From an uncultured Gemmatimonadota bacterium (GTDB taxonomy: Bacteria; Gemmatimonadota; Gemmatimonadetes; Gemmatimonadales; Gemmatimonadaceae): a stretch of DNA of 64,000 nt. The translations under genes and the position numbers were made by a program. Positions 1 through 64,000 of this stretch are shown piece by piece. Position 1 is the stretch's first letter, and every line of letters begins with the position of its first letter. The notes beneath the pieces were generated by a model. The model saw nothing but the letters and a program-made list of their open reading frames with translations, searched no databases and had not been told where the DNA came from. The DNA lies in contig CAIRYG010000014.1 in NCBI GenBank assembly GCA_903882745.1, forward strand, positions 1-64,000, read 5' to 3'.

Positions 1-108
1 CGCCTCCAGCGCCGCCTCCAGCGCCGCCTCCAGCGCCGCCTCCAGCGCCGCCTCCAGCGCCGCCTCCAGCGCCGCCTCCAGCGCCGCCTCCAGCGCCGCC
101 TCCAGCGC
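1..108. repeat. 12-bp tandem repeat, 9 perfect copies (touches window edge)
   Basis: The unit CGCCTCCAGCGC is repeated nine times without a mismatch and then decays from about position 109. The array starts at base 1, so it probably continues outside the window. It lies inside the dipeptidase gene and, read on the minus strand, encodes Ala-Gly-Gly-Gly repeated in frame. Because 12 is a multiple of 3, gain or loss of units changes only the length of a glycine-rich loop. Confidence 0.97.
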
Positions 109-1075
109 CACCACGACCGCCACCCCCTGCGCGGCCGCCGCCGGCGACACCCGTCGCCTCGGGGAGCCCGTACTCCTTATTGAGCGCCGCAAACGCAGCC
201 GTGCGCTCCGCACTCGGCTTGTCGCACTTCACGTAGCTCGCGAACGCCACGGTCTGCATCACGCCGCCGTTCTTCTTGAGCGCGAGGAGGAGTTCGTCGT
301 CCATGTCGCGGCTGTGGTCGCAGAGCGCGCGCACGCCGGAATGACTCGCAATGACCGGTGCCTTGGAGAGCGCCATCAACTGCAGGTTCGACTGCTTGGA
401 CGGATGCGACACGTCGAGCATGATTCCGTACTTGTTCGCCTCGGCAACCACCTGCTTGCCGAGCGGGGAGAGTCCGTTCCACTTCCAGACACCGTCGGCT
501 TCGCCGGTGTTGCTGTCGGAGAGCTGGCTGTGCCCGTTGTGCGCGAGGGAGAGATAGCGCGCCCCTTGATCGTAGAACCGCTTGACGTTGGTAATGTCCT
601 CGCCGATCCCGTAGCCGTTCTCGACGCCCATCAGGGCGACTTTCTTGCCGCTCTTGATAATGCGGCGGACGTCGGCGGCGGTGTAGGCGATTTCGATGCG
701 GTTCGGCGCCAGCTTTTCGGCGAGCCGATGCACGGCGGCGAACTTCTCCAGGTCGGCGTCGAGCGCCTTTTTGTAGCCGGCTGGCGTGAAGTCTGGGTTT
801 TGCCCGACATAAATCGAGAAGAAAACCGCGTCGAGTCCGCCGTTCTCCATCTTCGGGATATCCACCTGTGAGGTGGTGCCGGTGACGTAGTTCGGGGTGG
901 TGTCGGTCATCGCGCGCGGGGAGAAGTCCACGTGCGTGTCGATCTTAATGACCTTGTTATGGATGGCGCGCGCTTTGGAGACGATGGTGGGGGTATCGTC
1001 TTGCGCGTGGAGCGAGGTCGTGGCGACGGCGCTGATAAGCGCGAGCGCGCCAAGGTGGCGGGGGAACCGAATCAT
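1..1075 (-). CDS. Membrane dipeptidase (peptidase family M19), 3' end outside window
   Basis: Zinc-dependent dipeptidase of the renal dipeptidase/amidohydrolase type, probably exported. Translation from the ATG at 1075 gives a signal peptide (MIRFPRHLGALALISAVA, then SLHAQ) followed by the M19 metal-site motifs in order: IDTHVDF (H-x-D) near residue 39, MGVENGYG (bridging Glu) near residue 142, LSLAHNGHSQ near residue 169, VSHPSKQ near residue 208, and SHSGVRALCDHSR near residue 230. After the conserved NKEYGLPEATG near residue 310 the chain enters a long Gly/Ala tract encoded by the 12-bp repeat, still open at base 1, so the C-terminal part is missing here. The tract sits where family members have a surface loop, so it is probably an insertion and not the end of the enzyme. 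It has no operon partner in the window. Confidence 0.93.
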   Translation of the reverse strand, partial: MIRFPRHLGALALISAVATTSLHAQDDTPTIVSKARAIHNKVIKIDTHVDFSPRAMTDTTPNYVTGTTSQVDIPKMENGGLDAVFFSIYVGQNPDFTPAGYKKALDADLEKFAAVHRLAEKLAPNRIEIAYTAADVRRIIKSGKKVALMGVENGYGIGEDITNVKRFYDQGARYLSLAHNGHSQLSDSNTGEADGVWKWNGLSPLGKQVVAEANKYGIMLDVSHPSKQSNLQLMALSKAPVIASHSGVRALCDHSRDMDDELLLALKKNGGVMQTVAFASYVKCDKPSAERTAAFAALNKEYGLPEATGVAGGGRAGGGGRGGAGGGAGGGAGGGAGGGAGGGAGGGAGGGAGGGAGG

Positions 1076-1184
1076 GGAATCCTCGTGAGGGTAGCGACTC
1101 CAACGTTACGCAAATTTGTTCGGGTTCGCTCGTCTCGGGCCTCGGGCGGCTTCGGCTCTCAGTTGTTCCAACCGCGCAGCGCAG

Positions 1185-2204
1185 CTACCGTGCCGCGCGC
1201 TGGCGACGCAGTTCCTTGAACGGGATCATGCGGCGCGCCTGCTCGTCCCACAGCGCCAATCGCAGCGCCTTCACGCCGTCAAGCAACGTGATCTGATGCG
1301 CCAGATTGAACACCGGATTCTCGTTGTGCACCTTCTGTAACCGATAGTTCGGGATACGCGGGCCGAGATGATGCACATGATGCAGGCCGATGTTGCCCGT
1401 GAACCACTGCAGCACCGGGTTGAGCCGGAGATACGAGCTCCCGGTGATCGCCGCCGTGGCATAGTCCCACTCCTCGTGCTCAGCCCAGTAGGCCGCTTCG
1501 AATTGATGCTGTACATAGAAGAGCCATACGCCTGACGCCGACGCCAGATAGTACGCCGGCAGATACACGAGGAGCACCGCCTTGTAGCCCACGGTCAGCG
1601 CAAAGAGCGCGACCAGCGAGGCAATCGCGATATTCGTCAGCCACACATTGATGAACTGCCGGCTTCCGGTGGCCAGGTCGAACTTGAACTTGAGGCGTTG
1701 CAACACAATCATCTGCAGCGGTCCGAGGCCAAGCAGCACGATCGGGCTACGGAACAGACGATACGTGAACTTCCCCCACGCCGAGCGTGCTTCGTACTCC
1801 TCGACCGTCAGTGTGGCGATGTCCCCGTAGCCGCGGCGATCCAAGTCCCCCGACGAGGCGTGGTGCAGCGCATGGTCGCGGCGCCACTGATGGAACGGGG
1901 TCAGTGTCAGCACGCCCGTCACGAACCCCACCGTGTCGTTCACCTTGGGCCAGGGCAAAAAGGAGCCGTGGGCGCAGTCGTGCATGATGATGAAGGTGCG
2001 GATAATCAGCCCGGCGGTCGGCAGCGCGAGCCCGATGGTCAGCCAGAGGTTCCGGTCGAGCGACCAGTGCATCAGCGTCAGCGAGAGCACGAGCAGGGTG
2101 AGTGTCGACCCCAACTGCCACAGGCTCCGGAGGGCGTCACCGCCCTGATACTTGCTGACAACGCCCTTCCATTCAGAGGGCGGGATTTGCTTTGGTGTGG
2201 TCAT
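1185..2204 (-). CDS. Fatty acid desaturase family protein
   Basis: Membrane di-iron desaturase of 339 residues that would insert a double bond into acyl chains of membrane lipids. The three histidine boxes are complete: HDCAHGSF near residue 95, HALHHAS near residue 131 and LHHVHHLGP near residue 289. Four or so hydrophobic segments surround them (residues 35-50, 55-75, 165-185, 195-225), the standard layout of acyl-lipid desaturases of the omega-6/DesA type. The start is ATG at 2204. Only 17 bp separate it from the divergent SET gene, so its promoter must lie within that neighbour's coding sequence. Which carbon is desaturated cannot be read from the sequence. Confidence 0.9.
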   Translation of the reverse strand: MTTPKQIPPSEWKGVVSKYQGGDALRSLWQLGSTLTLLVLSLTLMHWSLDRNLWLTIGLALPTAGLIIRTFIIMHDCAHGSFLPWPKVNDTVGFVTGVLTLTPFHQWRRDHALHHASSGDLDRRGYGDIATLTVEEYEARSAWGKFTYRLFRSPIVLLGLGPLQMIVLQRLKFKFDLATGSRQFINVWLTNIAIASLVALFALTVGYKAVLLVYLPAYYLASASGVWLFYVQHQFEAAYWAEHEEWDYATAAITGSSYLRLNPVLQWFTGNIGLHHVHHLGPRIPNYRLQKVHNENPVFNLAHQITLLDGVKALRLALWDEQARRMIPFKELRRQRAAR

Positions 2205-2221
2205 AAGGAGAAAATAACTCC

Positions 2222-2671
2222 ATGTATTGGTGCTGCGTAGAAATCAAAGCCTCCCCCATGCAGGGGTTCGGGGCCTTTGCTCAAGCGGGGATCCCCGAAG
2301 GGGCCCGTCTGATCGAGTATGCGGGGGAGCGACTCACGCCGGCGCAGGCGGAGGCGCGCTATCCCGACGATGATGCGGCGCGCCATCATACCTTCCTGTT
2401 CGCGATTGACGACGATGTGGTGATCGACGCGGCCGTAAACGGCAATGATGCACGGTGGATCAACCACTCGTGCGATCCCAACTGCGATGCGGTGATCGAG
2501 GACGGTCGTATCTGGATTGAGACGATCCGCGAGATCGAGCCGGGTGAGGAACTCGCCTACGACTACGCGTACATGCTGGAGGAGCGGCACACCCCAGCCG
2601 CCAAGAAGCGCTTCCCCTGCCACTGTGGTGCCGCCACCTGCCGCGGCACCATTCTCGCGAAGAAACGCTGA
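2222..2671 (+). CDS. SET domain-containing protein (putative lysine methyltransferase)
   Basis: Small stand-alone SET protein of 149 residues, with the compact SET plus post-SET architecture of eukaryotic-like protein lysine methyltransferases. Visible motifs are GFGAFA near residue 15 (SAM contact region), WINHSCDPNC near residue 80 (the pseudoknot NHS-C motif), the catalytic-tyrosine region LAYDYAY near residue 115, and a zinc-binding post-SET cluster CHCG....C near residues 137-143. An AAGGAG ribosome site at 2205-2210 sits 11 nt before the ATG. Bacterial homologues methylate unknown or varied targets, such as chromatin-like proteins and ribosomal proteins. The substrate here is unknown. 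The gene diverges from the desaturase and converges with the FKBP gene. Confidence 0.9.
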   Translation: MYWCCVEIKASPMQGFGAFAQAGIPEGARLIEYAGERLTPAQAEARYPDDDAARHHTFLFAIDDDVVIDAAVNGNDARWINHSCDPNCDAVIEDGRIWIETIREIEPGEELAYDYAYMLEERHTPAAKKRFPCHCGAATCRGTILAKKR

Positions 2672-2681
2672 GCGCTGCGTC

Positions 2682-3149
2682 CTACGGGATGCTGACGAGG
2701 TTCACGGTGAACACCATCACGGCGTTCCCGGGCACGGAGCCTCTGCCGCTCTGGCCATAGCCGAGCGCCGGAGGAATCAGCAGGCTGCGGCGTCCGCCGA
2801 CGCGCATGCCTTTGACGCCCAGGTCCCACCCCTGCACGACTTCGCCGCGACCGAGGGTGAACTGGAGCGCGGAGGTGGCGGTGGTGTTGGAATCGAACAC
2901 CACGCCGTTCTTCAGGTAGCCGGTGTAGCGCACGGAGAGCTTGAGTCCCGTGTCGGCCACGGCGCCTGTCCCGACGGTCACGTCGCGGTAATAGAGCCCA
3001 TCGGCCGTCGACGTGTAGTTCGCGAGGTTGATCCCCAGCGACGAGACGAAGGTTGTATTGGCGACCGTGACGGGGGCGACCACGCTGTGATCGCAGGCAG
3101 CGATCACGGCAACGGCGAAGAGGGCGAGCAGAGCGAAAGAACGGCGCAT
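2682..3149 (-). CDS. FKBP-type peptidyl-prolyl cis-trans isomerase lipoprotein
   Basis: Predicted lipid-anchored prolyl isomerase of 155 residues acting on proteins outside the cytoplasm. The N-terminus MRRSFALLALFAVAVIAAC is a classical lipoprotein signal with Cys at the lipobox. After a ~50-residue spacer comes a complete FKBP domain: SVRYTGYLKNGVVFDS near residue 80, the VVQGWDLGVKGMRVGGRR core near residue 107, and IPPALGYGQSG with the final VFTVNLVSI strand. I chose ATG 3149 because it gives the cleanest signal peptide. ATG 3158 (adding MLS) is an in-frame alternative. A hairpin directly upstream (3160-3185) could influence initiation. It follows dnaE2 on the same strand but is probably independent. 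Confidence 0.9.
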   Translation of the reverse strand: MRRSFALLALFAVAVIAACDHSVVAPVTVANTTFVSSLGINLANYTSTADGLYYRDVTVGTGAVADTGLKLSVRYTGYLKNGVVFDSNTTATSALQFTLGRGEVVQGWDLGVKGMRVGGRRSLLIPPALGYGQSGRGSVPGNAVMVFTVNLVSIP

Positions 3150-3159
3150 GGAGAGCATG

Positions 3160-3185
3160 TTAGGGGTTACACCTGCTACCCCTAA
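3160..3185 (-). promoter_or_regulatory. Hairpin immediately 5' of the FKBP lipoprotein start
   Basis: The inverted repeat TTAGGGGT-N10-ACCCCTAA has 8-bp perfect arms at 3160-3167 and 3178-3185. In the transcript it would fold right next to the start codon and sequester the only purine-rich (AGGGG) stretch. It could act as a translation-limiting hairpin or a protein operator. Function is inference. Confidence 0.5.
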
Positions 3186-3236
3186 GGCTACCATAAGATG
3201 CGGGTTCGGGGTACCCTCGCCCCGGGATCTGGCCCC

Positions 3237-3272
3237 GTCGCCGCCCCCGTCGCCGCCCCCGTCGCCGCCCCC
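3237..3272. repeat. 12-bp tandem repeat, 3 perfect copies
   Basis: GTCGCCGCCCCC is repeated three times without mismatch in the short gap between dnaE2 (stop at 3278) and the FKBP gene. It is non-coding in my annotation. It has the same 12-bp period as five other arrays in this window. Confidence 0.93.
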
Positions 3273-3277
3273 GCCGC

Positions 3278-6200
3278 TCACCGGAAGTCGTGGCTCCGCA
3301 CATGTTCGGCGCCCGCGCCGTCGCCGAGCGCCAGGAACTCCTCGGCTTTGAGATTCACCACCCGCTGTTCGATTTGTAGCATGCCGCGCACGAGCAGCAA
3401 CGGGGTGCGCGAGATGAGCAATGCCTGCTGCTCGAAGCGCTGCGGGGTGATCACGATATTGATCATCCCGGTTTCGTCCTCGAGGGTGAGGAAGACAAAT
3501 CCCTTGGCGGTGCCGGGGCGCTGCCGGCAGATCACGAGGCCGGCGACTCCAATGCGGGCACCGTCCTTTTGTTGCGCGACTTCGCGCGCGGTAAGGATGC
3601 CGTTGGGGGCGAGCAGCGCGCGCAGGTGGTGCATGGGATGCCCGTTCAGCGAGAGCCCAGTGAGTCGATAATCGGCTTCCGTGAGCGCTGGCGCTGAGAG
3701 CGGGGGGAGGGTGTTCGGCACGGGCCGCTCGGGGAAGAGTGGCAGCGCGTTGGGGTCGATTTTTGCGGCTTCGAGCACGCGCCACAAGGCCACGCGCCGT
3801 CGGCGATGCGGGGTCTCCTCGCGTACGAACGGATCCAGCGCTCCACTTTCGGCTACGAAGCGCAGGGCGCGCTGGTCGAGGCCGCTGCGGTGCACGAGAT
3901 CCTGAATGCTCGTGAACGGCCCCTCGGCGAGCGCAACCTCGAGTTTCCCGCGTGCTTTGCTGCCGAGTCCGCGAATGCTGCGGAGTCCCAGTCGGACGCC
4001 TGCGGCGTCCTGCGGCCGCTTCTCTAGGACGGGAGTCTCACCCTCGACCGAGACCGCCGGAGCCACCGCACGCCGCACGGTGATCACGCCGTCGTGCGGT
4101 TCGACCACGGTCCCGTCCGGACACTCGAGCGTGTGGTCCCACACCGACCGTGTCGCGTCCACAGGGAGCACACGCACGCCATGGCGCCGCGCGTCTTCGA
4201 TGAGTGTTCCCACCGAGTAGAACCCCATCGGCTGTGCGTTCAACATGGCGCACAGAAAATCGGCGGCGTAATAGTGCCGCAGGTACGCACTGGCATACAC
4301 AATCAGCGCGAAGCTTGCGGCGTGGCTCTCGGGAAATCCGTAGTCGGCAAAGGCGTTGATCTGGTTGTAGATGCGCTGCGCGATGTCGGGAGGGATTCCG
4401 TTCTTCTCCATGCCACGGATCATTTTTTCACAGATGGAGGCCATGCGCTCGCGGCTACGCTTGTGCCCCATCGCTTTGCGCAGGAGATCGGCCTCGCCGG
4501 GGGTGAAACCCGCGGCGGCGATTGCAACCTGCATGCCCTGCTCCTGAAAGAGCGGGACGCCGAGTGTGCGCTTGAGGATTGGTTCGAGCGACGGGTGCGG
4601 GTAGGTGATGGCTTCTTCGCCGTTTTTGCGCCGCAGATACGGATGCACCATGTCGCCCTGGATGGGGCCGGGGCGGATGAGCGCAACCTCGACCACGAGA
4701 TCGTAGAAGCAGCGGGGCTTCAAGCGGGGCAAGGTGTTCATCTGCGCGCGGCTCTCGACCTGGAATACGCCAACGGTATCGGCACGACAGAGGTCGTCGT
4801 ACACCGACTGATCCTGCATGTCGAGTTGCCCGAGGTCGATCGACACCCCGCGCGTGGCGCGGATGTACTTGAGGCAGTCCTGCAGCACGGTGAGCATGCC
4901 GAGTCCGAGGAGGTCGATTTTGACGAGCCCCATGGGGTCGAGGTCGTCCTTCTCCCACTGGATGACGGTGCGAGCGTCCATCGCGGCGGGTTCAATGGGG
5001 ACGACGGTGCTGAGGGGTTCGTGCGTGAGCACAAACCCACCGACGTGAATTCCGCGATGGCGCGGCGCTTGATGCAGCCCGAGGACGATGTCGGCGAGTG
5101 TGCGGACGCGTCGGTCGTTGGGGTCGAGTCCGGCGCGTTCCAGCATGGAGTTCGCGCTCTGGCCGTTCGCGCTCGGGCTCCCTGGCCGGGCGTGGCCCTC
5201 GTCTACACGCAGCGCCTCAGCTGTGGATTTCGCCGAGGAGCGATCGCTGGACATCGCGATCGCTTCGGCTTGTTGGGGCGAGAAGCCGAGCACGCGCGCG
5301 GCGTCGCGCACGGAGCTGCGGCCGCGCCAGGTGATGTGCTCGCACACCATCGCGGCGTGCTCGCGGCCGTAGCGGTCGTACACGTACTGCAACACCTTCT
5401 CGCGATCGCGATGCGCGAAGTCGATGTCGATGTCGGGGGGCTCTGTGCGCTCTTCGCTGAGAAAGCGCTCAAAGAGCAACTCGAGTTTGATAGGGTCCAC
5501 GGCGGTGATGCCGAGCACGTAGCACACGGCGCTGTTGGCGGCGGAGCCACGGCCTTGGCAGAGCACCCCTTCGCGGCGCGCAAAGCGGACGATGTCCCAC
5601 ACAATCAGGAAGTAGCCCGCGAGCCCGAGCTTGCTGATGAGTGCGAGCTCGTGCGCGATCTGCGCGTCGTGCCGCGCGGTGCGACGCCATCCCCAGCGTT
5701 CGTGAACGCCCTGCTCGACCAACTGCGCGAGATACGCATCGTCCGTGATGCCGTCAGGGAGCGGAAAGCGGGGGAGGGTCGGTTTCACGTCGGCCAATCG
5801 AAAGGCGCAGCGTTCGGCGATCGCGAGCGACTGTGTGAGCCCTTGCTCGTGTCCCTGCCAGCGGCGCGCCATCTGCGCGTGGCCTTTGAGATACCACTCA
5901 CCGTTGGGGCGGAGGGCGGTCCCCATTTCGTCGAGTGTGGCGCCGTGCTTGAGAGCACAGAGCACGTCGTGGGCGAGCCGGCCGGTGGGTTCGGCGTAGT
6001 GCACATCGTTGGTGACCACCCAGGGCACGTCGAGCGCACGCGCGATGGCAATCAGCTCGCGCACGGTGCTGCGCTCGTCGGGGAGGGCGTGGTCCCAGCA
6101 CTCGATTGCAACGCGGCGATCAAAGATGTCGAGCAAGGTGGCGGTGGCTTCGCAGGCGGCGTCACTCTCACCGCGCGCGACGAGCGTCGGCACCCAGCCG

Positions 6201-6607
6201 CGCGGACATCCCGTGAGGGCGAAGACACCGGCGCTGTGCGCGGCGAGCACGTCGAGCGAGACGCGTGGTCGCCCGCGCCATTGGTCGAGCCGCGCGCGGG
6301 TGATGAGGGTGCTGAGATTGCCGTACCCCTCGCGCGTTTCTGCGAGGAGCACGAGATGAGTATTCGGGAGCTTGGCCGCGGGGACGTCGACGGGGACGTC
6401 GACGGTGAGTTCTACACCGATGATCCCCCCGATACCGGCAGTGGCCGCGCTGGTCGCGAATCGCACGGCGCCGCCGAGGTCGTCGTGATCGGTGAGTGCG
6501 AGCGCGGGCATCCCAAGTGCGACCGCGCGCGCCACCAGTTGCTCGGGTTGCGCGGCGCCGTCGAGCAGGGAGAACACCGAGTGACAGTGGAGTTCGACGT
6601 AGCTCAC
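3278..6607 (-). CDS. dnaE2: Error-prone DNA polymerase, C-family
   Basis: Catalytic subunit of the ImuA-ImuB-DnaE2 mutasome, which performs mutagenic translesion synthesis after DNA damage. It has 1109 residues, the normal DnaE2 size. The N-terminal PHP domain starts with ELHCHSVFSLLDG and LTDHDDLGG. The C-family palm carries GRGSAANSAVCY and the catalytic PPDIDIDFAHR (Asp-x-Asp) near residue 400. FQEQGMQVA and GFPESHAASFALIVY mark the fingers and DnaE2-type region, and the OB domain ends the chain. A ~40-residue Ser/Ala-rich insertion follows the SDRSSAKS segment near residue 455. The start is GTG 6607. It is on the same strand as imuA-imuB but separated from them by a membrane-protein gene on the opposite strand, so the cassette is split. 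SOS control is expected from the family, but I see no certain operator at this start. Confidence 0.95.
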   Translation of the reverse strand: MSYVELHCHSVFSLLDGAAQPEQLVARAVALGMPALALTDHDDLGGAVRFATSAATAGIGGIIGVELTVDVPVDVPAAKLPNTHLVLLAETREGYGNLSTLITRARLDQWRGRPRVSLDVLAAHSAGVFALTGCPRGWVPTLVARGESDAACEATATLLDIFDRRVAIECWDHALPDERSTVRELIAIARALDVPWVVTNDVHYAEPTGRLAHDVLCALKHGATLDEMGTALRPNGEWYLKGHAQMARRWQGHEQGLTQSLAIAERCAFRLADVKPTLPRFPLPDGITDDAYLAQLVEQGVHERWGWRRTARHDAQIAHELALISKLGLAGYFLIVWDIVRFARREGVLCQGRGSAANSAVCYVLGITAVDPIKLELLFERFLSEERTEPPDIDIDFAHRDREKVLQYVYDRYGREHAAMVCEHITWRGRSSVRDAARVLGFSPQQAEAIAMSSDRSSAKSTAEALRVDEGHARPGSPSANGQSANSMLERAGLDPNDRRVRTLADIVLGLHQAPRHRGIHVGGFVLTHEPLSTVVPIEPAAMDARTVIQWEKDDLDPMGLVKIDLLGLGMLTVLQDCLKYIRATRGVSIDLGQLDMQDQSVYDDLCRADTVGVFQVESRAQMNTLPRLKPRCFYDLVVEVALIRPGPIQGDMVHPYLRRKNGEEAITYPHPSLEPILKRTLGVPLFQEQGMQVAIAAAGFTPGEADLLRKAMGHKRSRERMASICEKMIRGMEKNGIPPDIAQRIYNQINAFADYGFPESHAASFALIVYASAYLRHYYAADFLCAMLNAQPMGFYSVGTLIEDARRHGVRVLPVDATRSVWDHTLECPDGTVVEPHDGVITVRRAVAPAVSVEGETPVLEKRPQDAAGVRLGLRSIRGLGSKARGKLEVALAEGPFTSIQDLVHRSGLDQRALRFVAESGALDPFVREETPHRRRRVALWRVLEAAKIDPNALPLFPERPVPNTLPPLSAPALTEADYRLTGLSLNGHPMHHLRALLAPNGILTAREVAQQKDGARIGVAGLVICRQRPGTAKGFVFLTLEDETGMINIVITPQRFEQQALLISRTPLLLVRGMLQIEQRVVNLKAEEFLALGDGAGAEHVRSHDFR

Positions 6608-6651
6608 AATCTGCCCGTGCGATGTTCGCGTTGCGTCTCTATCTTCCGGTC

Positions 6652-8181
6652 ATGGATGTCCGTGCTCCCTCGCCCTTCCGCGATCCGCGTACCCGCGCGG
6701 TAGCTGCCGTGGCCGCACTCGTGGCGGGATTCGGTACCTGGTGGCTCACCGCGCCACCGGGCGCGCTCGGACTGCAGCCGGATTCGTTCGCCTATCTCAG
6801 CGGCGGCTGGTTTCTTGCGCACGGTGAGGGACTCCGCGTGCCGCTGCAGAGTTGGGCGAGTGCCGACACCACGCGCCTCTGGGTGTGGGAACCCCCGGGA
6901 TTCTCTGCCGCGATTGCTGGCGGTGTGCGCACGGGATTGAGCGCGATCGACGCCACACGCGTGGTGCAGGCGCTCTCGGCGGCGGTCACCGCGTTTTTTG
7001 CGGCAGGCACAGCGGCCTTGCTCCCCGGTGCTGTGGGGGGCACAGCGGCCGCGGTGCTCGCCTCGCTCTTGCTGCTGTGTAGCCCCTTCTTTTGGGAGCT
7101 GCACATTCAGGCGCTGAGCGAGCCGCTCTTCTTGGCGTTTTTTGCGCTCTGGGCATACCGCTCGGTGCGCACACACGACGGGGACTGGCGACTCGCGACG
7201 GTGCTCGCGGCATTGCCCGTTGTGCGATGGATTGGACTGGGGATCATTCCCGCCACGGCGTGGAACGCGTGGCGTGGCCGCACCACCCTGCGGGTGGTGC
7301 TCCCGGCGGTGTTCGTGGTTATGCTGTGGCTGTTGTTTCTCCCCGCTGCGCTCGCGGGTCGTGCGCAACATCTGCACTGGATCGGCGAGAACCTGGCGCA
7401 CATGCCGCGCGATCTGGCCATCACACTGATTCATGTGGCGGTGCCGGTGCGCATTCCGGCGCGCTCGTTTTTCGGCGTCGTGGCGTGGTTGCTCGTGGCG
7501 CTCCTCTGGTGGCGTGTGCTGCGTGTGGATCCCGACGGCACACGCTGGCGCTTTACCCGACTCGCGATAGGCGCGGCGGGGCTGGCCCTCATTTTGATTC
7601 CCACGTCGCTCCTGCTCGATGCGAGCGTGCGCTTCGACGAACAGCGACATGTGGTCCCGGGACTGCTCCTGGCGATGGTGGGAATCGCCGGCGCGATTGC
7701 GCTTGCCTGGCAGCGCACCGGCGAGTGGATGCGTCGCACGTTCATTGCCTGCGCCGTGGTGTGGAGCGGAGCGGGGATCTACGCGACCGCCGAACTCGCG
7801 CGCGATGTGCGTCGGGCACCGCTCTTTCTTGCCGCCCCCCAGTGGCGTGACGCGGAAGTGGTGCGTTGGGTGCGTGCGCAGGGCAGTGGCTCCAGCGCGC
7901 ACTCCCTGTACACCAATCAGCCGTGGGCTCTCTGGTTCCACGCCGACCGGGTGGCGCGCATCGTGTGTGCGGATGCCGTGGACCGCACACTGCACACGGG
8001 GTGCCCCGTCGAGTCGGTAGACCCCGTGGCGCTGCGTGAGACACTCGCGCGCCGCGAGGGCTATCTGGTGGATGTCACGGTGCCGTGGCCCGGCGTGCTG
8101 AGTGTGGAGCCGCTTGCGCAACGCGCGGGGCTCGTGCTCGTGGCACGGTTCCCCGATGGGAGTGTGTGGCGCGCGCCGTGA
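6652..8181 (+). CDS. Polytopic membrane protein, GT-C glycosyltransferase-like (paralogue 1)
   Basis: Integral membrane protein of about 509 residues with 10-12 hydrophobic segments and a ~100-residue soluble C-terminal tail. It has the look of a GT-C (PMT/ArnT-like) lipid-linked sugar transferase: an early loop with Asp before Tyr (LQPDSFAYL) and ALSEPLFLAFFALWAY in the middle. No catalytic assignment is certain. It is clearly paralogous to the protein at 10639-12180. Shared anchors are LTxPPG, PDxxxYL, GLRxP, DTT, PPGFSxAIAxG, LSEPLFLA, LYTNxPxxxWFH and the terminal F-x-DG-x-VW-x-AP. The gene lies on the plus strand between dnaE2 and imuB. ATG 6622 (adding ten residues) is an alternative start. 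Neither candidate has a good ribosome site, and the start is only 44 bp from the divergent dnaE2 start. Confidence 0.8.
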   Translation: MDVRAPSPFRDPRTRAVAAVAALVAGFGTWWLTAPPGALGLQPDSFAYLSGGWFLAHGEGLRVPLQSWASADTTRLWVWEPPGFSAAIAGGVRTGLSAIDATRVVQALSAAVTAFFAAGTAALLPGAVGGTAAAVLASLLLLCSPFFWELHIQALSEPLFLAFFALWAYRSVRTHDGDWRLATVLAALPVVRWIGLGIIPATAWNAWRGRTTLRVVLPAVFVVMLWLLFLPAALAGRAQHLHWIGENLAHMPRDLAITLIHVAVPVRIPARSFFGVVAWLLVALLWWRVLRVDPDGTRWRFTRLAIGAAGLALILIPTSLLLDASVRFDEQRHVVPGLLLAMVGIAGAIALAWQRTGEWMRRTFIACAVVWSGAGIYATAELARDVRRAPLFLAAPQWRDAEVVRWVRAQGSGSSAHSLYTNQPWALWFHADRVARIVCADAVDRTLHTGCPVESVDPVALRETLARREGYLVDVTVPWPGVLSVEPLAQRAGLVLVARFPDGSVWRAP

Positions 8182-8203
8182 AATACGAAGTGCAACGCGC
8201 GAC

Positions 8204-9745
8204 TCAGTCATACCACCCCTGCAGGTGCCAGCCGACGGCGTCGCGGTACAGGAGCATGTCGCGTGCGAGTTCCTCGCTCTCGCAGCGCCAGTAGTCGCGG
8301 GCGAAGGGATCCTTCCACCAATCGCCGCTGAGGCGTTCGGGGCCCACGGCGCGGGTGATCACCACGCGCTTGCCGCGCCACCAGAGCGTGCGGGGCGTGC
8401 GGTGTGCGACTTCGACGTCAATGCGTTCGGGGGTTTCGAGCAGGCGCGCGGTGGCGGTGCCGGTTTCGGCTTCGGTTGCAGCTGCGGGAGTCTCCCGCAG
8501 CACCTCGTGCAACTCGGCCCATGCGCCCGCTTTCTCGGGGCGATGTTCGTCGCGCGCCACAGGGCGCACAACACTGTGCGCGCCGAGTGAGGCGCGGAGC
8601 CGTTCGAAGGCGGCGTCGGCGGCGCCCGGGTCGCGCCAGGAGGCGGCGAGGAGATCTCCTTGCTCGGCGCTCATCGGCGCGGTAGCGGTCACCGTGACCG
8701 TGACTGCGCACACGGGAGCGGGCAGCTTCCACTGATCGAGCAGTGCGCGACAGCGCTCAAAGAGCGGGGCCACGCGCGCCATCGGTCGTGCTGGGCGTAC
8801 CTCGCGGGTGATGGTGTGTGCGGGGGCGTTCACCACGGCGCCGCGTCCGTCGTCGAGCGTGAGGGTAATGGCGATCGCGGCGGCGGCGCGTGCGTCGTGC
8901 ACCAGCGCGTCCACGAGTTGTCCGAGTGCGGCGCGCACGATGAAGAGCACCGGCTCCATGGAGTCGGCGCTCAGGGCGAGCTCGGTGCTCACCGCGCGCG
9001 TGGCATCGGAGCGCGCGAGCACCGGGCGTCGTGTGTCGATGCCGTGTGCGAGTCGCCACGAGGCGAGCCCCGATGCGCCCCATCGGTGTTCGACGTCGGC
9101 GGCCTCGAGCCCCGCGAACGCCCCAACGGTGTGCAGCCCGAGTGCGCCGAGCGCCTCGCGCAGCTCGGCGTCCATCGGCACAAGTGCCAGTGGCGCCGAC
9201 GCGAGGTACGCCGCGCACCCACCCGGCGGCACGATCCGTACGTACTGTGGATCCGGAGCCGCAACGCTCCAAGTCGCCGCACGCGCCGCGACGCACGAGT
9301 CAGCCACACCCACGCGTGCCGACGGATGCCACACACTCGCCAACTGCTGGAGCACGAGGGCGAGCATGCGTTCGCCGCCGAGTGGTTCGAAGCCGCTCGC
9401 TCCTACCCACCAGGTGCCGGGGGCATCGGGGACCGCGGTGACCAGCGGCGAGGCTGCGAGCAGTGCGGCCGACATCCGCGCCAGTTCGCGCGTGATGACC
9501 CGCTCATCCCACGGCAGAATCTCCAGCTGTGCGCAGCGTGACGTGGCTTCGGGCACGGTCATCCCCACGCGCACATGCTGGCGCGCCGCTGCCGAGGTCA
9601 CGGCGCGGAGGAGTTGTCGTTTGCCGTGGGCGAGCGCTATCGGCTGGGTGTCCCAATGCGGCCCCGACTCGTGGTGGGCGTGCCACACCGCGCCGATCGG
9701 GAACCTCGGAATACGAACGCATGCGACGCGCCACGGTGTTGCCAC
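8204..9745 (-). CDS. imuB: ImuB, catalytically inactive Y-family polymerase-like protein
   Basis: Scaffold protein of 513 residues that links the sliding clamp, ImuA and DnaE2 in damage-induced mutagenesis. It aligns with Y-family polymerases from start to end: RIPRFPIGAVW, then RVGMTVPEATSRC, the thumb-like LGLHTVGAFAGLEAADV, and the typical C-terminus DMLLYRDAVGWHLQGWYD. The acidic catalytic residues of active Y-family enzymes are absent (the first strand reads ACVRIPRFP instead of an Asp-containing motif), as is usual for ImuB. The start is GTG 9745, preceded by a strong AGGAGAGGGAG ribosome site that lies inside the imuA frame. The gene converges with the upstream membrane protein, leaving 22 bp between stop codons. 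Confidence 0.93.
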   Translation of the reverse strand: MATPWRVACVRIPRFPIGAVWHAHHESGPHWDTQPIALAHGKRQLLRAVTSAAARQHVRVGMTVPEATSRCAQLEILPWDERVITRELARMSAALLAASPLVTAVPDAPGTWWVGASGFEPLGGERMLALVLQQLASVWHPSARVGVADSCVAARAATWSVAAPDPQYVRIVPPGGCAAYLASAPLALVPMDAELREALGALGLHTVGAFAGLEAADVEHRWGASGLASWRLAHGIDTRRPVLARSDATRAVSTELALSADSMEPVLFIVRAALGQLVDALVHDARAAAAIAITLTLDDGRGAVVNAPAHTITREVRPARPMARVAPLFERCRALLDQWKLPAPVCAVTVTVTATAPMSAEQGDLLAASWRDPGAADAAFERLRASLGAHSVVRPVARDEHRPEKAGAWAELHEVLRETPAAATEAETGTATARLLETPERIDVEVAHRTPRTLWWRGKRVVITRAVGPERLSGDWWKDPFARDYWRCESEELARDMLLYRDAVGWHLQGWYD

Positions 9746-10400
9746 GATCTCCCTCTCCTACGTTCACGGTCTGGTATGGAGCGCCTTTCTCGATCACGAC
9801 GTGGATCTGTTTCGGTGCTGCGCCTTCGCCAATGCGCTCACTCGTTCTTCGTCGGGAGGCGCGTGTCGTGACGACGCGCATGCGCAGGCTTCCCGCGAGC
9901 TCTGATGCTTTGGCGTCGTCGCCCAGCACGAGGAACACCGCATCGGCTTCGCGGGCGAGTCGGGTGAGGCGCACGGCGACGCCGCGTTCGAGCATCGGCG
10001 CGCCGTCGAGGACGACGAAGGCGAAGGCGCCGCTGCGGAGGAGCACGTCGGCGCACCAGGCCCCGCGGGCGGGGCGATCGGGGCGCACGACCCACAGGCC
10101 GGGTTCCCCGTTGACGAGTTGTGCGCCGGCGCGGGCCCAGTCGCGCGGGGCGAGGGTGCGGGTGGCGTCGATATAGGCCACCTGCCATCCCGTGGCGATC
10201 GCGCGCTCGACCATCGTGCGGACGATGGTCGTTTTGCCACTTCCTGGCGCGCCGACCATTTCGGTGAGTCGGCCGCGCGGGAGTCCGCCGCCTGGGAGCG
10301 CCATGTCGAGCGTGGCGACACCGGTGCTCAGCCCGGGTGTGGCGGAGCGTGTACCGTCGATAACGTCGGCGAGTTGCTGGCGGAGGAGGGCGAGAGACAT
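9504..10400 (-). CDS. imuA: ImuA, RecA-like mutasome accessory protein
   Basis: RecA-like ATPase-fold partner of ImuB and DnaE2. From the ATG at 10400 the first ~218 residues look like normal ImuA: MSLALLRQQLADV, a Walker A GAPGSGKTTIVRTMV near residue 50, a Walker B-like FAFVVLDGAPM near residue 133, and DAVFLVLGDD. The frame then stays open for a further ~80 Arg/Pro/Ala-rich residues that overlap the start of imuB by 242 bp in another frame. This tail does not resemble ImuA proteins, so either the tail is a real extension or a one-base frameshift near the end hides the normal stop. A TAG at 9758-9760 sits one frame away, directly before imuB. Its promoter is described separately. Confidence 0.88.
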   Translation of the reverse strand: MSLALLRQQLADVIDGTRSATPGLSTGVATLDMALPGGGLPRGRLTEMVGAPGSGKTTIVRTMVERAIATGWQVAYIDATRTLAPRDWARAGAQLVNGEPGLWVVRPDRPARGAWCADVLLRSGAFAFVVLDGAPMLERGVAVRLTRLAREADAVFLVLGDDAKASELAGSLRMRVVTTRASRRRTSERIGEGAAPKQIHVVIEKGAPYQTVNVGEGDRGNTVARRMRSYSEVPDRRGVARPPRVGAALGHPADSARPRQTTTPPRRDLGSGAPACARGDDRARSHVTLRTAGDSAVG

Positions 10401-10406
10401 GCCTGT

Positions 10407-10435
10407 GATATACCGAACAAAAGCCGAAAGTGCAA
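10407..10435 (-). promoter_or_regulatory. imuA promoter with direct-repeat operator candidate
   Basis: On the minus strand, TTGCAC (10430-10435) and TATATC (10407-10412) are separated by exactly 17 bp. The predicted transcription start falls at or within a base or two of the imuA ATG (10400), implying a leaderless or nearly leaderless mRNA. The spacer contains the direct repeat TTCGG-N6-TTCGG (11-bp period, 10413-10428). That period matches the direct-repeat LexA boxes of alphaproteobacteria (GTTC-N7-GTTC), so this is a candidate SOS operator. The promoter is sequence-supported. The LexA link is inference. Confidence 0.55.
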
Positions 10436-10461
10436 GGAGGGGTGTTTTTCGGGTTTTTTGC

Positions 10462-10500
10462 TTGAAAATAGCGTAAGTCGTTTTATAGAAACATCTTACG
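10462..10500 (+). promoter_or_regulatory. Promoter of membrane paralogue 2, -10 flanked by inverted repeat
   Basis: In an AT-rich island, TTGAAA (10462-10467), 16 bp and TATAGA (10484-10489) form a plus-strand sigma70-type promoter with a start near 10496. The inverted repeat CGTAAG (10472-10477) and CTTACG (10495-10500), 17 bp apart, brackets the -10 box. This is a plausible repressor site that could also affect the divergent imuA promoter 30 bp away. Confidence 0.5.
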
Positions 10501-10638
10501 ATTTTTCTTTTACTGGATGCTGTTGTCGTGCAGTCCCCGAATTGTGAGGCTGCTCGGACCGTTAGTAAAGCGGCTCGGATGGGGCATCCGCGTCGGTCCA
10601 GACTCGTGAAACCGGGCACGCGAGGCAATACTACGGGC

Positions 10639-12180
10639 ATGCTCCGCCACCGCCTCGTGCTGCTCATCGCCTTGCTTGCTGGCCTCGCCGCAGGCTGGGG
10701 GGTCATCGAGCTCACTGAGCCGCCGGGACCAGGGCTGGATCCCGACGCGGTCTCCTACCTCGGCGCCGGCGTCTCCATGGCCAGCGGTCACGGCTTGCGC
10801 ATTCCGAGCGGCACGTGGGACAGCCCCGATACCACCGCCGCGCTCGCGCATTTCCCGCCGGGATTCTCCACGGCGATCGCTGCCGGCATCACCGCGGGCG
10901 CACTGCCCACCAACGCCGCGCGCTTCGTCGAAGCGAGCGCGGCCGCCATCACGCTCTTCGCCCTCGCCCTCGCCGCCGGCGCCGCCGCGGGACCACTCGG
11001 CGCGCTCACGGTCGCCGGGATTATTGGTTTCACACCCGCCATGCTCGTGGTGCACGCCTCGGTCCTGAGCGAGCCGCTGTTTCTGGCACTGACCGCGCTC
11101 TTTGTGCTGGTGCTGGTGCGTGTGCCGAATGAAGGCCGCGGTGCCACGCGTGTACGACGCCTGCTCGCGCTCTCCGTGATTGCGGCCACAGCCTCACTGG
11201 TGCGGTACGCCGGGTTGGCGCTGGTCGGCGCGATTGTGCTCGACACGTGGCTCGCCCATCGCGAGACGCCAATCGTCGCGCGCGCGCGGCGGGCTTTGCT
11301 CGCCGCCGTACTTCCGGTGCTGCCCTTCCTGCTCTGGGTGCTGTCACGTCCCACCAAGACCGAGAAGGTCGCGGTGCGTCATACCGGGCTCTATCTGACG
11401 GGGGTCGGCGGCACGCTCGCCGAAGGATGGGACACCCTCGCGCACTGGCTGGTGCCGGGCGTGGAGCGCGATCTGGTGCGCACGGTGGCAGCCATCGCGG
11501 GACTGGTGGCGATTGCGCTCCTGTTCCGTGCGGCCCGCGCCAAGACTTCCAACGGCACGCCCACGCCCACGGCGCTCGGTCGCGTCCAGCGTGCCTCGGC
11601 GCTCGTCGCGGTGTGCTACCTCGGGATGGTGCTACTCTCCCGGCTCGCGGCCGATCCGTGGATCCCGCTCGATGATCGCCTGCTGTCGCCAGCGCTCGTG
11701 ATGGGCGCGCTCGCCATTGGTACGACACTCGCCGCCTGGTGGCAATCGGGGCGCACTCTGACGTGGCGACGGCACCTCACTGTCGTCGTGACCGCGACCT
11801 GGATTTTAACATCGTACAATGTGGCGCATGATTGGTGGAATACGTATCGCGACGACGGTGGCGACTTTGCCGCGCGCGAGTGGCGCCTCTCCCCCGTGGT
11901 GGCCTATGCCGCCGCACTCCCGGCAGGAACTCCTCTCTACACGAACTGGCCAGCCGCCATCTGGTTCCACACCGGACGAGCCGCGCGCATGATGCCCGCT
12001 GGTCCGGATGCTCGGACGGCGCTCGCGTTCGGCGCAAAGGTCGCACGCGAGCATGCGGTGGTGCTGCTCTTCACCACCGAAGGGTCGGACGTGATAAAGC
12101 CCGGCACGACGATTGCTCGGTCCGGGCTCACCACGCTCGCCACGTTCAGCGATGGCGCCGTGTGGGGCGCCCCGCACTAG
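10639..12180 (+). CDS. Polytopic membrane protein, GT-C glycosyltransferase-like (paralogue 2)
   Basis: Integral membrane protein of 513 residues, a paralogue of the protein at 6652-8181 with the same order of conserved segments: ELTEPPGPGLDPDAVSYL, HGLRIPSGTW, FPPGFSTAIAAG, SVLSEPLFLALTALF, LYTNWPAAIWFH and a terminal FSDGAVWGAP. About ten membrane segments are followed by a ~100-residue extracytoplasmic tail. The early Asp-x-x-x-Tyr loop suggests a GT-C fold sugar or polyprenyl-phosphate-sugar transferase, but no substrate can be named. ATG 10639 was chosen because it aligns with paralogue 1. Upstream in-frame starts (GTG 10528, ATG 10579) would add a basic, non-hydrophobic leader. It is divergent from imuA and ends 1 bp before the convergent ridA-like gene. 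Confidence 0.8.
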   Translation: MLRHRLVLLIALLAGLAAGWGVIELTEPPGPGLDPDAVSYLGAGVSMASGHGLRIPSGTWDSPDTTAALAHFPPGFSTAIAAGITAGALPTNAARFVEASAAAITLFALALAAGAAAGPLGALTVAGIIGFTPAMLVVHASVLSEPLFLALTALFVLVLVRVPNEGRGATRVRRLLALSVIAATASLVRYAGLALVGAIVLDTWLAHRETPIVARARRALLAAVLPVLPFLLWVLSRPTKTEKVAVRHTGLYLTGVGGTLAEGWDTLAHWLVPGVERDLVRTVAAIAGLVAIALLFRAARAKTSNGTPTPTALGRVQRASALVAVCYLGMVLLSRLAADPWIPLDDRLLSPALVMGALAIGTTLAAWWQSGRTLTWRRHLTVVVTATWILTSYNVAHDWWNTYRDDGGDFAAREWRLSPVVAYAAALPAGTPLYTNWPAAIWFHTGRAARMMPAGPDARTALAFGAKVAREHAVVLLFTTEGSDVIKPGTTIARSGLTTLATFSDGAVWGAPH

Positions 12181-12181
12181 C

Positions 12182-12613
12182 TCAGGGCATCACGGCCACG
12201 CACTCGATCTCAACCTTTGCCCCAGCTGAGACGAGTGCTGCGACGACCACCGTGGTGCGCGCCGGCGGAGAGTCGGGGAAGTACTCGCGATACGACTGGT
12301 TCATGCCCTGAAAATCCTTCACGTCGACGAGATACACCGTGCACTTGCCGACGTTTCGCATGGTGGTGCCGGCTGCTTCGAACACCTTCTTGGCGCTCTC
12401 GAGCGCGCGCTTGGTCTGCGCCTGAATGGTGGTGTCCGCACCGGCCTCGCGCGACACCCCAAGTTGACCCGAGGCGAATACCAGATTGCCGAGCGTGATG
12501 CCCGGCGTCAGCGTGGGTGATACACTAGTGCCAGCTGGAACCACCGGCGCGCGCTGCGCGAGGAGCGGAGCAGCACTGATGCAGCACAACGCGAGCAGTC
12601 GAAGAGAGCGCAT
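12182..12613 (-). CDS. Exported RidA/YjgF/UK114 family protein
   Basis: A RidA-fold protein of 143 residues. Cytoplasmic RidA hydrolyses reactive enamine/imine intermediates. This copy begins with MRSLRLLALCCISAAPLLAQ, a signal peptide, so it probably works in the periplasm. The core is complete: LVFASGQLGVS near residue 45, ALESAKKVFEAAGTTMRNV and VYLVDVKDF in the middle, PPARTTVVVAAL with the conserved Arg near residue 119, and KVEIECVAVMP at the end. It is the last gene of the leftward run mqnB-mqnD-cytochrome c-ridA. Its first 89 bp overlap the end of the cytochrome gene in another frame. The physiological substrate is unknown. Confidence 0.9.
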   Translation of the reverse strand: MRSLRLLALCCISAAPLLAQRAPVVPAGTSVSPTLTPGITLGNLVFASGQLGVSREAGADTTIQAQTKRALESAKKVFEAAGTTMRNVGKCTVYLVDVKDFQGMNQSYREYFPDSPPARTTVVVAALVSAGAKVEIECVAVMP

Positions 12614-13094
12614 GCACGACCTCGGTCTGATGGAAGGGAGCTGGCTTGTAACGTGCGAAATCGAGCACGGTGGCTTTGGCTACACTGTCGCCAACAAATG
12701 ACGCCGTGCCCGCAGGGAGTCCGTTCATCTTCAAGATGTAGGCGACGACATCCTGATACTCGGTGATGCCGTAGCTCCCCGGATCCGTATCCGGCATACT
12801 GGAGCGAATCCGCTCGAACAGTGCGAACGCGGTTTGCCCGTTCCACTTCAAACGGAAATCGGGATTCGCATAGTCCGTGCGCTGATGACACGCGACGCAG
12901 CGGTACCCATACACTTGGCTCCCACGCTCGGCTTGGGCATCCGTGTAGATCGCCGCGCCGCGCGGCGCGTTCGCTGCGGATTCTGGCGCTTGCGCTGCAA
13001 GCGGCGCGGCAAGCGGCGCGGCAAGCAGCGCCGCAGCGCCGACCAGTGCAAGGAGAACGGACGCGAGTCCATGGCCACCTCTCTGTACCGGCAT
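12525..13094 (-). CDS. Periplasmic c-type cytochrome (single heme)
   Basis: Small exported electron carrier of 189 residues. The signal peptide is expanded by a 12-bp repeat (LAAPLAAPLAAQ). The single heme site CVACH is near residue 68, and the distal part SSMPDTDPGSYGITEYQDVVAYILKM has the axial-Met region of class I cytochromes (the last ~25 residues here are also seen in the cytochrome domain at 29809-31569). The gene starts 5 bp after mqnD stops, so the cytochrome is co-transcribed with menaquinone biosynthesis. After about residue 150 the frame continues with an unusual HQTEVVHALSS tail that overlaps ridA by 89 bp. The normal domain ends near DFARYKPAP, so the tail may be a read-on past a lost stop. 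Confidence 0.85.
   Translation of the reverse strand: MPVQRGGHGLASVLLALVGAAALLAAPLAAPLAAQAPESAANAPRGAAIYTDAQAERGSQVYGYRCVACHQRTDYANPDFRLKWNGQTAFALFERIRSSMPDTDPGSYGITEYQDVVAYILKMNGLPAGTASFVGDSVAKATVLDFARYKPAPFHQTEVVHALSSTARVVLHQCCSAPRAARAGGSSWH
12997..13032. repeat. 12-bp tandem repeat in the cytochrome signal peptide
   Basis: GCAAGCGGCGCG occurs twice perfectly and a third time with two changes (GCAAGCAGCGCC). In frame on the minus strand it adds Leu-Ala-Ala-Pro units to the end of the signal peptide, next to the predicted cleavage site. Confidence 0.88.
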
Positions 13095-13099
13095 GATCT

Positions 13100-13882
13100 T
13101 CAGCGTCCCACGACCAAGCGCTCAATCGCGCGGAGTCCTTCGGCGCCGATATCAAGACTGAAATCGTTCACATAGAGCGCGATATGTTGCGCACAGACCG
13201 CTTCCGACATTTCCTGCGCATTGGCCCGAACATACTCCCGGCTCGCGTCAGGATGATCGAACGCATACTGCACCGACGCGCGAATCGCGCGTTCTGCCGC
13301 GAGCACCGTAGCATCATCGATATCGCCGCGCGCGCAGATCCCCGCGAGCGGCACGGGCAAGCCGGTCTCCGCGGTCCACCAGTCGCCGAGGTCTACCGCT
13401 TTGGATAATCCGTGTTCGGCGTAGGTGAAGCGGCTTTCGTGGATGATCAGGCCGGCGTGCACCTCACCATCGCGCACCGCACTCAGGATGCGGTCATAGC
13501 GCACTTCGACCACGTCGGTGAGCGAAGGCGCTGCGAGTCGGAGGAGCTGGAACGCGGTTGTCTCGCGTCCTGGAATCGCGACGCGGCCACGCACCGCCTC
13601 CTCGAGCGACATCGGGGTGCGCGTCACGACGAGTGGGCCAACCCCCTCGCCGAGTGCTGCGCCGCTACGCATGAGGCGATAGCGATCGCCGACGGCGGCG
13701 AAGGCGCCGACACTCATTTTGGTGAGGTCGAACTCTCCCAAGTGCGCGCGCCGATTGAGTTCCTCGATGTCGAGCAACACGGGACGCACACGGAACGGCG
13801 CCTCCACCAATCCGTGCGTGAGCGCGTGAAAGGCAAAGGTGTCGTTAGGGCAGGGCGAGTAGCCGAAGGTCAGTTCACGCAC
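13100..13882 (-). CDS. mqnD: 1,4-dihydroxy-6-naphthoate synthase (futalosine pathway)
   Basis: MqnD converts cyclic dehypoxanthinyl futalosine to 1,4-dihydroxy-6-naphthoate in the futalosine route to menaquinone. It has 260 residues, the usual length, in a periplasmic-binding-protein-like fold. The signature N-terminus GYSPCPNDTFAFHAL is clear, as are DIEELNRRAHLGEFDLTKMS, VAIPGRETTAFQLLRL and GLIIHESRFTYAEHGL with the catalytic His of the family. The start is GTG 13882. It lies 11 bp downstream of mqnB, so the two menaquinone enzymes are co-transcribed, followed at 5 bp by the cytochrome c gene. Other pathway genes (mqnA, mqnC, mqnE) are not in the window. Confidence 0.95.
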   Translation of the reverse strand: MRELTFGYSPCPNDTFAFHALTHGLVEAPFRVRPVLLDIEELNRRAHLGEFDLTKMSVGAFAAVGDRYRLMRSGAALGEGVGPLVVTRTPMSLEEAVRGRVAIPGRETTAFQLLRLAAPSLTDVVEVRYDRILSAVRDGEVHAGLIIHESRFTYAEHGLSKAVDLGDWWTAETGLPVPLAGICARGDIDDATVLAAERAIRASVQYAFDHPDASREYVRANAQEMSEAVCAQHIALYVNDFSLDIGAEGLRAIERLVVGR

Positions 13883-13893
13883 AGATGGGAATT

Positions 13894-14475
13894 CTACAGG
13901 AGCGCGCGGAGTTCAGCCACGAGTGCCGGCGTCACCGTGGTGATCGCGGCGAACGCGTCGGCAAAGTGCCAGCGTGCGCGGTCCGGTTCGTTGATATTAT
14001 TGGAAATCGCGCGCACTTCGATGGCAGGGATTCCCGCGATGTGCGCCGCACGGAGCACGCTGAACCCCTCCATGGCTTCGACCTCGCACTGGCGCGCGCA
14101 CTGGTCGGTGCCGCCGATGCGTGCGCTCGTCCCGATGCGCATGGTGACCGCCGTGGGGAGAACGCGCAGCGCCGCGGCCACGAATCGCGACTCCGCGACC
14201 ACGGTATTTGGTGCCCAGTCTGTGGAGACGCTGAGATCGCAATAATGGGCCTCGGTACCGATGACCAACGCGCCCGGGGCGAATGCAAGGCGCGGGCTTC
14301 CACCAGCGATGCCCACATGCAGAATGGCGGACGGGCGTTCTCGGGCGATCTCCGCAGCCACCGCAGCGGCCGATTCCACCGGCCCAACACCGCAGCACAG
14401 CGTACGCCAGCCGTCGCCGCCCGCGAGTTCACGCGCGGTCGCCGCTACCACGAGAATCCGGGCGCTGTCTGGCAT
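13894..14475 (-). CDS. mqnB: Futalosine hydrolase
   Basis: Nucleosidase of the futalosine menaquinone pathway that releases hypoxanthine from futalosine. It has 193 residues with the purine-nucleoside-phosphorylase fold: ILVVAATARELAG, the CCGVGPVESAAA loop, ILHVGIAGG near residue 53, ECxxMEG-type VEAMEGFSVLRAA near residue 131, and VRAISNNINEPDRARWHFADA near residue 157, in which the NN-x-x-EPDRxxW stretch is typical of MqnB. It is the first gene of the leftward mqnB-mqnD-cytochrome-ridA run. The assignment is strengthened by mqnD next door. Confidence 0.93.
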   Translation of the reverse strand: MPDSARILVVAATARELAGGDGWRTLCCGVGPVESAAAVAAEIARERPSAILHVGIAGGSPRLAFAPGALVIGTEAHYCDLSVSTDWAPNTVVAESRFVAAALRVLPTAVTMRIGTSARIGGTDQCARQCEVEAMEGFSVLRAAHIAGIPAIEVRAISNNINEPDRARWHFADAFAAITTVTPALVAELRALL

Positions 14476-14618
14476 CCTGAGGAAGGTACGGCTGGTGCTG
14501 CGTGCTCACAATTGGAGGGTGCCGGGCCGCTGTCGGTGGTCGCCCGCAGGAAGTAGCTTGTTCGCCAGCAGGCTCGCGCTGTGCCAGTGACCGGAAACAC
14601 CCTCTTGTGAGGATTCGG

Positions 14619-15827
14619 ATGAAACGAATGCTTGTTCTTGCGTCGCTCGCGGCGTCGCTCGTTGCGTCGCTCGTTGCGGCGCCTTTGCTCGCGCAAAATC
14701 CCACGCCCCCGGCCGGCGGCCGTGGCGGCGGCCGTACCGTGGTGATCACCGATACCGCGCGTGCACGCGCGCTGTTCGTCAGCAAGGCGCCCGCCGATCT
14801 CGCTGGCTGCGCCGCGCAGTGCGATGCCCAGATCAAGGCGCGGATGGCCAATGACAGCACGTACGAGGCCCGCGCCAAAGGGGTCGCCGAGTTCAAGAAG
14901 GTCACGTTCAAGAGCCGAGTCGACGGACTCGAGATTCCCGCGTACCTGTTTGCACCGCTGACCAAGAAGGCGACGAAACACGCAGCGCTCGTGTGGGTGC
15001 ACGGTGGTGTGCATTCCAACTGGGGCACCGATATGTGGCCCTTTGTGCGTGACGCAATCGACCGCGGCTACGTGGTGATCACCCCGAACTACCGCGGCAG
15101 CACCGGTTACGGCGACGATTTCCACCGCAAAATCGATTACGGCGGCAAGGAAGTCGACGATGCGCTCTCCTCGGTGGACTACCTCAAGACGCTCCCCTAC
15201 GTCGACATGGATCGACTCGGCATGATGGGCTGGAGCCACGGCGGATTCATCACCGCGCACAACCTCTTCCGCGATGGTCAGCCATTCCGCGCGGGTGCGG
15301 CGATCGTGCCGGTCACGAATTTGATTTTCCGTCTCTCAGACCACGGCCCGTCCTACGCGCGCGACTACGCGGCGGAAGAAGGGATTCAGGGACTCCCTTT
15401 CGAGAACGTCGAGGAATACATCAAGCGCTCGCCGGTTTTCCAGACGGAGAACTTGAAGGTGCCGATGCTGGTGCATGTGGCGACCAACGACTGCGATGTG
15501 TTCTTTCGCGAAGATCAGCAGTTCGTATACACGCTGCGCGCGCTCAAGCCCGACTTGGCCGAGACCAAGATTTATATCAATCCGCCGCAGGGTGGTGGTG
15601 GCTGCGGTCACACCTTCAGCCGTCGCGTGACCAAGGACGGCCTGTCGCGCGACGACTCACCCGAGCAGATCGACTCGTGGGCGCGCACCTGGACCTTCTT
15701 TGAGTGGAATCTTCGTCCGCTCAGCGTGATCCGGAAGGACAACCAAGAGTGGAAGAAGAACCCGGCCGTCGCGAGTCCGCGCGTGCCGGCGACCGGCGTG
15801 CCGGGAACCGGCGTACCGCCGCGCTGA
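14619..15827 (+). CDS. Exported prolyl oligopeptidase-family (S9) serine peptidase
   Basis: Serine peptidase or acyl-peptide hydrolase of 402 residues, secreted. The signal peptide contains a 12-bp-repeat expansion (ASLAASLVASLVA) before LLAQ. The catalytic alpha/beta-hydrolase domain shows VWVHGGVHS with the oxyanion loop, ITPNYRGSTGYGDDF, the nucleophile elbow GWSHGG near residue 207, the acid in NDCDVFF near residue 290 and the His in GGGCGHTF near residue 330. The beta-propeller of full-length S9 enzymes is absent, so this is a catalytic-domain-only form. I chose ATG 14619 because it opens the signal peptide and follows GTGAGGA. The longer in-frame upstream stretch lacks any signal. Confidence 0.88.
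   Translation: MKRMLVLASLAASLVASLVAAPLLAQNPTPPAGGRGGGRTVVITDTARARALFVSKAPADLAGCAAQCDAQIKARMANDSTYEARAKGVAEFKKVTFKSRVDGLEIPAYLFAPLTKKATKHAALVWVHGGVHSNWGTDMWPFVRDAIDRGYVVITPNYRGSTGYGDDFHRKIDYGGKEVDDALSSVDYLKTLPYVDMDRLGMMGWSHGGFITAHNLFRDGQPFRAGAAIVPVTNLIFRLSDHGPSYARDYAAEEGIQGLPFENVEEYIKRSPVFQTENLKVPMLVHVATNDCDVFFREDQQFVYTLRALKPDLAETKIYINPPQGGGGCGHTFSRRVTKDGLSRDDSPEQIDSWARTWTFFEWNLRPLSVIRKDNQEWKKNPAVASPRVPATGVPGTGVPPR
14640..14675. repeat. 12-bp tandem repeat in the S9 peptidase signal peptide
   Basis: Three consecutive 12-mers, GCGTCGCTCGCG and then GCGTCGCTCGTT twice, encode Ala-Ser-Leu-(Ala/Val) units in the hydrophobic core of the signal peptide. Period and frame match the cytochrome c case. 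Confidence 0.9.
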
Positions 15828-15835
15828 TCCTCGAT

Positions 15836-15852
15836 CCCGAAGCCGTTTCGGG
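15836..15852. terminator. Small hairpin between convergent genes
   Basis: CCCGAA-N5-TTCGGG lies in the 39-bp gap between the S9 peptidase stop and the convergent MFS-PNPOx stop. The stem is only 6 bp and there is no T run, so it is a weak candidate. Confidence 0.35.
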
Positions 15853-15866
15853 CCGTTCGAGCGGAG

Positions 15867-17723
15867 TTACTTCCGCTTGGGCGGCCCGAACTGCACAGTA
15901 GGGGGACGCCAGAGCACGGTGTCGTTCACAATCTTCCGGCTCGGACTCACCACTTCCAGCCGCATCGGCTGAATGCGCAGGAGTACGACCTCCGCGCTCG
16001 AGGGACCCTTCGCATAAAACGGATCCCACTCGCGCTTCCAGTGCAACTGCTTCTCCGTGGCGTTCGTCACCACAGAGGCCGTCCCCACAAGCGTGACGTA
16101 TTCGAGTGCTGTGGCATCGAAGTAGAGGAGTGTGGCGCGACCACGCTTCTTGACCTCGGCCACTTTCCGCGTCGCGGGATTCGTCGCCACCCAAATGGTG
16201 AAGTTGGAGTCCGGTGCGAGTGGGTCCACAATGCGAGCCTGCGCCGCTGCGCCATCGGTGGCAATGGTGGCGAGCGTCGCGTACCGCGCCGTGGTCATGA
16301 TTGCACGCGCGGCGGTGAGCACGTCATTCCGTGTGGGGCTTTGGGCGCCCGCGCTCGACGCCGAGAGCAGCAGCATAATGAGCAGCGCGGCCAGGCCGCG
16401 CCGCGTGCCCGCGTTCGACGACCGAAGGCGCGCGTGATCGGCTGGCGCCGTGCGCGCGCCGGCCCAGAGCACCAGTGTTAGCAGCACGCTGATCACTGGA
16501 ATCGCGTACAGCGCGCCGTGCAGCCCCGCCGACCGTGATTCGGCAGCGGTGAGCCCTGTGGCGAGTGCGCGTGCGGCGAGGTCGTCGCTGAGTCGTCCAA
16601 AGGCCAGCAGCCCCACGGCGATAAACAGATAAAAGACAAAGAAATACACCGCCATCGCGGTGCCACGTTCACGCGGTTCGACCAAGTCGTAAATGGTGGC
16701 CATCACGTTCGTGTAGTACACGTACATCACCCCGACCGACACGAGCATCAGCATGGCGTAGCCCCACGCATTGCCGGCCGGTTGTTCGAGGGCAATCCAG
16801 GTGAGGGGTACGGTGAGCAGCGAGCCGATGGCGGCCAGGCGCATTCGACCGCCGGGGCCGCCACGCGCGGAGCGGTCGCCGATCCAGCCGCCCGCAATCA
16901 TGCCGATGGCGCCACCAATGCCAAAGATCGCTCCGCTAAAACGATTCGCGATGTCGATGTTGAGTCCGTGAAAGCGAATCAGGTACGACGTGTTGAACGC
17001 GGAGAGCGCGTAGGTATTCAGATTGAAGAGCGCGCCGGAGACAATGATCCATCGCATCGTCGGCAAGCTGAGCACATGACGGATCGCCGCAATGGATGTG
17101 CGCTGTGCTTGCGCGACGTCTGGGTCGGCGGCGCCGCGTTCCGGTTCCGGAATGAAGAGCGCGAGCAGGCCCAGCAGGAGCCCAGGCACGGCCGCCACGA
17201 AGAGCGCGGGACGCCATCCGCCGGTTGCTTGCGTGACGAGCCCGCTAATGACGTAGCTCGCGCCGAGTCCGAAGGGGAGCCCGAGCATAAAGATCGCGAT
17301 CGCACGTCCGCGACGAGCGCCAGGGAACAGGTCCCCGATCATCGAGTTCGCCGCGGGGGCCGCGCTCGCTTCGCCGATGCCCACGGCGAGTCGGCAGAGA
17401 ATCAACATCGCAAAACTGCTCGCGAGCCCCGAGAGTCCGGTGAAGACGCTCCACGCGATGATCCCTACCGCGAGGATGTATTTGCGTCGTCCGACATCGG
17501 CGAGTCGTCCGAGGGGAATCCCGACAATGGCGTAGAGCAGGACGAACGCCGTCGTGAGGCCGGCCAGCTGACCGTCGGAGAGTTGCCACTCCACTTTGAT
17601 GCGTTCGCCCACCGCTCCCACGACCTGTCGGTCGTAGAAGTTCATGAGATTGATGGCGGCGAGGAGGCCCAGCGTGTAGCGGGCGGCCCGCGGGGTCGGC
17701 GTGGTGCGTGTAGAGGAGGTCAC
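15867..17723 (-). CDS. MFS transporter fused to an extracytoplasmic PNPOx-like domain
   Basis: Two-part protein of 618 residues. Residues 1-430 are a 12-segment major facilitator of the spinster/YdhP-like type: NLMNFYDRQVVGAVGE in TM1, then GIPLGRLADVGRRK (the loop 2-3 motif) and AVGIGEASAAPAANSMIGD. After a basic linker (NAGTRRG) comes a second hydrophobic stretch, LAALLIMLLLSASSAGAQS, which looks exactly like a signal peptide. Then follows a ~150-residue pyridoxamine-5'-phosphate-oxidase-like split-barrel domain: ATLATIATDG, NFTIWVATNPATRKVAEVKKRGRA (cut here for length), and LEYVTLVGTASVV. The layout implies that the flavin-fold domain is outside the cytoplasm. It may be a true fusion or two genes joined by loss of a stop codon. 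The start is GTG 17723, 18 bp after the MscS gene, so the two are probably co-transcribed. Confidence 0.85.
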   Translation of the reverse strand: MTSSTRTTPTPRAARYTLGLLAAINLMNFYDRQVVGAVGERIKVEWQLSDGQLAGLTTAFVLLYAIVGIPLGRLADVGRRKYILAVGIIAWSVFTGLSGLASSFAMLILCRLAVGIGEASAAPAANSMIGDLFPGARRGRAIAIFMLGLPFGLGASYVISGLVTQATGGWRPALFVAAVPGLLLGLLALFIPEPERGAADPDVAQAQRTSIAAIRHVLSLPTMRWIIVSGALFNLNTYALSAFNTSYLIRFHGLNIDIANRFSGAIFGIGGAIGMIAGGWIGDRSARGGPGGRMRLAAIGSLLTVPLTWIALEQPAGNAWGYAMLMLVSVGVMYVYYTNVMATIYDLVEPRERGTAMAVYFFVFYLFIAVGLLAFGRLSDDLAARALATGLTAAESRSAGLHGALYAIPVISVLLTLVLWAGARTAPADHARLRSSNAGTRRGLAALLIMLLLSASSAGAQSPTRNDVLTAARAIMTTARYATLATIATDGAAAQARIVDPLAPDSNFTIWVATNPATRKVAEVKKRGRATLLYFDATALEYVTLVGTASVVTNATEKQLHWKREWDPFYAKGPSSAEVVLLRIQPMRLEVVSPSRKIVNDTVLWRPPTVQFGPPKRK

Positions 17724-17741
17724 GTGGTATACCTTCGCCGG

Positions 17742-19259
17742 TCAGGCCAACGGGTTCTGCGCGGAGTTCTCGTCGAGTTTCTGCGTGGTGATGGCCTCCT
17801 TGGCGCTGATCCCGAAGAAACTCAGCATCGTGCCAAGCAGCTGCGAGGTAAGCGAACTGGTCTCCACCGCAACGGTCGCGGCGTTGGCAAGTCGCAGCGC
17901 GTCCGAGTTCCGGAGGCGGCGCATGGCGACCGTCTCCGCGATGACGCGCGCGAGCTCCGGGCGACGATCAATCAGCGCAGCAATCTGCTCTTTGTCGATC
18001 TCGAACATCAGCGCGTCCGTCGCCGCGACCACCGTTGCACTCCGCGGCTCGCCGGTGAGCGCGCTCATCTCGCCGAAAAACGCCCCCGCGTGCACCCGAC
18101 CAACGCGCGTCTCAAGCCCCGTCGACTCCGCCTTCACCGTCACGTGCAACAGCCCCTCGTAGAGCACGAACATCGACGCACCAGAATCGCCAGCGCGCAG
18201 GAGCGTCGTCCCCTCTGTCACCAAGCGCTCCTGCATCTGAGAGGAGAGTTCGAGTCGCTCCGCGTCGGTGAGGCCCTTGAACAGCTCAATCCGACCGAGC
18301 AGCTGCGCGCGATCATCCGCCGATCGTGCATCGAGTTTGCGCACCGGAAGCGGCGCGTGGAACACATCCTGCGACGGCGAGGCGGGATGTAGTCCCGCGC
18401 GATGCAATTGATCAAGGACGGTCCGCAGCACCTCGTGCCGCGCTTTCCCCGGGCCGGCGATTGTCGGATCAACAAAGTACTTGATCCGATACTCCACGCC
18501 CTGTGCGCTCACGCCGCGCAGGCGAGCCTTGGGTGAGGGCTGTTCGAGCACGCCGTTGGAGCCCGCGGCCGACGCCACCGCCGCACTCAACACCCGGAGC
18601 GCACGCTCGGTCGGAACGTCGAAATCCAGAAAAATCGGCAGCACAAACTCACTCATCCGCTCCGGCCGCGAGAAGTTCGTCACAATCAACTCGCTCAAAC
18701 GCCCGTTCGGGATCACCACCAAGTTCCCTTCGCCATTCAGCAAGCGCGTGGTGCGCCAGTTGAGCTCCATGACCCGCCCAGTGGGGCCGGCAGTCGGGCC
18801 GATACCCAACTGGATGTAATCGCCAATCTCAAACGGGCGATCAAAGTTGACCGCCAGGCCGATAAACACATCCAAAATCACATTCCGGAGCGCCAAGCCG
18901 AGAACAATCGCGCCTACCCCCGACGCAGCCCAAAACGGACCAATCGGCTTATCGTACACGACACCAACAATCCCGGTGATCGCAAGCAGATAAATCAGGA
19001 GTCCGGTCACGTCGCGCAACAGCCGCGGCACAGGCACTCGGCTGTGGATTGGATCCCACAGCACCAGCCCTACAATCCGGTTCACGAGGTAGGCGACGGC
19101 CAGCCAGATTCCGCTGCTAATCAAGTGCGGAAGCGTGGCCCGAAGTGGGGCGAGGGCCGCGAAATCCAACCGACTAAGAATCTGCTGCTGGTACCCCGCC
19201 AAGAGCATCAGGAAACCAATCACGGCGAGCGGAATCGCCAACGTACGTGCGGCCTTCAT
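17742..19259 (-). CDS. MscS-type mechanosensitive channel with C-terminal cyclic-nucleotide-binding domain
   Basis: Small-conductance mechanosensitive-like channel of 505 residues. Four N-terminal membrane segments (residues 8-25, 40-58, 75-95, 105-125) lead into the pore helix GVGAIVLGLALRNVILDVF and the MscS beta domain FDRPFEIGDYIQL. A cyclic-nucleotide-binding domain begins near residue 340 (IELFKGLTDAERLEL) and contains the phosphate-binding cassette GAFFGEMSALTGEPRSATV near residue 410, so gating by cAMP or cGMP is plausible. ATG 19259 was chosen as the first Met before TM1. Further upstream codons read through non-conserved sequence. It is co-oriented with, and 18 bp from, the MFS-PNPOx gene. 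Confidence 0.9.
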   Translation of the reverse strand: MKAARTLAIPLAVIGFLMLLAGYQQQILSRLDFAALAPLRATLPHLISSGIWLAVAYLVNRIVGLVLWDPIHSRVPVPRLLRDVTGLLIYLLAITGIVGVVYDKPIGPFWAASGVGAIVLGLALRNVILDVFIGLAVNFDRPFEIGDYIQLGIGPTAGPTGRVMELNWRTTRLLNGEGNLVVIPNGRLSELIVTNFSRPERMSEFVLPIFLDFDVPTERALRVLSAAVASAAGSNGVLEQPSPKARLRGVSAQGVEYRIKYFVDPTIAGPGKARHEVLRTVLDQLHRAGLHPASPSQDVFHAPLPVRKLDARSADDRAQLLGRIELFKGLTDAERLELSSQMQERLVTEGTTLLRAGDSGASMFVLYEGLLHVTVKAESTGLETRVGRVHAGAFFGEMSALTGEPRSATVVAATDALMFEIDKEQIAALIDRRPELARVIAETVAMRRLRNSDALRLANAATVAVETSSLTSQLLGTMLSFFGISAKEAITTQKLDENSAQNPLA

Positions 19260-19343
19260 CAGGGTATTTCTCGGGGTTTGCGGAGCGCGCAAAGTACACG
19301 GAAAAGATACTCCCCCGAGGTTCACAGCGGCTAGCCGAGTCCG

Positions 19344-19363
19344 AGACGGGTGGACACCCGTCT
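19344..19363 (+). promoter_or_regulatory. Hairpin in the 5' region of the tandem oxidoreductase operon
   Basis: AGACGGGTG-GA-CACCCGTCT is a 9-bp perfect inverted repeat 52 bp upstream of the first epimerase-like gene, between divergent genes. It may be an operator or a leader hairpin. Nothing else in this 155-bp gap is distinctive. Confidence 0.4.
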
Positions 19364-19415
19364 GCACCGACACGTACGTTTGAGACGGATCGAATCGCCC
19401 TCAGGAGAGACCCCG

Positions 19416-20624
19416 ATGTCCACCGACCGCCGCTCGTTCGTCCGGACCCTGACCGCCGCTGGTGGCGCGCTGGGTCTCGCTGGCCTCCCCACAGCCGCGT
19501 TCGGCGCACCGGCCGCCGCCCCGAGCACGGCCCCCAGGGATCGCACGCGAAAAATCGAGAAGGCCCCCGTCTCGCTCAACATCCTCATCCTCGGCGGCAC
19601 GGGCTTCACGGGCCCCGAGCAGGTGGAATACGCGATCGCACGTGGGCATCGGGTCACACTGTTCAATCGCAACAAGACGCGCCCGGACTTCTTCAAGGGC
19701 AAGGTCGCCGAGGAGCTGGTAGGCGATCTCAATGGAGATACGAGCGCGCTTGCCGGCAAGAAGTTCGATGTGGTGCTCGATAATCCCACGACCTTCCCCG
19801 CCTGGGTGCGCAACGCCGCACGCCAGCTCGCCGGGAATGTGAAGCACTACATCTTCATCTCGACGACCTCCACCTACAGCGATCAGTCGATCATCGGGCT
19901 CGACGAGAACTCGCCGGTGCACGCGATGCCCGATGGCCTCGACCCGTACACCATCGACGCCGGTGACGCAGGCAAGTACTACGGCCCGCTGAAGGTTCGC
20001 GCCGAACAGGAAGTCGCGAAGCTCTATCCGGGAATCCACACCATCATTCGCCCGTGCCTGATTGTCGGACCGCTCGACCGCACCGACCGCTTTACCTGGT
20101 GGCCCGCGCGCATTGAGAAGGGCGGAGAAGTGCTCGCGCCGGACAACCCGGACGATCCGTGCCAGTTTATCGACTCGCGCGATCTCGCGGAGTTCATGGT
20201 GCGCATGGCGGAAGCGCGCGAGTTCGGGCTCTATAACGCCATCGGACCGGCACATCCAATGACGGTGGGCGAGATGCTCCACGGCGTGAAGGCGGTGACC
20301 ACGGCTGGCGCGCAGTTCACCTGGGTCCCCTGGGATTTCCTCCAAGCACAGAACGTGCGTCCCTGGCGCGACATGTCGGTCTGGCAACCGCCGTACGGCA
20401 AGACCGCGGGCTATCAGCGCCGCAACTCGGCGAAGGCGATCGCCAAGGGACTCACCTTCCGCCCGCTCGCGGTGACGGCCAAGGAAACACTCGACTGGCA
20501 CAAGACGCGACCGGCCAAAGAGCAAGAGGCCACGCTCAACGGCGAGATCAACGGCATCGGACTCAAGCGTGAGGCCGAAGTGCTCGCGGCCTGGCACGCC
20601 AAACAGAAGGCGGGGAGCAAGTGA
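19416..20624 (+). CDS. Tat-exported NAD(P)-dependent epimerase/reductase-like protein, copy 1
   Basis: Extended short-chain dehydrogenase-like protein of 402 residues. The N-terminus DRRSFVRTLTAAGGALGL followed by AGLPTAAFGAP is a twin-arginine signal peptide, so the folded, cofactor-loaded protein is predicted to be exported. The Rossmann start is ILILGGTGFTGPEQVEYA, with HRVTLFNRNKTRPD, where Arg/Lys after strand 2 suggests NADP(H). Later come FISTTSTYSD, the region around YYGPLKVRAEQEV (Tyr-x-x-x-Lys type), RPCLIVGPLDRTDRF and VQFIDSRDLAEFM-like CQFIDSRDLAEFM. An AGGAGA site precedes ATG 19416. The next gene is a tandem paralogue starting inside this stop codon. The substrate is unknown. 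Confidence 0.85.
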   Translation: MSTDRRSFVRTLTAAGGALGLAGLPTAAFGAPAAAPSTAPRDRTRKIEKAPVSLNILILGGTGFTGPEQVEYAIARGHRVTLFNRNKTRPDFFKGKVAEELVGDLNGDTSALAGKKFDVVLDNPTTFPAWVRNAARQLAGNVKHYIFISTTSTYSDQSIIGLDENSPVHAMPDGLDPYTIDAGDAGKYYGPLKVRAEQEVAKLYPGIHTIIRPCLIVGPLDRTDRFTWWPARIEKGGEVLAPDNPDDPCQFIDSRDLAEFMVRMAEAREFGLYNAIGPAHPMTVGEMLHGVKAVTTAGAQFTWVPWDFLQAQNVRPWRDMSVWQPPYGKTAGYQRRNSAKAIAKGLTFRPLAVTAKETLDWHKTRPAKEQEATLNGEINGIGLKREAEVLAAWHAKQKAGSK

Positions 20625-21736
20625 CGCGTAAGACGTACTCCCGTCGCGAGTTCCTGACTGGGCGCGCTGCCACGGGCAAAGCACCGGCGCCCCTCGACAT
20701 CCTCATCCTCGGCGGCACCGGCTTCACCGGCCCCGAGCAGGTGGAGTATGCCACCGCACGTGGGCATCGCGTCACGCTGTTCAATCGCAATAAGACGCGC
20801 CCGGATTTCTTCAAAGGGCGCGTCGATCAGTTGATTGGCGACCTGAATGGCGATGTCAGTGCGCTCGCTGGGAAAAAGTTTGATGTCGTCATCGACAACC
20901 CGACGACCTTTCCCGCGTGGGTCCGAAACGCCGCGCAGCAGCTGAAGGGCAACACCAAGCACTACATGTTCATCAGCACCATCTCGGTGTATCCCGACAA
21001 CTCCAAGCCGGGCGCCGACGAGACCGACGGACTCACCCCCCTTCCCGCGGGGCTCGACCCGTACACGACCGTCGCCGATGACGCCAAAAAGTACTACGGC
21101 GCTTTGAAGACCGCGTCAGAGCAGGAAGTCGCCAAACACTACGCCGGCATTCACACGATCATTCGTCCGGGGTTGATTGTGGGACCGCTCGATCGCTCAG
21201 ATCGCTTCACCTATTGGCCGGCACGCATTGACCGTGGTGGCGAAGTGATGGCGCCTGGGCGTCCGACGGATCCGGTACAGTTCATCGACTCACGCGATCT
21301 CGCAGAGTTCATGATTCGCATGGCCGAGGTTCGCGCGTTCGGCACGTTCAACGTCACAGGCCCCGCGGCTCCGCTCACGGTGGCCGAGATGTTGGGCGGC
21401 ATCAAGGCGGTCACAACAGCGGGTGCGCATTTCACCTATGTGCCCGCGGACTTCTTGCGCGCGAACGGCCTGCAAGGGTGGCGCCACATGCCGGTGTGGA
21501 TCAATCCTGAGGGCGCCACCGCGGGCTTTACCCGTCGCGGAATTTCGCGCGCGCTCGCGAAGGGGCTCACCTTCCGCCCGCTCGCCGTGACGGCCAAGGA
21601 CACCCTCGACTGGAACAAGACGCGTCCTGAGGCGGAGCAGAAAACGCTCGCCGACGGCGCGATCGCGGGAATCCCCGCGAGTAAGGAGGCCGAGGTGCTC
21701 GCGGCCTGGCACGCCAAGCAGAAGGGCGCACCCTGA
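20621..21736 (+). CDS. NAD(P)-dependent epimerase/reductase-like protein, copy 2 (degenerate Tat motif)
   Basis: Paralogue of the preceding protein, 371 residues, highly similar over the whole catalytic part (ILILGGTGFTGPEQVEYA, FNRNKTRPDFFKG, NPTTFPAWVRNAAQ, GLTFRPLAVTAK, EVLAAWHAKQK). The start is GTG 20621 and overlaps the upstream TGA (GTGA), indicating translational coupling. It retains the twin-arginine box SRREFLTG, but the hydrophobic core that must follow is missing: the chain goes straight to KAPAPLDILILGG. It is therefore probably cytoplasmic, or it is carried out with copy 1. This is a recent duplication with divergence mainly in the signal region. Confidence 0.85.
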   Translation: MTRKTYSRREFLTGRAATGKAPAPLDILILGGTGFTGPEQVEYATARGHRVTLFNRNKTRPDFFKGRVDQLIGDLNGDVSALAGKKFDVVIDNPTTFPAWVRNAAQQLKGNTKHYMFISTISVYPDNSKPGADETDGLTPLPAGLDPYTTVADDAKKYYGALKTASEQEVAKHYAGIHTIIRPGLIVGPLDRSDRFTYWPARIDRGGEVMAPGRPTDPVQFIDSRDLAEFMIRMAEVRAFGTFNVTGPAAPLTVAEMLGGIKAVTTAGAHFTYVPADFLRANGLQGWRHMPVWINPEGATAGFTRRGISRALAKGLTFRPLAVTAKDTLDWNKTRPEAEQKTLADGAIAGIPASKEAEVLAAWHAKQKGAP

Positions 21737-21789
21737 CGCCGGCTGAGCTGCCGTCCGGTCGCCGCGAGGCGGGGGCGCTCTACGCGCTG

Positions 21790-23067
21790 TTGCGTCGCGC
21801 CGTGGATGTAGAGCCCCACGAAGTGCGGGCGATGCTGGCGTCGGCGCTGTTCTTCTTTTGCGCGTTAGCGAGCTGGTTTGTGCTGCGCCCCATGCGTGAC
21901 GCGGTGGCGGCAGGCACAACGCCTGCGCAGCTCTCGTTGCTCTTTGTTGGCACGCTCGTAGTTACGCTCACCGCGAATCCGTTGTTCTGGTCGCTCGTGG
22001 TGAAGTTCCCGCCGCGGAAGTTCATTCCGTACGCATACCAGCTGATTGTCGCCAGTCTGCTGGTGTTCTATGTGATTTTTCGGTCGGGAGGAGGGCACGA
22101 CAACTCGGCCACCGACATTTGGACCGGTCGTGCGTTCTTCGTGTGGACGAGCATGTTCAATCTGTTCGTCACGTCGCTCTTCTGGTGCTTCATGGCCGAC
22201 GTATTCAAGAGCGAGCAGGCCAAGCGACTGTTCGGCTTCATCGGCGTTGGCGGCACACTTGGCTCGGTGGTGGGGAGCGCCGTCACGGCGTCGTTCACGA
22301 AGAGCATCGGTGAACTGAACTTGCTGCTCGTGAGCTGCGTCCTGCTCGAGTTAGCTGTGGTGGTGGTGACGCGATTCCCGGTCGCGGCCGGTGCCGACTC
22401 AACCGCCGCGGATCGTGCGCGGCTCGCGGACGACCAAGGACGCCCCGTAGGCGGCAACCTCTGGGCTGGTTTCTCCAACACCGTGAAGTCGCCCTACCTG
22501 CTCGGGATCGCGATGTATCTCGTGTTATTCACGATTGGCTCCACATTCTTGTACTTCGAACAGAGCGCGATTGTCGGCGCGGCGTATGCGGATCGCGCAT
22601 CGCGCACCGTGGTGCTCGCGCGCGTGGAACTCGCCGTCCAGGTGCTCACCATCACGGCGCAGATTTTCTTTACGGGACGAATCATTCGCTGGTTCGGACT
22701 CGTGGCCGCGCTCGCGTTCTTGCCGATTGTCTCCATGCTCGGCTTTGGCGCTCTCGCGAGCATTCCCGTGTTCACGGCACTCGCGGCCTTCGTGGTCCTG
22801 CGGCGCGCGGGGAACTTCGCGCTCACCAATCCGGGAATGGAGGTGCTGTTCACCGTCGTTCCGCGCGAGGACAAGTACAAAGCCAAGAGCTTTATCGAGA
22901 CCTTTGTGTACCGCGGCGGCGATCAGCTCGGTGCGTGGAGTTATGCAGGACTCACCGCGATTGGACTGAGTCTCGTGGGCATTAGTTGGGTTGCTGTGCC
23001 GCTGTCGGCGGCCTGGCTCGGCCTCGGCGTGTGGCTCGCGCGGCGTCAGGCGGCGCTCGCGGGGTGA
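21790..23067 (+). CDS. NTP/NDP-exchanger-like MFS membrane protein
   Basis: Integral membrane protein of about 425 residues with 11-12 hydrophobic segments. The N-terminal MRRAVDVEPHEVRAMLASA, FFFCALASWFVLRPMRDAV, the MADVFKSEQAKRLFGFIGVGG loop and ...AKSFIETFVYRGGDQLGAW resemble bacterial proteins annotated as NTP/NDP exchange transporters or TLC-like carriers. The real cargo in free-living bacteria is uncertain. The listed start is TTG 21790. An in-frame CTG at 21733 overlapping the upstream TGA would add 19 residues (LTPAELPSGRREAGALYAL), which also look conserved, so the true start may lie there. It is in the same direction as, and close behind, the two epimerase-like genes. Confidence 0.72.
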   Translation: MRRAVDVEPHEVRAMLASALFFFCALASWFVLRPMRDAVAAGTTPAQLSLLFVGTLVVTLTANPLFWSLVVKFPPRKFIPYAYQLIVASLLVFYVIFRSGGGHDNSATDIWTGRAFFVWTSMFNLFVTSLFWCFMADVFKSEQAKRLFGFIGVGGTLGSVVGSAVTASFTKSIGELNLLLVSCVLLELAVVVVTRFPVAAGADSTAADRARLADDQGRPVGGNLWAGFSNTVKSPYLLGIAMYLVLFTIGSTFLYFEQSAIVGAAYADRASRTVVLARVELAVQVLTITAQIFFTGRIIRWFGLVAALAFLPIVSMLGFGALASIPVFTALAAFVVLRRAGNFALTNPGMEVLFTVVPREDKYKAKSFIETFVYRGGDQLGAWSYAGLTAIGLSLVGISWVAVPLSAAWLGLGVWLARRQAALAG

Positions 23068-23171
23068 CCCGCCTGCGGACACTCCGCGCGTTGCCAGGCA
23101 CCTCGCATTGCAATCACTAGGAATTCAACGCAATTTCGGCTCAGTCGACCTCTCTTATCCGAGGCTCCACC

Positions 23172-24647
23172 GTGCACGACGACAACACCGCTGACGTTCC
23201 ACCCTCCGCGCTGACAGACGCACCAGCGCTCGACCGCCGCGATTTCCTCCGTGCTGCCACCGTCGGTATGGGCGCGATGGCCGCTGCGGGCTGCGCGACG
23301 GCAATGCCGGCCATTGCCGCAACGCCCGTACCCGGGATCGCACCGGCCAAACTCGACACGGGTACCGGTGCCGGCCACGTGGTGGTGGTTGGCGCGGGCG
23401 CATGGGGTGGCTGGACCGCCTACCATCTGCGCCGCCGCGGTGCGCGCGTCACGATGATCGATCAGTACGGCTCCGCCAACTCCAAGGCCACCTCCGGCGA
23501 CGAGACCCGCGGCATCCGTTCGTCCTACGGAGATCGCACCACCGGCGAGTTCTGGGCCAAGTGGGCGCGCATCGCGCTGGGACGCTGGAACGACTTCAAC
23601 GCGGAGTGGGCCGCACCCTTCCGCACGAAGTTTTTCTTCGAGACGGGCGACATCATCCTGCGCGCAACCGCCGACGACGTCATCATCAAGCGCACCCGCG
23701 AAATCTGGACCGCCCAAGGGGTCAAGCACGAAGTTCTCAGTGGTGACGAAGTCCGCAAGCGCTACCCGATGATGAACTGCGACGACATCACCATCGGCAT
23801 CACCGAACCGGACGCCGGCGTCGTGCGCTGTCGCGCTGCCACCCAGGCGGTCGCCGCCATCGCCCAATCGATGGGCGCCAAGTTCATCCTCGGCCGCGTG
23901 AAGCCCGGAAAGATTGTGAATGGCAAGATGGACGGCGTGGTGCTCGACGACGGCACGGTCATTCGCGCCGACGCCTACGTGTTCTGTCTTGGTCCGTGGT
24001 TCCGAAAATTCTTCCCGACCGTGATGATGAACCGCATGCGCGTGCCGCTCGGTACCGCCTGCTACTACGGCACACCGGAAGGGGATAATCGCTTCACCTT
24101 TCCGAATCTGCCGAGCTACAACTTTCCGGGCACCACCGGTTGGCCCACGCTGCACGTCGACAGCCGCGGCTTCCGCGTGCGCGGGGGAATCGCCCCGCCA
24201 GCTCCTCCGGCACCTCCGGCACCGCCCGCAGGTACACCAGCCTCCGCGCCGACGCCGCCCGCCCCCGCCGATCCGCGCCAAGAGGATCCCGACACCAGTA
24301 GTCGGTGGGCGAATCAAGCCAACATCGACGGGGCCCGCCGCTTCTTGCAGCGCCGCTTTCCCGCGCTCGCCGACGCGCCGCTCCTCGAGACACACGCCTG
24401 TCACTACGAGATCAGCGTGAATCGCGACTTCATCGTCGACAACGTCCCCGAAACAACCAACGCCTGGATCGCGGGCGTCGGTCAGGCGGAAGGCTTCAAG
24501 TTCGGCCCGGTCGCCGGGGAATATGTCGCACAGCGGGTGCTCGGCACCGTCGGCGATCCTGCCGTCGCCAAGGCGTTCGTGCTCCCGAAGGAAGAATACG
24601 CACCGCCAGGGCCCGCACCGAAGCCGCCCAGCGAGGAGGAGTTCTGA
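23172..24647 (+). CDS. Tat-exported FAD-dependent oxidoreductase (DAO/sarcosine-oxidase-like)
   Basis: Flavoprotein oxidase of 491 residues from the D-amino-acid-oxidase/monomeric sarcosine oxidase family, likely oxidising an amine or N-methyl amino acid outside the cytoplasm. The Tat signal LDRRDFLRAATVGMGAMAAAG comes first. It is followed by the FAD-binding VVVVGAGAWGGWTAYHLRRR near residue 72, IDQYGSANSKATSGDETRGI (the covalent-flavin region of MSOX relatives), and the C-terminal FAD contacts VGQAEGFKFGPVAGEYVA. A Pro/Ala-rich insert of ~30 residues (APPAPPAPPAPPAG) near residue 340 interrupts the catalytic domain and is unusual. The start is GTG 23172 with GAGG upstream. The stop TGA shares one base with the next ATG, so it is coupled to the NHL protein. 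Confidence 0.86.
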   Translation: MHDDNTADVPPSALTDAPALDRRDFLRAATVGMGAMAAAGCATAMPAIAATPVPGIAPAKLDTGTGAGHVVVVGAGAWGGWTAYHLRRRGARVTMIDQYGSANSKATSGDETRGIRSSYGDRTTGEFWAKWARIALGRWNDFNAEWAAPFRTKFFFETGDIILRATADDVIIKRTREIWTAQGVKHEVLSGDEVRKRYPMMNCDDITIGITEPDAGVVRCRAATQAVAAIAQSMGAKFILGRVKPGKIVNGKMDGVVLDDGTVIRADAYVFCLGPWFRKFFPTVMMNRMRVPLGTACYYGTPEGDNRFTFPNLPSYNFPGTTGWPTLHVDSRGFRVRGGIAPPAPPAPPAPPAGTPASAPTPPAPADPRQEDPDTSSRWANQANIDGARRFLQRRFPALADAPLLETHACHYEISVNRDFIVDNVPETTNAWIAGVGQAEGFKFGPVAGEYVAQRVLGTVGDPAVAKAFVLPKEEYAPPGPAPKPPSEEEF

Positions 24648-25708
24648 TGCGTCGCGCGCTCGTAATGCTTGGTACGCTCGGCGCGGTCACACTCGGCGCG
24701 CAGCAACAGCAGCAGCCGACGAATGATCTCCCGAATCCGTACAAGACCGTCGAAGGATGGGCGAAGCTTCCGGCTGGACGTGTGTGGGGATCCACGAGTG
24801 CCGTGGACATCGACAAGGACGGCAAGAGCGTTTGGGTCGCCGAGCGGTGTGGCGCGAACAGCTGTCTGAACTCCGCATTGCCCAGTGTGTTGAAGTTTGA
24901 TGAGCACGGCACGCTCGTCGCGAGCTTCGGGGCGGGTATGATGGTGTTCCCGCACGGGATTCACGTTGACCGTGACGGCAATGTTTGGGTCACTGACGGG
25001 CAGGACAATCGGCCGCGCGCCGGCCGCGGCGGAGCGCCGGCGGAAACCGCGCCGACCCCCGCCAAGCTCTACGGCCACCAGATTTTCAAGTTCTCGCCCA
25101 AGGGCGAACTCTTGCTGACACTCGGCGCGCCCGGGGGCGGGAAGGGGAGCGACTATTTCTGGCAGCCGAACGATGTGCTCGTCGCGCCCAACGGCGACAT
25201 TTTTGTTTGCGAAGGGCATGCGTCGACGGATTCGTCGAACGCGCGAGTGCTCAAGTTCGACAAGAGCGGCAAGTTCCTGACGCAGTGGGGAAAGAAGGGA
25301 ACGGCGAACGGCGAGTTCGATCAGCCGCACGCGTTCGCCATGGATTCCAAGGGACGCCTCTTTGTTGGCGATCGCGGTAACAACCGCATTCAGTTGTTTG
25401 ATCAGAACGGAAAGTGGCTCGACACCTGGTATCAGTTTTCGCGTCCGAGTGGACTCTGGATCGACAAAGACGACACCATTTATGTCGCCGATAGTGAGTC
25501 TGGCTCGATCGACCCGCGTCGCAAGGAGTGGACGCGCGGCATCCGGATTGGCAGCGCCAAGGATGGTGCGGTGAAATACTTGATCCCCGATCCTGACCCG
25601 GCGGCGCGCAGCACGAGCGCTGCGGAAGGGGTCGCGGTGGATGCGAAGGGGAATATCTACGGCGCTGAGGTGGGGCCGAAGGCTCTGAAGCGCTATATCC
25701 GTCAGTAG
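24647..25708 (+). CDS. Exported NHL-repeat beta-propeller protein (amidating-lyase-like)
   Basis: Secreted six-bladed beta-propeller of 353 residues. A signal peptide (MRRALVMLGTLGAVTLGAQ) is followed by NHL repeats with the typical core: FPHGIHVDRDGNVWVTD near residue 102, QPNDVLVAPNGDIFVCEG near residue 172, QPHAFAMDSKGRLFVGDRG near residue 225 and GVAVDAKGNIYGAEV near the end. The pattern is close to peptidyl-alpha-hydroxyglycine alpha-amidating lyases, but the activity is not proven by sequence. It overlaps the FAD oxidoreductase stop by one base (TGATG) behind a GAGGAGGA site, so the two products are probably made together and may act on the same compound. A second protein of this family is at 31705-32898. 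Confidence 0.85.
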   Translation: MRRALVMLGTLGAVTLGAQQQQQPTNDLPNPYKTVEGWAKLPAGRVWGSTSAVDIDKDGKSVWVAERCGANSCLNSALPSVLKFDEHGTLVASFGAGMMVFPHGIHVDRDGNVWVTDGQDNRPRAGRGGAPAETAPTPAKLYGHQIFKFSPKGELLLTLGAPGGGKGSDYFWQPNDVLVAPNGDIFVCEGHASTDSSNARVLKFDKSGKFLTQWGKKGTANGEFDQPHAFAMDSKGRLFVGDRGNNRIQLFDQNGKWLDTWYQFSRPSGLWIDKDDTIYVADSESGSIDPRRKEWTRGIRIGSAKDGAVKYLIPDPDPAARSTSAAEGVAVDAKGNIYGAEVGPKALKRYIRQ

Positions 25709-25748
25709 AATTGTATGTAAATAGCCATAAATGGCGAATATAAGTAAT

Positions 25749-25792
25749 AAATACAGGTGTATTCGCCTAATAGTGCGAATACACCTGTATTT
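25749..25792. promoter_or_regulatory. hipBA operator O1, 18-bp perfect inverted repeat
   Basis: Arms at 25749-25766 and 25775-25792 are perfectly complementary over 18 bp around the 8-base centre CTAATAGT. The inner part reads TATTCGC-N8-GCGAATA, which has the same N8 spacing as the Escherichia coli HipB operator (TATCC-N8-GGATA). The right arm is followed by T5, so the structure could also terminate transcription from the NHL gene that ends 40 bp upstream. Confidence 0.75.
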
Positions 25793-25797
25793 TTCAT

Positions 25798-25839
25798 ATA
25801 TGGCGATTTGATTGCAAAAAATTGCGATATTCGCCATAT
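25798..25839. promoter_or_regulatory. hipBA operator O2 candidate, overlapping the promoter region
   Basis: ATATGGCGA (25798-25806) and TCGCCATAT (25831-25839) form a second inverted repeat just before hipB. The half-site TATTCGC(C) recurs at 25760, 25828 and, inverted, at 25731 and 25774. Several copies of one half-site in 110 bp of AT-rich DNA indicate cooperative autorepression by the HipB-like protein. Confidence 0.55.
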
Positions 25840-25849
25840 TTGTTTTATT

Positions 25850-26197
25850 ATGATACTTTCAGAATTCACGTCCGAAGAGCCACTGCTCAAGGAGATCGGG
25901 GCCCGCCTCGCGCGTGCGCGACTCGATCGGAACCTCACCCAGGCGTCGCTCGCTTTGGAAGCTGGGGTCTCGAAGCGCACTGTCGAGCGTCTGGAGACGG
26001 GGGAGACCGCCACGCGCCTCGCCGGCTTCCTGCGTGTCTGCCGCGTCCTGGGCTTCATCGACCGGATCGACCAGCTGATCCCTGAGCCCGCGCCAAGTCC
26101 GATGGCACTGCTCAAGCTCCGTGGTCGCGAGCGCAAACGGGCCTCGGGGACGCGTGTCGCCGAGTCGCCGCGTGAGACGTGGAGCTGGGGAGAGTAA
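25850..26197 (+). CDS. HipB-like Xre-family antitoxin/autorepressor
   Basis: Antitoxin of the hipBA module, 115 residues. A helix-turn-helix of the Xre/Cro type spans residues 11-65 (EIGARLARARLDRNLTQASL, EAGVSKRTVERLETGETA, RVCRVLGF). It is followed by a short tail with the basic stretch LLKLRGRERKRAS, typical of regulators paired with HipA. ATG 25850 fits the HTH best. The in-frame upstream codons fall in the operator palindrome. There is no Shine-Dalgarno sequence, so a leaderless transcript is possible. The stop is 2 bp before hipA, and the inverted repeats upstream are its likely binding sites. The promoter DNA is strikingly AT-rich compared with the window, which suggests acquisition by transfer. 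Confidence 0.88.
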   Translation: MILSEFTSEEPLLKEIGARLARARLDRNLTQASLALEAGVSKRTVERLETGETATRLAGFLRVCRVLGFIDRIDQLIPEPAPSPMALLKLRGRERKRASGTRVAESPRETWSWGE

Positions 26198-26199
26198 CG

Positions 26200-27498
26200 A
26201 TGCTCGCCGAAGTGAGGGTGTGGGGACGAACGATCGGTGCAGTGTCGTGGGACCGCGCGCGCGACTGCGCGCTGTTCGAATACGACGCCGCGTTCGTCTC
26301 GAGCGGGATCGAGGTTGCACCCCTCACGATGCCACTCGGCGCCGGCGTGTTCCGCTTTCCTGAACTCGATCGCTCCACATTCCATGGGTTGCCGGGGCTA
26401 CTGGCTGATTCGCTCCCCGATGCGTTCGGCACCGCAATGATCGATGCCTGGCTCGCGCGGCAGGGACGCACCTCGGCGTCGTTCACGCCGATTGAGCGGC
26501 TCTGCTACACCGGCACGCGCGGGATGGGCGCCCTCGAGTTCGCGCCAGCCACAGGGCCGCGTCCAACCCAGGGCACACCGCTCGCGATCGATGCGTTGGT
26601 ACAACTCGCCTCAGAGATTCTCGCGCATCGCGACACGCTCCACGACGACTTTTCCGATACCGCGCGCGATCGCGCGCTCCGGGACATCCTGCGCGTCGGC
26701 ACGTCGGCGGGCGGCGCACGGGCCAAAGCGGTCATCGCCTGGAATCCGAGCACACACGAAGTCCGCTCTGGCCAGATCACCCCGGGGGACGGCTTCGAGC
26801 ACTGGCTACTCAAGTTCGACGGCGTCAGCGGCAACAAGGACCGCGAGCTCGACGACCCACAGGGCTATGGCGCGATCGAGTTCGCGTACGCTAACATGGC
26901 GCGCGCTGCTGGGATCACGATGAGCGAGTGCCGACTACTCGAGGAGAACGGCCGACGGCATTTCATGACGCGCCGCTTTGATCGCACCGCCGATGGACAC
27001 AAGCTCCACATGCAAACGCTCGGCGCCATCGCACACTACGACTTCCGGCTCGCCGGCGCGTACGGCTACGAGCAGCTGCTGCAGCTGATCCGTCGGCTTG
27101 GACTTGGGATGGCCACGGTTGAGGAGCAGTTCCGGCGTATGGTGTTCAATGTGGTCGCGAGGAATCAGGACGATCATGTCAAGAACATCGCCTTCCTGAT
27201 GGACAAGTCGGGGCGATGGTCACTCGCGCCCGCCTACGATGTGATCTACAGCTACAATCCGACGGGGGAGTGGACGTCGGTGCACCAGATGACGGTGAAC
27301 GGCGCGCGCGATGGGTTCATGCGCGATGATCTGCGCGCCGTGGCCGCATCGGCGGGGATGCGGCCACGGCGCGCGGAGTCGATCATCGACGAGGTGCAGG
27401 CGGCGGTGACCTGGTGGCCGGAGTTCGCCGAGGGCGCGGGTGTAGACGCCACACAGATGGCGGACATCGGCAGGCACCATCGCCTCGCGCTCCTATGA
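26200..27498 (+). CDS. HipA family serine/threonine kinase toxin
   Basis: Toxin of the hipBA pair, 432 residues. HipA kinases phosphorylate targets such as glutamyl-tRNA synthetase and induce growth arrest or persistence. Visible parts are the N-terminal sub-domain (GLLADSLPDAFGTAMIDAWL), the Ser/Gly loop GTSAGGARAKAVIAW (site of inhibitory autophosphorylation in relatives), the ATP-contact HWLLKFDG near residue 205, the FMTRRFDR motif near residue 256, the catalytic NVVARNQDDHVKN near residue 318 and the metal-binding LAPAYDV near residue 340. All kinase motifs are intact. The preferred start is ATG 26200, 2 bp after the antitoxin stop. GTG 26179 would overlap hipB. The target cannot be deduced. 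Confidence 0.93.
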   Translation: MLAEVRVWGRTIGAVSWDRARDCALFEYDAAFVSSGIEVAPLTMPLGAGVFRFPELDRSTFHGLPGLLADSLPDAFGTAMIDAWLARQGRTSASFTPIERLCYTGTRGMGALEFAPATGPRPTQGTPLAIDALVQLASEILAHRDTLHDDFSDTARDRALRDILRVGTSAGGARAKAVIAWNPSTHEVRSGQITPGDGFEHWLLKFDGVSGNKDRELDDPQGYGAIEFAYANMARAAGITMSECRLLEENGRRHFMTRRFDRTADGHKLHMQTLGAIAHYDFRLAGAYGYEQLLQLIRRLGLGMATVEEQFRRMVFNVVARNQDDHVKNIAFLMDKSGRWSLAPAYDVIYSYNPTGEWTSVHQMTVNGARDGFMRDDLRAVAASAGMRPRRAESIIDEVQAAVTWWPEFAEGAGVDATQMADIGRHHRLALL

Positions 27499-27536
27499 TC
27501 GATCTGCCCTGACTGTTCTGCGCTGATCGATCATAG
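27493..27536. terminator. Bidirectional hairpin between convergent hipA and PQQ dehydrogenase
   Basis: CTATGATCGATC (27493-27504) and GATCGATCATAG (27525-27536) are perfect 12-bp complementary arms with a 20-base loop. The left arm includes the hipA stop codon. It is placed as a shared terminator, but without a T run. A mark of the hipBA module boundary is an alternative reading. Confidence 0.5.
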
Positions 27537-27554
27537 AAGCGGACGAGGGACAGC

Positions 27555-29756
27555 TTACTTCGGCAACGTCAACGCCACGAGCGAGGTGTTGCTCCCCAGT
27601 CCGGTCGCAAAGACGATGTACTGCTTGCCCTTGTGGAGGAACGTCATCGGCATCGCCGTCGTCTTGCTCGGGATCTTGACCGCGCCCACCTGCTTGCCGC
27701 TCTGTTTGTCCACGGCGAATAGCGTCGGCGCTTGTCCCGGCACGCCACCGCTCCGTCCGGTGCCGTAGACGACGAGCGACTTGGTGTTCATCACCTGGGG
27801 CTGTCCACCCGGCGTGCGCGGTGGGAGCTTCACCCCGGCAAAGAGGGGATCAGCGCTCGTCACGGGAATGAATCCGCCGTTTGGCACCCACCACTTTTTG
27901 TCACCGGATTTCATGTCGTAGCCGGTGATACCGCCGTACTCCTTCGGCTTGAGGATGCTCACGCCGCCGATGGTCGTGCCGTTCGCACGATTCTCAAAGC
28001 CACCGCCGCGTCCGCTGCCAGGCTTGTAGTCCGGCGGCGTTGGCATCGCGCCCAGCAGTCCACAGGAATCGTGAATGGAGCTGTAGCGGAACTGCGAGCA
28101 GGGATCCTTCTGGATTTGCGTCGTGCTGAGTCCGCTCTGACCACCAACATAGATCCAGCCGTTGTCGGGATCGGCCGCGGTGCCGCCGTCGATGTTCACG
28201 CCACCACTCGCACCGGGGGCGTACCACGAGCAGCTGTAGCCAAGCGTGCCGGACCCGTCGGCGACGGATGCGGGAATAAAGTACGGTCCCATGCGGCACC
28301 GCTTCGCGAGCTTGAGCGCGCTGTCTCGCACGGCGGGCGTGTAGTCAATCAGGTCGCTCTCCAGCAGTCCCTGCTGCGAGTACGGGGCGGGCTTGCTCGG
28401 GATCGGCTGGGTGGGCCAGGTCTCCTCGCCCGGGACGTCGCTCTGTAGCACCGGCGTCTCGACGATCGGCCACACGGGCTGACCCGTTTCGCGGTCGAGC
28501 ACGTACACCCAGCCCTGCTTGGTGGTCTGCGCGAGAATCTTGCGCGCCTTTCCGTCGATGGTCACATCGAGCAGGTTCGGCGCCATGGGTACGTCGTAGT
28601 CCCAGATGTCGTGGTGCACGAGCTGGTAGTGCCACTTCTTCTTGCCCGTCTTGGCGTCGAGTGCCACGACCGAGTTGCCATACAGATTCGCGCCGGGGCG
28701 ATGTCCGCCGTACTCGTCCATGAGCGGCATGCCCACGGGGACGTACACGAGCCCGAGTGCCGGATCTGCCGACCACGTGGCCCACGGGTCGTTCTTGCCG
28801 ACGCCGTCGCTGTCAATCTTTGAACCCTTCGTCCACGTCTCTGCACCGGGCTCACCCGGCTGCGGAATGAGGTTGAACTTCCAGAGCTGCTTCCCGGTGC
28901 GAATATCAAAACCGCGCACGTAGCCGGGGAGATTGTGCAACTTGATCGGGTAGTAGCCATGGATCGACGAGTTGCCGACGACGAACACGTCGCCGACGAC
29001 GATCCCGGGCGAGCTATTGGCGATCTCCCCGTGCGCGGGGTCGATCCCCACCGAGCCATCGGCACCGGTCTTGCTGACCGCATTCCACTTCTCGCCGGGT
29101 TTCGCTTTGCGCAGCGGCGCGGCGTCGGAAATAATCAGCGATCCGGAATCATCGACTGCGAGCGGGACCATCGGGAAACCCAGCCCTTCTTCGAGATCCA
29201 CAACACCATTCTTGCCGAACGCGGGGTCGGGCTTTCCGGTCGCCGCATCGATCGAGTAGAGGTGGTAGCCGGGGGTCACGACCAGCACGCGCTCGTTCTT
29301 GCCGTCTGTCCAATACGACAGCCCACGCCCAGCGAACTGTCGCGGCGCCTTCTGCCACCGGATCCCTTCGTCGAACTTGAACGACCAAATGGTCTGTCCA
29401 TTCGACGGATCCACGGCGATCGGATAGCGATGCGTCGTCGCGACGGTGAGAATGCGACCATTCGCATACAGCGGTGTGGTGCGGTAATACTCGTCCTCGC
29501 CGAAATCTCCCGCCTTCCAGGTCCACGCGACTTGGAGCGAGTCAAAGTTCTTCGCGTTGATCTGGTCGAGCGCCGAATAGCGTGTGCTCCACGCGTCGGC
29601 GCCCCAGTAGCGCCATTCACCGGGCACGTTGCCGCGCACGATGGCCTTGCCCTGCGCCGCGTCGCCGCGGGCGACAAAAATCGCGCCGGCGATCATCGCC
29701 GCGCAGGCGGCGAGCGTGATGCCGAGCGTTCGGGTGACGAACGAACGTGATGCCAT
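27555..29756 (-). CDS. Exported PQQ-dependent dehydrogenase (quinoprotein beta-propeller)
   Basis: Periplasmic eight-bladed quinoprotein of 733 residues oxidising an alcohol, sugar or aldehyde with PQQ. It has an N-terminal signal/anchor (TRTLGITLAACAAMIAG), then GEWRYWGADAWSTRYSALDQ, the typical first propeller strand. Tryptophan-docking blades follow, such as TGKQLWKFNL, TGKKKWHYQLVHHDIWDYDV and GQPVWPIVE, plus SVVALDAKTG and LGSNTSLVALTL at the end. It has no heme domain. The next gene upstream on the same strand is a HupE-cytochrome c fusion whose cytochrome could be the electron acceptor. ATG 29756 was chosen because it opens the signal segment. The frame extends a further 16 codons upstream. 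Confidence 0.9.
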   Translation of the reverse strand: MASRSFVTRTLGITLAACAAMIAGAIFVARGDAAQGKAIVRGNVPGEWRYWGADAWSTRYSALDQINAKNFDSLQVAWTWKAGDFGEDEYYRTTPLYANGRILTVATTHRYPIAVDPSNGQTIWSFKFDEGIRWQKAPRQFAGRGLSYWTDGKNERVLVVTPGYHLYSIDAATGKPDPAFGKNGVVDLEEGLGFPMVPLAVDDSGSLIISDAAPLRKAKPGEKWNAVSKTGADGSVGIDPAHGEIANSSPGIVVGDVFVVGNSSIHGYYPIKLHNLPGYVRGFDIRTGKQLWKFNLIPQPGEPGAETWTKGSKIDSDGVGKNDPWATWSADPALGLVYVPVGMPLMDEYGGHRPGANLYGNSVVALDAKTGKKKWHYQLVHHDIWDYDVPMAPNLLDVTIDGKARKILAQTTKQGWVYVLDRETGQPVWPIVETPVLQSDVPGEETWPTQPIPSKPAPYSQQGLLESDLIDYTPAVRDSALKLAKRCRMGPYFIPASVADGSGTLGYSCSWYAPGASGGVNIDGGTAADPDNGWIYVGGQSGLSTTQIQKDPCSQFRYSSIHDSCGLLGAMPTPPDYKPGSGRGGGFENRANGTTIGGVSILKPKEYGGITGYDMKSGDKKWWVPNGGFIPVTSADPLFAGVKLPPRTPGGQPQVMNTKSLVVYGTGRSGGVPGQAPTLFAVDKQSGKQVGAVKIPSKTTAMPMTFLHKGKQYIVFATGLGSNTSLVALTLPK

Positions 29757-29808
29757 GGGAACGTCCTCTGGAACGGGTGGGGAGAACGACGGTGTGGCTA
29801 CCACCAGC

Positions 29809-31569
29809 TTAGTGCTGCAACAACTTGGGTGCTGCGGTCTTGAGTTCGATCTTAATCTGCTTCAACTGCGGAATGTCGGCACTCAGTGTTGCACTGCCGG
29901 CGGGCATACCGTTGAGCTTCAAGATGTACGCGAGTAACATCGCGGCGTCGTCGGGCTCGAGCGTTCCCGGCGCGCTCTTTGGCATCAGGGTGAGAATGTA
30001 CGTCATCAAGTCCGACAGTGGCTTGCCCACCCAGTGCTCCTTGAACGGGGCGCCGGTATGCGAGATCGCCGTGTGGCAGCTCTGGCAGAGGCCCAAATAC
30101 AGATCGCGACCCTGCGCCGCCTGCTCCGCCGTGAAAATCCCGTCGCGCGTGGTACGCTGCGCGTGCGCAACCGTCGGGCCCGCACCGAGCGCCACCGCCA
30201 GTCCTATCGCGAGGCTGGTGACCACGCGGCTCCTCGGACTGCCGAAGCGACGGATGATCACCTGGAATCCCCAGGCCGCACCAAGCGCGACACAGAGCAA
30301 GAGCCCTCCCTGCACGAGCGATAGCCAAAAGGCGGTGTCAATCTCGGGCGCCGCAAATCGATACGCCAGCAGGGCCGCTCCCCGTTCCGTCATCCAGTGC
30401 CACGCCTGATGCGCGACGATCGCTGAAAGTACAATCACCCCAATCCGCTCACTCGCGAGCTTCGGCAGAAGCCACGCCAACAGCGGCACCGCCACCGCAA
30501 GCACGGCCAACTGCCCGATCTCCACTCCCACATTGAACGCCGCCAGCGACGCCACCACGTGCGCGCCACCGAACTGCAGCGATTCCTTCAGCGCAAAGCT
30601 GAAGCCAAAGCCGTGTACGAGCCCAAAGGCGAACGCCATCCGCCAACGATACCCCAATCGCTCAGCCGGCACCACAACATTCTCGAGCGCCATATACACA
30701 ATCGACAACGCAATCAGCACCTCGATCAACGGCGGAAACCACAACGCACTCGGCGCCACTCCCAGCGCCGACCCCACGAGCGTGATCGAGTGCGCCACCG
30801 TGAACGCGGTGATGATCTCCAGCAAGCGCCGCCAGCGACGCACCGGGATCACCAAACAGAGCACGAAGAGCAGATGGTCAATGCCACTCAGGATGTGCCC
30901 AACTCCCAGCACCACGAACCGCCGAGCCGCCTCGTACCAGCGCGGGTCGAGAGCCACGAGTCCGGGGTTTCCGATGTACTCAAACACGCGTTCGCCGCTC
31001 CCGGGGGGGAGAAAGCGGAGCACCGTCGTGGTACGCACCCCAAGGTGCGCGAGCCCAGGCTCGATCGTGAAATGGGCCTGATCGTTCGTGATGGGATACT
31101 CGATGATCACGTCGAGCATCGCCTGCGTCCAACGCAGTTCGGTGCTCGCCGGCAGCGGAACACCAGTCACATGCGCCACGGCGGCGTCGTACGACGTAAA
31201 TGAACGGTCGCTGGGGACAGACAGCTGCGTGCGAACGGTCCCGCTCGCGCTGAGCGGCCGGCCGTCCTCATAGAGCTTGAGATAATCGGCAATCCAGAGC
31301 TTGGCGGCGTCCGGCAGGAGCGGCCCGAGGGTTGCGAGGTCGAGCGTGCCGTCTGCCCGCGGCCGGATATCGAGGTCGCGCATGGACTCGAGCGGAACCC
31401 GCGCCACGACCCGCAGGAGCTGCCCCTCAGGGCGCACGAACGCCAAAATCCCGACCCGAGCCGGAATCTCGTGGGCCTGCACCGCCGCCGCGGACCAGAT
31501 CAGGAGCACCCACAGGAACAGCACCGCGCTCCCCCCCCATCGCATGATGCTCGTTCCGGGACGCCCCAT
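29809..31569 (-). CDS. HupE/UreJ-type membrane protein fused to c-type cytochrome
   Basis: Fusion of 586 residues. It has a signal peptide ending at AVQAHE, then a ~200-residue extracytoplasmic domain with His near the mature N-terminus, common in HupE/UreJ_2 proteins (putative nickel/cobalt-related permeases). A membrane block of six or more helices follows, with the family motif GVGHILSGIDHLLFVLCL near residue 225 and FAFGLVHGFGFSFAL near residue 315. A linker with a second export-like segment leads to a cytochrome c domain (LCQSCHTAISHTG, one heme) whose end MPKSAPGTLEPDDAAMLLAY resembles the cytochrome at 12525-13094. The fusion places the heme in the periplasm. The PQQ dehydrogenase gene starts 52 bp downstream, suggesting one respiratory unit. 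ATG 31545 is an alternative start. Confidence 0.85.
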   Translation of the reverse strand: MGRPGTSIMRWGGSAVLFLWVLLIWSAAAVQAHEIPARVGILAFVRPEGQLLRVVARVPLESMRDLDIRPRADGTLDLATLGPLLPDAAKLWIADYLKLYEDGRPLSASGTVRTQLSVPSDRSFTSYDAAVAHVTGVPLPASTELRWTQAMLDVIIEYPITNDQAHFTIEPGLAHLGVRTTTVLRFLPPGSGERVFEYIGNPGLVALDPRWYEAARRFVVLGVGHILSGIDHLLFVLCLVIPVRRWRRLLEIITAFTVAHSITLVGSALGVAPSALWFPPLIEVLIALSIVYMALENVVVPAERLGYRWRMAFAFGLVHGFGFSFALKESLQFGGAHVVASLAAFNVGVEIGQLAVLAVAVPLLAWLLPKLASERIGVIVLSAIVAHQAWHWMTERGAALLAYRFAAPEIDTAFWLSLVQGGLLLCVALGAAWGFQVIIRRFGSPRSRVVTSLAIGLAVALGAGPTVAHAQRTTRDGIFTAEQAAQGRDLYLGLCQSCHTAISHTGAPFKEHWVGKPLSDLMTYILTLMPKSAPGTLEPDDAAMLLAYILKLNGMPAGSATLSADIPQLKQIKIELKTAAPKLLQH

Positions 31570-31704
31570 TCTGATCGACCTTTTGTTGGGTACTCTGGAC
31601 GGACGCTGCTAAAGACGGTTAGTTACACTCCGTCACCGGGCGACGTCGAGTATACGGCGTTGCCGCCTTTCCAGCCACCTCGCGCCCCTCCCGAGGAGCA
31701 CGCC

Positions 31705-32898
31705 ATGTCGGTTCGCCGCCCCTGGATCATTGCCGGGACCCTCGCCGCAGTCACGATTGCGCTTGGCGTCGCTCAGAACTCCCTGTCCGCCGCCCTCCGT
31801 CAACAAACGGTGCAGGCGCCGGCCTTCGAAGTGGACCCGGTGTGGCCCAAGCCGCTCCCGAACCACTGGATCCTCGGCTCCACGATCGGCGTGGGGGTCG
31901 ACTCGCGCGATCACGTGTTCATCATCCATCGCGGCGACTCCACGCTCAACATGCGCACCGAGGCCGGACTCGATACCGACCCCAAGACGAGCGAATGCTG
32001 CGGTTCCGCGCCGCCGGTCCTTGAGTTCGATCCCGAAGGGAATCTCGTGAACTCCTGGGGCTGGCAGCCGGGGCAGGGCGAGGGCTTCAAGTGGCCCGCC
32101 TCGAACCACGGCATCTCGATCGATCCGGCCGGCAACATCTGGATCGGCGGCAACGGCACGGGTGACAGCCATATCCTGAAGTTCACGCACGAAGGGAAGT
32201 TCCTGCAGCAGATCGGCGTGCCGGGACGCGCGCCGAACAGCAACAGCAAGGACGCCTTCGGCCGCGTCGCCAAGATCACCTTCGACCCCAAGGCCAACGA
32301 GGCCTACGTCGCCGACGGCTACGGGAACAAGCGCGTCGCGGTGCTCGACGTGACCACCGGCGCCATCAAGCGCTTCTGGGGTGCCTACGGCAATATCCCC
32401 TCCGACTCCAACCTCGGCCGCTACAATCCTGCAGCCCCGCTGGCGCAGCAGTTCCGGAATCCGGTGCACTGCGCCGAGCCGAGCACTGATGGGCTCGTGT
32501 ATGTGTGCGACCGCCCGAACGACCGTATTCAGGTGTTCACCAAGGACGGGAAGTTCGTCAAGGAACAGCAGTACGTGCCGGCCACGCTCGGCGACGGCTC
32601 GGTGTGGGACATCGCCTTCAGCAAGGACGCCGCGCAGAAGTACATCTTCCTCGCGGACGGCAAGAACGAGCGCGTGTACGTGATCGACCGCCAGTCGCTG
32701 ACGGTCCTCACGCAATTCGGCGACGGCGGCCGTCAGCCCGGACAGTTCTTCGCGGTGCACAGCATCGCCACGGACAGCAAGGGCAATCTCTACACCACCG
32801 AGACGTACGAGGGAAAGCGCCTGCAGAAGTTCGCGTATAAGGGGATGAAGGCGGTCGCCAAGAACCAGGGCGTCGTCTGGCCGGGGCGCTATAAGTGA
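31705..32898 (+). CDS. Exported NHL-repeat beta-propeller protein (amidating-lyase-like), second copy
   Basis: Secreted NHL propeller of 397 residues. A signal peptide (MSVRRPWIIAGTLAAVTIAL) is followed by FEVDPVWPKPLPNHWILG and GIGVDSRDHVF-type blades, SNHGISIDPAGNIWIGGNG, VHCAEPSTDGLVYVCDRPND and SIATDSKGNLYTTETYEGKR. It resembles the 24647 protein in family but is not a tandem copy. Homologues with this N-terminus often accompany quinoproteins. GAGGAG precedes ATG 31705. The stop overlaps the XdhC start (GTGA), so the propeller, XdhC and the pterin dehydratase-like protein form one coupled rightward operon. The substrate is unknown. Confidence 0.85.
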   Translation: MSVRRPWIIAGTLAAVTIALGVAQNSLSAALRQQTVQAPAFEVDPVWPKPLPNHWILGSTIGVGVDSRDHVFIIHRGDSTLNMRTEAGLDTDPKTSECCGSAPPVLEFDPEGNLVNSWGWQPGQGEGFKWPASNHGISIDPAGNIWIGGNGTGDSHILKFTHEGKFLQQIGVPGRAPNSNSKDAFGRVAKITFDPKANEAYVADGYGNKRVAVLDVTTGAIKRFWGAYGNIPSDSNLGRYNPAAPLAQQFRNPVHCAEPSTDGLVYVCDRPNDRIQVFTKDGKFVKEQQYVPATLGDGSVWDIAFSKDAAQKYIFLADGKNERVYVIDRQSLTVLTQFGDGGRQPGQFFAVHSIATDSKGNLYTTETYEGKRLQKFAYKGMKAVAKNQGVVWPGRYK

Positions 32899-33905
32899 GT
32901 CTGGCGGCCATCCTCGCGGAGTGCGCGCGCCTCGCCGCTGGCGGCGGGGCGGGGGCGCTCGCGTCGGTGGCCAAGCGTCACGGCTCACTCCCAATGAGTG
33001 CCACCGCCAAGATGCTCGTGACCGCTGGCGGTGCGCGTATGGGCACCGTGGGCGGTGGCTGTCTTGAAGCGGAGATTATTGAGCGCGCCTTCGATGTGAT
33101 TGAGCGGCGCGTGCCGGCGCAGTCCAAGCATTCGCTCAATGCCGAACTTGCGGGCGACTACGGACTCACCTGCGGCGGTACGGCGGAGATGTTCATTGAA
33201 CCGGTGTATCCCGATCCGGTGCTCGCGGCGGCGTATGCCGAAGCGGCGGCGGTTGTCGCGCGCGGTGAGCGCTGTGTGATGGTGACGGGTCTTGATTGGA
33301 CTGACGGCCCGATGAAATCCGTCAACGTGCCAGAGCCCGGCGGCGCTGAGCTGCCGCTGCTCACGGACGTGGCACTCACGGAACCGCTCTCTGGCAAGCC
33401 GCGCGTTGTGATCTTTGGTGGCGGCCATGTGGGTGCGCGCATCGCCGAGGCGGCCGCGTTCGCTGGGTGGCGCGCGACTGTGGTGGATGATCGTCCCGAC
33501 TTTGCCGATCCCGCGCGCCTACCCTTTGCCGAACGCGCGATAACCTGCGACTTCCACGACGTCACCAGCGCCGTATTGCTCGATGCCGACACCTATGCGG
33601 TGATTGCCACGCGCGGGCATCAGCATGACGTGGAGCTCGCCGCGCAGTTGGCGCCGCTGTCGCTGCGCTATCTGGGCATGCTGGGGAGTCGCCGTAAGGT
33701 CGCGATGACGGCTGGCGTGTTGCGGTCGTGGTCCGTGTCTGAGGAGGCCATCGACCGCATGCATGCGCCAGTGGGCTTGTCGATCGGTGCCGACACGCCC
33801 GAGGAGATTGCGATTAGTGTGGTGGCGGAGATGATCGCCGTGCGGCGTGACGGATCGCGTCGCCGCGGCGGCGTGCAGATCGAAACCGCCGAGGTGTCGC
33901 CATGA
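32895..33905 (+). CDS. XdhC/CoxI family molybdenum-cofactor insertion protein
   Basis: XdhC-like chaperone of 336 residues. XdhC binds molybdenum cofactor, supports its sulfuration and inserts it into xanthine-dehydrogenase-type enzymes. The N-terminal domain has the region around MSATAKMLVTAGGARMGTVG, GGCLEAEIIERA and LTCGGTAEMFIEP. The C-terminal Rossmann domain has VVIFGGGHVGARIAEAAAF, VVDDRPDFADPARLPFA and SLRYLGMLGSRRK. The start is GTG 32895 inside the previous stop. The stop overlaps the next ATG. No molybdenum hydroxylase lies in the window, so the client enzyme must be encoded elsewhere. Confidence 0.92.
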   Translation: MSLAAILAECARLAAGGGAGALASVAKRHGSLPMSATAKMLVTAGGARMGTVGGGCLEAEIIERAFDVIERRVPAQSKHSLNAELAGDYGLTCGGTAEMFIEPVYPDPVLAAAYAEAAAVVARGERCVMVTGLDWTDGPMKSVNVPEPGGAELPLLTDVALTEPLSGKPRVVIFGGGHVGARIAEAAAFAGWRATVVDDRPDFADPARLPFAERAITCDFHDVTSAVLLDADTYAVIATRGHQHDVELAAQLAPLSLRYLGMLGSRRKVAMTAGVLRSWSVSEEAIDRMHAPVGLSIGADTPEEIAISVVAEMIAVRRDGSRRRGGVQIETAEVSP

Positions 33906-34189
33906 GACCGCCGGTGCTCTCTGACATTGAGCTTCGGCGTGAGCTCAGCACGCTGCACGGGTGGGCGCATCGTGGGGAGACGCTGACGAAGACATTTGTC
34001 TTCGGCGATTTCCCCGCGGGCATTCGGTGGGTCGCTCAAGTGGCAAATGTGGCCGAGATCATGCAGCATCATCCCGATCTCGATATCCGCTACACCAAGA
34101 TCACTGCGACGCTCAGCACGCATGACGTGAGCGGCATCACCGCGCTGGACGTGACGCTCGCGCGGGAAATGGAAACGCTCGCGGGATAG
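33902..34189 (+). CDS. Pterin-4a-carbinolamine dehydratase family protein
   Basis: DCoH/PhhB-family protein of 95 residues. It contains the family signature HHPDLDIRYTKITATLSTHD with catalytic His residues and the terminal ITALDVTLAREME. Classical members regenerate tetrahydropterin cofactor. Another branch is found next to molybdopterin genes, where a role in molybdopterin metabolism has been proposed. Here it is translationally coupled to XdhC (ATGA overlap), and no aromatic-amino-acid hydroxylase is near, which favours the molybdopterin-linked reading. That functional preference is inference from context. Confidence 0.9.
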   Translation: MRPPVLSDIELRRELSTLHGWAHRGETLTKTFVFGDFPAGIRWVAQVANVAEIMQHHPDLDIRYTKITATLSTHDVSGITALDVTLAREMETLAG

Positions 34190-34220
34190 TCCCCGCGAGC
34201 GTCGGTGGTGCAATGGAGCC

Positions 34221-34247
34221 GGGTGGTCGGGCATATGCCGACCACCC
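34221..34247. terminator. Bidirectional terminator hairpin
   Basis: GGGTGGTCGG (34221-34230) and CCGACCACCC (34238-34247) are perfect 10-bp arms with a 7-base loop. The structure sits exactly between the convergent pterin dehydratase and BI-1 genes. No T run follows. Confidence 0.7.
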
Positions 34248-34255
34248 GTTGTGCA

Positions 34256-34930
34256 TTAGTTCCGGCGACCGCCGCCCATCAGGTTCAGGATTGCCATGAA
34301 CATGTTGAGCAGGTCGAGGTAAATCTGTACGGCGGCCATCACGTAATCGTCGGGCCCGTACACGTTGCGCAGGCGCCAGGTATCGAAGATCAACAGGCCG
34401 CTGAACACGAGGACCGTGCCCGCGGAGATCCAGAGTCCGGCGGCCTGGCTCTGGAAGAAGAAGTTGAGCAGGCTCGTGGCGATCAGCACCCAGAGGCCAA
34501 TCGTGAAGAAGCTGCCCCACGCGCTGAAGTCGCGACGGCTCACAAAGGCATAGCCCGTGAGGACGCCGAAGGTGCTCAATGTCAGGATCGCCGCGTTCCC
34601 CGTGACGCCCGGGTTCGTGCGTTCCATCATGTAGATGACGGGAGCCATGGTCAGGCCCATCACGAACGAGAAGAGGCCGACCAGGACCACGTTCTGCGGG
34701 AATGCCGTGCGCGCGCGCATCGCCAAGAAGAGCGGCGCAAAGGTGCACAGCATGGTGATCCACGGATGCTGAATGACCGCGGCCATCATTTCCGGTTGTC
34801 CCAGTCCGAACCAGGTGCCCAGCACGGTCACGCAGACACTCGCGAAGACGAGCGCGTAGGTACGACGCACGAGCGTCGCGCGATCCGCGCCACTGCGAAC
34901 GACTCCGATGCTCTGATACGAATAGCCCAT
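34256..34930 (-). CDS. Bax inhibitor-1/YccA family membrane protein
   Basis: Seven-helix membrane protein of 224 residues of the TMBIM/BI-1 family, whose bacterial members (BsYetJ, YccA) conduct calcium or modulate FtsH. Family features are TYALVFASVCVTVLGTW in TM1, GLTMAPVIYMME in the middle, AILTLSTFGVLTGYAFVSRRD, and the C-terminal DTWRLRNVYGPDDYVMAAVQ and IYLDLLNMFMAILNLMGG segments with the Asp pair implicated in the pH-sensitive calcium gate. It is monocistronic, with a perfect -10 box upstream. Confidence 0.92.
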   Translation of the reverse strand: MGYSYQSIGVVRSGADRATLVRRTYALVFASVCVTVLGTWFGLGQPEMMAAVIQHPWITMLCTFAPLFLAMRARTAFPQNVVLVGLFSFVMGLTMAPVIYMMERTNPGVTGNAAILTLSTFGVLTGYAFVSRRDFSAWGSFFTIGLWVLIATSLLNFFFQSQAAGLWISAGTVLVFSGLLIFDTWRLRNVYGPDDYVMAAVQIYLDLLNMFMAILNLMGGGRRN

Positions 34931-34959
34931 GAAATCCGAATCTCCGAAGAGGATACTGT

Positions 34960-34965
34960 ATTATA
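34960..34965 (-). promoter_or_regulatory. Perfect -10 box upstream of the BI-1 gene
   Basis: On the minus strand the sequence reads TATAAT, 29 bp upstream of the start codon, predicting a ~22-nt leader. The -35 region is weak. The rest of this 131-bp gap toward the helicase gene shows no other clear signal. Confidence 0.5.
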
Positions 34966-35061
34966 AACCGTTTGGCGATCGAGAGGTTCCGAGGCCAGCC
35001 ACCATGTTGCCTTCGTATCTGTTCCCTACGGAAGCCGGAAGGGCTGGGTTTCACCCGTCGG

Positions 35062-37233
35062 TCACTCCGCCGTCCGCCGCGGGGAGATGAGGAGCAGCGC
35101 GATGGGTCGGTGTCCGGACGTGTGGGTCGGAGGTCCCCCCCGCGTTGTCTCGCGACGCGGCGTGGCGAGCGCGGCCAGCGCCGCGCTCGTGCGCGCGAGC
35201 CACTGGAGGTCATGCGCCACGGGCTCCTGTAGCACCCGCTCAAGGACGGGCTCGACGCCAGCCGCGGGCGCCTGGCGTAGTGCGAGGCGAAGCTGCGCGA
35301 TCGCCGCCGCCGCTGCCCCCTGCGCCGCGACGGGCGTGCGCGGCAGGACATCCATGGCACGCCGCATCAGGCGTCGGCGCAGGGCCGTGCGCGGTCCGCT
35401 GGCGTCAAGCGCGGCGAGAGCGCCTCGATGTTGAAGCAACCGCGTGAGCGCACGGAGCACGTCAGCGATTTGACGGGGCGACACGCTGACGCGCGCCGGC
35501 ACGATCGGGACCGACACGCCAGCGACGATGCGAACCAGGCGCGCGGGATCCGTTGTCAATGTGACAGTACGGGCGAAGCGGGTACCGCCAACCAGCACCC
35601 GTTCGCCTGCGCTTTCGACGACTGCGAGGAATCCCGTGGCCATTCCCTGTACGCTCCCGATCACGAGGTGGCTCGCCCCATCGGCTAGTGCAGCGGAGTT
35701 CGATGGCCAGCACCCCACGAGCTCGCGCAACCGTTCCCGTGCGTCGCTCGCCGCTGTTGCGCGTGCTCCCGCGCGTGCCTTTTCCTTGTGCCGCCGCTGC
35801 ATTCCCATTGTGCGCGCGACCTCGCGCGACTGCGCTACGACGTACTCGAACACCGTGGTCTGTTCCGACCCCATCCGCGCCACGCGTCCCGTGCGCTGTC
35901 GGACTCGGGCGGGTGTCCAGGGGAGATCGAAGTGCACCACCACACCAGCACCCTGCAGATTTACTCCTTCACTGAGCACGTCGGTGGTCAGCACAAGGTG
36001 CACGCGATCATGCGACGGACGTCGCGCGGCCCCGCCAGGCGCGAGCGCGGCAATCACATCGGCCCGCGCCCGCCGTCCGTCCGCCGAATGCGCGCCATCG
36101 GCCGTAAGCAGCACCACATGCGGCTCCCCCCGCAGTTCGCGATACAGCGCGCGCACGGTCGCGGCGTGCTGGGCAAAGGCGATAATCGGCACGTCCGGAT
36201 GCGCGCGGAGCACGCCACGCAACAGCGCGGCGCGTCCAGCGGTGTCGCGCCCCTCCACCGCGCGTGCCCGCTCGATGAGTGCCCGCACCGCCTCGCAATG
36301 CGCGCGGAGCGTCTCGTGCCACTGGTGGGTATCGGCGCGTGGTGGGTCGAGCGCGAAGCGGAGTTGCACGGTGTCGTCGCCGACCAGCCAACGACGAAGT
36401 TCCGCCGCGTTCGGCCACTCTCCTTGGGCCAACGCCGCAGCGAGCGCTTCGCCGCGCTGCAATCGACGGCGCAGTGCGGCACCGAGCGCAGCGACGCTCG
36501 AGCCGCGCGCGTGCAGGAGGCCCATCGCCACCAGCGGTCCTGCGGTCCCACCCTCCTGTAGCGGAACCGCTGCCGGCAGCGCACGAATCTCACGCTCGAG
36601 AGTCGGCGTTCGCGGCACCACCAGCGGGGGCGCGGTCACGATGGTCGGTAACCGCGCGCTCGACAGCTGCCGCCGAACGATGCACCGCGACAACATCTCC
36701 GCGTCCAGTCGTGCCGCCGACCCGAGAAAGAGCGCCAGTAACTCCTCCAGTTCGGTCAGACGATTCCGGACGGGCGTCGCCGAAAGCAGCAGAACGGCAC
36801 GACCCGCGCAGGCCGCGGCGATCGCCTGACGCCGCGCCGTTCCCTGCGCTCCGACGTGCTGGGCTTCGTCAATGATCACGAGATCCGCGTCGCACTGCGG
36901 AGGCGACCGCCGACTCATGCGCTCGAGCGACACGAAGGTGGCCGGCACCTGCGCGAGCTGGCGACTTCGTGCCCAGGGGTCACGAACAGCTGCGGGAGCG
37001 AACACCACCGGGCGTGCAAACTCGCGGGCAACGGCCAGCGCGACGAATGTCTTCCCCATTCCGGGATCGTCGGCGAGGAGTGCGCCGCCATATCGACGAA
37101 CCGCCGCGAGCAGGCGACGCACGGCATCCGACTGATGCGCATGGAGCGTGATGGCGCCGAGTGGGGGTGGCGCGCTCTCCGTCTCACCGAGCACGGCGCG
37201 TCGGATGAGGGCCGTCGCTAGCTGTGTGTCCAC
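35062..37233 (-). CDS. SNF2-like superfamily 2 helicase (partner of N6-MTase)
   Basis: DNA translocase/helicase of 723 residues. Motifs in order: HAHQSDAVRRLL near residue 32, Walker A LLADDPGMGKTFVALA near residue 52, VIIDEAQHVG (DEAQ) near residue 117, LLSATPVRNRLTELEELLAL (motif III) near residue 148, LTTDVLSEGVNLQGAGVVVH (motif V) near residue 415 and QRTGRVARMGSEQT (motif VI) near residue 448. The remaining ~260 residues are helical and not recognisable. No nuclease motif is evident. The start is GTG 37233, overlapping the methyltransferase end by 16 bp, so the two proteins are translationally coupled. The set resembles the helicase plus adenine-methylase pairs of phage-defence systems, but none of the usual additional subunits is present. 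Confidence 0.85.
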   Translation of the reverse strand: MDTQLATALIRRAVLGETESAPPPLGAITLHAHQSDAVRRLLAAVRRYGGALLADDPGMGKTFVALAVAREFARPVVFAPAAVRDPWARSRQLAQVPATFVSLERMSRRSPPQCDADLVIIDEAQHVGAQGTARRQAIAAACAGRAVLLLSATPVRNRLTELEELLALFLGSAARLDAEMLSRCIVRRQLSSARLPTIVTAPPLVVPRTPTLEREIRALPAAVPLQEGGTAGPLVAMGLLHARGSSVAALGAALRRRLQRGEALAAALAQGEWPNAAELRRWLVGDDTVQLRFALDPPRADTHQWHETLRAHCEAVRALIERARAVEGRDTAGRAALLRGVLRAHPDVPIIAFAQHAATVRALYRELRGEPHVVLLTADGAHSADGRRARADVIAALAPGGAARRPSHDRVHLVLTTDVLSEGVNLQGAGVVVHFDLPWTPARVRQRTGRVARMGSEQTTVFEYVVAQSREVARTMGMQRRHKEKARAGARATAASDARERLRELVGCWPSNSAALADGASHLVIGSVQGMATGFLAVVESAGERVLVGGTRFARTVTLTTDPARLVRIVAGVSVPIVPARVSVSPRQIADVLRALTRLLQHRGALAALDASGPRTALRRRLMRRAMDVLPRTPVAAQGAAAAAIAQLRLALRQAPAAGVEPVLERVLQEPVAHDLQWLARTSAALAALATPRRETTRGGPPTHTSGHRPIALLLISPRRTAE

Positions 37234-40200
37234 GTGAGCAGCGCCGCGGCATCGCGCGGCCGAAGGTGATAACTGGCGAGCACGGCCGCGGTGTGCGTCG
37301 CGGCATCCGGCGGCGAGCCCGCGGCCGCGGCGCGACCAATCGGCGCGAGCCGGTCCACCGCGCGTCCCCAGTCGCGTGGAATCGGGAGCCGCGCGACGGT
37401 CCAGCCAAGAAAGCGGTGATAGCCGCCGCGCGCCGGTTCGGCGATCATGGTGAGCCAGGCAATAATCGGCGGCGCGTTGAGCAGCACCGCGAGCGCATGC
37501 GCGTCATCGTCGCTCGGCGCAAGAATCGCATAACAACTGTTGAGCGGCACAGCCGGATTCCCGCGCTCAAGCACCACCGCGCGCGGCGTCCGACCGATGT
37601 CACCCCAGACGACACGTGGGAGGTCGGTGCGAGCCGCGTCGGTGCGGAAGAGTTGCCACCAGGCGCCGCGACCCTGTGCGTCAGTCCGCGCGCTGAGTCG
37701 ACGGGACCACGGCCGAAGCCATTCGTGCGCGCCAGCGGGGAGTCGATCGAGCGGTGCTCCCAAGGCGTCGTGCGTCCAGATGATCCGCTCGTCATTCGGC
37801 GGGCGATGCCAGGCCTGCAGCCCTTCGCCACGGAGCACCGGCCTTAGCACGCGCTGTTCAATGGCGCCTGTGGTATCGTTGGCTGCCACACGACACACGT
37901 CGTCGGAGCACGGTGGGTCCCCACTTGATCGCTGTTCGAGCGCCTGGTCGAGCGCCTGGTCGAGCGCCTGCACGAGAAAGGCATCGTTACACCCGGTCTT
38001 CACCCCCAAGAGGGGACGTCCTAAAACCGTTGACGACAGCGGCTCCCCCGCCCCTGCGAGTCGCTCGAAGTCGCGGCGCACATCCGGCGGAACGAGCGCC
38101 CAGGGGGCTCCGGGGGTGCCCTCAATCGGGAGATCGTCGGTGCGCGACTCCCACGCCAAGAGGCGATCCCGTCGTGCCACACCAACACGTACCGTCCCAT
38201 CCTGCGCGGCGTCCTTGGTGCGAGTCGCAACCACGAGCGAGGGATACACCACCGCGTCGAAGGTGGAGGGACCCTCGCTCCAATCGGCGATCTCGCGCAG
38301 CGTTGCTTCTTCAGCAAGCAGCTGCCGCACCCCACCTCCAGCAAGCGCACGCCACAGCTTGGCGGGAACCAGCAGTGCGAGTGTCCCCGTCGGCCGAAGC
38401 AGCGCCAGCGAGCGCTCAATAAAAAGCGCGGACAGATCGGCTTGCGCAGCGAATCCTCGCCCCGCTCCAGTCGCGTCGGCCCCCGCAGCCCACGCGGCGT
38501 CACGCATCACGCGATAGCGGGCGCGCAGGTCGGTACGGTCTGCGGGCGCAATATGATGCAGCCGCACCCACGGAGGATTCCCGATAATCGCGTCAAACCC
38601 ACCCCGGGCCGCTACATCAGGAAAGTGGCTCCCGAACGCGAACGGAAGGCTGCCGCCGCTCCGCAGGACTGCGAGTCGTCGACGCGCCTCCCGTACCGCG
38701 CCGCGCAACTCGGCGAGCCGGCGAAGCTGTGCCGCCGTTGCTGTGGTCCGATCCAAAAAGAGGTCGCGGGATCGGAGCGCGCAGAGCATGTCACGCCGCC
38801 GCGAGACGGCCAAATCCAGCGCGCGCGTCGCCAGCGCAATCGCGGCCGTACGCTCCTCGCGGTCGATGGCGCGGGCGAGCGTCCGTTTGCGAACGCCAGT
38901 CGCGCGCGTGTACCGGCCGCGTAATCGCTCGAGCGCTATGCCCCCCGTGCGCGGCGCCTCATCAAAGGCCGTCCCTGCGAGCGCGTCGCCGACGCGAATG
39001 TTGCGGTCCAAGTTCGGTAACGGCATCACGCGCGACGGGTCCGACTCTTCCGCATCAATCACCACCGACAACCAGAGCCGTAGCTCACAGAGCCACACCG
39101 CGGTGGGGTTAATATCCACCCCAAAAATCGACGTGGTCAGCACATCACGCCGTCGCAGCGAGAGCGAGCGACGATCGCCGGCAGCGCCCGACAGCGCGGC
39201 CAAGCGTTCAAGAGCGTGCACAAGAAATGCTCCCGATCCGCAAGAAGGGTCAAGGATGCGCACCGCGCGCACCGCATCGGCCAAGCGCCGAGCGTCGCGC
39301 GCCCTGACGCGTTCGCCGGCCTCCGCGGCGCGTACCACACGTTCCTCAGCACCAAAACGCGCAAGCGCGGCCTCGAGCCCCGCACCGGCCACGCGATGCA
39401 GCAACTCGTGCGGTGTGTAAAACGCGCCTGCGGCCCGTCGCTCATCGCGCGCCATAAGCGACTCGAAGGCCCGCCCCAACATCTCAGGATCCACCGCAGC
39501 CTCTGACCATCCCGCCTGCTCCTCATGCGCCGTCAGTCGGTAACGACCCAACAACGACAGCATCAGCTCGGCGAGCGCATCATCCGCCAGCACGACGTGC
39601 CGCGCCCGCCGCTCAATAGGAGTCCGCGCAAAGAGTCCGCCATTGAGGAAGGGAATGCGCCCGAGCGCGCGGGCTGCCGCGGACCGATTCGACGCCGGCG
39701 TATTGAGCGTGCCAAAGAACAACGGTTCCAGAAAGCAACGATGCAACCCACCTCCACCCTCGAGTTGATGCATCGCGCGATGACGCAGATACTCGCGGTC
39801 CTCGTCGAGCCAGCCCTTCGCTTGCAGAAACGAGAGAAAAAGAACGCGCGTGGTGTTCAGCAGTGCGAGTTCGTGACGAACCGAATCGGGTGCTTGCCCG
39901 CGTGCCGTCGCCGCGAGGTCGAGCACACTGCGCTCAAGCTCACGATAGAAACGCCGCGTGAGATGATCACGCCCCAGCACCTCCGCCCAGCGGTGATGCA
40001 CCAGCACGTCGGGTCCTCGGCGCGCACTATGCACCGCCGCGAGTGTTTCCGCATCGCTCGGCAGCACACGATCTGGCTCAATGCGTAAAACCGGGACGCG
40101 TGGAGACGCCGACGGAGCGGCAAGCACCACCGCGCGCGTGTCGCGCGTGACCACCACGACCAGCCAGAGCAGATGGGGGGCACGCAGTGCGACCGTGCGG

Positions 40201-40445
40201 CAGAGTGCCGCGAGCTCTGCGCGCGTCCAATCGCCCAGTGCGGCGTCGATCGCCAGAAAGCGCAGCGTCCCGGCACCGGCGGCTACTGCGGCGCGGCGCA
40301 CGCGGGCATCAAGACCGAGGTGACGCCGGCCCGCGGCGTCTAGCGGGAGCGGTTCGTCAAAATCGAGCAGCGTCGCGATGCCGAGGACATCGCGGTACGC
40401 GTGGAGTCGCTGGAGCTGGTCGGCGAAGTCACGAAGTGTAGGCAC
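37218..40445 (-). CDS. N6-adenine DNA methyltransferase, Eco57I/PglX-like (putative R-M or defence methylase)
   Basis: Large methyltransferase of 1075 residues. Residues 1-330 are an N-terminal region of uncertain fold. The bundle before the catalytic core contains GAFYTPHELLHRV near residue 342. The SAM motif ILDPSCGSGAFLVHALER is near residue 397, GVDINPTAVWLCELRLW near residue 440, and the adenine-N6 catalytic FDAIIGNPPWVRL near residue 620. A specificity-like C-terminal region begins with LLGVKTGCNDAFLV near residue 820, as in type IIG and PglX enzymes. A 12-bp repeat adds Ala-Leu-Asp-Gln units to it. The start is GTG 40445 (no ATG fits), within an 18-bp palindrome. No PD-ExK nuclease motif is obvious, so whether it cuts DNA is open. 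It is followed at -16 bp by the helicase. Confidence 0.88.
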   Translation of the reverse strand: MPTLRDFADQLQRLHAYRDVLGIATLLDFDEPLPLDAAGRRHLGLDARVRRAAVAAGAGTLRFLAIDAALGDWTRAELAALCRTVALRAPHLLWLVVVVTRDTRAVVLAAPSASPRVPVLRIEPDRVLPSDAETLAAVHSARRGPDVLVHHRWAEVLGRDHLTRRFYRELERSVLDLAATARGQAPDSVRHELALLNTTRVLFLSFLQAKGWLDEDREYLRHRAMHQLEGGGGLHRCFLEPLFFGTLNTPASNRSAAARALGRIPFLNGGLFARTPIERRARHVVLADDALAELMLSLLGRYRLTAHEEQAGWSEAAVDPEMLGRAFESLMARDERRAAGAFYTPHELLHRVAGAGLEAALARFGAEERVVRAAEAGERVRARDARRLADAVRAVRILDPSCGSGAFLVHALERLAALSGAAGDRRSLSLRRRDVLTTSIFGVDINPTAVWLCELRLWLSVVIDAEESDPSRVMPLPNLDRNIRVGDALAGTAFDEAPRTGGIALERLRGRYTRATGVRKRTLARAIDREERTAAIALATRALDLAVSRRRDMLCALRSRDLFLDRTTATAAQLRRLAELRGAVREARRRLAVLRSGGSLPFAFGSHFPDVAARGGFDAIIGNPPWVRLHHIAPADRTDLRARYRVMRDAAWAAGADATGAGRGFAAQADLSALFIERSLALLRPTGTLALLVPAKLWRALAGGGVRQLLAEEATLREIADWSEGPSTFDAVVYPSLVVATRTKDAAQDGTVRVGVARRDRLLAWESRTDDLPIEGTPGAPWALVPPDVRRDFERLAGAGEPLSSTVLGRPLLGVKTGCNDAFLVQALDQALDQALEQRSSGDPPCSDDVCRVAANDTTGAIEQRVLRPVLRGEGLQAWHRPPNDERIIWTHDALGAPLDRLPAGAHEWLRPWSRRLSARTDAQGRGAWWQLFRTDAARTDLPRVVWGDIGRTPRAVVLERGNPAVPLNSCYAILAPSDDDAHALAVLLNAPPIIAWLTMIAEPARGGYHRFLGWTVARLPIPRDWGRAVDRLAPIGRAAAAGSPPDAATHTAAVLASYHLRPRDAAALLTWTHS
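37936..37971. repeat. 12-bp tandem repeat in the methyltransferase gene
   Basis: TCGAGCGCCTGG occurs twice perfectly and a third time with a changed last base. On the minus strand it encodes ALDQALDQALEQ next to the GVKTGCNDAFLVQ motif. It could vary in unit number without breaking the frame. Confidence 0.9.
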
Positions 40446-40454
40446 ATGCCTACA
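40437..40454. promoter_or_regulatory. 18-bp palindrome over the methyltransferase start codon
   Basis: TGTAGGCA-CA-TGCCTACA is a perfect inverted repeat with a 2-bp centre. It includes the GTG start codon (40443-40445) of the methyltransferase gene. Its position fits an operator or translational control site for timing methylase/helicase expression. The binding protein is unknown. The rest of the 91-bp gap up to the HAD gene shows nothing distinctive. Confidence 0.6.
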
Positions 40455-40536
40455 GTGGCATCACCACGCGCACCTGCCGTCACCAGACGAATGCGCCGAA
40501 CATCGATTCATTGCCACCGATAGGCGGCCCAGCGAC

Positions 40537-41190
40537 TTAGCGGCGCGCGAGCAAGTCGGGGAGCGACGCGAGTGCGTCCAAGAGATACGTGGGATTGCTC
40601 GCCACCAGTTGTTCGCGCGAGAATGGTCCCCACAGCGCGGCAATCGTGTCGACGCCGGCGGCATTTCCTGAATACACGTCGTGCGGAGAGTCCCCGACGA
40701 ACACGGCTTCGTCGGCACGCACATGGAGCAGCTCGAGCGCGAGCAGCACTGGCTCCGGCGCCGGTTTATGCTTGGTCACACTGTCTGCGCCAACGAGCAC
40801 CGGCAGAAAGGGCGCCATCCCAGTGAAATCCAGCGCCTCCTGTGCGAGCATGTTCCCTTTGGAGGTCACGAGTGCCATCGCGAGCCCGCGGCTCTGGAGT
40901 TCACGGAGCACGGGGAGCGAGTCGGGGAAGGCACGCGCCAGTAGCTGGTGCTGCTCCTTTTGGTGCAAGCGATACCGGTCACGAAGCGCAATCAGCTCGT
41001 CGTCGGTCCGCGTGTACGCTCCCAGTTGCTTGATCAGCGGGGTTCCGATGCCCGCGATCCAGTCTTCCGTGGTCGGATGTGGGCCTTCAAACCCTTCAAA
41101 GGCATACCGCATGCAGGCCAACAGAAGCGCGATAGAGTCAAACAGGGTGCCGTCGAGATCGAACAGGACGGCTTTCAGCGGAGGGCGCAT
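40537..41190 (-). CDS. HAD-superfamily phosphatase (phosphoglycolate-phosphatase-like)
   Basis: Haloacid-dehalogenase-fold hydrolase of 217 residues with an alpha-helical cap (subfamily IA). Motif I is VLFDLDGTLFDS near residue 8, motif II VTSKGN near residue 108, motif III Lys in KHKPAPEPV near residue 143, and motif IV VFVGDSPHDVYSGNAAG near residue 162. The likely substrate is a small phosphate ester (phosphoglycolate, pyrophosphate or sugar phosphate), not distinguishable here. It is on the same strand as the upstream glycosyltransferase (31-bp gap) and the downstream methyltransferase (91-bp gap). Confidence 0.9.
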   Translation of the reverse strand: MRPPLKAVLFDLDGTLFDSIALLLACMRYAFEGFEGPHPTTEDWIAGIGTPLIKQLGAYTRTDDELIALRDRYRLHQKEQHQLLARAFPDSLPVLRELQSRGLAMALVTSKGNMLAQEALDFTGMAPFLPVLVGADSVTKHKPAPEPVLLALELLHVRADEAVFVGDSPHDVYSGNAAGVDTIAALWGPFSREQLVASNPTYLLDALASLPDLLARR

Positions 41191-41221
41191 CCCTCAAAGC
41201 TAATCGGTTGAGCAGCACCGC

Positions 41222-42379
41222 TCAGCGTGAGACGTATTGGCGTCCCTTCCACTCCACGCGCTGACCTCGCCAGGACGCCGACGCAAAGATCCAGAATAGC
41301 ACCGCACTCGCCATCGGATTCAGCCAGATGTACCACAGCGATTGCTTGGCCTGGAGGTAGGGCGGAATCCAGCCGAGCGAGGTAAAGAGGTAGGCCGCGA
41401 GGGCCCACCACCCGACCGCAGCCGGGAGAACTCCCGCCACAGCGAGCAGGCCCGCCACAGGAGCCACGAGTTCCCAGAGTGGCGGGAGCGGAAAGAGGAC
41501 GCGCAGCACGCGTTGTCCCATTGGTCCGAGGGGGAGTGTGTCGCGCCCACCGGCCCAGACGTTCTTTCCCCAGCCGCGAATGATGTCGCCAAGTCCCGAA
41601 TACATGCGTGTGAAGAGATGTTCGATGCCTGTGACCATCTGCACGCTCATCCCCGCCCGCGTCACGGCTTGGCCGAGCATCAAATCTTCTCCCACATGCG
41701 AACGCACGGCGGCATGTTGTCCCACGCGATCGTAGGCCTCGCGGGTAATCATCAGGTATTGCCCGTTCGCCACCTTGCCGTATGGTGACTTGGCGCGGCT
41801 GATCGTTTCTGACCCACCGAAACGCGTCAGGAGCAGCATAAAAATGTGCGGCTGCACGAGCTTCTCCCAGAAGCTTTCCATCAGTTGCTGTCCCGCGACG
41901 CTGAGCAGGTCGGCGCCGCGGATGCGCCGCGCATTTACCGCACGGGGAAGGCACTCGGGGCCGTGTCGCGTGTCGGCGTCGGTGAAGAGCAAAATCTGTC
42001 CGCTCGCCAACGCGGCCCCGTTCTGACAGGCCCACTGTTTGCCGAACCACCCCTCGGGGAGATCGGGATTCGTAAGGACCCGTGCGCGCGGATCGTTTGC
42101 AGCGACGCGACGCGCGATGTCTCCCGTGCCGTCGGTCGAGTGATCGTCCACGACAATCAGCTCAAATCGCGGATGCTGCGAGGCCAGAATACTGCGCATA
42201 CAGCCTTCGATGTGCACCGCTTCGTTTCGCGCGGGAAGCACAATCGACACCGACTCGGTATCGTCGCCAACCGGTAGCGGATACCGGTCGAGTTCAGTCG
42301 AGTCACTCACCCGCCAGAGGACAAACAACGGCACCAGCGCCCAGGGAAGCGCAGCAACAAGAATCCAACCGGTCGACAT
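41222..42379 (-). CDS. Membrane-anchored family 2 glycosyltransferase
   Basis: GT-A glycosyltransferase of 385 residues. A short N-terminal membrane segment is followed by SVSIVLPARNEAVHIEGCMR, the nucleotide-binding IVVDDHSTDGTGDIA, the DxD-type LLFTDADTRHGP near residue 130, acceptor-side VGEDLMLGQAV near residue 228 and IIRGWGKNVWAG. Three or four C-terminal helices close the chain. The architecture matches enzymes glycosylating carotenoids or hopanoids (CrtQ/HpnB-like), which is a guess at substrate class. Its ATG shares one base with the stop codon of the symporter gene (TAATG), so translation is coupled to it. Confidence 0.86.
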   Translation of the reverse strand: MSTGWILVAALPWALVPLFVLWRVSDSTELDRYPLPVGDDTESVSIVLPARNEAVHIEGCMRSILASQHPRFELIVVDDHSTDGTGDIARRVAANDPRARVLTNPDLPEGWFGKQWACQNGAALASGQILLFTDADTRHGPECLPRAVNARRIRGADLLSVAGQQLMESFWEKLVQPHIFMLLLTRFGGSETISRAKSPYGKVANGQYLMITREAYDRVGQHAAVRSHVGEDLMLGQAVTRAGMSVQMVTGIEHLFTRMYSGLGDIIRGWGKNVWAGGRDTLPLGPMGQRVLRVLFPLPPLWELVAPVAGLLAVAGVLPAAVGWWALAAYLFTSLGWIPPYLQAKQSLWYIWLNPMASAVLFWIFASASWRGQRVEWKGRQYVSR

Positions 42380-43641
42380 TACGCGTTCTGGTCTGTGGGA
42401 GTCGGCGAGGAGCGGCGGCCCAGCAAGGCCGCGACCGCCATATCCGCGGTGACGTTGGTCGTGGTCCGGAACATGTCTGGGATCGTATCCACACCGAGCA
42501 GAATCCCCATGCCGGCCGGCGGGAGCCCCGCGGACATGAGCACTGGGACCATCATGAGAATCGAGCCGCCCGGAATTCCTGGCACGGACAGCGTCGTGAC
42601 GACGCTTGTGATGGCAATCGTGGCGAGTTGCGCAGGGCTGAGCGCGACATCGTAGAGCCGCGCCACGAAAATTGCGCCAATCGTCTGGCCAATCGCCGCG
42701 CCGCAGCGGAACAACGCCACCGCGAGCGGCAGGAGGAAACTCGTGACTCGCTCATCGAGTTGTAGGCGATCGCGTGCACTGTCGAGCATGGCGGGTAGTG
42801 CCGCCAGCGACGATCGCGACGAGAAGGCCACCGCTTGGCCCGGCAGTGCCCCGCGCGCAAAGGCCCGCAGCGACACCCCGCCGAAGAGGACCACCACCGG
42901 ATACAGCACCACCACACAAAACAGCACCGACGCCCCACTCACGAGCCCCACATACGTCACCAGCGCACCGATTGCCGCCACACCGAGTTTGGCGCCGAGG
43001 GCGATCGCCAGAGCCAACACGCCAATTGGCGCGGCCGCGAGCACCCACCGCACCAGCATCAGTGATGTGCTTTCCACGCCGCGGAGCGCACCCAGGAGCG
43101 CCGAGCGCGGCCCGTCCTGCACGCGCGTCAGGGCCGCCCCAAAGGCCAAGGCAAAGACGATCAACGGCAGCATCGCGCCGTCGGACGCCGCCTTGATCGG
43201 ATTGGTCGGTACCAGATCGACAATGAACTGCGCTACCGTCGGGATGGCCTTGGCGCTCTCGAGGATCGCACCGCCGCTCGCCGCGGCATGTTCGCGAAGC
43301 GAGGCAGCCGCGGCCGGATCAATCGCCAACATTGCCACTACCGGGGGGCCGGCAATCACCCCGAGCACCGCTGCCACCGAGAGCAACACCAGGAAAAGCA
43401 CCATCGCGCGCACGCCAATCCGCCCGACCGTTCGGACATCCTCCGCGCCGCCCACCGCCAGAATGAGCGTCGAGAGCACGAGCGGTACGATCGTCATGCG
43501 GATTGCCGACACCCAGAGTGCGCCAATTGGATCAGCAATCGTCGCAATCACCTCGAGCCCTGGGATCGCGTGCGCCGCAATGCCAAGCCCAATGGCGAGG
43601 CCCACCACCAGGGCCAGAAGTACCCGAATCGCAAGAGACAT
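42379..43641 (-). CDS. Dicarboxylate/amino acid:cation symporter (DAACS family)
   Basis: Sodium- or proton-coupled glutamate/dicarboxylate symporter of 420 residues with the GltPh fold. It has eight membrane helices and two re-entrant hairpins: the HP1 serine-rich SSRSSLAALPAMLDSA near residue 265, the HP2 TTLSVPGIPGGSILMMVPVL near residue 340 and the TM8 substrate-site VDTIPDMFRTTTNVTADMAV near residue 375. ATG 43641 was chosen because it directly precedes TM1. Codons further upstream read into the divergent rhodanese gene. It is the first gene of the leftward run symporter, glycosyltransferase, HAD. Confidence 0.9.
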   Translation of the reverse strand: MSLAIRVLLALVVGLAIGLGIAAHAIPGLEVIATIADPIGALWVSAIRMTIVPLVLSTLILAVGGAEDVRTVGRIGVRAMVLFLVLLSVAAVLGVIAGPPVVAMLAIDPAAAASLREHAAASGGAILESAKAIPTVAQFIVDLVPTNPIKAASDGAMLPLIVFALAFGAALTRVQDGPRSALLGALRGVESTSLMLVRWVLAAAPIGVLALAIALGAKLGVAAIGALVTYVGLVSGASVLFCVVVLYPVVVLFGGVSLRAFARGALPGQAVAFSSRSSLAALPAMLDSARDRLQLDERVTSFLLPLAVALFRCGAAIGQTIGAIFVARLYDVALSPAQLATIAITSVVTTLSVPGIPGGSILMMVPVLMSAGLPPAGMGILLGVDTIPDMFRTTTNVTADMAVAALLGRRSSPTPTDQNA

Positions 43642-43705
43642 AGCCTCCAAGCTACGGCGCGCACCATATTTCAGATACTCCCCGACTCTCCACCCAGCGA
43701 GCATC

Positions 43706-44068
43706 ATGACCCATAAGACCGGTTCCGACCTCATCAGCGACGCCAAGACCCGCATCCGTGAAGTCAGCGCGAAAGAGGTGCAGGGGATGCTCGCCGGAAG
43801 CGCCACCGTCATCTATCTCGACGTGCGCGAACCCTCCGAATGGAATCTGGGTCGCCTGCCGGGAGCGATGCACATCCCCCGCGGAACGCTCGAGACCAAA
43901 GTCGAGGCGATGATTCCTCGCGATGCAACCGTCATGATCTACTGCGCTGGCGGAAATCGCTCGGCGCTCGCCGCCGACACGATGCAACAGATGGGCTATA
44001 CCGACGTCTGCTCAATGGCAGGCGGCTGGCGCGATTGGATCATGGCCGGAGGAGCGGTCGAGGGATGA
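43706..44068 (+). CDS. Rhodanese-like domain protein
   Basis: Single-domain sulfurtransferase of 120 residues. It has the fold landmarks VIYLDVREPSEWNLGRLPGA and the active-site loop YCAGGNRSALAA with the catalytic Cys, which would carry a persulfide. The terminal MAGGWRDWIMAGG is typical of GlpE/PspE-like proteins. ATG 43706 is preferred. The very long open frame upstream is antisense to the symporter gene. The stop overlaps the Nudix start (ATGA), and the Nudix stop overlaps the PAP2 start (GTGA), giving a coupled three-gene operon. Confidence 0.9.
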   Translation: MTHKTGSDLISDAKTRIREVSAKEVQGMLAGSATVIYLDVREPSEWNLGRLPGAMHIPRGTLETKVEAMIPRDATVMIYCAGGNRSALAADTMQQMGYTDVCSMAGGWRDWIMAGGAVEG

Positions 44069-44667
44069 CCGCCGCAGGCGCCTCCGCCGCAGAGCGACTG
44101 GCGCGCATTATCGGCGCGGTGCGCCGGCATGAGCCCACGCGCGAAACGCGCGAGGAACCGTTCTGGGAAGCCGCGGTCGCGTTGATCCTGCGCATCAATG
44201 CACAGGAGCAACTCGAGGTGCTCTTCATCAAGCGCGCGACCCGTGAGGGAGATCCCTGGAGCGGCCAGATTGCGCTCCCGGGTGGGCGTTTCGACGCGAC
44301 CGACGCCTCACTCGAACACACCGCCATCCGCGAAACACTCGAGGAAGTCCAACTCGACCTTCGCGTGCACGGCACCATCCTCGGCGCGCTCAACGAACTG
44401 CGCCCGCGTACCCCAATCCTTCCCCCCGTGATCGTGCGTCCGTTCGTCGCCGTGGTCGGTGCCGACGCGCCGGTGGGTGGGAGTGACGAAGTCGCCGCGA
44501 CCTTCTGGGTCTCGCTCGACCTCCTCTTCGATCCGGCCTCCGCACGCGAGACCGATATCGTCGTGCGCGGTCACCCGCTGCGGCGCCCTGCGATTCATTT
44601 CGGTGAGCACGCCATCTGGGGCCTCACCGAGTACATCCTCCGCTCCTTCGAACCCATCGCCGCGTGA
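44065..44667 (+). CDS. NudL-like CoA pyrophosphatase (Nudix hydrolase)
   Basis: Nudix hydrolase of 200 residues of the CoA-diphosphatase type, splitting CoA or its derivatives into phosphopantetheine and 3',5'-ADP. It shows the NudL pattern LEVLFIKRATREGDPWSGQI followed by ALPGGRFDATDASLEHTAIR and ETLEEVQLDL, the Nudix box with its Arg-Glu and Glu-Glu metal ligands. The C-terminal part has PPVIVRPFVAVV. The start ATG 44065 overlaps the rhodanese stop, and the end overlaps the PAP2 start. Confidence 0.88.
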   Translation: MTAAGASAAERLARIIGAVRRHEPTRETREEPFWEAAVALILRINAQEQLEVLFIKRATREGDPWSGQIALPGGRFDATDASLEHTAIRETLEEVQLDLRVHGTILGALNELRPRTPILPPVIVRPFVAVVGADAPVGGSDEVAATFWVSLDLLFDPASARETDIVVRGHPLRRPAIHFGEHAIWGLTEYILRSFEPIAA

Positions 44668-45296
44668 GCTACTCCGCTGACTACGCTCGGCGCTCGCTCG
44701 GCGTGCGTGCTGCTGCAGCGCTCGCCATCACGCTGGCCTTCCTCCTGATTCCCGCGCTCGCGGATCAGTGGGTGTTCGCCCACTGGTCAAACCCCAATGT
44801 GTACGGCACCGAGTGGGGGCGCCTCCTGCGGGTCATGGGATGGTGGCCCACATGGCTGATTGCCGCCGCTGCGGTGTTTCTGCAGCAGCGAGGTGGCGAC
44901 CCCGCCCGTGCAAGACGCAACGCGTGGTTACTCGTGGGCTCACCGGCACTCGCCGGAATCATCTGTGAAGTGCTAAAGCTCACCATCCGACGTGAGCGCC
45001 CTGGGCTGTGGAACGGTGAGTCGGTCTTCCGCGCCTTCGCTGATCACCCATGGAGCACTGCGGGACTCGCCACGCCGAGTTCACATACGATGGTCGCGTT
45101 CGGCGCGCTCGCCATGATGGCGCGTCTTTTTCCGCGTGCGCGTTGGATTTGGTATGCGCTCGCGTGGGGGTGTGGCGTCACGCGTATGCTTGATCACGCG
45201 CACTTCGTGAGTGATGTGACCTTTGCCGCCATACTTGGCTGGGCTGTGGCGTGGGGACTCTGGATGCATTTCGTCCCGAAAAGCGAAGCGGCGTAG
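44664..45296 (+). CDS. PAP2-superfamily membrane phosphatase
   Basis: Membrane acid phosphatase of 210 residues acting on lipid phosphates, such as undecaprenyl pyrophosphate or phosphatidic acid. The three phosphatase motifs are present: KLTIRRERPG near residue 108, PSSHTM near residue 137 (usually PSGH) and TRMLDHAHFVSDV near residue 172 with the catalytic His. Five or six hydrophobic segments are visible. The start is GTG 44664, overlapping the Nudix stop. The last codons lie in a strong hairpin shared with the convergent S9 peptidase gene. Confidence 0.88.
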   Translation: MSYSADYARRSLGVRAAAALAITLAFLLIPALADQWVFAHWSNPNVYGTEWGRLLRVMGWWPTWLIAAAAVFLQQRGGDPARARRNAWLLVGSPALAGIICEVLKLTIRRERPGLWNGESVFRAFADHPWSTAGLATPSSHTMVAFGALAMMARLFPRARWIWYALAWGCGVTRMLDHAHFVSDVTFAAILGWAVAWGLWMHFVPKSEAA

Positions 45297-45326
45297 CGCT
45301 GGCTCGAAGGCCGACGCTACGCCGCT
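45287..45326. terminator. Bidirectional terminator hairpin
   Basis: AGCGGCGTAGCG (45287-45298) and CGCTACGCCGCT (45315-45326) are perfect 12-bp arms with a 16-base loop that can pair further (GGC/GCC). It overlaps the PAP2 stop codon and lies 18 bp from the convergent S9 peptidase stop. Confidence 0.75.
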
Positions 45327-45344
45327 CCTATTCATAGCAGCGAA

Positions 45345-48300
45345 CTAGGGCACGATCTTTGGTGGCGTCGGTGCCGTCTTCGGATCGACCATCGGGCGAC
45401 GATCCTTCAGATGTTCTTCCATCTTGAGGCGGGGTACGCCGTCCTTGAGCCATTCCGGCGCTGGCTGATCGCGCAGGAAGGTGTCGAACCACTCCGTCAT
45501 GCGAAGGTTGTAGTCCTTCATGTTTGCCGGCCGCGCCAGGCCGTGGTTCTCACCCACGTACTCGAGCAGGACGACGTCCTTGCCGAGCTGGCGCAGGTGA
45601 TTGTAGTACGTGATCCCCTGGTTGAAATCGACCGCGCCGTCACGATCGTTATGCAGCATCATGAAAGGAATGCTCAGATTCTGCGCGAAGTTCTGTGGGG
45701 AGTTGCGAATGTAGGCATCGGGCACGTCGTTCGGTCCGCCCGTGAAACGTCCCTGGCTCGAGATGAAGATCGAGGCATCGGTGCTTCCCGAGTTCCAGTA
45801 GATCGAGCCGAACATCGAGACCATGTCCGTCAGCGGCGCACCGGCCACGGCCGTCTTGAAGATCTTGGTCTGCGTCGTGATGAAGGTGGTCTGATAGCCG
45901 CCCCAGCTGTGTCCCTGGAGGCCGACACGCGCCGAGTCGATGATACCGCTGGCAATCGCAGCCTTCACCGCCGGCACCACGCACCACACCGCCGAACGGC
46001 CCGGTTCGTTGACCTTGTAGACGATGTCCGGCTTCAGGAAGGCATAGCCGCGCGAGGTGTACACACTCGGATTCGAGTAGCGCGTTGCGTTCGGCTCCGT
46101 GTACACGTTGTACTCCTGCGAGAGCTTCTCGTAGATGTACGTGAGCATCGGATACTTCTTCCCCTTCTCGTAGCCCGCGGGGAGGTAGAGCACCGCTTGG
46201 TGCTTGCCGAGTCCGTTGTCGCAGCTGTATTCGATGAGGCGAGCGCCGGGCGTCCAGGCGACCTCCTTTTGCTGCGGGTTGGCATCGGTCAGGCGACGTT
46301 CGTTGGTGAGCCCCGCGTCGGCGGCGTACCAATCCGGGTACTTCACAACCGTCTGGCGGCTGAAGACCCAGGTGTCGGAATCGCGCGCCTTACGATAGCT
46401 GACCTTGGCGTCTTCGAACGTGATGGCCTTGGCGCCGCCCTTCATCGGATCAACCTGCGCGAGCCCTTCCTTCTTGGTCCACTCGCCGTAGGTCTGGAAA
46501 TAGAGCGGCTTGCTGGGGTCAATCGAACCACGGTCGCGCGGATCAAAGAGCAGGCGCGCCTGATACTTGATCTGATCCTTGGCGCCATTGGCGGTGATGT
46601 TCACGGCACTGCCGCCGTTGGTCGGAATGCGCCACACATCCCAGTTGTCGCGGATGTACACATTGTTGCCGTCTTTCGTCCAACCAACCAGTGCGCCGTT
46701 GATCGCGGGCTTCACCTGATTGTGATCGTCTTCGATGTTCCAGAACTTCGTCGGGATTCCCGTCGAGATGGTCTTGGTCGAGCCGGCGGCGAAGTCGAAC
46801 AGCTTCCAGTCGCCGTTGTCGTAGTAGGCGTACTTGGAGTTGTCAGGCGCGAACGCTGGCGAGGCACCACCACCACGGCCGCCACCACCACCGTTTCCTG
46901 GGACCTTCTTCTGAATGAGCTTCCGCTCACCCGTGGCCACATTCACCGCGTACACATCGCGGAACACGAAGCCCTTGATGCCGGCATCGCGCTCGTAGTC
47001 GGCGATGTCTGTGCCAACGGCCCACGCATCCTTGGGTCCGATCGAGATGTCGCGCATGCGCGCATCGGTGAGCTGCACCACCTTCCCCTGCGCCACGTGG
47101 TACGCGGCCTGGTAGCTGAAGCTCTTGTCCTGCGCTTCCTGTACCTGCTGCTGCGCCTGCGGCCGCGCGTCCTTCCAATGCCACAGAATCAAGCTTGGCA
47201 CTTCGGCGTCCGTCTGCGGAGCGGCGGCGACCTGACCACCCGCGCCAGCACCCGGTGCAGTACCGCCTGGATTCGGAGGGGTGAAGCCGCCGCCGGTGGT
47301 GCGCGCGCGGGGCGGGCGCGGTTCGCGCAGCCCAAAGTAAATCACCTTCTGACCATCGCCCCACTCGAGCGCACGGTCGCTGCTCACGACGAGTCCCCCA
47401 CTGATGCCGGCGCTCTTGGCGCTGATCTCTATCGCCTTGCTGCCAGCAGCGGCGTGACTCCACGCCACAACGGTCGCGTCTTCGTCGCCGCCAGCGGTGT
47501 CGCTGACCACGCGGAGTGCGGCAATCGCGTCGGTCGAGTCGCCCCACACGATGCGGCGGTATGACGCCTTGGAGACGTCGAGCGACTTGGTGATGCCGGT
47601 CGAGAGCTGCCGGAGCTGCAGCGAGTTCCCCACTTGGTCCGCCGTGCTGATGGCGAGCGCGATCCAGTCACCGCTGTCATCGAACGCGAACTCCGAGACG
47701 TCGGTCACCACCGCCTGCGTGCCACCAGCGAGATTCACCAGTTCCAGCGTCGAGCCTGCGCCGCCAGCAGGCGCAGGTGCACCAGCCGCGCCACCGGCCG
47801 CGCCTCCCGCGCGCGGTGCATTGTGGTACACGGCGAGAATGTCCGATTTGTCACCGGCAAAGCGGAACGCGCGCACATTTTCGAACTCGCGCTTCGTACC
47901 GTCGGCAAGACTCACCACCGCCAACTTTGTTGGCGTATTCGCTGCCGGCGCGCCGCCTGCCGGAGCTGCAGCGCCACCGCCACGTCCGCCGCGTCCACCA
48001 CGTCCAGCAGCCGCGCCGCTCGCGTTCACCAAGAATGCGGCCCACTTATTGTTGCCCGAAATACCCACGCCACCCGCTCCACCGCGGCCACCGCCACCGG
48101 TGGCATCACCAACGGGAAAGCGCCACTCTTTTCCACCGGCGGAGGTCGGCCGGATCACCACATCGGCGTCTCCTTCGTTCGGAGCGATCGTGTAGGCAAA
48201 CCACTTGCCGTCATTCGAGAGGGCAGGGGAGCGAATCCCCTTCCAGGTGAGCATGTCGTTGAGCGTGAGCTGACGCCCAGCACTCGCCGGTGGGGTCCAC

Positions 48301-48467
48301 CTGGAGACCGGCTTGTCGTTGGCGGCCCCAAAGGGCATGGCGGCAAGTGGGTTGCCAGAGGCATTCGCGGTGTTGCTGGCAACGGGCGGCGCATTTTGTG
48401 CGCCAGCGGTCGCGATGGCCGCGCTCGACAACGCGAGCACGAATCGGGACAGAGCGGAAAGTCGCAT
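45345..48467 (-). CDS. Large exported S9 (prolyl oligopeptidase) family peptidase
   Basis: Secreted serine peptidase of 1040 residues. It has an N-terminal signal peptide (MRLSALSRFVLALSSAAIAT), then a long WD/PD40-like beta-propeller region interrupted by several Gly/Ala-rich loops (GGGGRGGAGG, GRGGRGGRGGG, PAPAGGAG), and a C-terminal alpha/beta-hydrolase domain. The catalytic Ser is in the nucleophile elbow GLQGHSWGGYQTTF near residue 870, Asp in MMLHNDRDGAVDFNQG near residue 955 and His in GENHGLARP near residue 990. Length and layout match the exported S9 group common in peptide-using soil bacteria. ATG 48467 opens a good signal peptide. ATG 48497 would add ten residues. It is monocistronic. 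Confidence 0.9.
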   Translation of the reverse strand: MRLSALSRFVLALSSAAIATAGAQNAPPVASNTANASGNPLAAMPFGAANDKPVSRWTPPASAGRQLTLNDMLTWKGIRSPALSNDGKWFAYTIAPNEGDADVVIRPTSAGGKEWRFPVGDATGGGGRGGAGGVGISGNNKWAAFLVNASGAAAGRGGRGGRGGGAAAPAGGAPAANTPTKLAVVSLADGTKREFENVRAFRFAGDKSDILAVYHNAPRAGGAAGGAAGAPAPAGGAGSTLELVNLAGGTQAVVTDVSEFAFDDSGDWIALAISTADQVGNSLQLRQLSTGITKSLDVSKASYRRIVWGDSTDAIAALRVVSDTAGGDEDATVVAWSHAAAGSKAIEISAKSAGISGGLVVSSDRALEWGDGQKVIYFGLREPRPPRARTTGGGFTPPNPGGTAPGAGAGGQVAAAPQTDAEVPSLILWHWKDARPQAQQQVQEAQDKSFSYQAAYHVAQGKVVQLTDARMRDISIGPKDAWAVGTDIADYERDAGIKGFVFRDVYAVNVATGERKLIQKKVPGNGGGGGRGGGASPAFAPDNSKYAYYDNGDWKLFDFAAGSTKTISTGIPTKFWNIEDDHNQVKPAINGALVGWTKDGNNVYIRDNWDVWRIPTNGGSAVNITANGAKDQIKYQARLLFDPRDRGSIDPSKPLYFQTYGEWTKKEGLAQVDPMKGGAKAITFEDAKVSYRKARDSDTWVFSRQTVVKYPDWYAADAGLTNERRLTDANPQQKEVAWTPGARLIEYSCDNGLGKHQAVLYLPAGYEKGKKYPMLTYIYEKLSQEYNVYTEPNATRYSNPSVYTSRGYAFLKPDIVYKVNEPGRSAVWCVVPAVKAAIASGIIDSARVGLQGHSWGGYQTTFITTQTKIFKTAVAGAPLTDMVSMFGSIYWNSGSTDASIFISSQGRFTGGPNDVPDAYIRNSPQNFAQNLSIPFMMLHNDRDGAVDFNQGITYYNHLRQLGKDVVLLEYVGENHGLARPANMKDYNLRMTEWFDTFLRDQPAPEWLKDGVPRLKMEEHLKDRRPMVDPKTAPTPPKIVP

Positions 48468-48574
48468 CGGGGAAATCCAGGGCTGAGGGACAGCCATAGA
48501 TGTACCGCCGTTCCCGCTTGTGCGGAAGGAGGCGGCAGTCCGAATGGTCGGGTGGCGTCGGCGATCGCTGCGCA

Positions 48575-48610
48575 GAGCGCCACGCCGAGCGCCACGGCGA
48601 GCGCCGCGCC
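48575..48610. repeat. 12-bp tandem repeat between the S9 peptidase and mntH
   Basis: Three imperfect copies of GAGCGCCACGGC (GAGCGCCACGCC, GAGCGCCACGGC, GAGCGCCGCGCC) lie in non-coding DNA of the 228-bp gap between divergent genes. Confidence 0.75.
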
Positions 48611-48671
48611 TCGGCTCGCCGTCGGTCTCTCGGTCGAAACCTTACCCAAGCCCCCTGTTGCTTGCGGAAAA

Positions 48672-48687
48672 GTTAGGATGTACTAAC
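48672..48687. promoter_or_regulatory. DtxR/MntR-like operator at the mntH promoter
   Basis: GTTAG-N6-CTAAC is a perfect 16-bp inverted repeat ending 8 bp before the mntH start. It resembles half-sites of DtxR-family boxes (TTAGG...CCTAA). A TTGCTT box 17 bp upstream of TACTAA puts the operator on the -10 region. The third gene of the operon encodes a DtxR-family regulator, so metal-dependent autoregulation is likely. Confidence 0.65.
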
Positions 48688-48695
48688 ATTCTGAC

Positions 48696-50072
48696 GTGGA
48701 CCCACTCCGCCCCACCCCCAGCCCGCCGAACCCCTCGGCCGAAACGCCCCCCTCCGGCTGGCGCCGCTCCCGCTCCACCCCCTCGCTCGCCGACGCCTAC
48801 CGCTCCATCCCCGTCGACGGCTCCACCTGGTGGCGCAAGATCCTCGCCTTCGCCGGCCCAGGCTACCTGGTCGCTGTCGGCTACATGGACCCCGGCAACT
48901 GGGCCACCTCGCTCGCGGGTGGCTCCCGTTTCGGCTACTCCCTCCTGTCCGTCATCCTCATCAGTAATCTGATGGCGGTGCTCCTGCAGGGACTCTCCTC
49001 CAAACTGGGCATCGTCACCGGGCGCGATCTCGCTCAAGCCTGCCGCGATCACTACTCGCGGCCGACCTCGCTGCTCCTCTGGGTGGGCGCCGAAATCGCG
49101 ATCGCCGCCTGCGACCTCGCCGAAGTCATCGGTTCCGCCATCGCGCTCAAACTGCTCTTCGGCATCCCTATCACCTGGGGAATCCTGATCACCGCGCTGG
49201 ACGTCATGCTGGTGCTCGTTCTCCAGCACCGCGGGTTCCGCCTGCTCGAAGCCATCGTCATCGCGCTGATTGCCACCATTGGCGCAGCCTTTCTGTTCGA
49301 GCTGGTCATCTCGCACCCGGCCATGGCCGAGGTCGCGCGCGGCTTCATCCCCAGCGCGACCATCATCACCGACAAAGACCAGCTCTACATCGCCATCGGC
49401 ATACTCGGCGCGACGGTGATGCCGCACAATCTGTATCTCCATTCGAGCATCGTGCAGACGCGTCGCTACGAAGAGACGGCTGCGGGCAAACGCGAGGCGG
49501 TGCATTTCGCCTTTATTGACTCGACGCTCGCGCTCACGATGGCGCTCTTTATCAATGCCGCCATCCTCGTGGTCGCGGCCGCCACCTTCCACTCGAGCGG
49601 CCACACGGAAGTCGCCGAGATCCAAGACGCCTACAAACTGCTGACCCCACTGCTCGGCGTTGGCGGCGCCAGCGCGGTCTTTGCCCTCGCCCTTCTGGCC
49701 AGCGGCCAGAACTCCACGCTCACCGGTACTCTCGCCGGACAGATCGTGATGGAGGGCTTTCTCGACCTCCGGCTCCGCCCATGGGTGCGCCGCCTTATTA
49801 CGCGCGCCATCGCGATCGTACCAGCGATCATCGTGAGTATTGTCTCAGGCGAGCAAGGCACGGCCCGGTTGCTCATCTTCAGTCAGGTTGTGCTCTCGCT
49901 ACAGTTATCTTTCGCGGTCTTTCCGCTCGTGCAGTTCACAAGCGACAAGGCAAAGATGGGCGAGTTCGTCAGCGCCGCTTGGCTGAAGTGGCTGAGCTGG
50001 ACCGTGGCCGTCGTGATTGCGGTGCTCAATGTGTGGTTGCTCTTCCAGACCTTTGCCGGGTGGTTGGCCTAG
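48696..50072 (+). CDS. mntH: Nramp family divalent metal transporter (MntH-like)
   Basis: Proton-coupled importer of Mn2+/Fe2+ with 458 residues and eleven membrane segments. The metal-binding TM1 motif is [15 protein letters not shown] near residue 62 (DPGN), and TM6 carries [19 protein letters not shown] (MPH) near residue 240. The N-terminal ~40 residues are Pro/Ser-rich and cytoplasmic. The start is GTG 48696, the only in-frame start after the upstream stop. The TAG stop shares its last base with the GTG of the universal stress gene, and a DtxR-like regulator follows, so uptake, stress response and metal sensing are one unit. Confidence 0.92.
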
Positions 50073-50506
50073 TGTACTCCTGCATCCTCGTTCCGCTCGA
50101 GAACTCGCCGACCGACACCGCGATCCTCGCGCATGTCACGCGTTTGGCGCGCCACTGCAACGCGCGCCTGGTGCTGATTCATGTCGCCGATGGCTTCGCG
50201 GCGCGCAACATCGAGCAGCTCAAGCTCCGTGAGTCGGAAGAGATGAAAAAAGACCGCGCGTATCTTGATCAGTGCGTCGCGACACTTGCCGCCGACGGTC
50301 TCACGGTCGATGCGGTGCTCGCCATTGGCGACCCCGCGAAAGAGATCAGCGCTGCCGCCGCGCGCGAGCACTGTGACCTGATCGCGATGGGAACGCACGG
50401 GCATCGCTTTGTGAAGGACATTCTCTACGGCTCGGTCGCCAACGAAGTGCGCCACATCTCGTACGTCCCGGTGCTCATGGTGCGCGAGGGCGCGCCGCCG
50501 GCGTAA
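50072..50506 (+). CDS. Universal stress protein (UspA family)
   Basis: UspA-fold nucleotide-binding protein of 144 residues. It starts CILVPLENSPTDTAILAHV, followed by ARLVLIHVADGFAA. The ATP-binding signature is DLIAMGTHGHRFVKDILYGS with VANEVRHISYVPVLMVR. The start is GTG 50072, sharing one base with the mntH stop codon (TAGTG), so expression is tied to the transporter. Its exact role in metal stress is unknown. Confidence 0.9.
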   Translation: MYSCILVPLENSPTDTAILAHVTRLARHCNARLVLIHVADGFAARNIEQLKLRESEEMKKDRAYLDQCVATLAADGLTVDAVLAIGDPAKEISAAAAREHCDLIAMGTHGHRFVKDILYGSVANEVRHISYVPVLMVREGAPPA

Positions 50507-50512
50507 TCGATC

Positions 50513-51199
50513 GTGGCAACGCCAAGTCGTCGTGACACGCCGGGCGCCCTCACCGGACAAGCTGAGGATTACCTCAAGGTCATCTACCACCTCGAGCGGA
50601 GCGGGGAAGCCGCCGCCACCTCCGACATCGCCGCCGAACTCGGCGTTGCTCCCGCGAGTGTGAGTGGCATGCTGCAGCGCCTCGCGCGGCTCGGCCTCGT
50701 GCGCGTCGAGCGCTATCGCGGGGCGCGATTGGCACCGCCCGGGCGGCACGTCGCACTGCAGCTCATCCGTCGCCACCGTATCATTGAGTCGTTTCTCGCG
50801 ACCAAACTTGGCTACAGCTGGGACGACGTGCACGACGAGGCGGAGCGGCTCGAGCATGCGGCGAGCACGGAGCTCATTGAGCGGATGGCTGAGTCGCTTG
50901 GGCATCCGACCGCCGATCCGCATGGCGCACCGATTCCGACGGTGGAAGGGCGCGTTGATGAGCGATCGTTGCGGAGTATCGCCGAGATGACGGTGCGGGA
51001 GACCGCGCGTGTGGTGCGGATGAGCGACCGTGATCCGGCGTTTCTGCGGTATCTCGCGGGCGTTGGGCTCACGCCGGGAGTGGAGGTGACCATTGTCGCC
51101 ATCGCGCCCTTTGATGGGCCGGTGGAACTACGCATCGCGCGGAAGCGGGTGAGTATTGGCGCGGCGGCGGCGGGGCAGGTGTTTATTGAGCCGGTGTAA
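50513..51199 (+). CDS. DtxR/MntR-family metal-dependent repressor
   Basis: Metalloregulator of 228 residues. It has an N-terminal winged helix (GQAEDYLKVIYHLERSG, TSDIAAELGVAPASVSGMLQ, RLARLGLVRVERYRGARL), then a dimerisation/metal-binding domain with the family's RHRIIESFLATKLGYSWDDV stretch and VHDEAERLEHAASTELIERM, and a C-terminal FeoA/SH3-like domain (GVGLTPGVEVTIVAIAPFDG). It would sense Mn2+ or Fe2+ and repress the mntH operon through the inverted repeat at 48672-48687. The start is GTG 50513, 6 bp after the usp stop. Confidence 0.9.
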   Translation: MATPSRRDTPGALTGQAEDYLKVIYHLERSGEAAATSDIAAELGVAPASVSGMLQRLARLGLVRVERYRGARLAPPGRHVALQLIRRHRIIESFLATKLGYSWDDVHDEAERLEHAASTELIERMAESLGHPTADPHGAPIPTVEGRVDERSLRSIAEMTVRETARVVRMSDRDPAFLRYLAGVGLTPGVEVTIVAIAPFDGPVELRIARKRVSIGAAAAGQVFIEPV

Positions 51200-51263
51200 A
51201 GCATTTCAGGAGAATGGGCTAGGCGTTCAATAGGCGCCCGGGTCAAAGAGGAGGAGGAGCCTC

Positions 51264-51291
51264 TTGACGATATCTTAGTACTGAGTATATT
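51264..51291 (+). promoter_or_regulatory. yceI promoter with operator-like spacer
   Basis: TTGACG (51264-51269), a 16-bp spacer and TATATT (51286-51291) make a strong sigma70-type promoter, predicting a ~41-nt leader with GGAG before the start. The spacer holds CTTAGTACTGAG, an imperfect palindrome similar to the DtxR-type half-site, so the neighbouring regulator may act here too. Confidence 0.6.
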
Positions 51292-51338
51292 ACTATTGAA
51301 CATTCACCGGGCTTTGCCCCCGATCGGAGCTGAGATTC

Positions 51339-51944
51339 ATGCGTATGACCCGTTTGTCCACCCTGCTGCTGCTTCCGGCGCTTGCCGCGTTCGCCGCTGC
51401 TGTCGAGACCAAGCCGTACGTCCGCGACGAAGCGCATAGCCAGATCAACTTCTCTGCCAGCTCGCGCCTAATCGACGCGCAGGGGTTCTGGGGGAAGTGG
51501 GATGCCGCCATCGCCTTCGACCCGTCCGCCATCGACAAGACCACGCTCAACATCACGATCGACGCGAAGAGCGTGAACACGCGCGTCGAAATGCGTGACA
51601 ACCACCTGAAGTCCAAGGACTTCTTCAACGTCGACAGCTTCCCGACCATCACCTTCGCCTCGAAGTCGGTGCGCGCGACCGCCGGCCAGCCGACGGGCGA
51701 GCTGAACAATGTGAAGCTCATCATTACCGGCGACCTCACGATCCGTGGCGTCACCAAGACCATCCCGGTCCCGGCGACGCTCGTCTTCTTCGACGCCAAG
51801 AGCGGAATGGGACGCGTGAAGGGGAACTTCACGATCCTCCGCAAGGAATACGGCGTCAGCTATGACGCAGCCATGAACCCGATCGAGAACGAAGTGCCGG
51901 TGCAGTTCGACATCACCTTCAAGGGAGCGGCGCCCGCGAAGTAA
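51339..51944 (+). CDS. Exported YceI family lipocalin-like protein
   Basis: Periplasmic YceI-fold protein of 201 residues, a lipocalin-like barrel binding polyisoprenoid or other amphiphilic ligands. It has a signal peptide (MRMTRLSTLLLLPALAAFAA), then YVRDEAHSQINFSASSRL, the family core RVEMRDNHLKSKDFFNVDSF, PTITFASKSV, LIITGDLTIRGVTKTI and the terminal FTILRKEYGVSYD. It is monocistronic, with its own strong promoter and a GC-rich terminator. Confidence 0.93.
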   Translation: MRMTRLSTLLLLPALAAFAAAVETKPYVRDEAHSQINFSASSRLIDAQGFWGKWDAAIAFDPSAIDKTTLNITIDAKSVNTRVEMRDNHLKSKDFFNVDSFPTITFASKSVRATAGQPTGELNNVKLIITGDLTIRGVTKTIPVPATLVFFDAKSGMGRVKGNFTILRKEYGVSYDAAMNPIENEVPVQFDITFKGAAPAK

Positions 51945-51968
51945 GCAGGGAGCTCCAAATACCGAAAA

Positions 51969-51995
51969 CGGGGCGTGGCCGGTGGCCCCGCCCCG
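51969..51995. terminator. GC-rich hairpin after yceI
   Basis: CGGGGCGTGGCC (51969-51980) pairs with GGCCCCGCCCCG (51984-51995) with one mismatch and a 3-base loop, between convergent genes. There is no T run. Confidence 0.7.
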
Positions 51996-52016
51996 CGTTC
52001 ATTTCGTCGACGACGG

Positions 52017-53660
52017 CTACTTCGCCCCCAGCCTCGCCACCACCCAATCCGCCAACACCCCCATCACCTCCGCATCGATCTTCCCATTCTTCAACTTCAC
52101 ATAATCACCTGGGAACCCGATCGGATCCTTCAAGAATAGATGGTTCCGTTCCGAGAAGAGCTTCAACGTCACATCCGTGTTTCCCGCCCCCTTGAGCGTG
52201 CTCTCAATTATCGGTGCCTGCTCCGGCGTAATCTGCTGATCGGTCCCGCCCTGCATGATGAGCACCGGTTGCTTCACCTTCTTGAGCGTCGCAATCGGAT
52301 CGTACGTCAAGAAATACTGCGTCCACGCGTTCGCATCCTTGCCGTACGGCACTTTGGCGGCCGTCAAAATCGAGTCCTTCTTGTCAGCCGGAATGTCTTT
52401 GTTGTTCTCCACAAGATTCTTGAGCTGAAAGTCCAGAATCTTCCGCCCCGTGTACGCGGGTCCGGCCATCAACACCACGGCCTTCACTTTGGGATCGCTC
52501 GACGCGACCATTGGGCCAATCATCCCGCCCTCGCTGTGCCCCACAAGCGCAATACGGCTGCCGTCGATCTCTGACCGCGTGCGCAGATACGCCACGCCCG
52601 CACGAATGTCATCAGCAAAATCTGCGCTCGTCGCCTTCGCGACATCTCCGCCGCTGCCATTGATGCCGCGATCATCCATCCGCAGCACGGCAACTCCGCG
52701 CCGCCCAAGCGTATCGGCCACCTGACGAAAAATGCGATAGTTCGGCACGAGCGAGATGTACTCGTCCCGATCTTCCTGCCCACTGCCAGTGATGGTCACC
52801 ACGGCGCCGACCTTACCGGACGCACCCTTCGGGATCGTCAGCGTCCCGGTGAGCACATGCCCCATCGGCGTCTTCACCGTCACTTCCTCGGCGGTGTACG
52901 GCGCTCCGGCAGGCGCGCCGTAGTCTGTCTTGCCGAGTGAGATCTTGGCGGCCGCGGCGCCGTCGACACGGGTGATGATGATTCCCTGGGTCGGAATCGA
53001 GACGCCGCGAATGTGACCGTCCGCGTCGAGGGCGAGTCGATTCGTCTGCCCAGAGATTGCGAAGGTCGCGCTGTCCGTGCCGGAGAACTCGACCGTCGCG
53101 TCAAGCGACACGGCGCCGGTCATCGCGAACATCGGTGCCGTGAACTTCGGCTGCTTCGACGCGCGCGCGCGTTGCACGAAGAGGTCAATCAGCGCGAAGT
53201 CGTTGTTCATGATCGGCAGCGGATCATGTGGCGTTGCCCGCGCGATCCGCTGTGTGTTGCCTCCCACGACGACCTCGAGGTACGTCGAGTCGGCGGTGAA
53301 CCGCATCGAGCCCTTTTGCAGCGGCGCGGCATCCACTGTTGCCCCAGGTCCGAATACCGAGAACGTCATCCCACTGACCCGTGTGGGCGTCGGGGTCTCC
53401 GCGGTCAGGATGATGGTCGCTTGTCCCTTGAGGGTGAGCTCCGCGCTCACGCTCGCGCGGCCGCGCGTCACCCGCTCAATAGAAAGCGTGTCGGTGCCTT
53501 TCGTCATCACGTACGCACTCTGCGTCACGACGTCGGGGCTCGTCGCCTGCGCGGCTACGTCTGCGGACACCACACCGATCATCGAGACGGCAAGCGCCGT
53601 GATCGCGTACAACGAACACCGAGCCTGCACCACACGCGTGACCAACGAAACACCTGTCAT
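52017..53660 (-). CDS. Exported alpha/beta hydrolase (dienelactone-hydrolase/BAAT-like)
   Basis: Secreted esterase- or peptidase-like hydrolase of 547 residues. A signal peptide ends at ADVAAQ. A ~240-residue N-terminal beta-rich domain precedes the catalytic domain, with VVTITGSGQEDRDEYISLV, GVAVLRMDDRGINGSGGD, the nucleophile elbow ALVGHSEGGMIG near residue 365, the acid in MQGGTDQQITPEQ near residue 460 and His in ERNHLFLKDP near residue 500. It starts 5 bp after the ribbon-helix-helix gene and could belong to the SPFH-RHH transcript. The substrate is unknown. Confidence 0.85.
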   Translation of the reverse strand: MTGVSLVTRVVQARCSLYAITALAVSMIGVVSADVAAQATSPDVVTQSAYVMTKGTDTLSIERVTRGRASVSAELTLKGQATIILTAETPTPTRVSGMTFSVFGPGATVDAAPLQKGSMRFTADSTYLEVVVGGNTQRIARATPHDPLPIMNNDFALIDLFVQRARASKQPKFTAPMFAMTGAVSLDATVEFSGTDSATFAISGQTNRLALDADGHIRGVSIPTQGIIITRVDGAAAAKISLGKTDYGAPAGAPYTAEEVTVKTPMGHVLTGTLTIPKGASGKVGAVVTITGSGQEDRDEYISLVPNYRIFRQVADTLGRRGVAVLRMDDRGINGSGGDVAKATSADFADDIRAGVAYLRTRSEIDGSRIALVGHSEGGMIGPMVASSDPKVKAVVLMAGPAYTGRKILDFQLKNLVENNKDIPADKKDSILTAAKVPYGKDANAWTQYFLTYDPIATLKKVKQPVLIMQGGTDQQITPEQAPIIESTLKGAGNTDVTLKLFSERNHLFLKDPIGFPGDYVKLKNGKIDAEVMGVLADWVVARLGAK

Positions 53661-53665
53661 AATGA

Positions 53666-53875
53666 CTACTCCTCCGCGCCATCCGGCGCATCGCTAATGT
53701 CTGTCAAACGCTGATCCTCCGATTGCCGGACGGGGCGCCCGCCACGCTTGAGCGCCTCACGCAGCAGGTATTCCACCTGGCTGTTGAGCGAGCGCAAGTC
53801 GTCGTTCGCCCAGCGCTGGACAGCATCCAGCACCTCGCGATCAACCCGCAATAAGAACGACTTACGCTCAGCCAC
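53666..53875 (-). CDS. Arc-like ribbon-helix-helix DNA-binding protein
   Basis: Small regulator of 69 residues. It has the ribbon strand KSFLLRVDREVLDAVQRWAN followed by DDLRSLNSQVEYLLREALKR, the pattern of the Arc/MetJ family (strand, Arg-Ser-Leu-Asn-Ser-Gln turn, helix). The tail is acidic. The start is GTG 53875. It sits 16 bp behind the SPFH gene and 5 bp before the hydrolase, so it probably autoregulates this operon through the repeats in the SPFH promoter. An antitoxin role is possible, but no toxin is adjacent. Confidence 0.85.
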   Translation of the reverse strand: MAERKSFLLRVDREVLDAVQRWANDDLRSLNSQVEYLLREALKRGGRPVRQSEDQRLTDISDAPDGAEE

Positions 53876-53891
53876 TCGCTCGGTGCTCGGC

Positions 53892-54761
53892 TTACTGGTA
53901 GATGGTGCCCGCGTTCACGATCGGCTGCGCCGAGCGTTCGCTGCAGAGTACCACCAAGAGGTTGCTCACCATCTGGGCCTTGCGTTCCTCGTCGAGCGTG
54001 ACGATTCCCTTGGAGGACAGCATCTCGAGCGCGTTCTCCACCATCCCAACCGCACCCTCCACGATCTTGAACCGCGCGGCAATGATCGCGCTCGCCTGCT
54101 GACGCTGGAGCATCGCCTGTGCGATCTCTGGCGAGTACGCGAGGTGCGAGATGCGCGCTTCAATCACTTCCACGCCCGCCTTCGCGAGCCGCTCGTGAAT
54201 GGCCTGCTGCAGCGACAAGCTCACCTCGGCGGTGTGCGTCGAGAGCGCTTCTTCGTTTGCCGCATGCGAGTCGTACGGATAGCTCTGTGCAACAGCGCGC
54301 ACCGCCGACTCCGACTGCACGGCGACGTAGGTCTGGAAATCGTCGACTTCGAACAACGCCTCGGCGGTTTCCACAACCTTCCATACGACGATCGCAGCAA
54401 TCTCGATCGGGTTGGCGCGGTTGTCGTTCACCTTGAGCTTGGTGGTCTCAAAGTTTCGGATGCGGAGCGAGATCCGGCGTTTGGTCAGGAACGGATTGGC
54501 CCAGTAGAAGCCCCCGCTCTTGATCGTGCCTTTGTAGGCACCGAACAGGACGAGCACTTTCGCGTCGCCTGGGTCGACCACAAAAAGCCCGCCCATCGCA
54601 ACAGCGGCGAGCGCAATGACCAGCATGCCGGCGACGGAAAAATTGTTGTCTGCCTCACGGGCGCCATGGATGACAAGCGCGAGGCCACCAAGACCGGCCA
54701 CAATCTGAACGAGCACGGCGGGAAGGCCGGGGGACGCTTTGTATTCAGCTTCGCGAAACAT
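53892..54761 (-). CDS. SPFH/Band 7 domain membrane protein
   Basis: Membrane scaffold of 289 residues of the stomatin/prohibitin/flotillin superfamily, which organises membrane microdomains. Two hydrophobic segments come first ([16 protein letters not shown] and [20 protein letters not shown]), then the Band 7 domain ([40 protein letters not shown]) and a helical part ([40 protein letters not shown]). ATG 54761 gives the usual SPFH start. A further 20 codons upstream fall in the promoter. SPFH plus Arc-like gene pairs recur in bacteria. Confidence 0.88.
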
Positions 54762-54793
54762 TGAGTTACGAACTCCGTTGGAGTGGTAGCTAA

Positions 54794-54821
54794 ATGATAT
54801 CACTTTAGTATCAAATGTCAA
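54794..54821 (-). promoter_or_regulatory. Strong SPFH-operon promoter with TGATA repeats
   Basis: On the minus strand, TTGACA (54816-54821, perfect -35), a 16-bp spacer and TATCAT (54794-54799) predict a ~26-nt leader. The spacer and -10 contain TGATA-N6-TGATA followed by ATCA, direct and inverted copies of one 5-mer with 11-bp spacing, a plausible site for the ribbon-helix-helix protein encoded in the operon. Confidence 0.65.
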
Positions 54822-54921
54822 TAAACGAAGGTAAGTCTATGCTGCATAAGGGTTTGCAGAATTTCGAACGGCCCCCAGGTAACGCTCGCGCATACGACAA
54901 AACATCGCTAGCATACCTCCA

Positions 54922-55725
54922 ATGCCTATCAGACTCGGCACCCAAGGCTGGAATTACTCGGCGTGGACCGGCCCGTTTTATCCAGACGGCACGCGTCCCG
55001 CCGAGTACCTGACTACCTATAGCCGAGCCTTCGGCACGGTGGAGGTGGATTCCACCTTCTACGCGATTCCCGCCGCGAAGACCGTGCGCGGATGGGCCTC
55101 ACGCGTGGGCGACGATTTCACTTTTGCGCTCAAGTTGCCGCAAGAGATCACGCACGAACAACGATTGCGGCACGCGAGCGACCAGTGCGCGCAGTTCTTC
55201 GATGTCGCGCGCGAACTCGGCGCGAAGCTCGGGCCCATCCTCATTCAAATGGGCCCGGATTTCGCGCCGGATGAGCTACCCGCGCTTCAAGAATTTCTGC
55301 CGCAGCTGCCGCGCGATATCGATTTTGCGATTGAGTTTCGCCAGCGGGGCTGGATCCGCGACGATGTGCTCGCGCTGCTGACCGAACACGAAGTGGCATT
55401 AGCGCTTGTTGATGCGCGCTGGGTTCCGCGCGACACAATGCTCGAGCTTGCGGCACGTCCCACGGGGCGCATTGCCTACCTGCGGTGGATGGGCCCGAAC
55501 CGGGACATCGTGGATTACTCCCGGATCCAAGTGGATCGCACCCGCGAGTTGGAGTCGTGGGCGGCGGTGATGCCCATGATTGCGTCGCGCGTGCGCACCG
55601 CGTATGGCTACGTGAACAATCATTTTGGTGGGCACAGTCCCGAGCACATTCGCATGCTACAGCGGATGCTCGGGATGCCGATTGTGAAGCCTGAGGCGCT
55701 GAGCGATCAGCTCGGGTTGTTTTGA
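54922..55725 (+). CDS. DUF72 (YecE-like) protein
   Basis: TIM-barrel-like DUF72 protein of 267 residues with no established biochemical function. Conserved parts are RLGTQGWNYSAWTGPFYPDG at the start, FGTVEVDSTFYAIPA near residue 38, DDFTFALKLPQEITHEQRL near residue 69, AIEFRQRGWI near residue 137 and the C-terminal YVNNHFGGHSPEHIRM. ATG 54922 lacks a Shine-Dalgarno sequence. It is monocistronic, followed by a strong hairpin. Confidence 0.9.
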   Translation: MPIRLGTQGWNYSAWTGPFYPDGTRPAEYLTTYSRAFGTVEVDSTFYAIPAAKTVRGWASRVGDDFTFALKLPQEITHEQRLRHASDQCAQFFDVARELGAKLGPILIQMGPDFAPDELPALQEFLPQLPRDIDFAIEFRQRGWIRDDVLALLTEHEVALALVDARWVPRDTMLELAARPTGRIAYLRWMGPNRDIVDYSRIQVDRTRELESWAAVMPMIASRVRTAYGYVNNHFGGHSPEHIRMLQRMLGMPIVKPEALSDQLGLF

Positions 55726-55742
55726 TCGCGCGGTGTTAGGGA

Positions 55743-55786
55743 AACGACAGCAGGCCGATCGCTGAAGCGACCGGCCTGCTGTCGTT
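55743..55786. terminator. Strong bidirectional terminator hairpin
   Basis: A 20-bp stem with a single mismatch (55743-55762 with 55767-55786) and a TGAA tetraloop separates the convergent DUF72 and giant surface-protein genes. It is the most stable hairpin seen in the window. Confidence 0.85.
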
Positions 55787-55812
55787 AGGTTAACGAAAGT
55801 CCCCGCTGCTAC

Positions 55813-56076
55813 TTATGGAGCTGCAACGACGATGCTCTGGGTGAGAACTGGGAAGCTCCCGATCACGTTGCCGGAAGAATCCGTCCACTTGTACGACAGC
55901 GTGTAGGTGCCCGGTGCCGTACCTCCACTCAGGCCGATTCCCGTGAAGGCTGCCCCGCCCGACGTTACCGACGTCGTGGTGGTGCCGATAAGCGAGGCCC
56001 CATTATTCACGCTGATGGTGACATAGCCCGTCGCACTCCCAAGGAAGTTTCCACCAATGTCTTGAACATCATGAAC
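55813..56076 (-). pseudogene. Frameshifted C-terminal continuation of the giant surface protein
   Basis: After position ~56077 the expected Ig-like strand order continues one frame over: VHDVQDIGGNFLGSATGYVT, then SVNNGASLIGTTTT and SGGAAFTGIGLSGG, ending SIVVAAP with TAA at 55813. This aligns residue for residue with the preceding module (TTQPVIQLKDVYGNITTQGT, GATVVGTSTV, ASGFTNVGI). One base appears to be missing in the codon after Ser-Ile-Gln in the upstream frame. It is either a sequencing error, a real inactivating change or a frameshift site. Confidence 0.8.
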
Positions 56077-59000
56077 GGTTGGATCGAGAAGGGTGATCCG
56101 AGAGTTACGCCGAACGCCTGTTGCGAAAATGCCAACTGCGCCGCGGGCCCAGCCGTGACCGTGATGCTCCGCGTGGCGAAGTTTGAGCCCGACGTGAAGG
56201 TGAGCGTGTAGCTGGTGTCTGCGGTGCCCGTGATTCCGACATTTGTGAAACCGCTCGCCGCCGCAACCGTGCTCGTGCCGACGACAGTTGCACCTGCACT
56301 GACCGTCATCGTGATAGTGCCCTGCGTGGTGATGTTTCCGTAGACATCCTTCAACTGGATGACTGGCTGTGTTGTGAATGCGGATCCCGCGGCGGCACCG
56401 CTCGCGCTCGTGACGACGAGTAACTGAGTCGCCGCGCCCGCCGTGCCGGTCGCCGTGAAGGTTACGGGTGATCCGGTCAGCCCTGCCGCCGTTGCGGTCA
56501 GCGTGTTACTCCCCACCGCCGTGCCCAAGGTCCAGCTTCCCACCGTGGACGTACCCGTCGAATCGGAGACGGCGGTCGCCCCAGTAATTGAGCCAGCGCC
56601 AGTTGCCACGGCGAACGTTACGGTCACGCCGGCCACGGGCGTTCCGGTCGCGTCAGTCACACGCACACTCGGCTTGATACTGACCGCCGAGGCGACACTC
56701 GCGGATTGCGTGTTGCCCGCCAACACCGCAATGGCGGTGGGCGTCACAATCCGGATGCTGTCGTTCGCCGCGCCGCGGTAGAGCGCCGGGGCAAAGTAAT
56801 AGAATCCGGTCTCCCCGCTCGGAGCGCGTAGGTAGTGGTACGTCTCCGACTCGATGTAGAGAGCGCCGGTCGTGGTCGCCGTCGCCAATGTTGCGTTGAA
56901 TTTCACTACGGTGGGTGAAATGGTCTGCTGCGCGTTACAGTCGGGGCCTGATGTAGCGACCGCGGTGAATTTCGTCGTGGACGTTGTCCCGTACCCGCAG
57001 TGCAGGTACTCCGACATCCAGCGGCCCGGATCGGTGACGGTGACCGAGACGCGCGGCGTCGTATTCACAGCCGTCACGGGCGCATAGGTGACCGCCGACA
57101 CCGCCGTCGCGGCCACGCTCACCGGTGTCGTCGTCCCTGATGCGACGGTGACGCCGCTGAGGGCACCACTCGCGAGGACGCCGTTCACAAAGTTCGGATA
57201 CGCGCCGGGCACCGAATCGACTGCCGCTACGCGCACCCGATATCCCGTGCCAGGCGGCGCAGGAATCGTTACGGTCCCCGAGGTCATAGCGGTCCCGTTG
57301 ATGACTTGCACCAGCGGGTTCGTCAGGCCGCCGGAATCCACGGCCACGAAGTAGCGGCGTGCCGCCGGACTGGTGATCGAGACGGTGATGGCTGAGGTAA
57401 GAGCCGTCACTGAAACCGCCCGCAACGCTTCGCTGCGCTCCTTGCTCGGCGAGTAGATCCGGGGGTAGACGGTGCTCGTCCCGATCGTCAATGAAGGTGC
57501 ATAGAAGTGCCCCTGCATATACAGGGTGCCCGCGGCCCCCTGCGGCGGAAGCGTGTCGAGGACCGTCATACTATCTCGGCCGATCACGGTCTGCGCTCTG
57601 CAGATGGAGTTGTACCCTGCCGTACCGTCCGTCGTGAAGGCCGTCATCGACGCGAACACGACACCGCAGACATTCGGGGTCACGAACCACTCCGACGGGT
57701 CCCGTAGTCCAAGTGTCACCGCAACACCCTGCGCGGCGGTCACGGTCGTCGGTGCGGTGAGCGTGAGGTTCATCGCCTGCGTCGTGACTGCGACTGTCGT
57801 GGTCGCGTTCGCCGTCACCGCAACGCCGGAGAGGCGCATCCCCGCGCGAATCGTTGGCGAGCCCAATGGGTAGGTCGACAACGAATCCACTGCCATCACC
57901 CGCACGCGATAACCGCTCCCTGCGGGCACGGACAACACAAGGGAGGCCGTCTTTGCCAGGGGCACCGTCCGAGCAAAATTCAACGGCGATGTGAGGCCGC
58001 CGCTGTCCACGACCACGTAATACTGCGACGCGCCGTTCGGGTTCGTGATATTGAGCGTAATCCCTTCAATCGCCGTGCCCGTCGCCGTGAAGGTTACGGG
58101 TGATCCGGTCAGCCCTGCCGCCGTTGCGGTCAGTGAGTTGCTCCCCGCCACCGTGCCCAAGGTCCAGCTTCCCACCGTGGCTGTACCCGTCGAATCGGAG
58201 ACGGCGGTCGCCCCAGTAATTGAGCCAGCGCCAGTTGCCACGGCGAACGTTACGGTCACGCCGGCCACGGGCGTTCCGGTCGCGTCAGTCACACGCACAC
58301 TCGGCGTGATACTGACCGCCGAGGTAACACTCGCGGATTGCGCGTTGCCTGCGTTCACCGCGATGGCCGTGGGGGTCACAATCCGGACGCTGTCGTTCGC
58401 CGCGCCGCGGTAAAGCGCCGGGGCAAAGAAGTAGAAGCCCACGGCGCCCGCTGCGGAGCGGAACTGGTGGTACGTGTACGACTCGACATACAGCGAACCG
58501 ACAGCAGTGGGCGCCGGTGGGTCAATGACGAACCGGCTTACCGTGCTCGAGACAATCTGCTGCGAAACACAGGTGCTGCTCGAGGTCGATACCGCCGTGA
58601 ATTTTGTTGCGGAGGTCAAGATACCACCGCAATGGGAATACTCGGACAGCCAACGTCCCGCGTCCGTCATCGTCACGGTGATATGCGGACTCTTGTTGAC
58701 CGCGGTGGCCGGGGCGGAGGTGACCGTCGTAAACGCGGTCGCCGCGACACTCACCGGTGTCGTTGCTCCTGCCGAAACCGTCACCCCACTCGTGACACCA
58801 GTCGCCAGGACACCGCTAGTAAAGGTGGAAAAGGTTCCCGGCACAGAATCGGCCGCCGCAACACGCACGCGATACCCGGTGCCAGGCGGCGTCGGAATCG
58901 TGACCGTCCCCGACGTCATGCCCGCACCGTTGATGATTTGGTTGATCGGATTCAGGAGGCCGCCCGAATCAACCGACACGTAGTAGCGGCGTGCCGCCGG

Positions 59001-62000
59001 ACTGGTGATCGACACACTGATCGCCGACGTGACCGACGTGACCGACACCGTCTTCAACGCCTCGCCGCGCGCGAGGCTGGGCGCGTAGACGGAAGGATAA
59101 ATCGTGAGCCCACCGGCGGTGAACGACCCCCCGTAAGTCCTCCCTTGCATGTACAGGGTGCCCGCAGCTCCCTGTGCGGCCAGCGTGTCCAGCATGGTGA
59201 GACTGTCCTTGGTGACTCTGGTGTACGCCTTGCAGACATTGACGGCGGTGCCCCCGGCATCTGTCGTGAAGGGCGTCATCGATGTGTAGGCCGTGCCACA
59301 GTAGCTGGCAACCGCGATAAACTCGGACGGATCCTTCAGGGCCAGAGCAAAGGGAATCCCCTGCGCGGCGGTCACGGTCGTCGGTGTGGTCAACACCAGT
59401 CGCGTGGGCTGCGTCGTCACTGCGAGTGTGGTCAGGGCATTGGCTGTGACACTCACCCCCGAGAGGCGCATCCCCGCGCGAATCGTTGGGTAGCTCAATG
59501 GCAACGTCGCTGCCGAATCCACGGTCATGACGCGCACTCGGTACCCGGATCCCACGGCAACCGGAATCTTCAGGCTCGCTGTTGTGCTAAGCGCGACGGT
59601 GCGCGCAAAGCCGAGCGGCGCCGCCAAGCCGCCGCTGTCGACCACCACGTAATACTGCGAGGCCGCGTTGGCATTCGTGATGTTCAGCGTCAATCCCTGT
59701 GTGGGCTGCGCCACCGCGATGACCTTCTGACTTTCCCCGGCACCAATGAAGGGTGCGGTCACGTTCAAGCACACCGTACCGCTCGCGCTCCCGGAGAAGC
59801 AGGTGCTGACGGAAGTCTGGTAGAAAATGTTCGTCGCGGCTGTCGGGATCGTGGACGTGGTCGTCGCGATCGGCGCGTACGCTACCACATGGCCAGACGC
59901 GGCCGCCGTCACGCTGCCGCATGCCGCGGTCGTCGATGACAGATCGGTGGTCAGGTTGCTCGTCTGGAAATACGCGCAGCCAGCAATTGCTCCGGTGCTC
60001 AGGAGATCCGACGGATCAAACATCTTCCACGCGAACGCCAGTGGATTCCCCACTTGTTGCGTCGCCGCCGTGGTGTCGGTGACCACAACCGACGTGGCCG
60101 ACAGCGTCAGCCCCGTCAGATTGTTCGCCGTGAGGGCGAGTCCTGACACCGATCCGCCGGCAATCACGCGCCGGCCGGCTGCATCGCGCGAATCGATCAC
60201 GGCGATGCGGAGACGATAGCTCGTCCCAACCGCCGCCGGGACATCATAGGTCAGCGCGTTGGTCGGGTTCGTGGTCTGCTGCACCTGCACATACGGCGTG
60301 GTCAGTGCACCGCCATCCAGCACGGTCACAAACTTCGAGGCGGCGACCGGCGAGTTCACCGTGACGCGGAAAGCCTGAGGGGAGCGACCCACCGCAATCA
60401 CCGGCGGCGTCTGGCCCAGCTGCAAGCTCGTCCCGATCAGCCACGGGGTAATGCCCAGCGAGGCGTTGTCCGGACCGTACAGCGTGGAATACGGCCCGGT
60501 CGTCGCGACCTGCGCGCTCAACAGCACGCTGTCGCTCGGCATCGGAATCGCGACGGTTCCCGTGAGTGTAGTGCCGGTGAGTGCACCAAAGGCGCAGCCG
60601 CTAAAAGCGCTCGTTCCGGTCCGGTCGTAGCTGAACGTTCCGGGCTGAATGACGACGTATGGGTAACAGCTCGTGCTCGTAAGGCCAGCCGTGAAGAAGC
60701 GAAGGTCGAAAAACTCCGCCGGATCCGTCAGCGTGATATTTGCGGTGACCTTACTTCCCGAGGTTGCCGTTGTGGGGACGCTCAGTGCGACCGATTCCGA
60801 CAGCGCAGTGGCCGCGACGGTCGTGACGGTATTGGCTGTTACCGCAATACCGGAGATTCGGATGCCGGCAGTAATCAGCGGCTGCGTTTCGGGGTACGCC
60901 GACGCGGAATCCACCACGAGCACACGAATCCGATACCCCGTGCCCACCGGAAGCGGAATCGTCAGCGCGGCCGAACGCGCGAAGTTGCCTTGACGCAGGA
61001 AGCTGGTGCGCGCGGGCAACCCCGCGGCGACGAGCCCACCACTGTCGACCATCACGAGGAACCGGCTCGCGGCAACGGGGGACGTCACGTTGATCGTTAC
61101 GCCCTGTGTCACCGCACCAACGGTGATGCGACGTAGCGTGTCGCCTGCGGCGAGCGACGGGGCGTGCGGCATCAGCCGGACGGTGCCGTCGCCCGTCACG
61201 TAGGTCGGCCCGCTTCGAACCTGATAGTAAATGGCCCCCGCAGCGAGCTGCGCTGGAATAAGCGCGGTGTACCGCCACTGTCCACTCGCGTAACTCCCCG
61301 CGATGGCGAGTTCCGTGCCGTCATCGTCGCGCGTGAAGGGCGCGGAGCTATAAAAGACAGTGCCGCCCAGCCCTAGGATCCCCGTGGGTTCGGTGAGCGT
61401 CCAGGTGATCTTGATTTTGTCGCCAACGACGGCGGTGGTGGGCGTCGTGGAAAGATTGAAGGTGATCGGCGCGAGGGTGACGCTCGAGGTGGTGATGGCC
61501 CCCGCGGTGACCGCGAGATTCGTGGCGGTCGCCGCGCTGATGGCCGTCACCTTCGTCGTGTCGCGGACGTCGATCCCGACGATGCGAACGGCGTAGCCGG
61601 TCCCCACCGGCGTGGGAATGGTCAGGACACCGGCCGACACGGCCGTCGTATCCAAGACCTTCGTGATCGTGTTGGACAACGAGGTGCCGGTCACCTGTGC
61701 GACGTATCGCGTTCCCGCTACGGGCGCCGTAAAGTTGACCGCAATTCCTTGCTGCGGCGCGGTGATGACGGTGCTCGCCAACGTGTCACCGTACGCCAAT
61801 CGTGGTCCGTACAACACCGGTGTCAGCGTGCTGCCCGGGACCGTCGCCTGCTGCAGCACCTGCCAATACATCCGGCCCGATTGGGTCGCGGTTGGGAGGT
61901 GCGTGGTATACGAACTGAGATTGCTGGTTTGCGGACAGTCGGCAGACCTCACGTAGTAGGTGGCCAGAGCGTTCTCCGGATTTTCGTCCGCGGTCCACGG

Positions 62001-63425
62001 CGCATTCATCCGATACCGAACGGCTCCGCAGTACGCGGTCGTCAGCTGATCCGTAAACAGCCCCGAGGGATCGTTGATCGTCCAGCCGATGGTCGGCGCA
62101 ACGCCAGCGGCCGACGGGGTCGTACTACTCGGCGTGATGCTAATGCTGGGAACAGCTAACGTGAGATTCGACGGCGTCAGTGACCCGAGGACCACTGGAA
62201 CGCCCGTCATCGAACCCGTGGCGGCAACCCGCGGGCTCAGCGTGTCACCACTGAGCGAATCGATCGCCGCGATGCGATAGAGGTACGTCCCGGCGGCCGC
62301 TGCGGGAAGATCGATGGTTGCCGAGCGAGCGGTCGTCGCGAGCGAGGTGAAGGTAGCCTTGCTCGAGCTGTCCATCGCGATACTCCACGCCAAATACCCG
62401 CGGACGGGGACCGGCGAGGTCACCGCGACGCGGATCCCCTGCGCCGGCGCTGCGCCGATCGCCAGCGACGCTTGGGCGGTACGGCCCGCCGCGGTCATGG
62501 TGATAGTGGTCGTGCCATTGCCGACCGCGGTCACGATGCCCGTAGAATCCACGGTCGCTTTGGAAGGATCGCTCGAACTCCAGCTCTGCCGCACGCATCC
62601 TGCGAGCGGCGCGCCAAGGCTGTCGCGCACGGAAGGGGCGAGGGCGAGCACCTGTCCAACCGAGAGCGACTGCGATGCGGGGGTGACAGCGACGGACGAG
62701 ATGGCAGGAATGATCCCCGCCGGAGTTCCGGTGCGCGTGGTGGTGGGCAGGCCAATCGACGCGCGAGCAATCTGCTGCGCATCGATGATGTTCACTGCAC
62801 CGTCGGCATTCACGTCGCCGGCGTTGTTCATGAAGAGCGAATTGACAATCGGCAGGGCGACGGCCAATCGCGACACCTGTTGCGCGTCGAGGATGTTCAC
62901 GACGGTGTCGCCATTCACATCGCCCCACTTACTGATCGGAACCACACAGACGTCCAGCCCGCGGGACTGCAGCGCAGTGCCAAGCGCAACGCCGGCATCG
63001 GTACCACCAGAGACGCCATTCAAGGCAACCCGCGTGCCACCGATCGTGGGCTGCGCGGTAAAGTAGAGCGTCGCGATCGTGGTGCGGGTGGTGGCGCCGG
63101 TTGTGGTAAAGAGCGAGAGTGCCGCCTTGCCGTTGGCGGCGTCGGCGGTGTTCGTGGTGAGGGTGCCAAATCCAGCCGCGACCACCGAGTCCAACGTCAT
63201 GCGCCCTGGCGTCCAGTTCAGCTGTGCCGAGAGGGAGGCGATGTTGCCCCCACTACTTGGCGTCACGACCATGGGGATCGCGATCTTACCACCGGGTGCA
63301 ACTTGCGCGGCTGGCGTTGCGCCGACCGAGACAATGACCGGTGATTGGGCAACAACAGCGGCCGGCGCGCTCGCGAGGAGCGCGCTGACCGCCGCGAGTC
63401 CAAGCGGCGGAAAGAGACGACGCAT
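56007..63425 (-). CDS. Giant secreted cohesin/dockerin/Ig-repeat surface protein
   Basis: Extracellular repeat protein of ~2470 residues from ATG 63425. Signal peptide (MRRLFPPLGLAAVSALLASA...VVAQ). Residues ~25-165 are cohesin-like (IVSVGATPAAQVAPGGKIAI, LSAQLNWTPGRM). Residues ~167-225 carry two dockerin calcium loops (GDVNGDTVVNILDAQQVSR and GDVNADGAVNIIDAQQIAR). Residues ~240-320 are a group-2 bacterial Ig domain (SSVAVTPASQSLSVGQ, ATVDSTGIVTAVGNGTTTIT). Then follow many ~190-residue modules with YYVVVDSGGL and GSGYRVRVMAVDS strands, and two invasin-type Big_1 domains (RVTDATGTPVAGVTVTFAVA) near residues 1671-1784 and 2215-2328. The frame ends at 56007 after an apparent frameshift near 56077. 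The intact protein would reach 55813. It starts 4 bp after the upstream RCC1/Big_1 gene stops. Probably an adhesin or surface-layer protein. Confidence 0.85.
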   Translation of the reverse strand: MRRLFPPLGLAAVSALLASAPAAVVAQSPVIVSVGATPAAQVAPGGKIAIPMVVTPSSGGNIASLSAQLNWTPGRMTLDSVVAAGFGTLTTNTADAANGKAALSLFTTTGATTRTTIATLYFTAQPTIGGTRVALNGVSGGTDAGVALGTALQSRGLDVCVVPISKWGDVNGDTVVNILDAQQVSRLAVALPIVNSLFMNNAGDVNADGAVNIIDAQQIARASIGLPTTTRTGTPAGIIPAISSVAVTPASQSLSVGQVLALAPSVRDSLGAPLAGCVRQSWSSSDPSKATVDSTGIVTAVGNGTTTITMTAAGRTAQASLAIGAAPAQGIRVAVTSPVPVRGYLAWSIAMDSSSKATFTSLATTARSATIDLPAAAAGTYLYRIAAIDSLSGDTLSPRVAATGSMTGVPVVLGSLTPSNLTLAVPSISITPSSTTPSAAGVAPTIGWTINDPSGLFTDQLTTAYCGAVRYRMNAPWTADENPENALATYYVRSADCPQTSNLSSYTTHLPTATQSGRMYWQVLQQATVPGSTLTPVLYGPRLAYGDTLASTVITAPQQGIAVNFTAPVAGTRYVAQVTGTSLSNTITKVLDTTAVSAGVLTIPTPVGTGYAVRIVGIDVRDTTKVTAISAATATNLAVTAGAITTSSVTLAPITFNLSTTPTTAVVGDKIKITWTLTEPTGILGLGGTVFYSSAPFTRDDDGTELAIAGSYASGQWRYTALIPAQLAAGAIYYQVRSGPTYVTGDGTVRLMPHAPSLAAGDTLRRITVGAVTQGVTINVTSPVAASRFLVMVDSGGLVAAGLPARTSFLRQGNFARSAALTIPLPVGTGYRIRVLVVDSASAYPETQPLITAGIRISGIAVTANTVTTVAATALSESVALSVPTTATSGSKVTANITLTDPAEFFDLRFFTAGLTSTSCYPYVVIQPGTFSYDRTGTSAFSGCAFGALTGTTLTGTVAIPMPSDSVLLSAQVATTGPYSTLYGPDNASLGITPWLIGTSLQLGQTPPVIAVGRSPQAFRVTVNSPVAASKFVTVLDGGALTTPYVQVQQTTNPTNALTYDVPAAVGTSYRLRIAVIDSRDAAGRRVIAGGSVSGLALTANNLTGLTLSATSVVVTDTTAATQQVGNPLAFAWKMFDPSDLLSTGAIAGCAYFQTSNLTTDLSSTTAACGSVTAAASGHVVAYAPIATTTSTIPTAATNIFYQTSVSTCFSGSASGTVCLNVTAPFIGAGESQKVIAVAQPTQGLTLNITNANAASQYYVVVDSGGLAAPLGFARTVALSTTASLKIPVAVGSGYRVRVMTVDSAATLPLSYPTIRAGMRLSGVSVTANALTTLAVTTQPTRLVLTTPTTVTAAQGIPFALALKDPSEFIAVASYCGTAYTSMTPFTTDAGGTAVNVCKAYTRVTKDSLTMLDTLAAQGAAGTLYMQGRTYGGSFTAGGLTIYPSVYAPSLARGEALKTVSVTSVTSAISVSITSPAARRYYVSVDSGGLLNPINQIINGAGMTSGTVTIPTPPGTGYRVRVAAADSVPGTFSTFTSGVLATGVTSGVTVSAGATTPVSVAATAFTTVTSAPATAVNKSPHITVTMTDAGRWLSEYSHCGGILTSATKFTAVSTSSSTCVSQQIVSSTVSRFVIDPPAPTAVGSLYVESYTYHQFRSAAGAVGFYFFAPALYRGAANDSVRIVTPTAIAVNAGNAQSASVTSAVSITPSVRVTDATGTPVAGVTVTFAVATGAGSITGATAVSDSTGTATVGSWTLGTVAGSNSLTATAAGLTGSPVTFTATGTAIEGITLNITNPNGASQYYVVVDSGGLTSPLNFARTVPLAKTASLVLSVPAGSGYRVRVMAVDSLSTYPLGSPTIRAGMRLSGVAVTANATTTVAVTTQAMNLTLTAPTTVTAAQGVAVTLGLRDPSEWFVTPNVCGVVFASMTAFTTDGTAGYNSICRAQTVIGRDSMTVLDTLPPQGAAGTLYMQGHFYAPSLTIGTSTVYPRIYSPSKERSEALRAVSVTALTSAITVSITSPAARRYFVAVDSGGLTNPLVQVINGTAMTSGTVTIPAPPGTGYRVRVAAVDSVPGAYPNFVNGVLASGALSGVTVASGTTTPVSVAATAVSAVTYAPVTAVNTTPRVSVTVTDPGRWMSEYLHCGYGTTSTTKFTAVATSGPDCNAQQTISPTVVKFNATLATATTTGALYIESETYHYLRAPSGETGFYYFAPALYRGAANDSIRIVTPTAIAVLAGNTQSASVASAVSIKPSVRVTDATGTPVAGVTVTFAVATGAGSITGATAVSDSTGTSTVGSWTLGTAVGSNTLTATAAGLTGSPVTFTATGTAGAATQLLVVTSASGAAAGSAFTTQPVIQLKDVYGNITTQGTITMTVSAGATVVGTSTVAAASGFTNVGITGTADTSYTLTFTSGSNFATRSITVTAGPAAQLAFSQQAFGVTLGSPFSIQPFMMFKTLVETSLGVRRAMSPSA
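56441..58413. repeat. 1,632-bp direct duplication inside the giant gene
   Basis: The Big_1-coding segment at ~56441-56781 recurs nearly base for base at ~58073-58413. Modules on either side (the YYVVVDSGGL module, the PSEW/PSEF module, the RRYYVSVDSGG/RRYFVAVDSGG module) repeat with the same 1,632-bp (544-residue) offset at lower identity. This indicates tandem duplication of a four-module block followed by divergence or local gene conversion. Confidence 0.85.
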
Positions 63426-63429
63426 GACG

Positions 63430-64000
63430 TTAGATGCCAGTGACGGTGAACACGACGTTTCCGAGACCGGAGACCGTCGCGGTGACAGTGTTGATACCAG
63501 GGGTGGAGCCGAGAATCCAAGCGGGAAGGGTGGCGACACCGCTCCCACTGGTGACCACAGTCGTGGTGGTCACGACCGACGTCGAGCTGAGTGAGCCGCC
63601 GCCGGTAGTGACCGTGAAGGTCACCGTGGCGTTGGACACACCGTTCCCGGTGTAGTCGCGGACCTTCACCGAGAGCGCATTACTGAGCGTTGAGCCAACC
63701 GCTGCCGATGCGGCGGGGTTGGTATTCGCAATCACGGCAATCGCGGTGCCTGCGGTACCCGTGATCCAATTGGTCGGCGTGAGCACCGCTGAACCATTGG
63801 CGGTGTTATTTCCGATGGCGCCATTGCTGCCAGTGCCAGCGCAGAAGGGGACGCCGCCCGTGCTGATGCCGCAGCTGTTGCTACCAGAGAGGCGTACCGA
63901 GGTCAGCGTCAATCCACCGAGCGCGGCAACGGGGAGCGTGCGACTCGTGGTGGTCGTGGTCCCGTCGGCAAGGCGGCCATCGGTGCTGGCGTAGCCCCAG
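63430..64000 (-). CDS. RCC1-repeat/Big_1 domain protein, 5' part outside window
   Basis: C-terminal part (~189 residues) of a larger protein whose start is beyond the window. The open frame enters at base 64000 with an RCC1-type blade (WGYASTDGRLADGTT, then RLSGSNSCGISTGGVPFCAG), the surface beta-propeller repeat related to RCC1, and ends with a Big_1/invasin-type Ig domain (LSNALSVKVRDYTGNGVSNA, TVTFTVTTGGGSL, VNTVTATVSGLGNVVFTVTG). The stop TAA at 63430 is 4 bp before the start of the giant repeat protein, so the two surface proteins are likely co-transcribed. RCC1 plus Ig architectures are typical of secreted proteins. Confidence 0.85.
   Translation of the reverse strand, partial: WGYASTDGRLADGTTTTTSRTLPVAALGGLTLTSVRLSGSNSCGISTGGVPFCAGTGSNGAIGNNTANGSAVLTPTNWITGTAGTAIAVIANTNPAASAAVGSTLSNALSVKVRDYTGNGVSNATVTFTVTTGGGSLSSTSVVTTTTVVTSGSGVATLPAWILGSTPGINTVTATVSGLGNVVFTVTGI

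Follow-up and report, generated by a model that had tools for sequence, protein, structure and literature searches.

A methyltransferase–SNF2 translocase gene pair at a near-core locus of Gemmatimonadota, probably a nuclease-less descendant of a restriction–modification-like system

The whole stretch of DNA that was analysed, 64,000 nucleotides long and called the window here, carries on its minus strand two overlapping genes, one for an N6-adenine DNA methyltransferase (MTase) and one for an SNF2-type helicase.

37218 to 40445, minus strand: N6-adenine DNA methyltransferase gene, gamma-class (Eco57I/CamA/PglX-like), an open reading frame of 1075 aa with a GTG start
35062 to 37233, minus strand: SNF2-type DNA translocase/helicase gene, an open reading frame of 723 aa with a GTG start and putative translational coupling to the MTase
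37218 to 37233, minus strand: overlap of the MTase stop and helicase start, 16 nt, from the open reading frame coordinates

An earlier note on this DNA had described an Eco57I/PglX-like MTase overlapping an SNF2-like helicase by 16 nt, and the open reading frames, the motifs and the Pfam matches (Eco57I, 4e-21, for the MTase; Helicase_C, 2e-12, and SNF2-rel_dom, 3e-10, for the helicase) all agree with that description. The outer limit given there, 40454, is 9 nt further upstream than the MTase GTG start adopted in this analysis. Placement by the NCBIfam and PADLOC models is loose, with the MTase nearest to the type IIG and DrmMI models and the helicase nearest to DpdE and DrmD, and the scores of both chains fall far under the equivalog cut-offs where the models have one. 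Neither chain has a match to a nuclease model of Pfam, NCBIfam or PADLOC that spans a nuclease domain. This result, together with the absence of a conserved nuclease motif, bears out the earlier statement that neither chain has a recognisable nuclease.

Four regions of the MTase are of particular relevance to its predicted function.

40071 to 40445, minus strand: N-terminal alpha/beta domain, aa 1-125, fast-evolving, from alignment and secondary structure
39222 to 39251, minus strand: motif I, DPSCGSGAFL, aa 399-408, predicted SAM binding, from the alignment of 40 homologues
38568 to 38579, minus strand: motif IV, NPPW, aa 623-626, predicted catalysis, invariant in 40 homologues
37446 to 38225, minus strand: target-recognition region, aa 741-1000, from comparison of identity within the family

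Residues D399, P400, G403, G405, A406 and F407 of motif I are unchanged across the 40 homologues, and the chain also contains a GVKTGCNDAF motif. Mean pairwise identity within the family is 0.49 for the recognition region and 0.55 for the catalytic region, a near-equal conservation that fits a stable target without proving one. The AlphaFold model of the whole chain (pLDDT 89) finds its best structural match in CamA (Z 28.7 over residues 305-1061), followed by BrxX (Z 26.9, 158-1073), M.BseCI (26.1), LlaBIII (23.4) and MmeI and DrdV (both 23.1). These matches seldom reach into the N-terminal domain.

The helicase, whose whole-chain AlphaFold model has a pLDDT of 87, is divided between a well-matched core and a less conserved C-terminal region.

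37048 to 37071, minus strand: Walker A, DDPGMGKT, aa 55-62, with G58, G60 and K61 invariant
36859 to 36870, minus strand: motif II, DEAQ, aa 122-125, with D122, E123 and A124 invariant
35875 to 35898, minus strand: motif VI, QRTGRVAR, aa 446-453, with Q446, R447, G449, R450 and R453 invariant
35065 to 35727, minus strand: C-terminal region, aa 503-723, mixed beta/helical and weakly conserved, from alignment and the AlphaFold model

The core, aa ~14-502, is structurally similar to INO80, ISW1 (both Z about 19-20) and ZorD (Z 17.6), and by sequence the closest solved relative is RapA. Motif II reads DEAQ here; at least 90% of relatives have H125 (DEAH) at this position. Residues 503-723 are not covered by structural matches, which is no proof of anything on its own. 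It could be imagined that an unusual nuclease is hidden in this region or in the MTase N-terminus, and that the pair is a new restriction enzyme. The structural matches do leave both regions uncovered or touch only their borders, and the alpha/beta strand order of the MTase N-terminal domain is loosely like that of a nuclease core, but no acidic, lysine and histidine set is conserved in either region across 35-40 homologues, and ExK is absent from the MTase domain also in those relatives that use an HKD nuclease. We regard this possibility as very improbable. Conservation speaks against a PD-(D/E)XK nuclease at the N-terminus of the MTase, as neither its residues nor other nuclease residues are conserved within aa 1-125 in the 40-homologue alignment, and it speaks likewise against a nuclease in the helicase C-terminus, no residues of a nuclease motif being conserved in aa 503-723 of 35 homologues. 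The effector that the earlier note had thought could be concealed in the unassigned regions is not supported; both fold confidently and hold no conserved nuclease residues.

The distribution of the pair was examined in 395 Gemmatimonadota genomes, in which the family of the window is denoted f1 and its sister family f2. The MTase, usually in single copy, is present in 124 of 140 f1 genomes, 72 of 81 in f2, 6 of 7 in f3, 9 of 11 in f4 and 6 of 7 in f9, and in essentially none from the remaining families of the survey at the chosen threshold. The helicase is detected in 120 of the 140 f1 genomes; 119 have both genes, 15 have neither and 6 are discordant (Fisher p 4e-15), with two MTase-only cases among the six explained by contig ends. 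Wherever both genes were called in a fetched locus, the MTase precedes the helicase on a shared strand; the gene caller missed the helicases of L040, L041, L045 and L053, on the wrong strand, and these were counted as present from the genome-level helicase search. Identity across the family is ~50% for the MTase and ~40% for the helicase, and in 14 family genomes, most of those examined, a start codon lies exactly 16 nt ahead of the MTase stop. Because the relatives of both genes stay adjacent, in unchanged order, throughout the family, their pairing is more than chance. A neighbourhood survey for exactly this pair had been proposed earlier, and the compact two-gene unit does recur across the family.

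The surroundings of the pair are also conserved.

40537 to 41190, minus strand: HAD hydrolase, a neighbour outside the system, by Pfam; near the pair in 19 of 41 loci
34256 to 34930, minus strand: Bax1-I family membrane protein, a neighbour outside the system, by Pfam; recurrent
41222 to 44667, strand unspecified: glycosyltransferase, Na:dicarboxylate symporter and NUDIX genes, neighbours by Pfam; each in 16-17 loci

Pterin-dehydratase and sigma-factor genes recur beside the pair as well as these, and the neighbourhood is one of housekeeping genes. In five f2 loci (L058 and L060-L063) the gene immediately ahead of the MTase, in the same orientation, is a DUF402 gene. When the gene trees are compared with that of rpoB, 22 of 32 splits are common to the MTase and 19 of 27 to the helicase, and the MTase and helicase trees have 22 of 27 splits in common; shuffled trees never have more than 2 in common. 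Near-universal presence, synteny, congruence with rpoB and the recurrent overlap therefore establish that the coupled pair descends vertically. It evolves faster than rpoB, by ~4x for the helicase and ~3x for the MTase. It is also dispensable: 15 of 140 f1 genomes are without both genes, and of the 8 smallest f1 genomes (≤2.4 Mb) 7 are in this group. Searches of plasmid, phage and viral-contig sequences gave distant relatives alone, with none of the plasmid records reaching 80% coverage of the MTase, and a mobile-element origin was rejected on these results. The reading as an undescribed mobile defence module is not supported: the locus is near-core, syntenic and inherited vertically in its family and order.

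Analysis of relatives outside the phylum, found by scanning other genomes with a deep-branching MTase, proved informative as to the origin of the pair. MTase relatives occur in Chloroflexota, cyanobacteria, actinobacteria and archaea, where the gene usually adjoins a helicase of about 1000-1160 aa or has one close by. These helicases have an N-terminal HKD/PLD domain (PLDc_2, 1e-6 to 5e-11, in all five scanned), and an HxK...GSxN (or SSAN) motif can be read in all the complete ones from outside the phylum that were examined. The best PADLOC models for these proteins are C3a139 'HKD+Snf2' for the helicase and 'REase_MTase_IIG' for the MTase. The corresponding site in the window is as follows.

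37153 to 37233, minus strand: helicase N-terminus, aa 1-27, the site of a ~200-aa HKD/PLD domain in relatives from other phyla; the domain is missing here

Since the relatives in other phyla have the HKD/PLD helicase domain, the pair belongs with the HKD-SNF2 plus MTase systems, which are restriction–modification-like. The homologous MTase stands beside or close to a homologous SNF2 helicase in both, and the MTase and helicase trees agree with each other. The differences are that the helicase of those systems has the HKD nuclease domain and that of the window pair does not, and that those systems are patchy (the HKD helicase is in 19 of 201 Chloroflexota genomes) whereas the Gemmatimonadota locus is near-core and syntenic. 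The earlier proposal of a candidate novel restriction or defence module therefore holds in so far as the pair is compact and nuclease-less; its novelty does not, the pair being a derivative of a known kind, from HKD-SNF2 plus MTase.

The HKD motif is found in none of the 35 core-locus helicases of Gemmatimonadota. Two helicases of f4 retain a PLD-homologous domain (hhalign 98.6%, E 1.3e-15, 234 columns) in which HxK and GSxN are both missing, and others in f4 have dropped the domain. In f9 the N-terminal region is kept and its last 89 columns alone still align to the PLD domain, and in f1, f2 and f3 the domain is deleted. In the helicase tree and in the MTase tree alike, a nuclease-less clade (support 100) is nested among HKD-bearing relatives, and because of this nesting loss of the nuclease is favoured over gain as the more economical reading. 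A DrmD outgroup with a very long branch landed inside the nuclease-less clade and was omitted from the later helicase tree. As the ancestral partner was a nuclease, one might suppose that the pair is still a complete restriction–modification system served in trans by a nuclease encoded elsewhere in the genome. This is improbable: among the recurring families annotated in the 18-kb neighbourhoods no nuclease is recurrent, and the helicase lost its nuclease domain rather than exchanging it. HKD-SNF2 helicase plus MTase systems (L189-L197) are also scattered through f5, f6 and f7 of Gemmatimonadota and three f1 genomes (G064, G080 and G202), the latter having the HKD pair at a separate locus and keeping the core pair too.

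Several described systems combine comparable proteins. The Type-2 DUF499-centred BREX-related (BR/Hma) systems pair an N6-MTase with an HKD-SNF2 helicase, and their core includes a DUF499 ATPase and DUF3780 (PMC12839542). DUF499 (PF04465) is absent from the genome of the window and from the Chloroflexota and archaeal genomes bearing the HKD pair, and membership is ruled out by the missing core gene. DISARM class 1 (DrmMI and DrmD) similarly unites an adenine MTase with an SNF2 helicase. It is ruled out by the DrmD model, which scores 69 bits where 610 are required, and by the lack of drmA, drmB or drmC adjoining the pair, the window neighbours being HAD, glycosyltransferase, symporter, NUDIX, Bax1-I and pterin dehydratase genes. 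BREX is ruled out by a best PglX score of 54.9 against a cut-off of 900 with no BrxC or PglZ neighbours, and Dpd by missed cut-offs and missing partner genes. That drm and brx partners are absent, as noted earlier, is true of the neighbours of the pair in the window and in the fetched relatives. The type ISP enzymes (LlaBIII/LlaGI) and the type IIG/IIL enzymes (MmeI, DrdV) share the fold of the MTase module (Z about 23). Types IIG and IIL carry the nuclease in the MTase chain, and type ISP has the helicase in that chain too; the MTase chain of the window, in contrast, is without a recognisable nuclease domain or conserved N-terminal nuclease residues. By these tests of model scores, partner genes and conserved residues, the pair is not DISARM, BREX, BR/Hma, type IIG or ISP. 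In the open-access literature that was searched, neither a core pair of this kind, nuclease-less but with its motor retained, nor any Gemmatimonadota methylome was found.

A close parallel may be CamA of Clostridioides difficile, a core orphan regulatory m6A MTase (PMC8187626). CamA is the best structural match of the MTase, is likewise conserved throughout a clade and has no cognate nuclease; at the locus of the pair none is found among domain-model matches or recurrent neighbour families, and the MTase is conserved by vertical descent within its own clade (124 of 140 f1 genomes; congruence with rpoB). CamA differs in being about half as long and nearly restricted to one species. We know of no dedicated helicase partner of CamA. 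The pair would probably work in the manner of orphan MTases such as CamA, with the addition of a motor.

On balance we think it probable, from comparison of sequences, that the pair descends, with loss of the nuclease, from a restriction–modification-like system and has been kept as a core methyltransferase–translocase with a chromosomal role. The ancestor would have been a two-gene system of an HKD(PLD)-nuclease-SNF2 translocase and an N6-adenine MTase. Its nuclease active site may have decayed early in Gemmatimonadota, with deletion of the domain coming later, and the remaining MTase and translocase may have been retained as a vertically inherited, near-core unit. The MTase would methylate adenine at a specific chromosomal site, and the co-translated, ATP-driven SNF2 partner would track along double-stranded DNA in a complex shared with it, and would keep sites methylated either by removing proteins or by transporting the MTase. 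The outcome would be chromosomal, epigenetic or in maintenance, and not DNA cleavage. That both proteins are active enzymes, that they form a complex and that their role is chromosomal rather than defensive is what we infer. The last of these is favoured by the inheritance, the synteny and the coexistence with true HKD systems; against it, the pair is dispensable and conservation is slightly lower in the recognition region than in the catalytic one. The more specific notion that nuclease loss turned a defence system into an epigenetic one spanning the clade, with a core adenine MTase that works with its own SNF2 motor, is put forward tentatively, as a possibility short of an even chance.

The main rival to a chromosomal role is a resident defence that does not cut, in which the MTase would mark self and the translocase would detect invading DNA that is unmethylated and block its replication or expression. 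Blocking of invading DNA without cutting has been proposed for BREX, and the MTase aligns structurally with PglX/BrxX over residues 158-1073 (Z 26.9). The likeness of the HKD-nuclease relatives to patchy restriction–modification-type systems and the loss of the pair in small genomes point the same way, and the fast rates of the pair relative to rpoB and of the MTase N-terminal domain would also follow from a defence role. Nevertheless BREX partners are missing beside the pair, which is vertical and syntenic within an order and not mobile; plasmid, phage and viral-contig matches are lacking or distant, and three genomes hold the core pair beside a separate HKD system. We consider such a defence unlikely, yet worth keeping in mind.

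A gene pair akin to systems that defend against viruses by cutting DNA has turned, without the cutting part, into a stable, inherited, order-wide fixture, which suggests its conversion to marking or organising the chromosome of its own host. Restriction systems that lost the nuclease are a commonly assumed source of orphan MTases (Dam, CcrM and CamA among them), and to our knowledge intermediates between the two are seldom seen. Here the stages may be visible: other phyla have an HKD domain with active motif, one deep lineage (f4) has a remnant from which the motif is missing, and in the order the domain is deleted, the motor being kept throughout. Were the epigenetic reading true, it would provide a bacterial parallel to remodeller-assisted DNA methylation in eukaryotes. 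Annotation pipelines would call the core locus type IIG or DISARM-like, and defence counts in Gemmatimonadota would be inflated.

There are individual signs of degeneration at the locus. The closest relative of the window (G315; L033/L198) has, with respect to it, a 35-nt deletion in the helicase that causes a frameshift near aa 410 and is due either to decay or to an assembly error; its MTase is intact, with 84% identity to that of the window. Two other genomes represent stages of loss: G079 (L110) has kept the MTase and lost the helicase from the locus, and G294 (L112) has a truncated MTase and no helicase. It could be argued from these three that the pair is a decaying remnant without present function. 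However, the open reading frames are intact in most genomes of an order, the catalytic residues of the MTase and the helicase are invariant in 40 and 35 homologues, respectively, and dN/dS in close pairs is well under 1 for both genes (MTase 0.10-0.25, helicase 0.25-0.36, rough ratios as dS is near 1), and we hold this to be the least likely of all the explanations.

Some further loci deserve mention. On contig C11 of the window's genome (G000), at ~16-34 kb (L109, L114), there is a separate defence-like island with genes for a DrmD-like helicase (1025 aa), a IIG-type MTase (1671 aa), a DruE-like protein (1435 aa) and a GajB/NERD-UvrD-like helicase (699 aa). Plasmid pRadio5 of Deinococcus radiophilus (L115) has a related N-6 DNA methylase in a different combination, with DUF262 and a helicase-related protein. 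The window itself also contains a minus-strand open reading frame of 2513 aa at 56007-63548.
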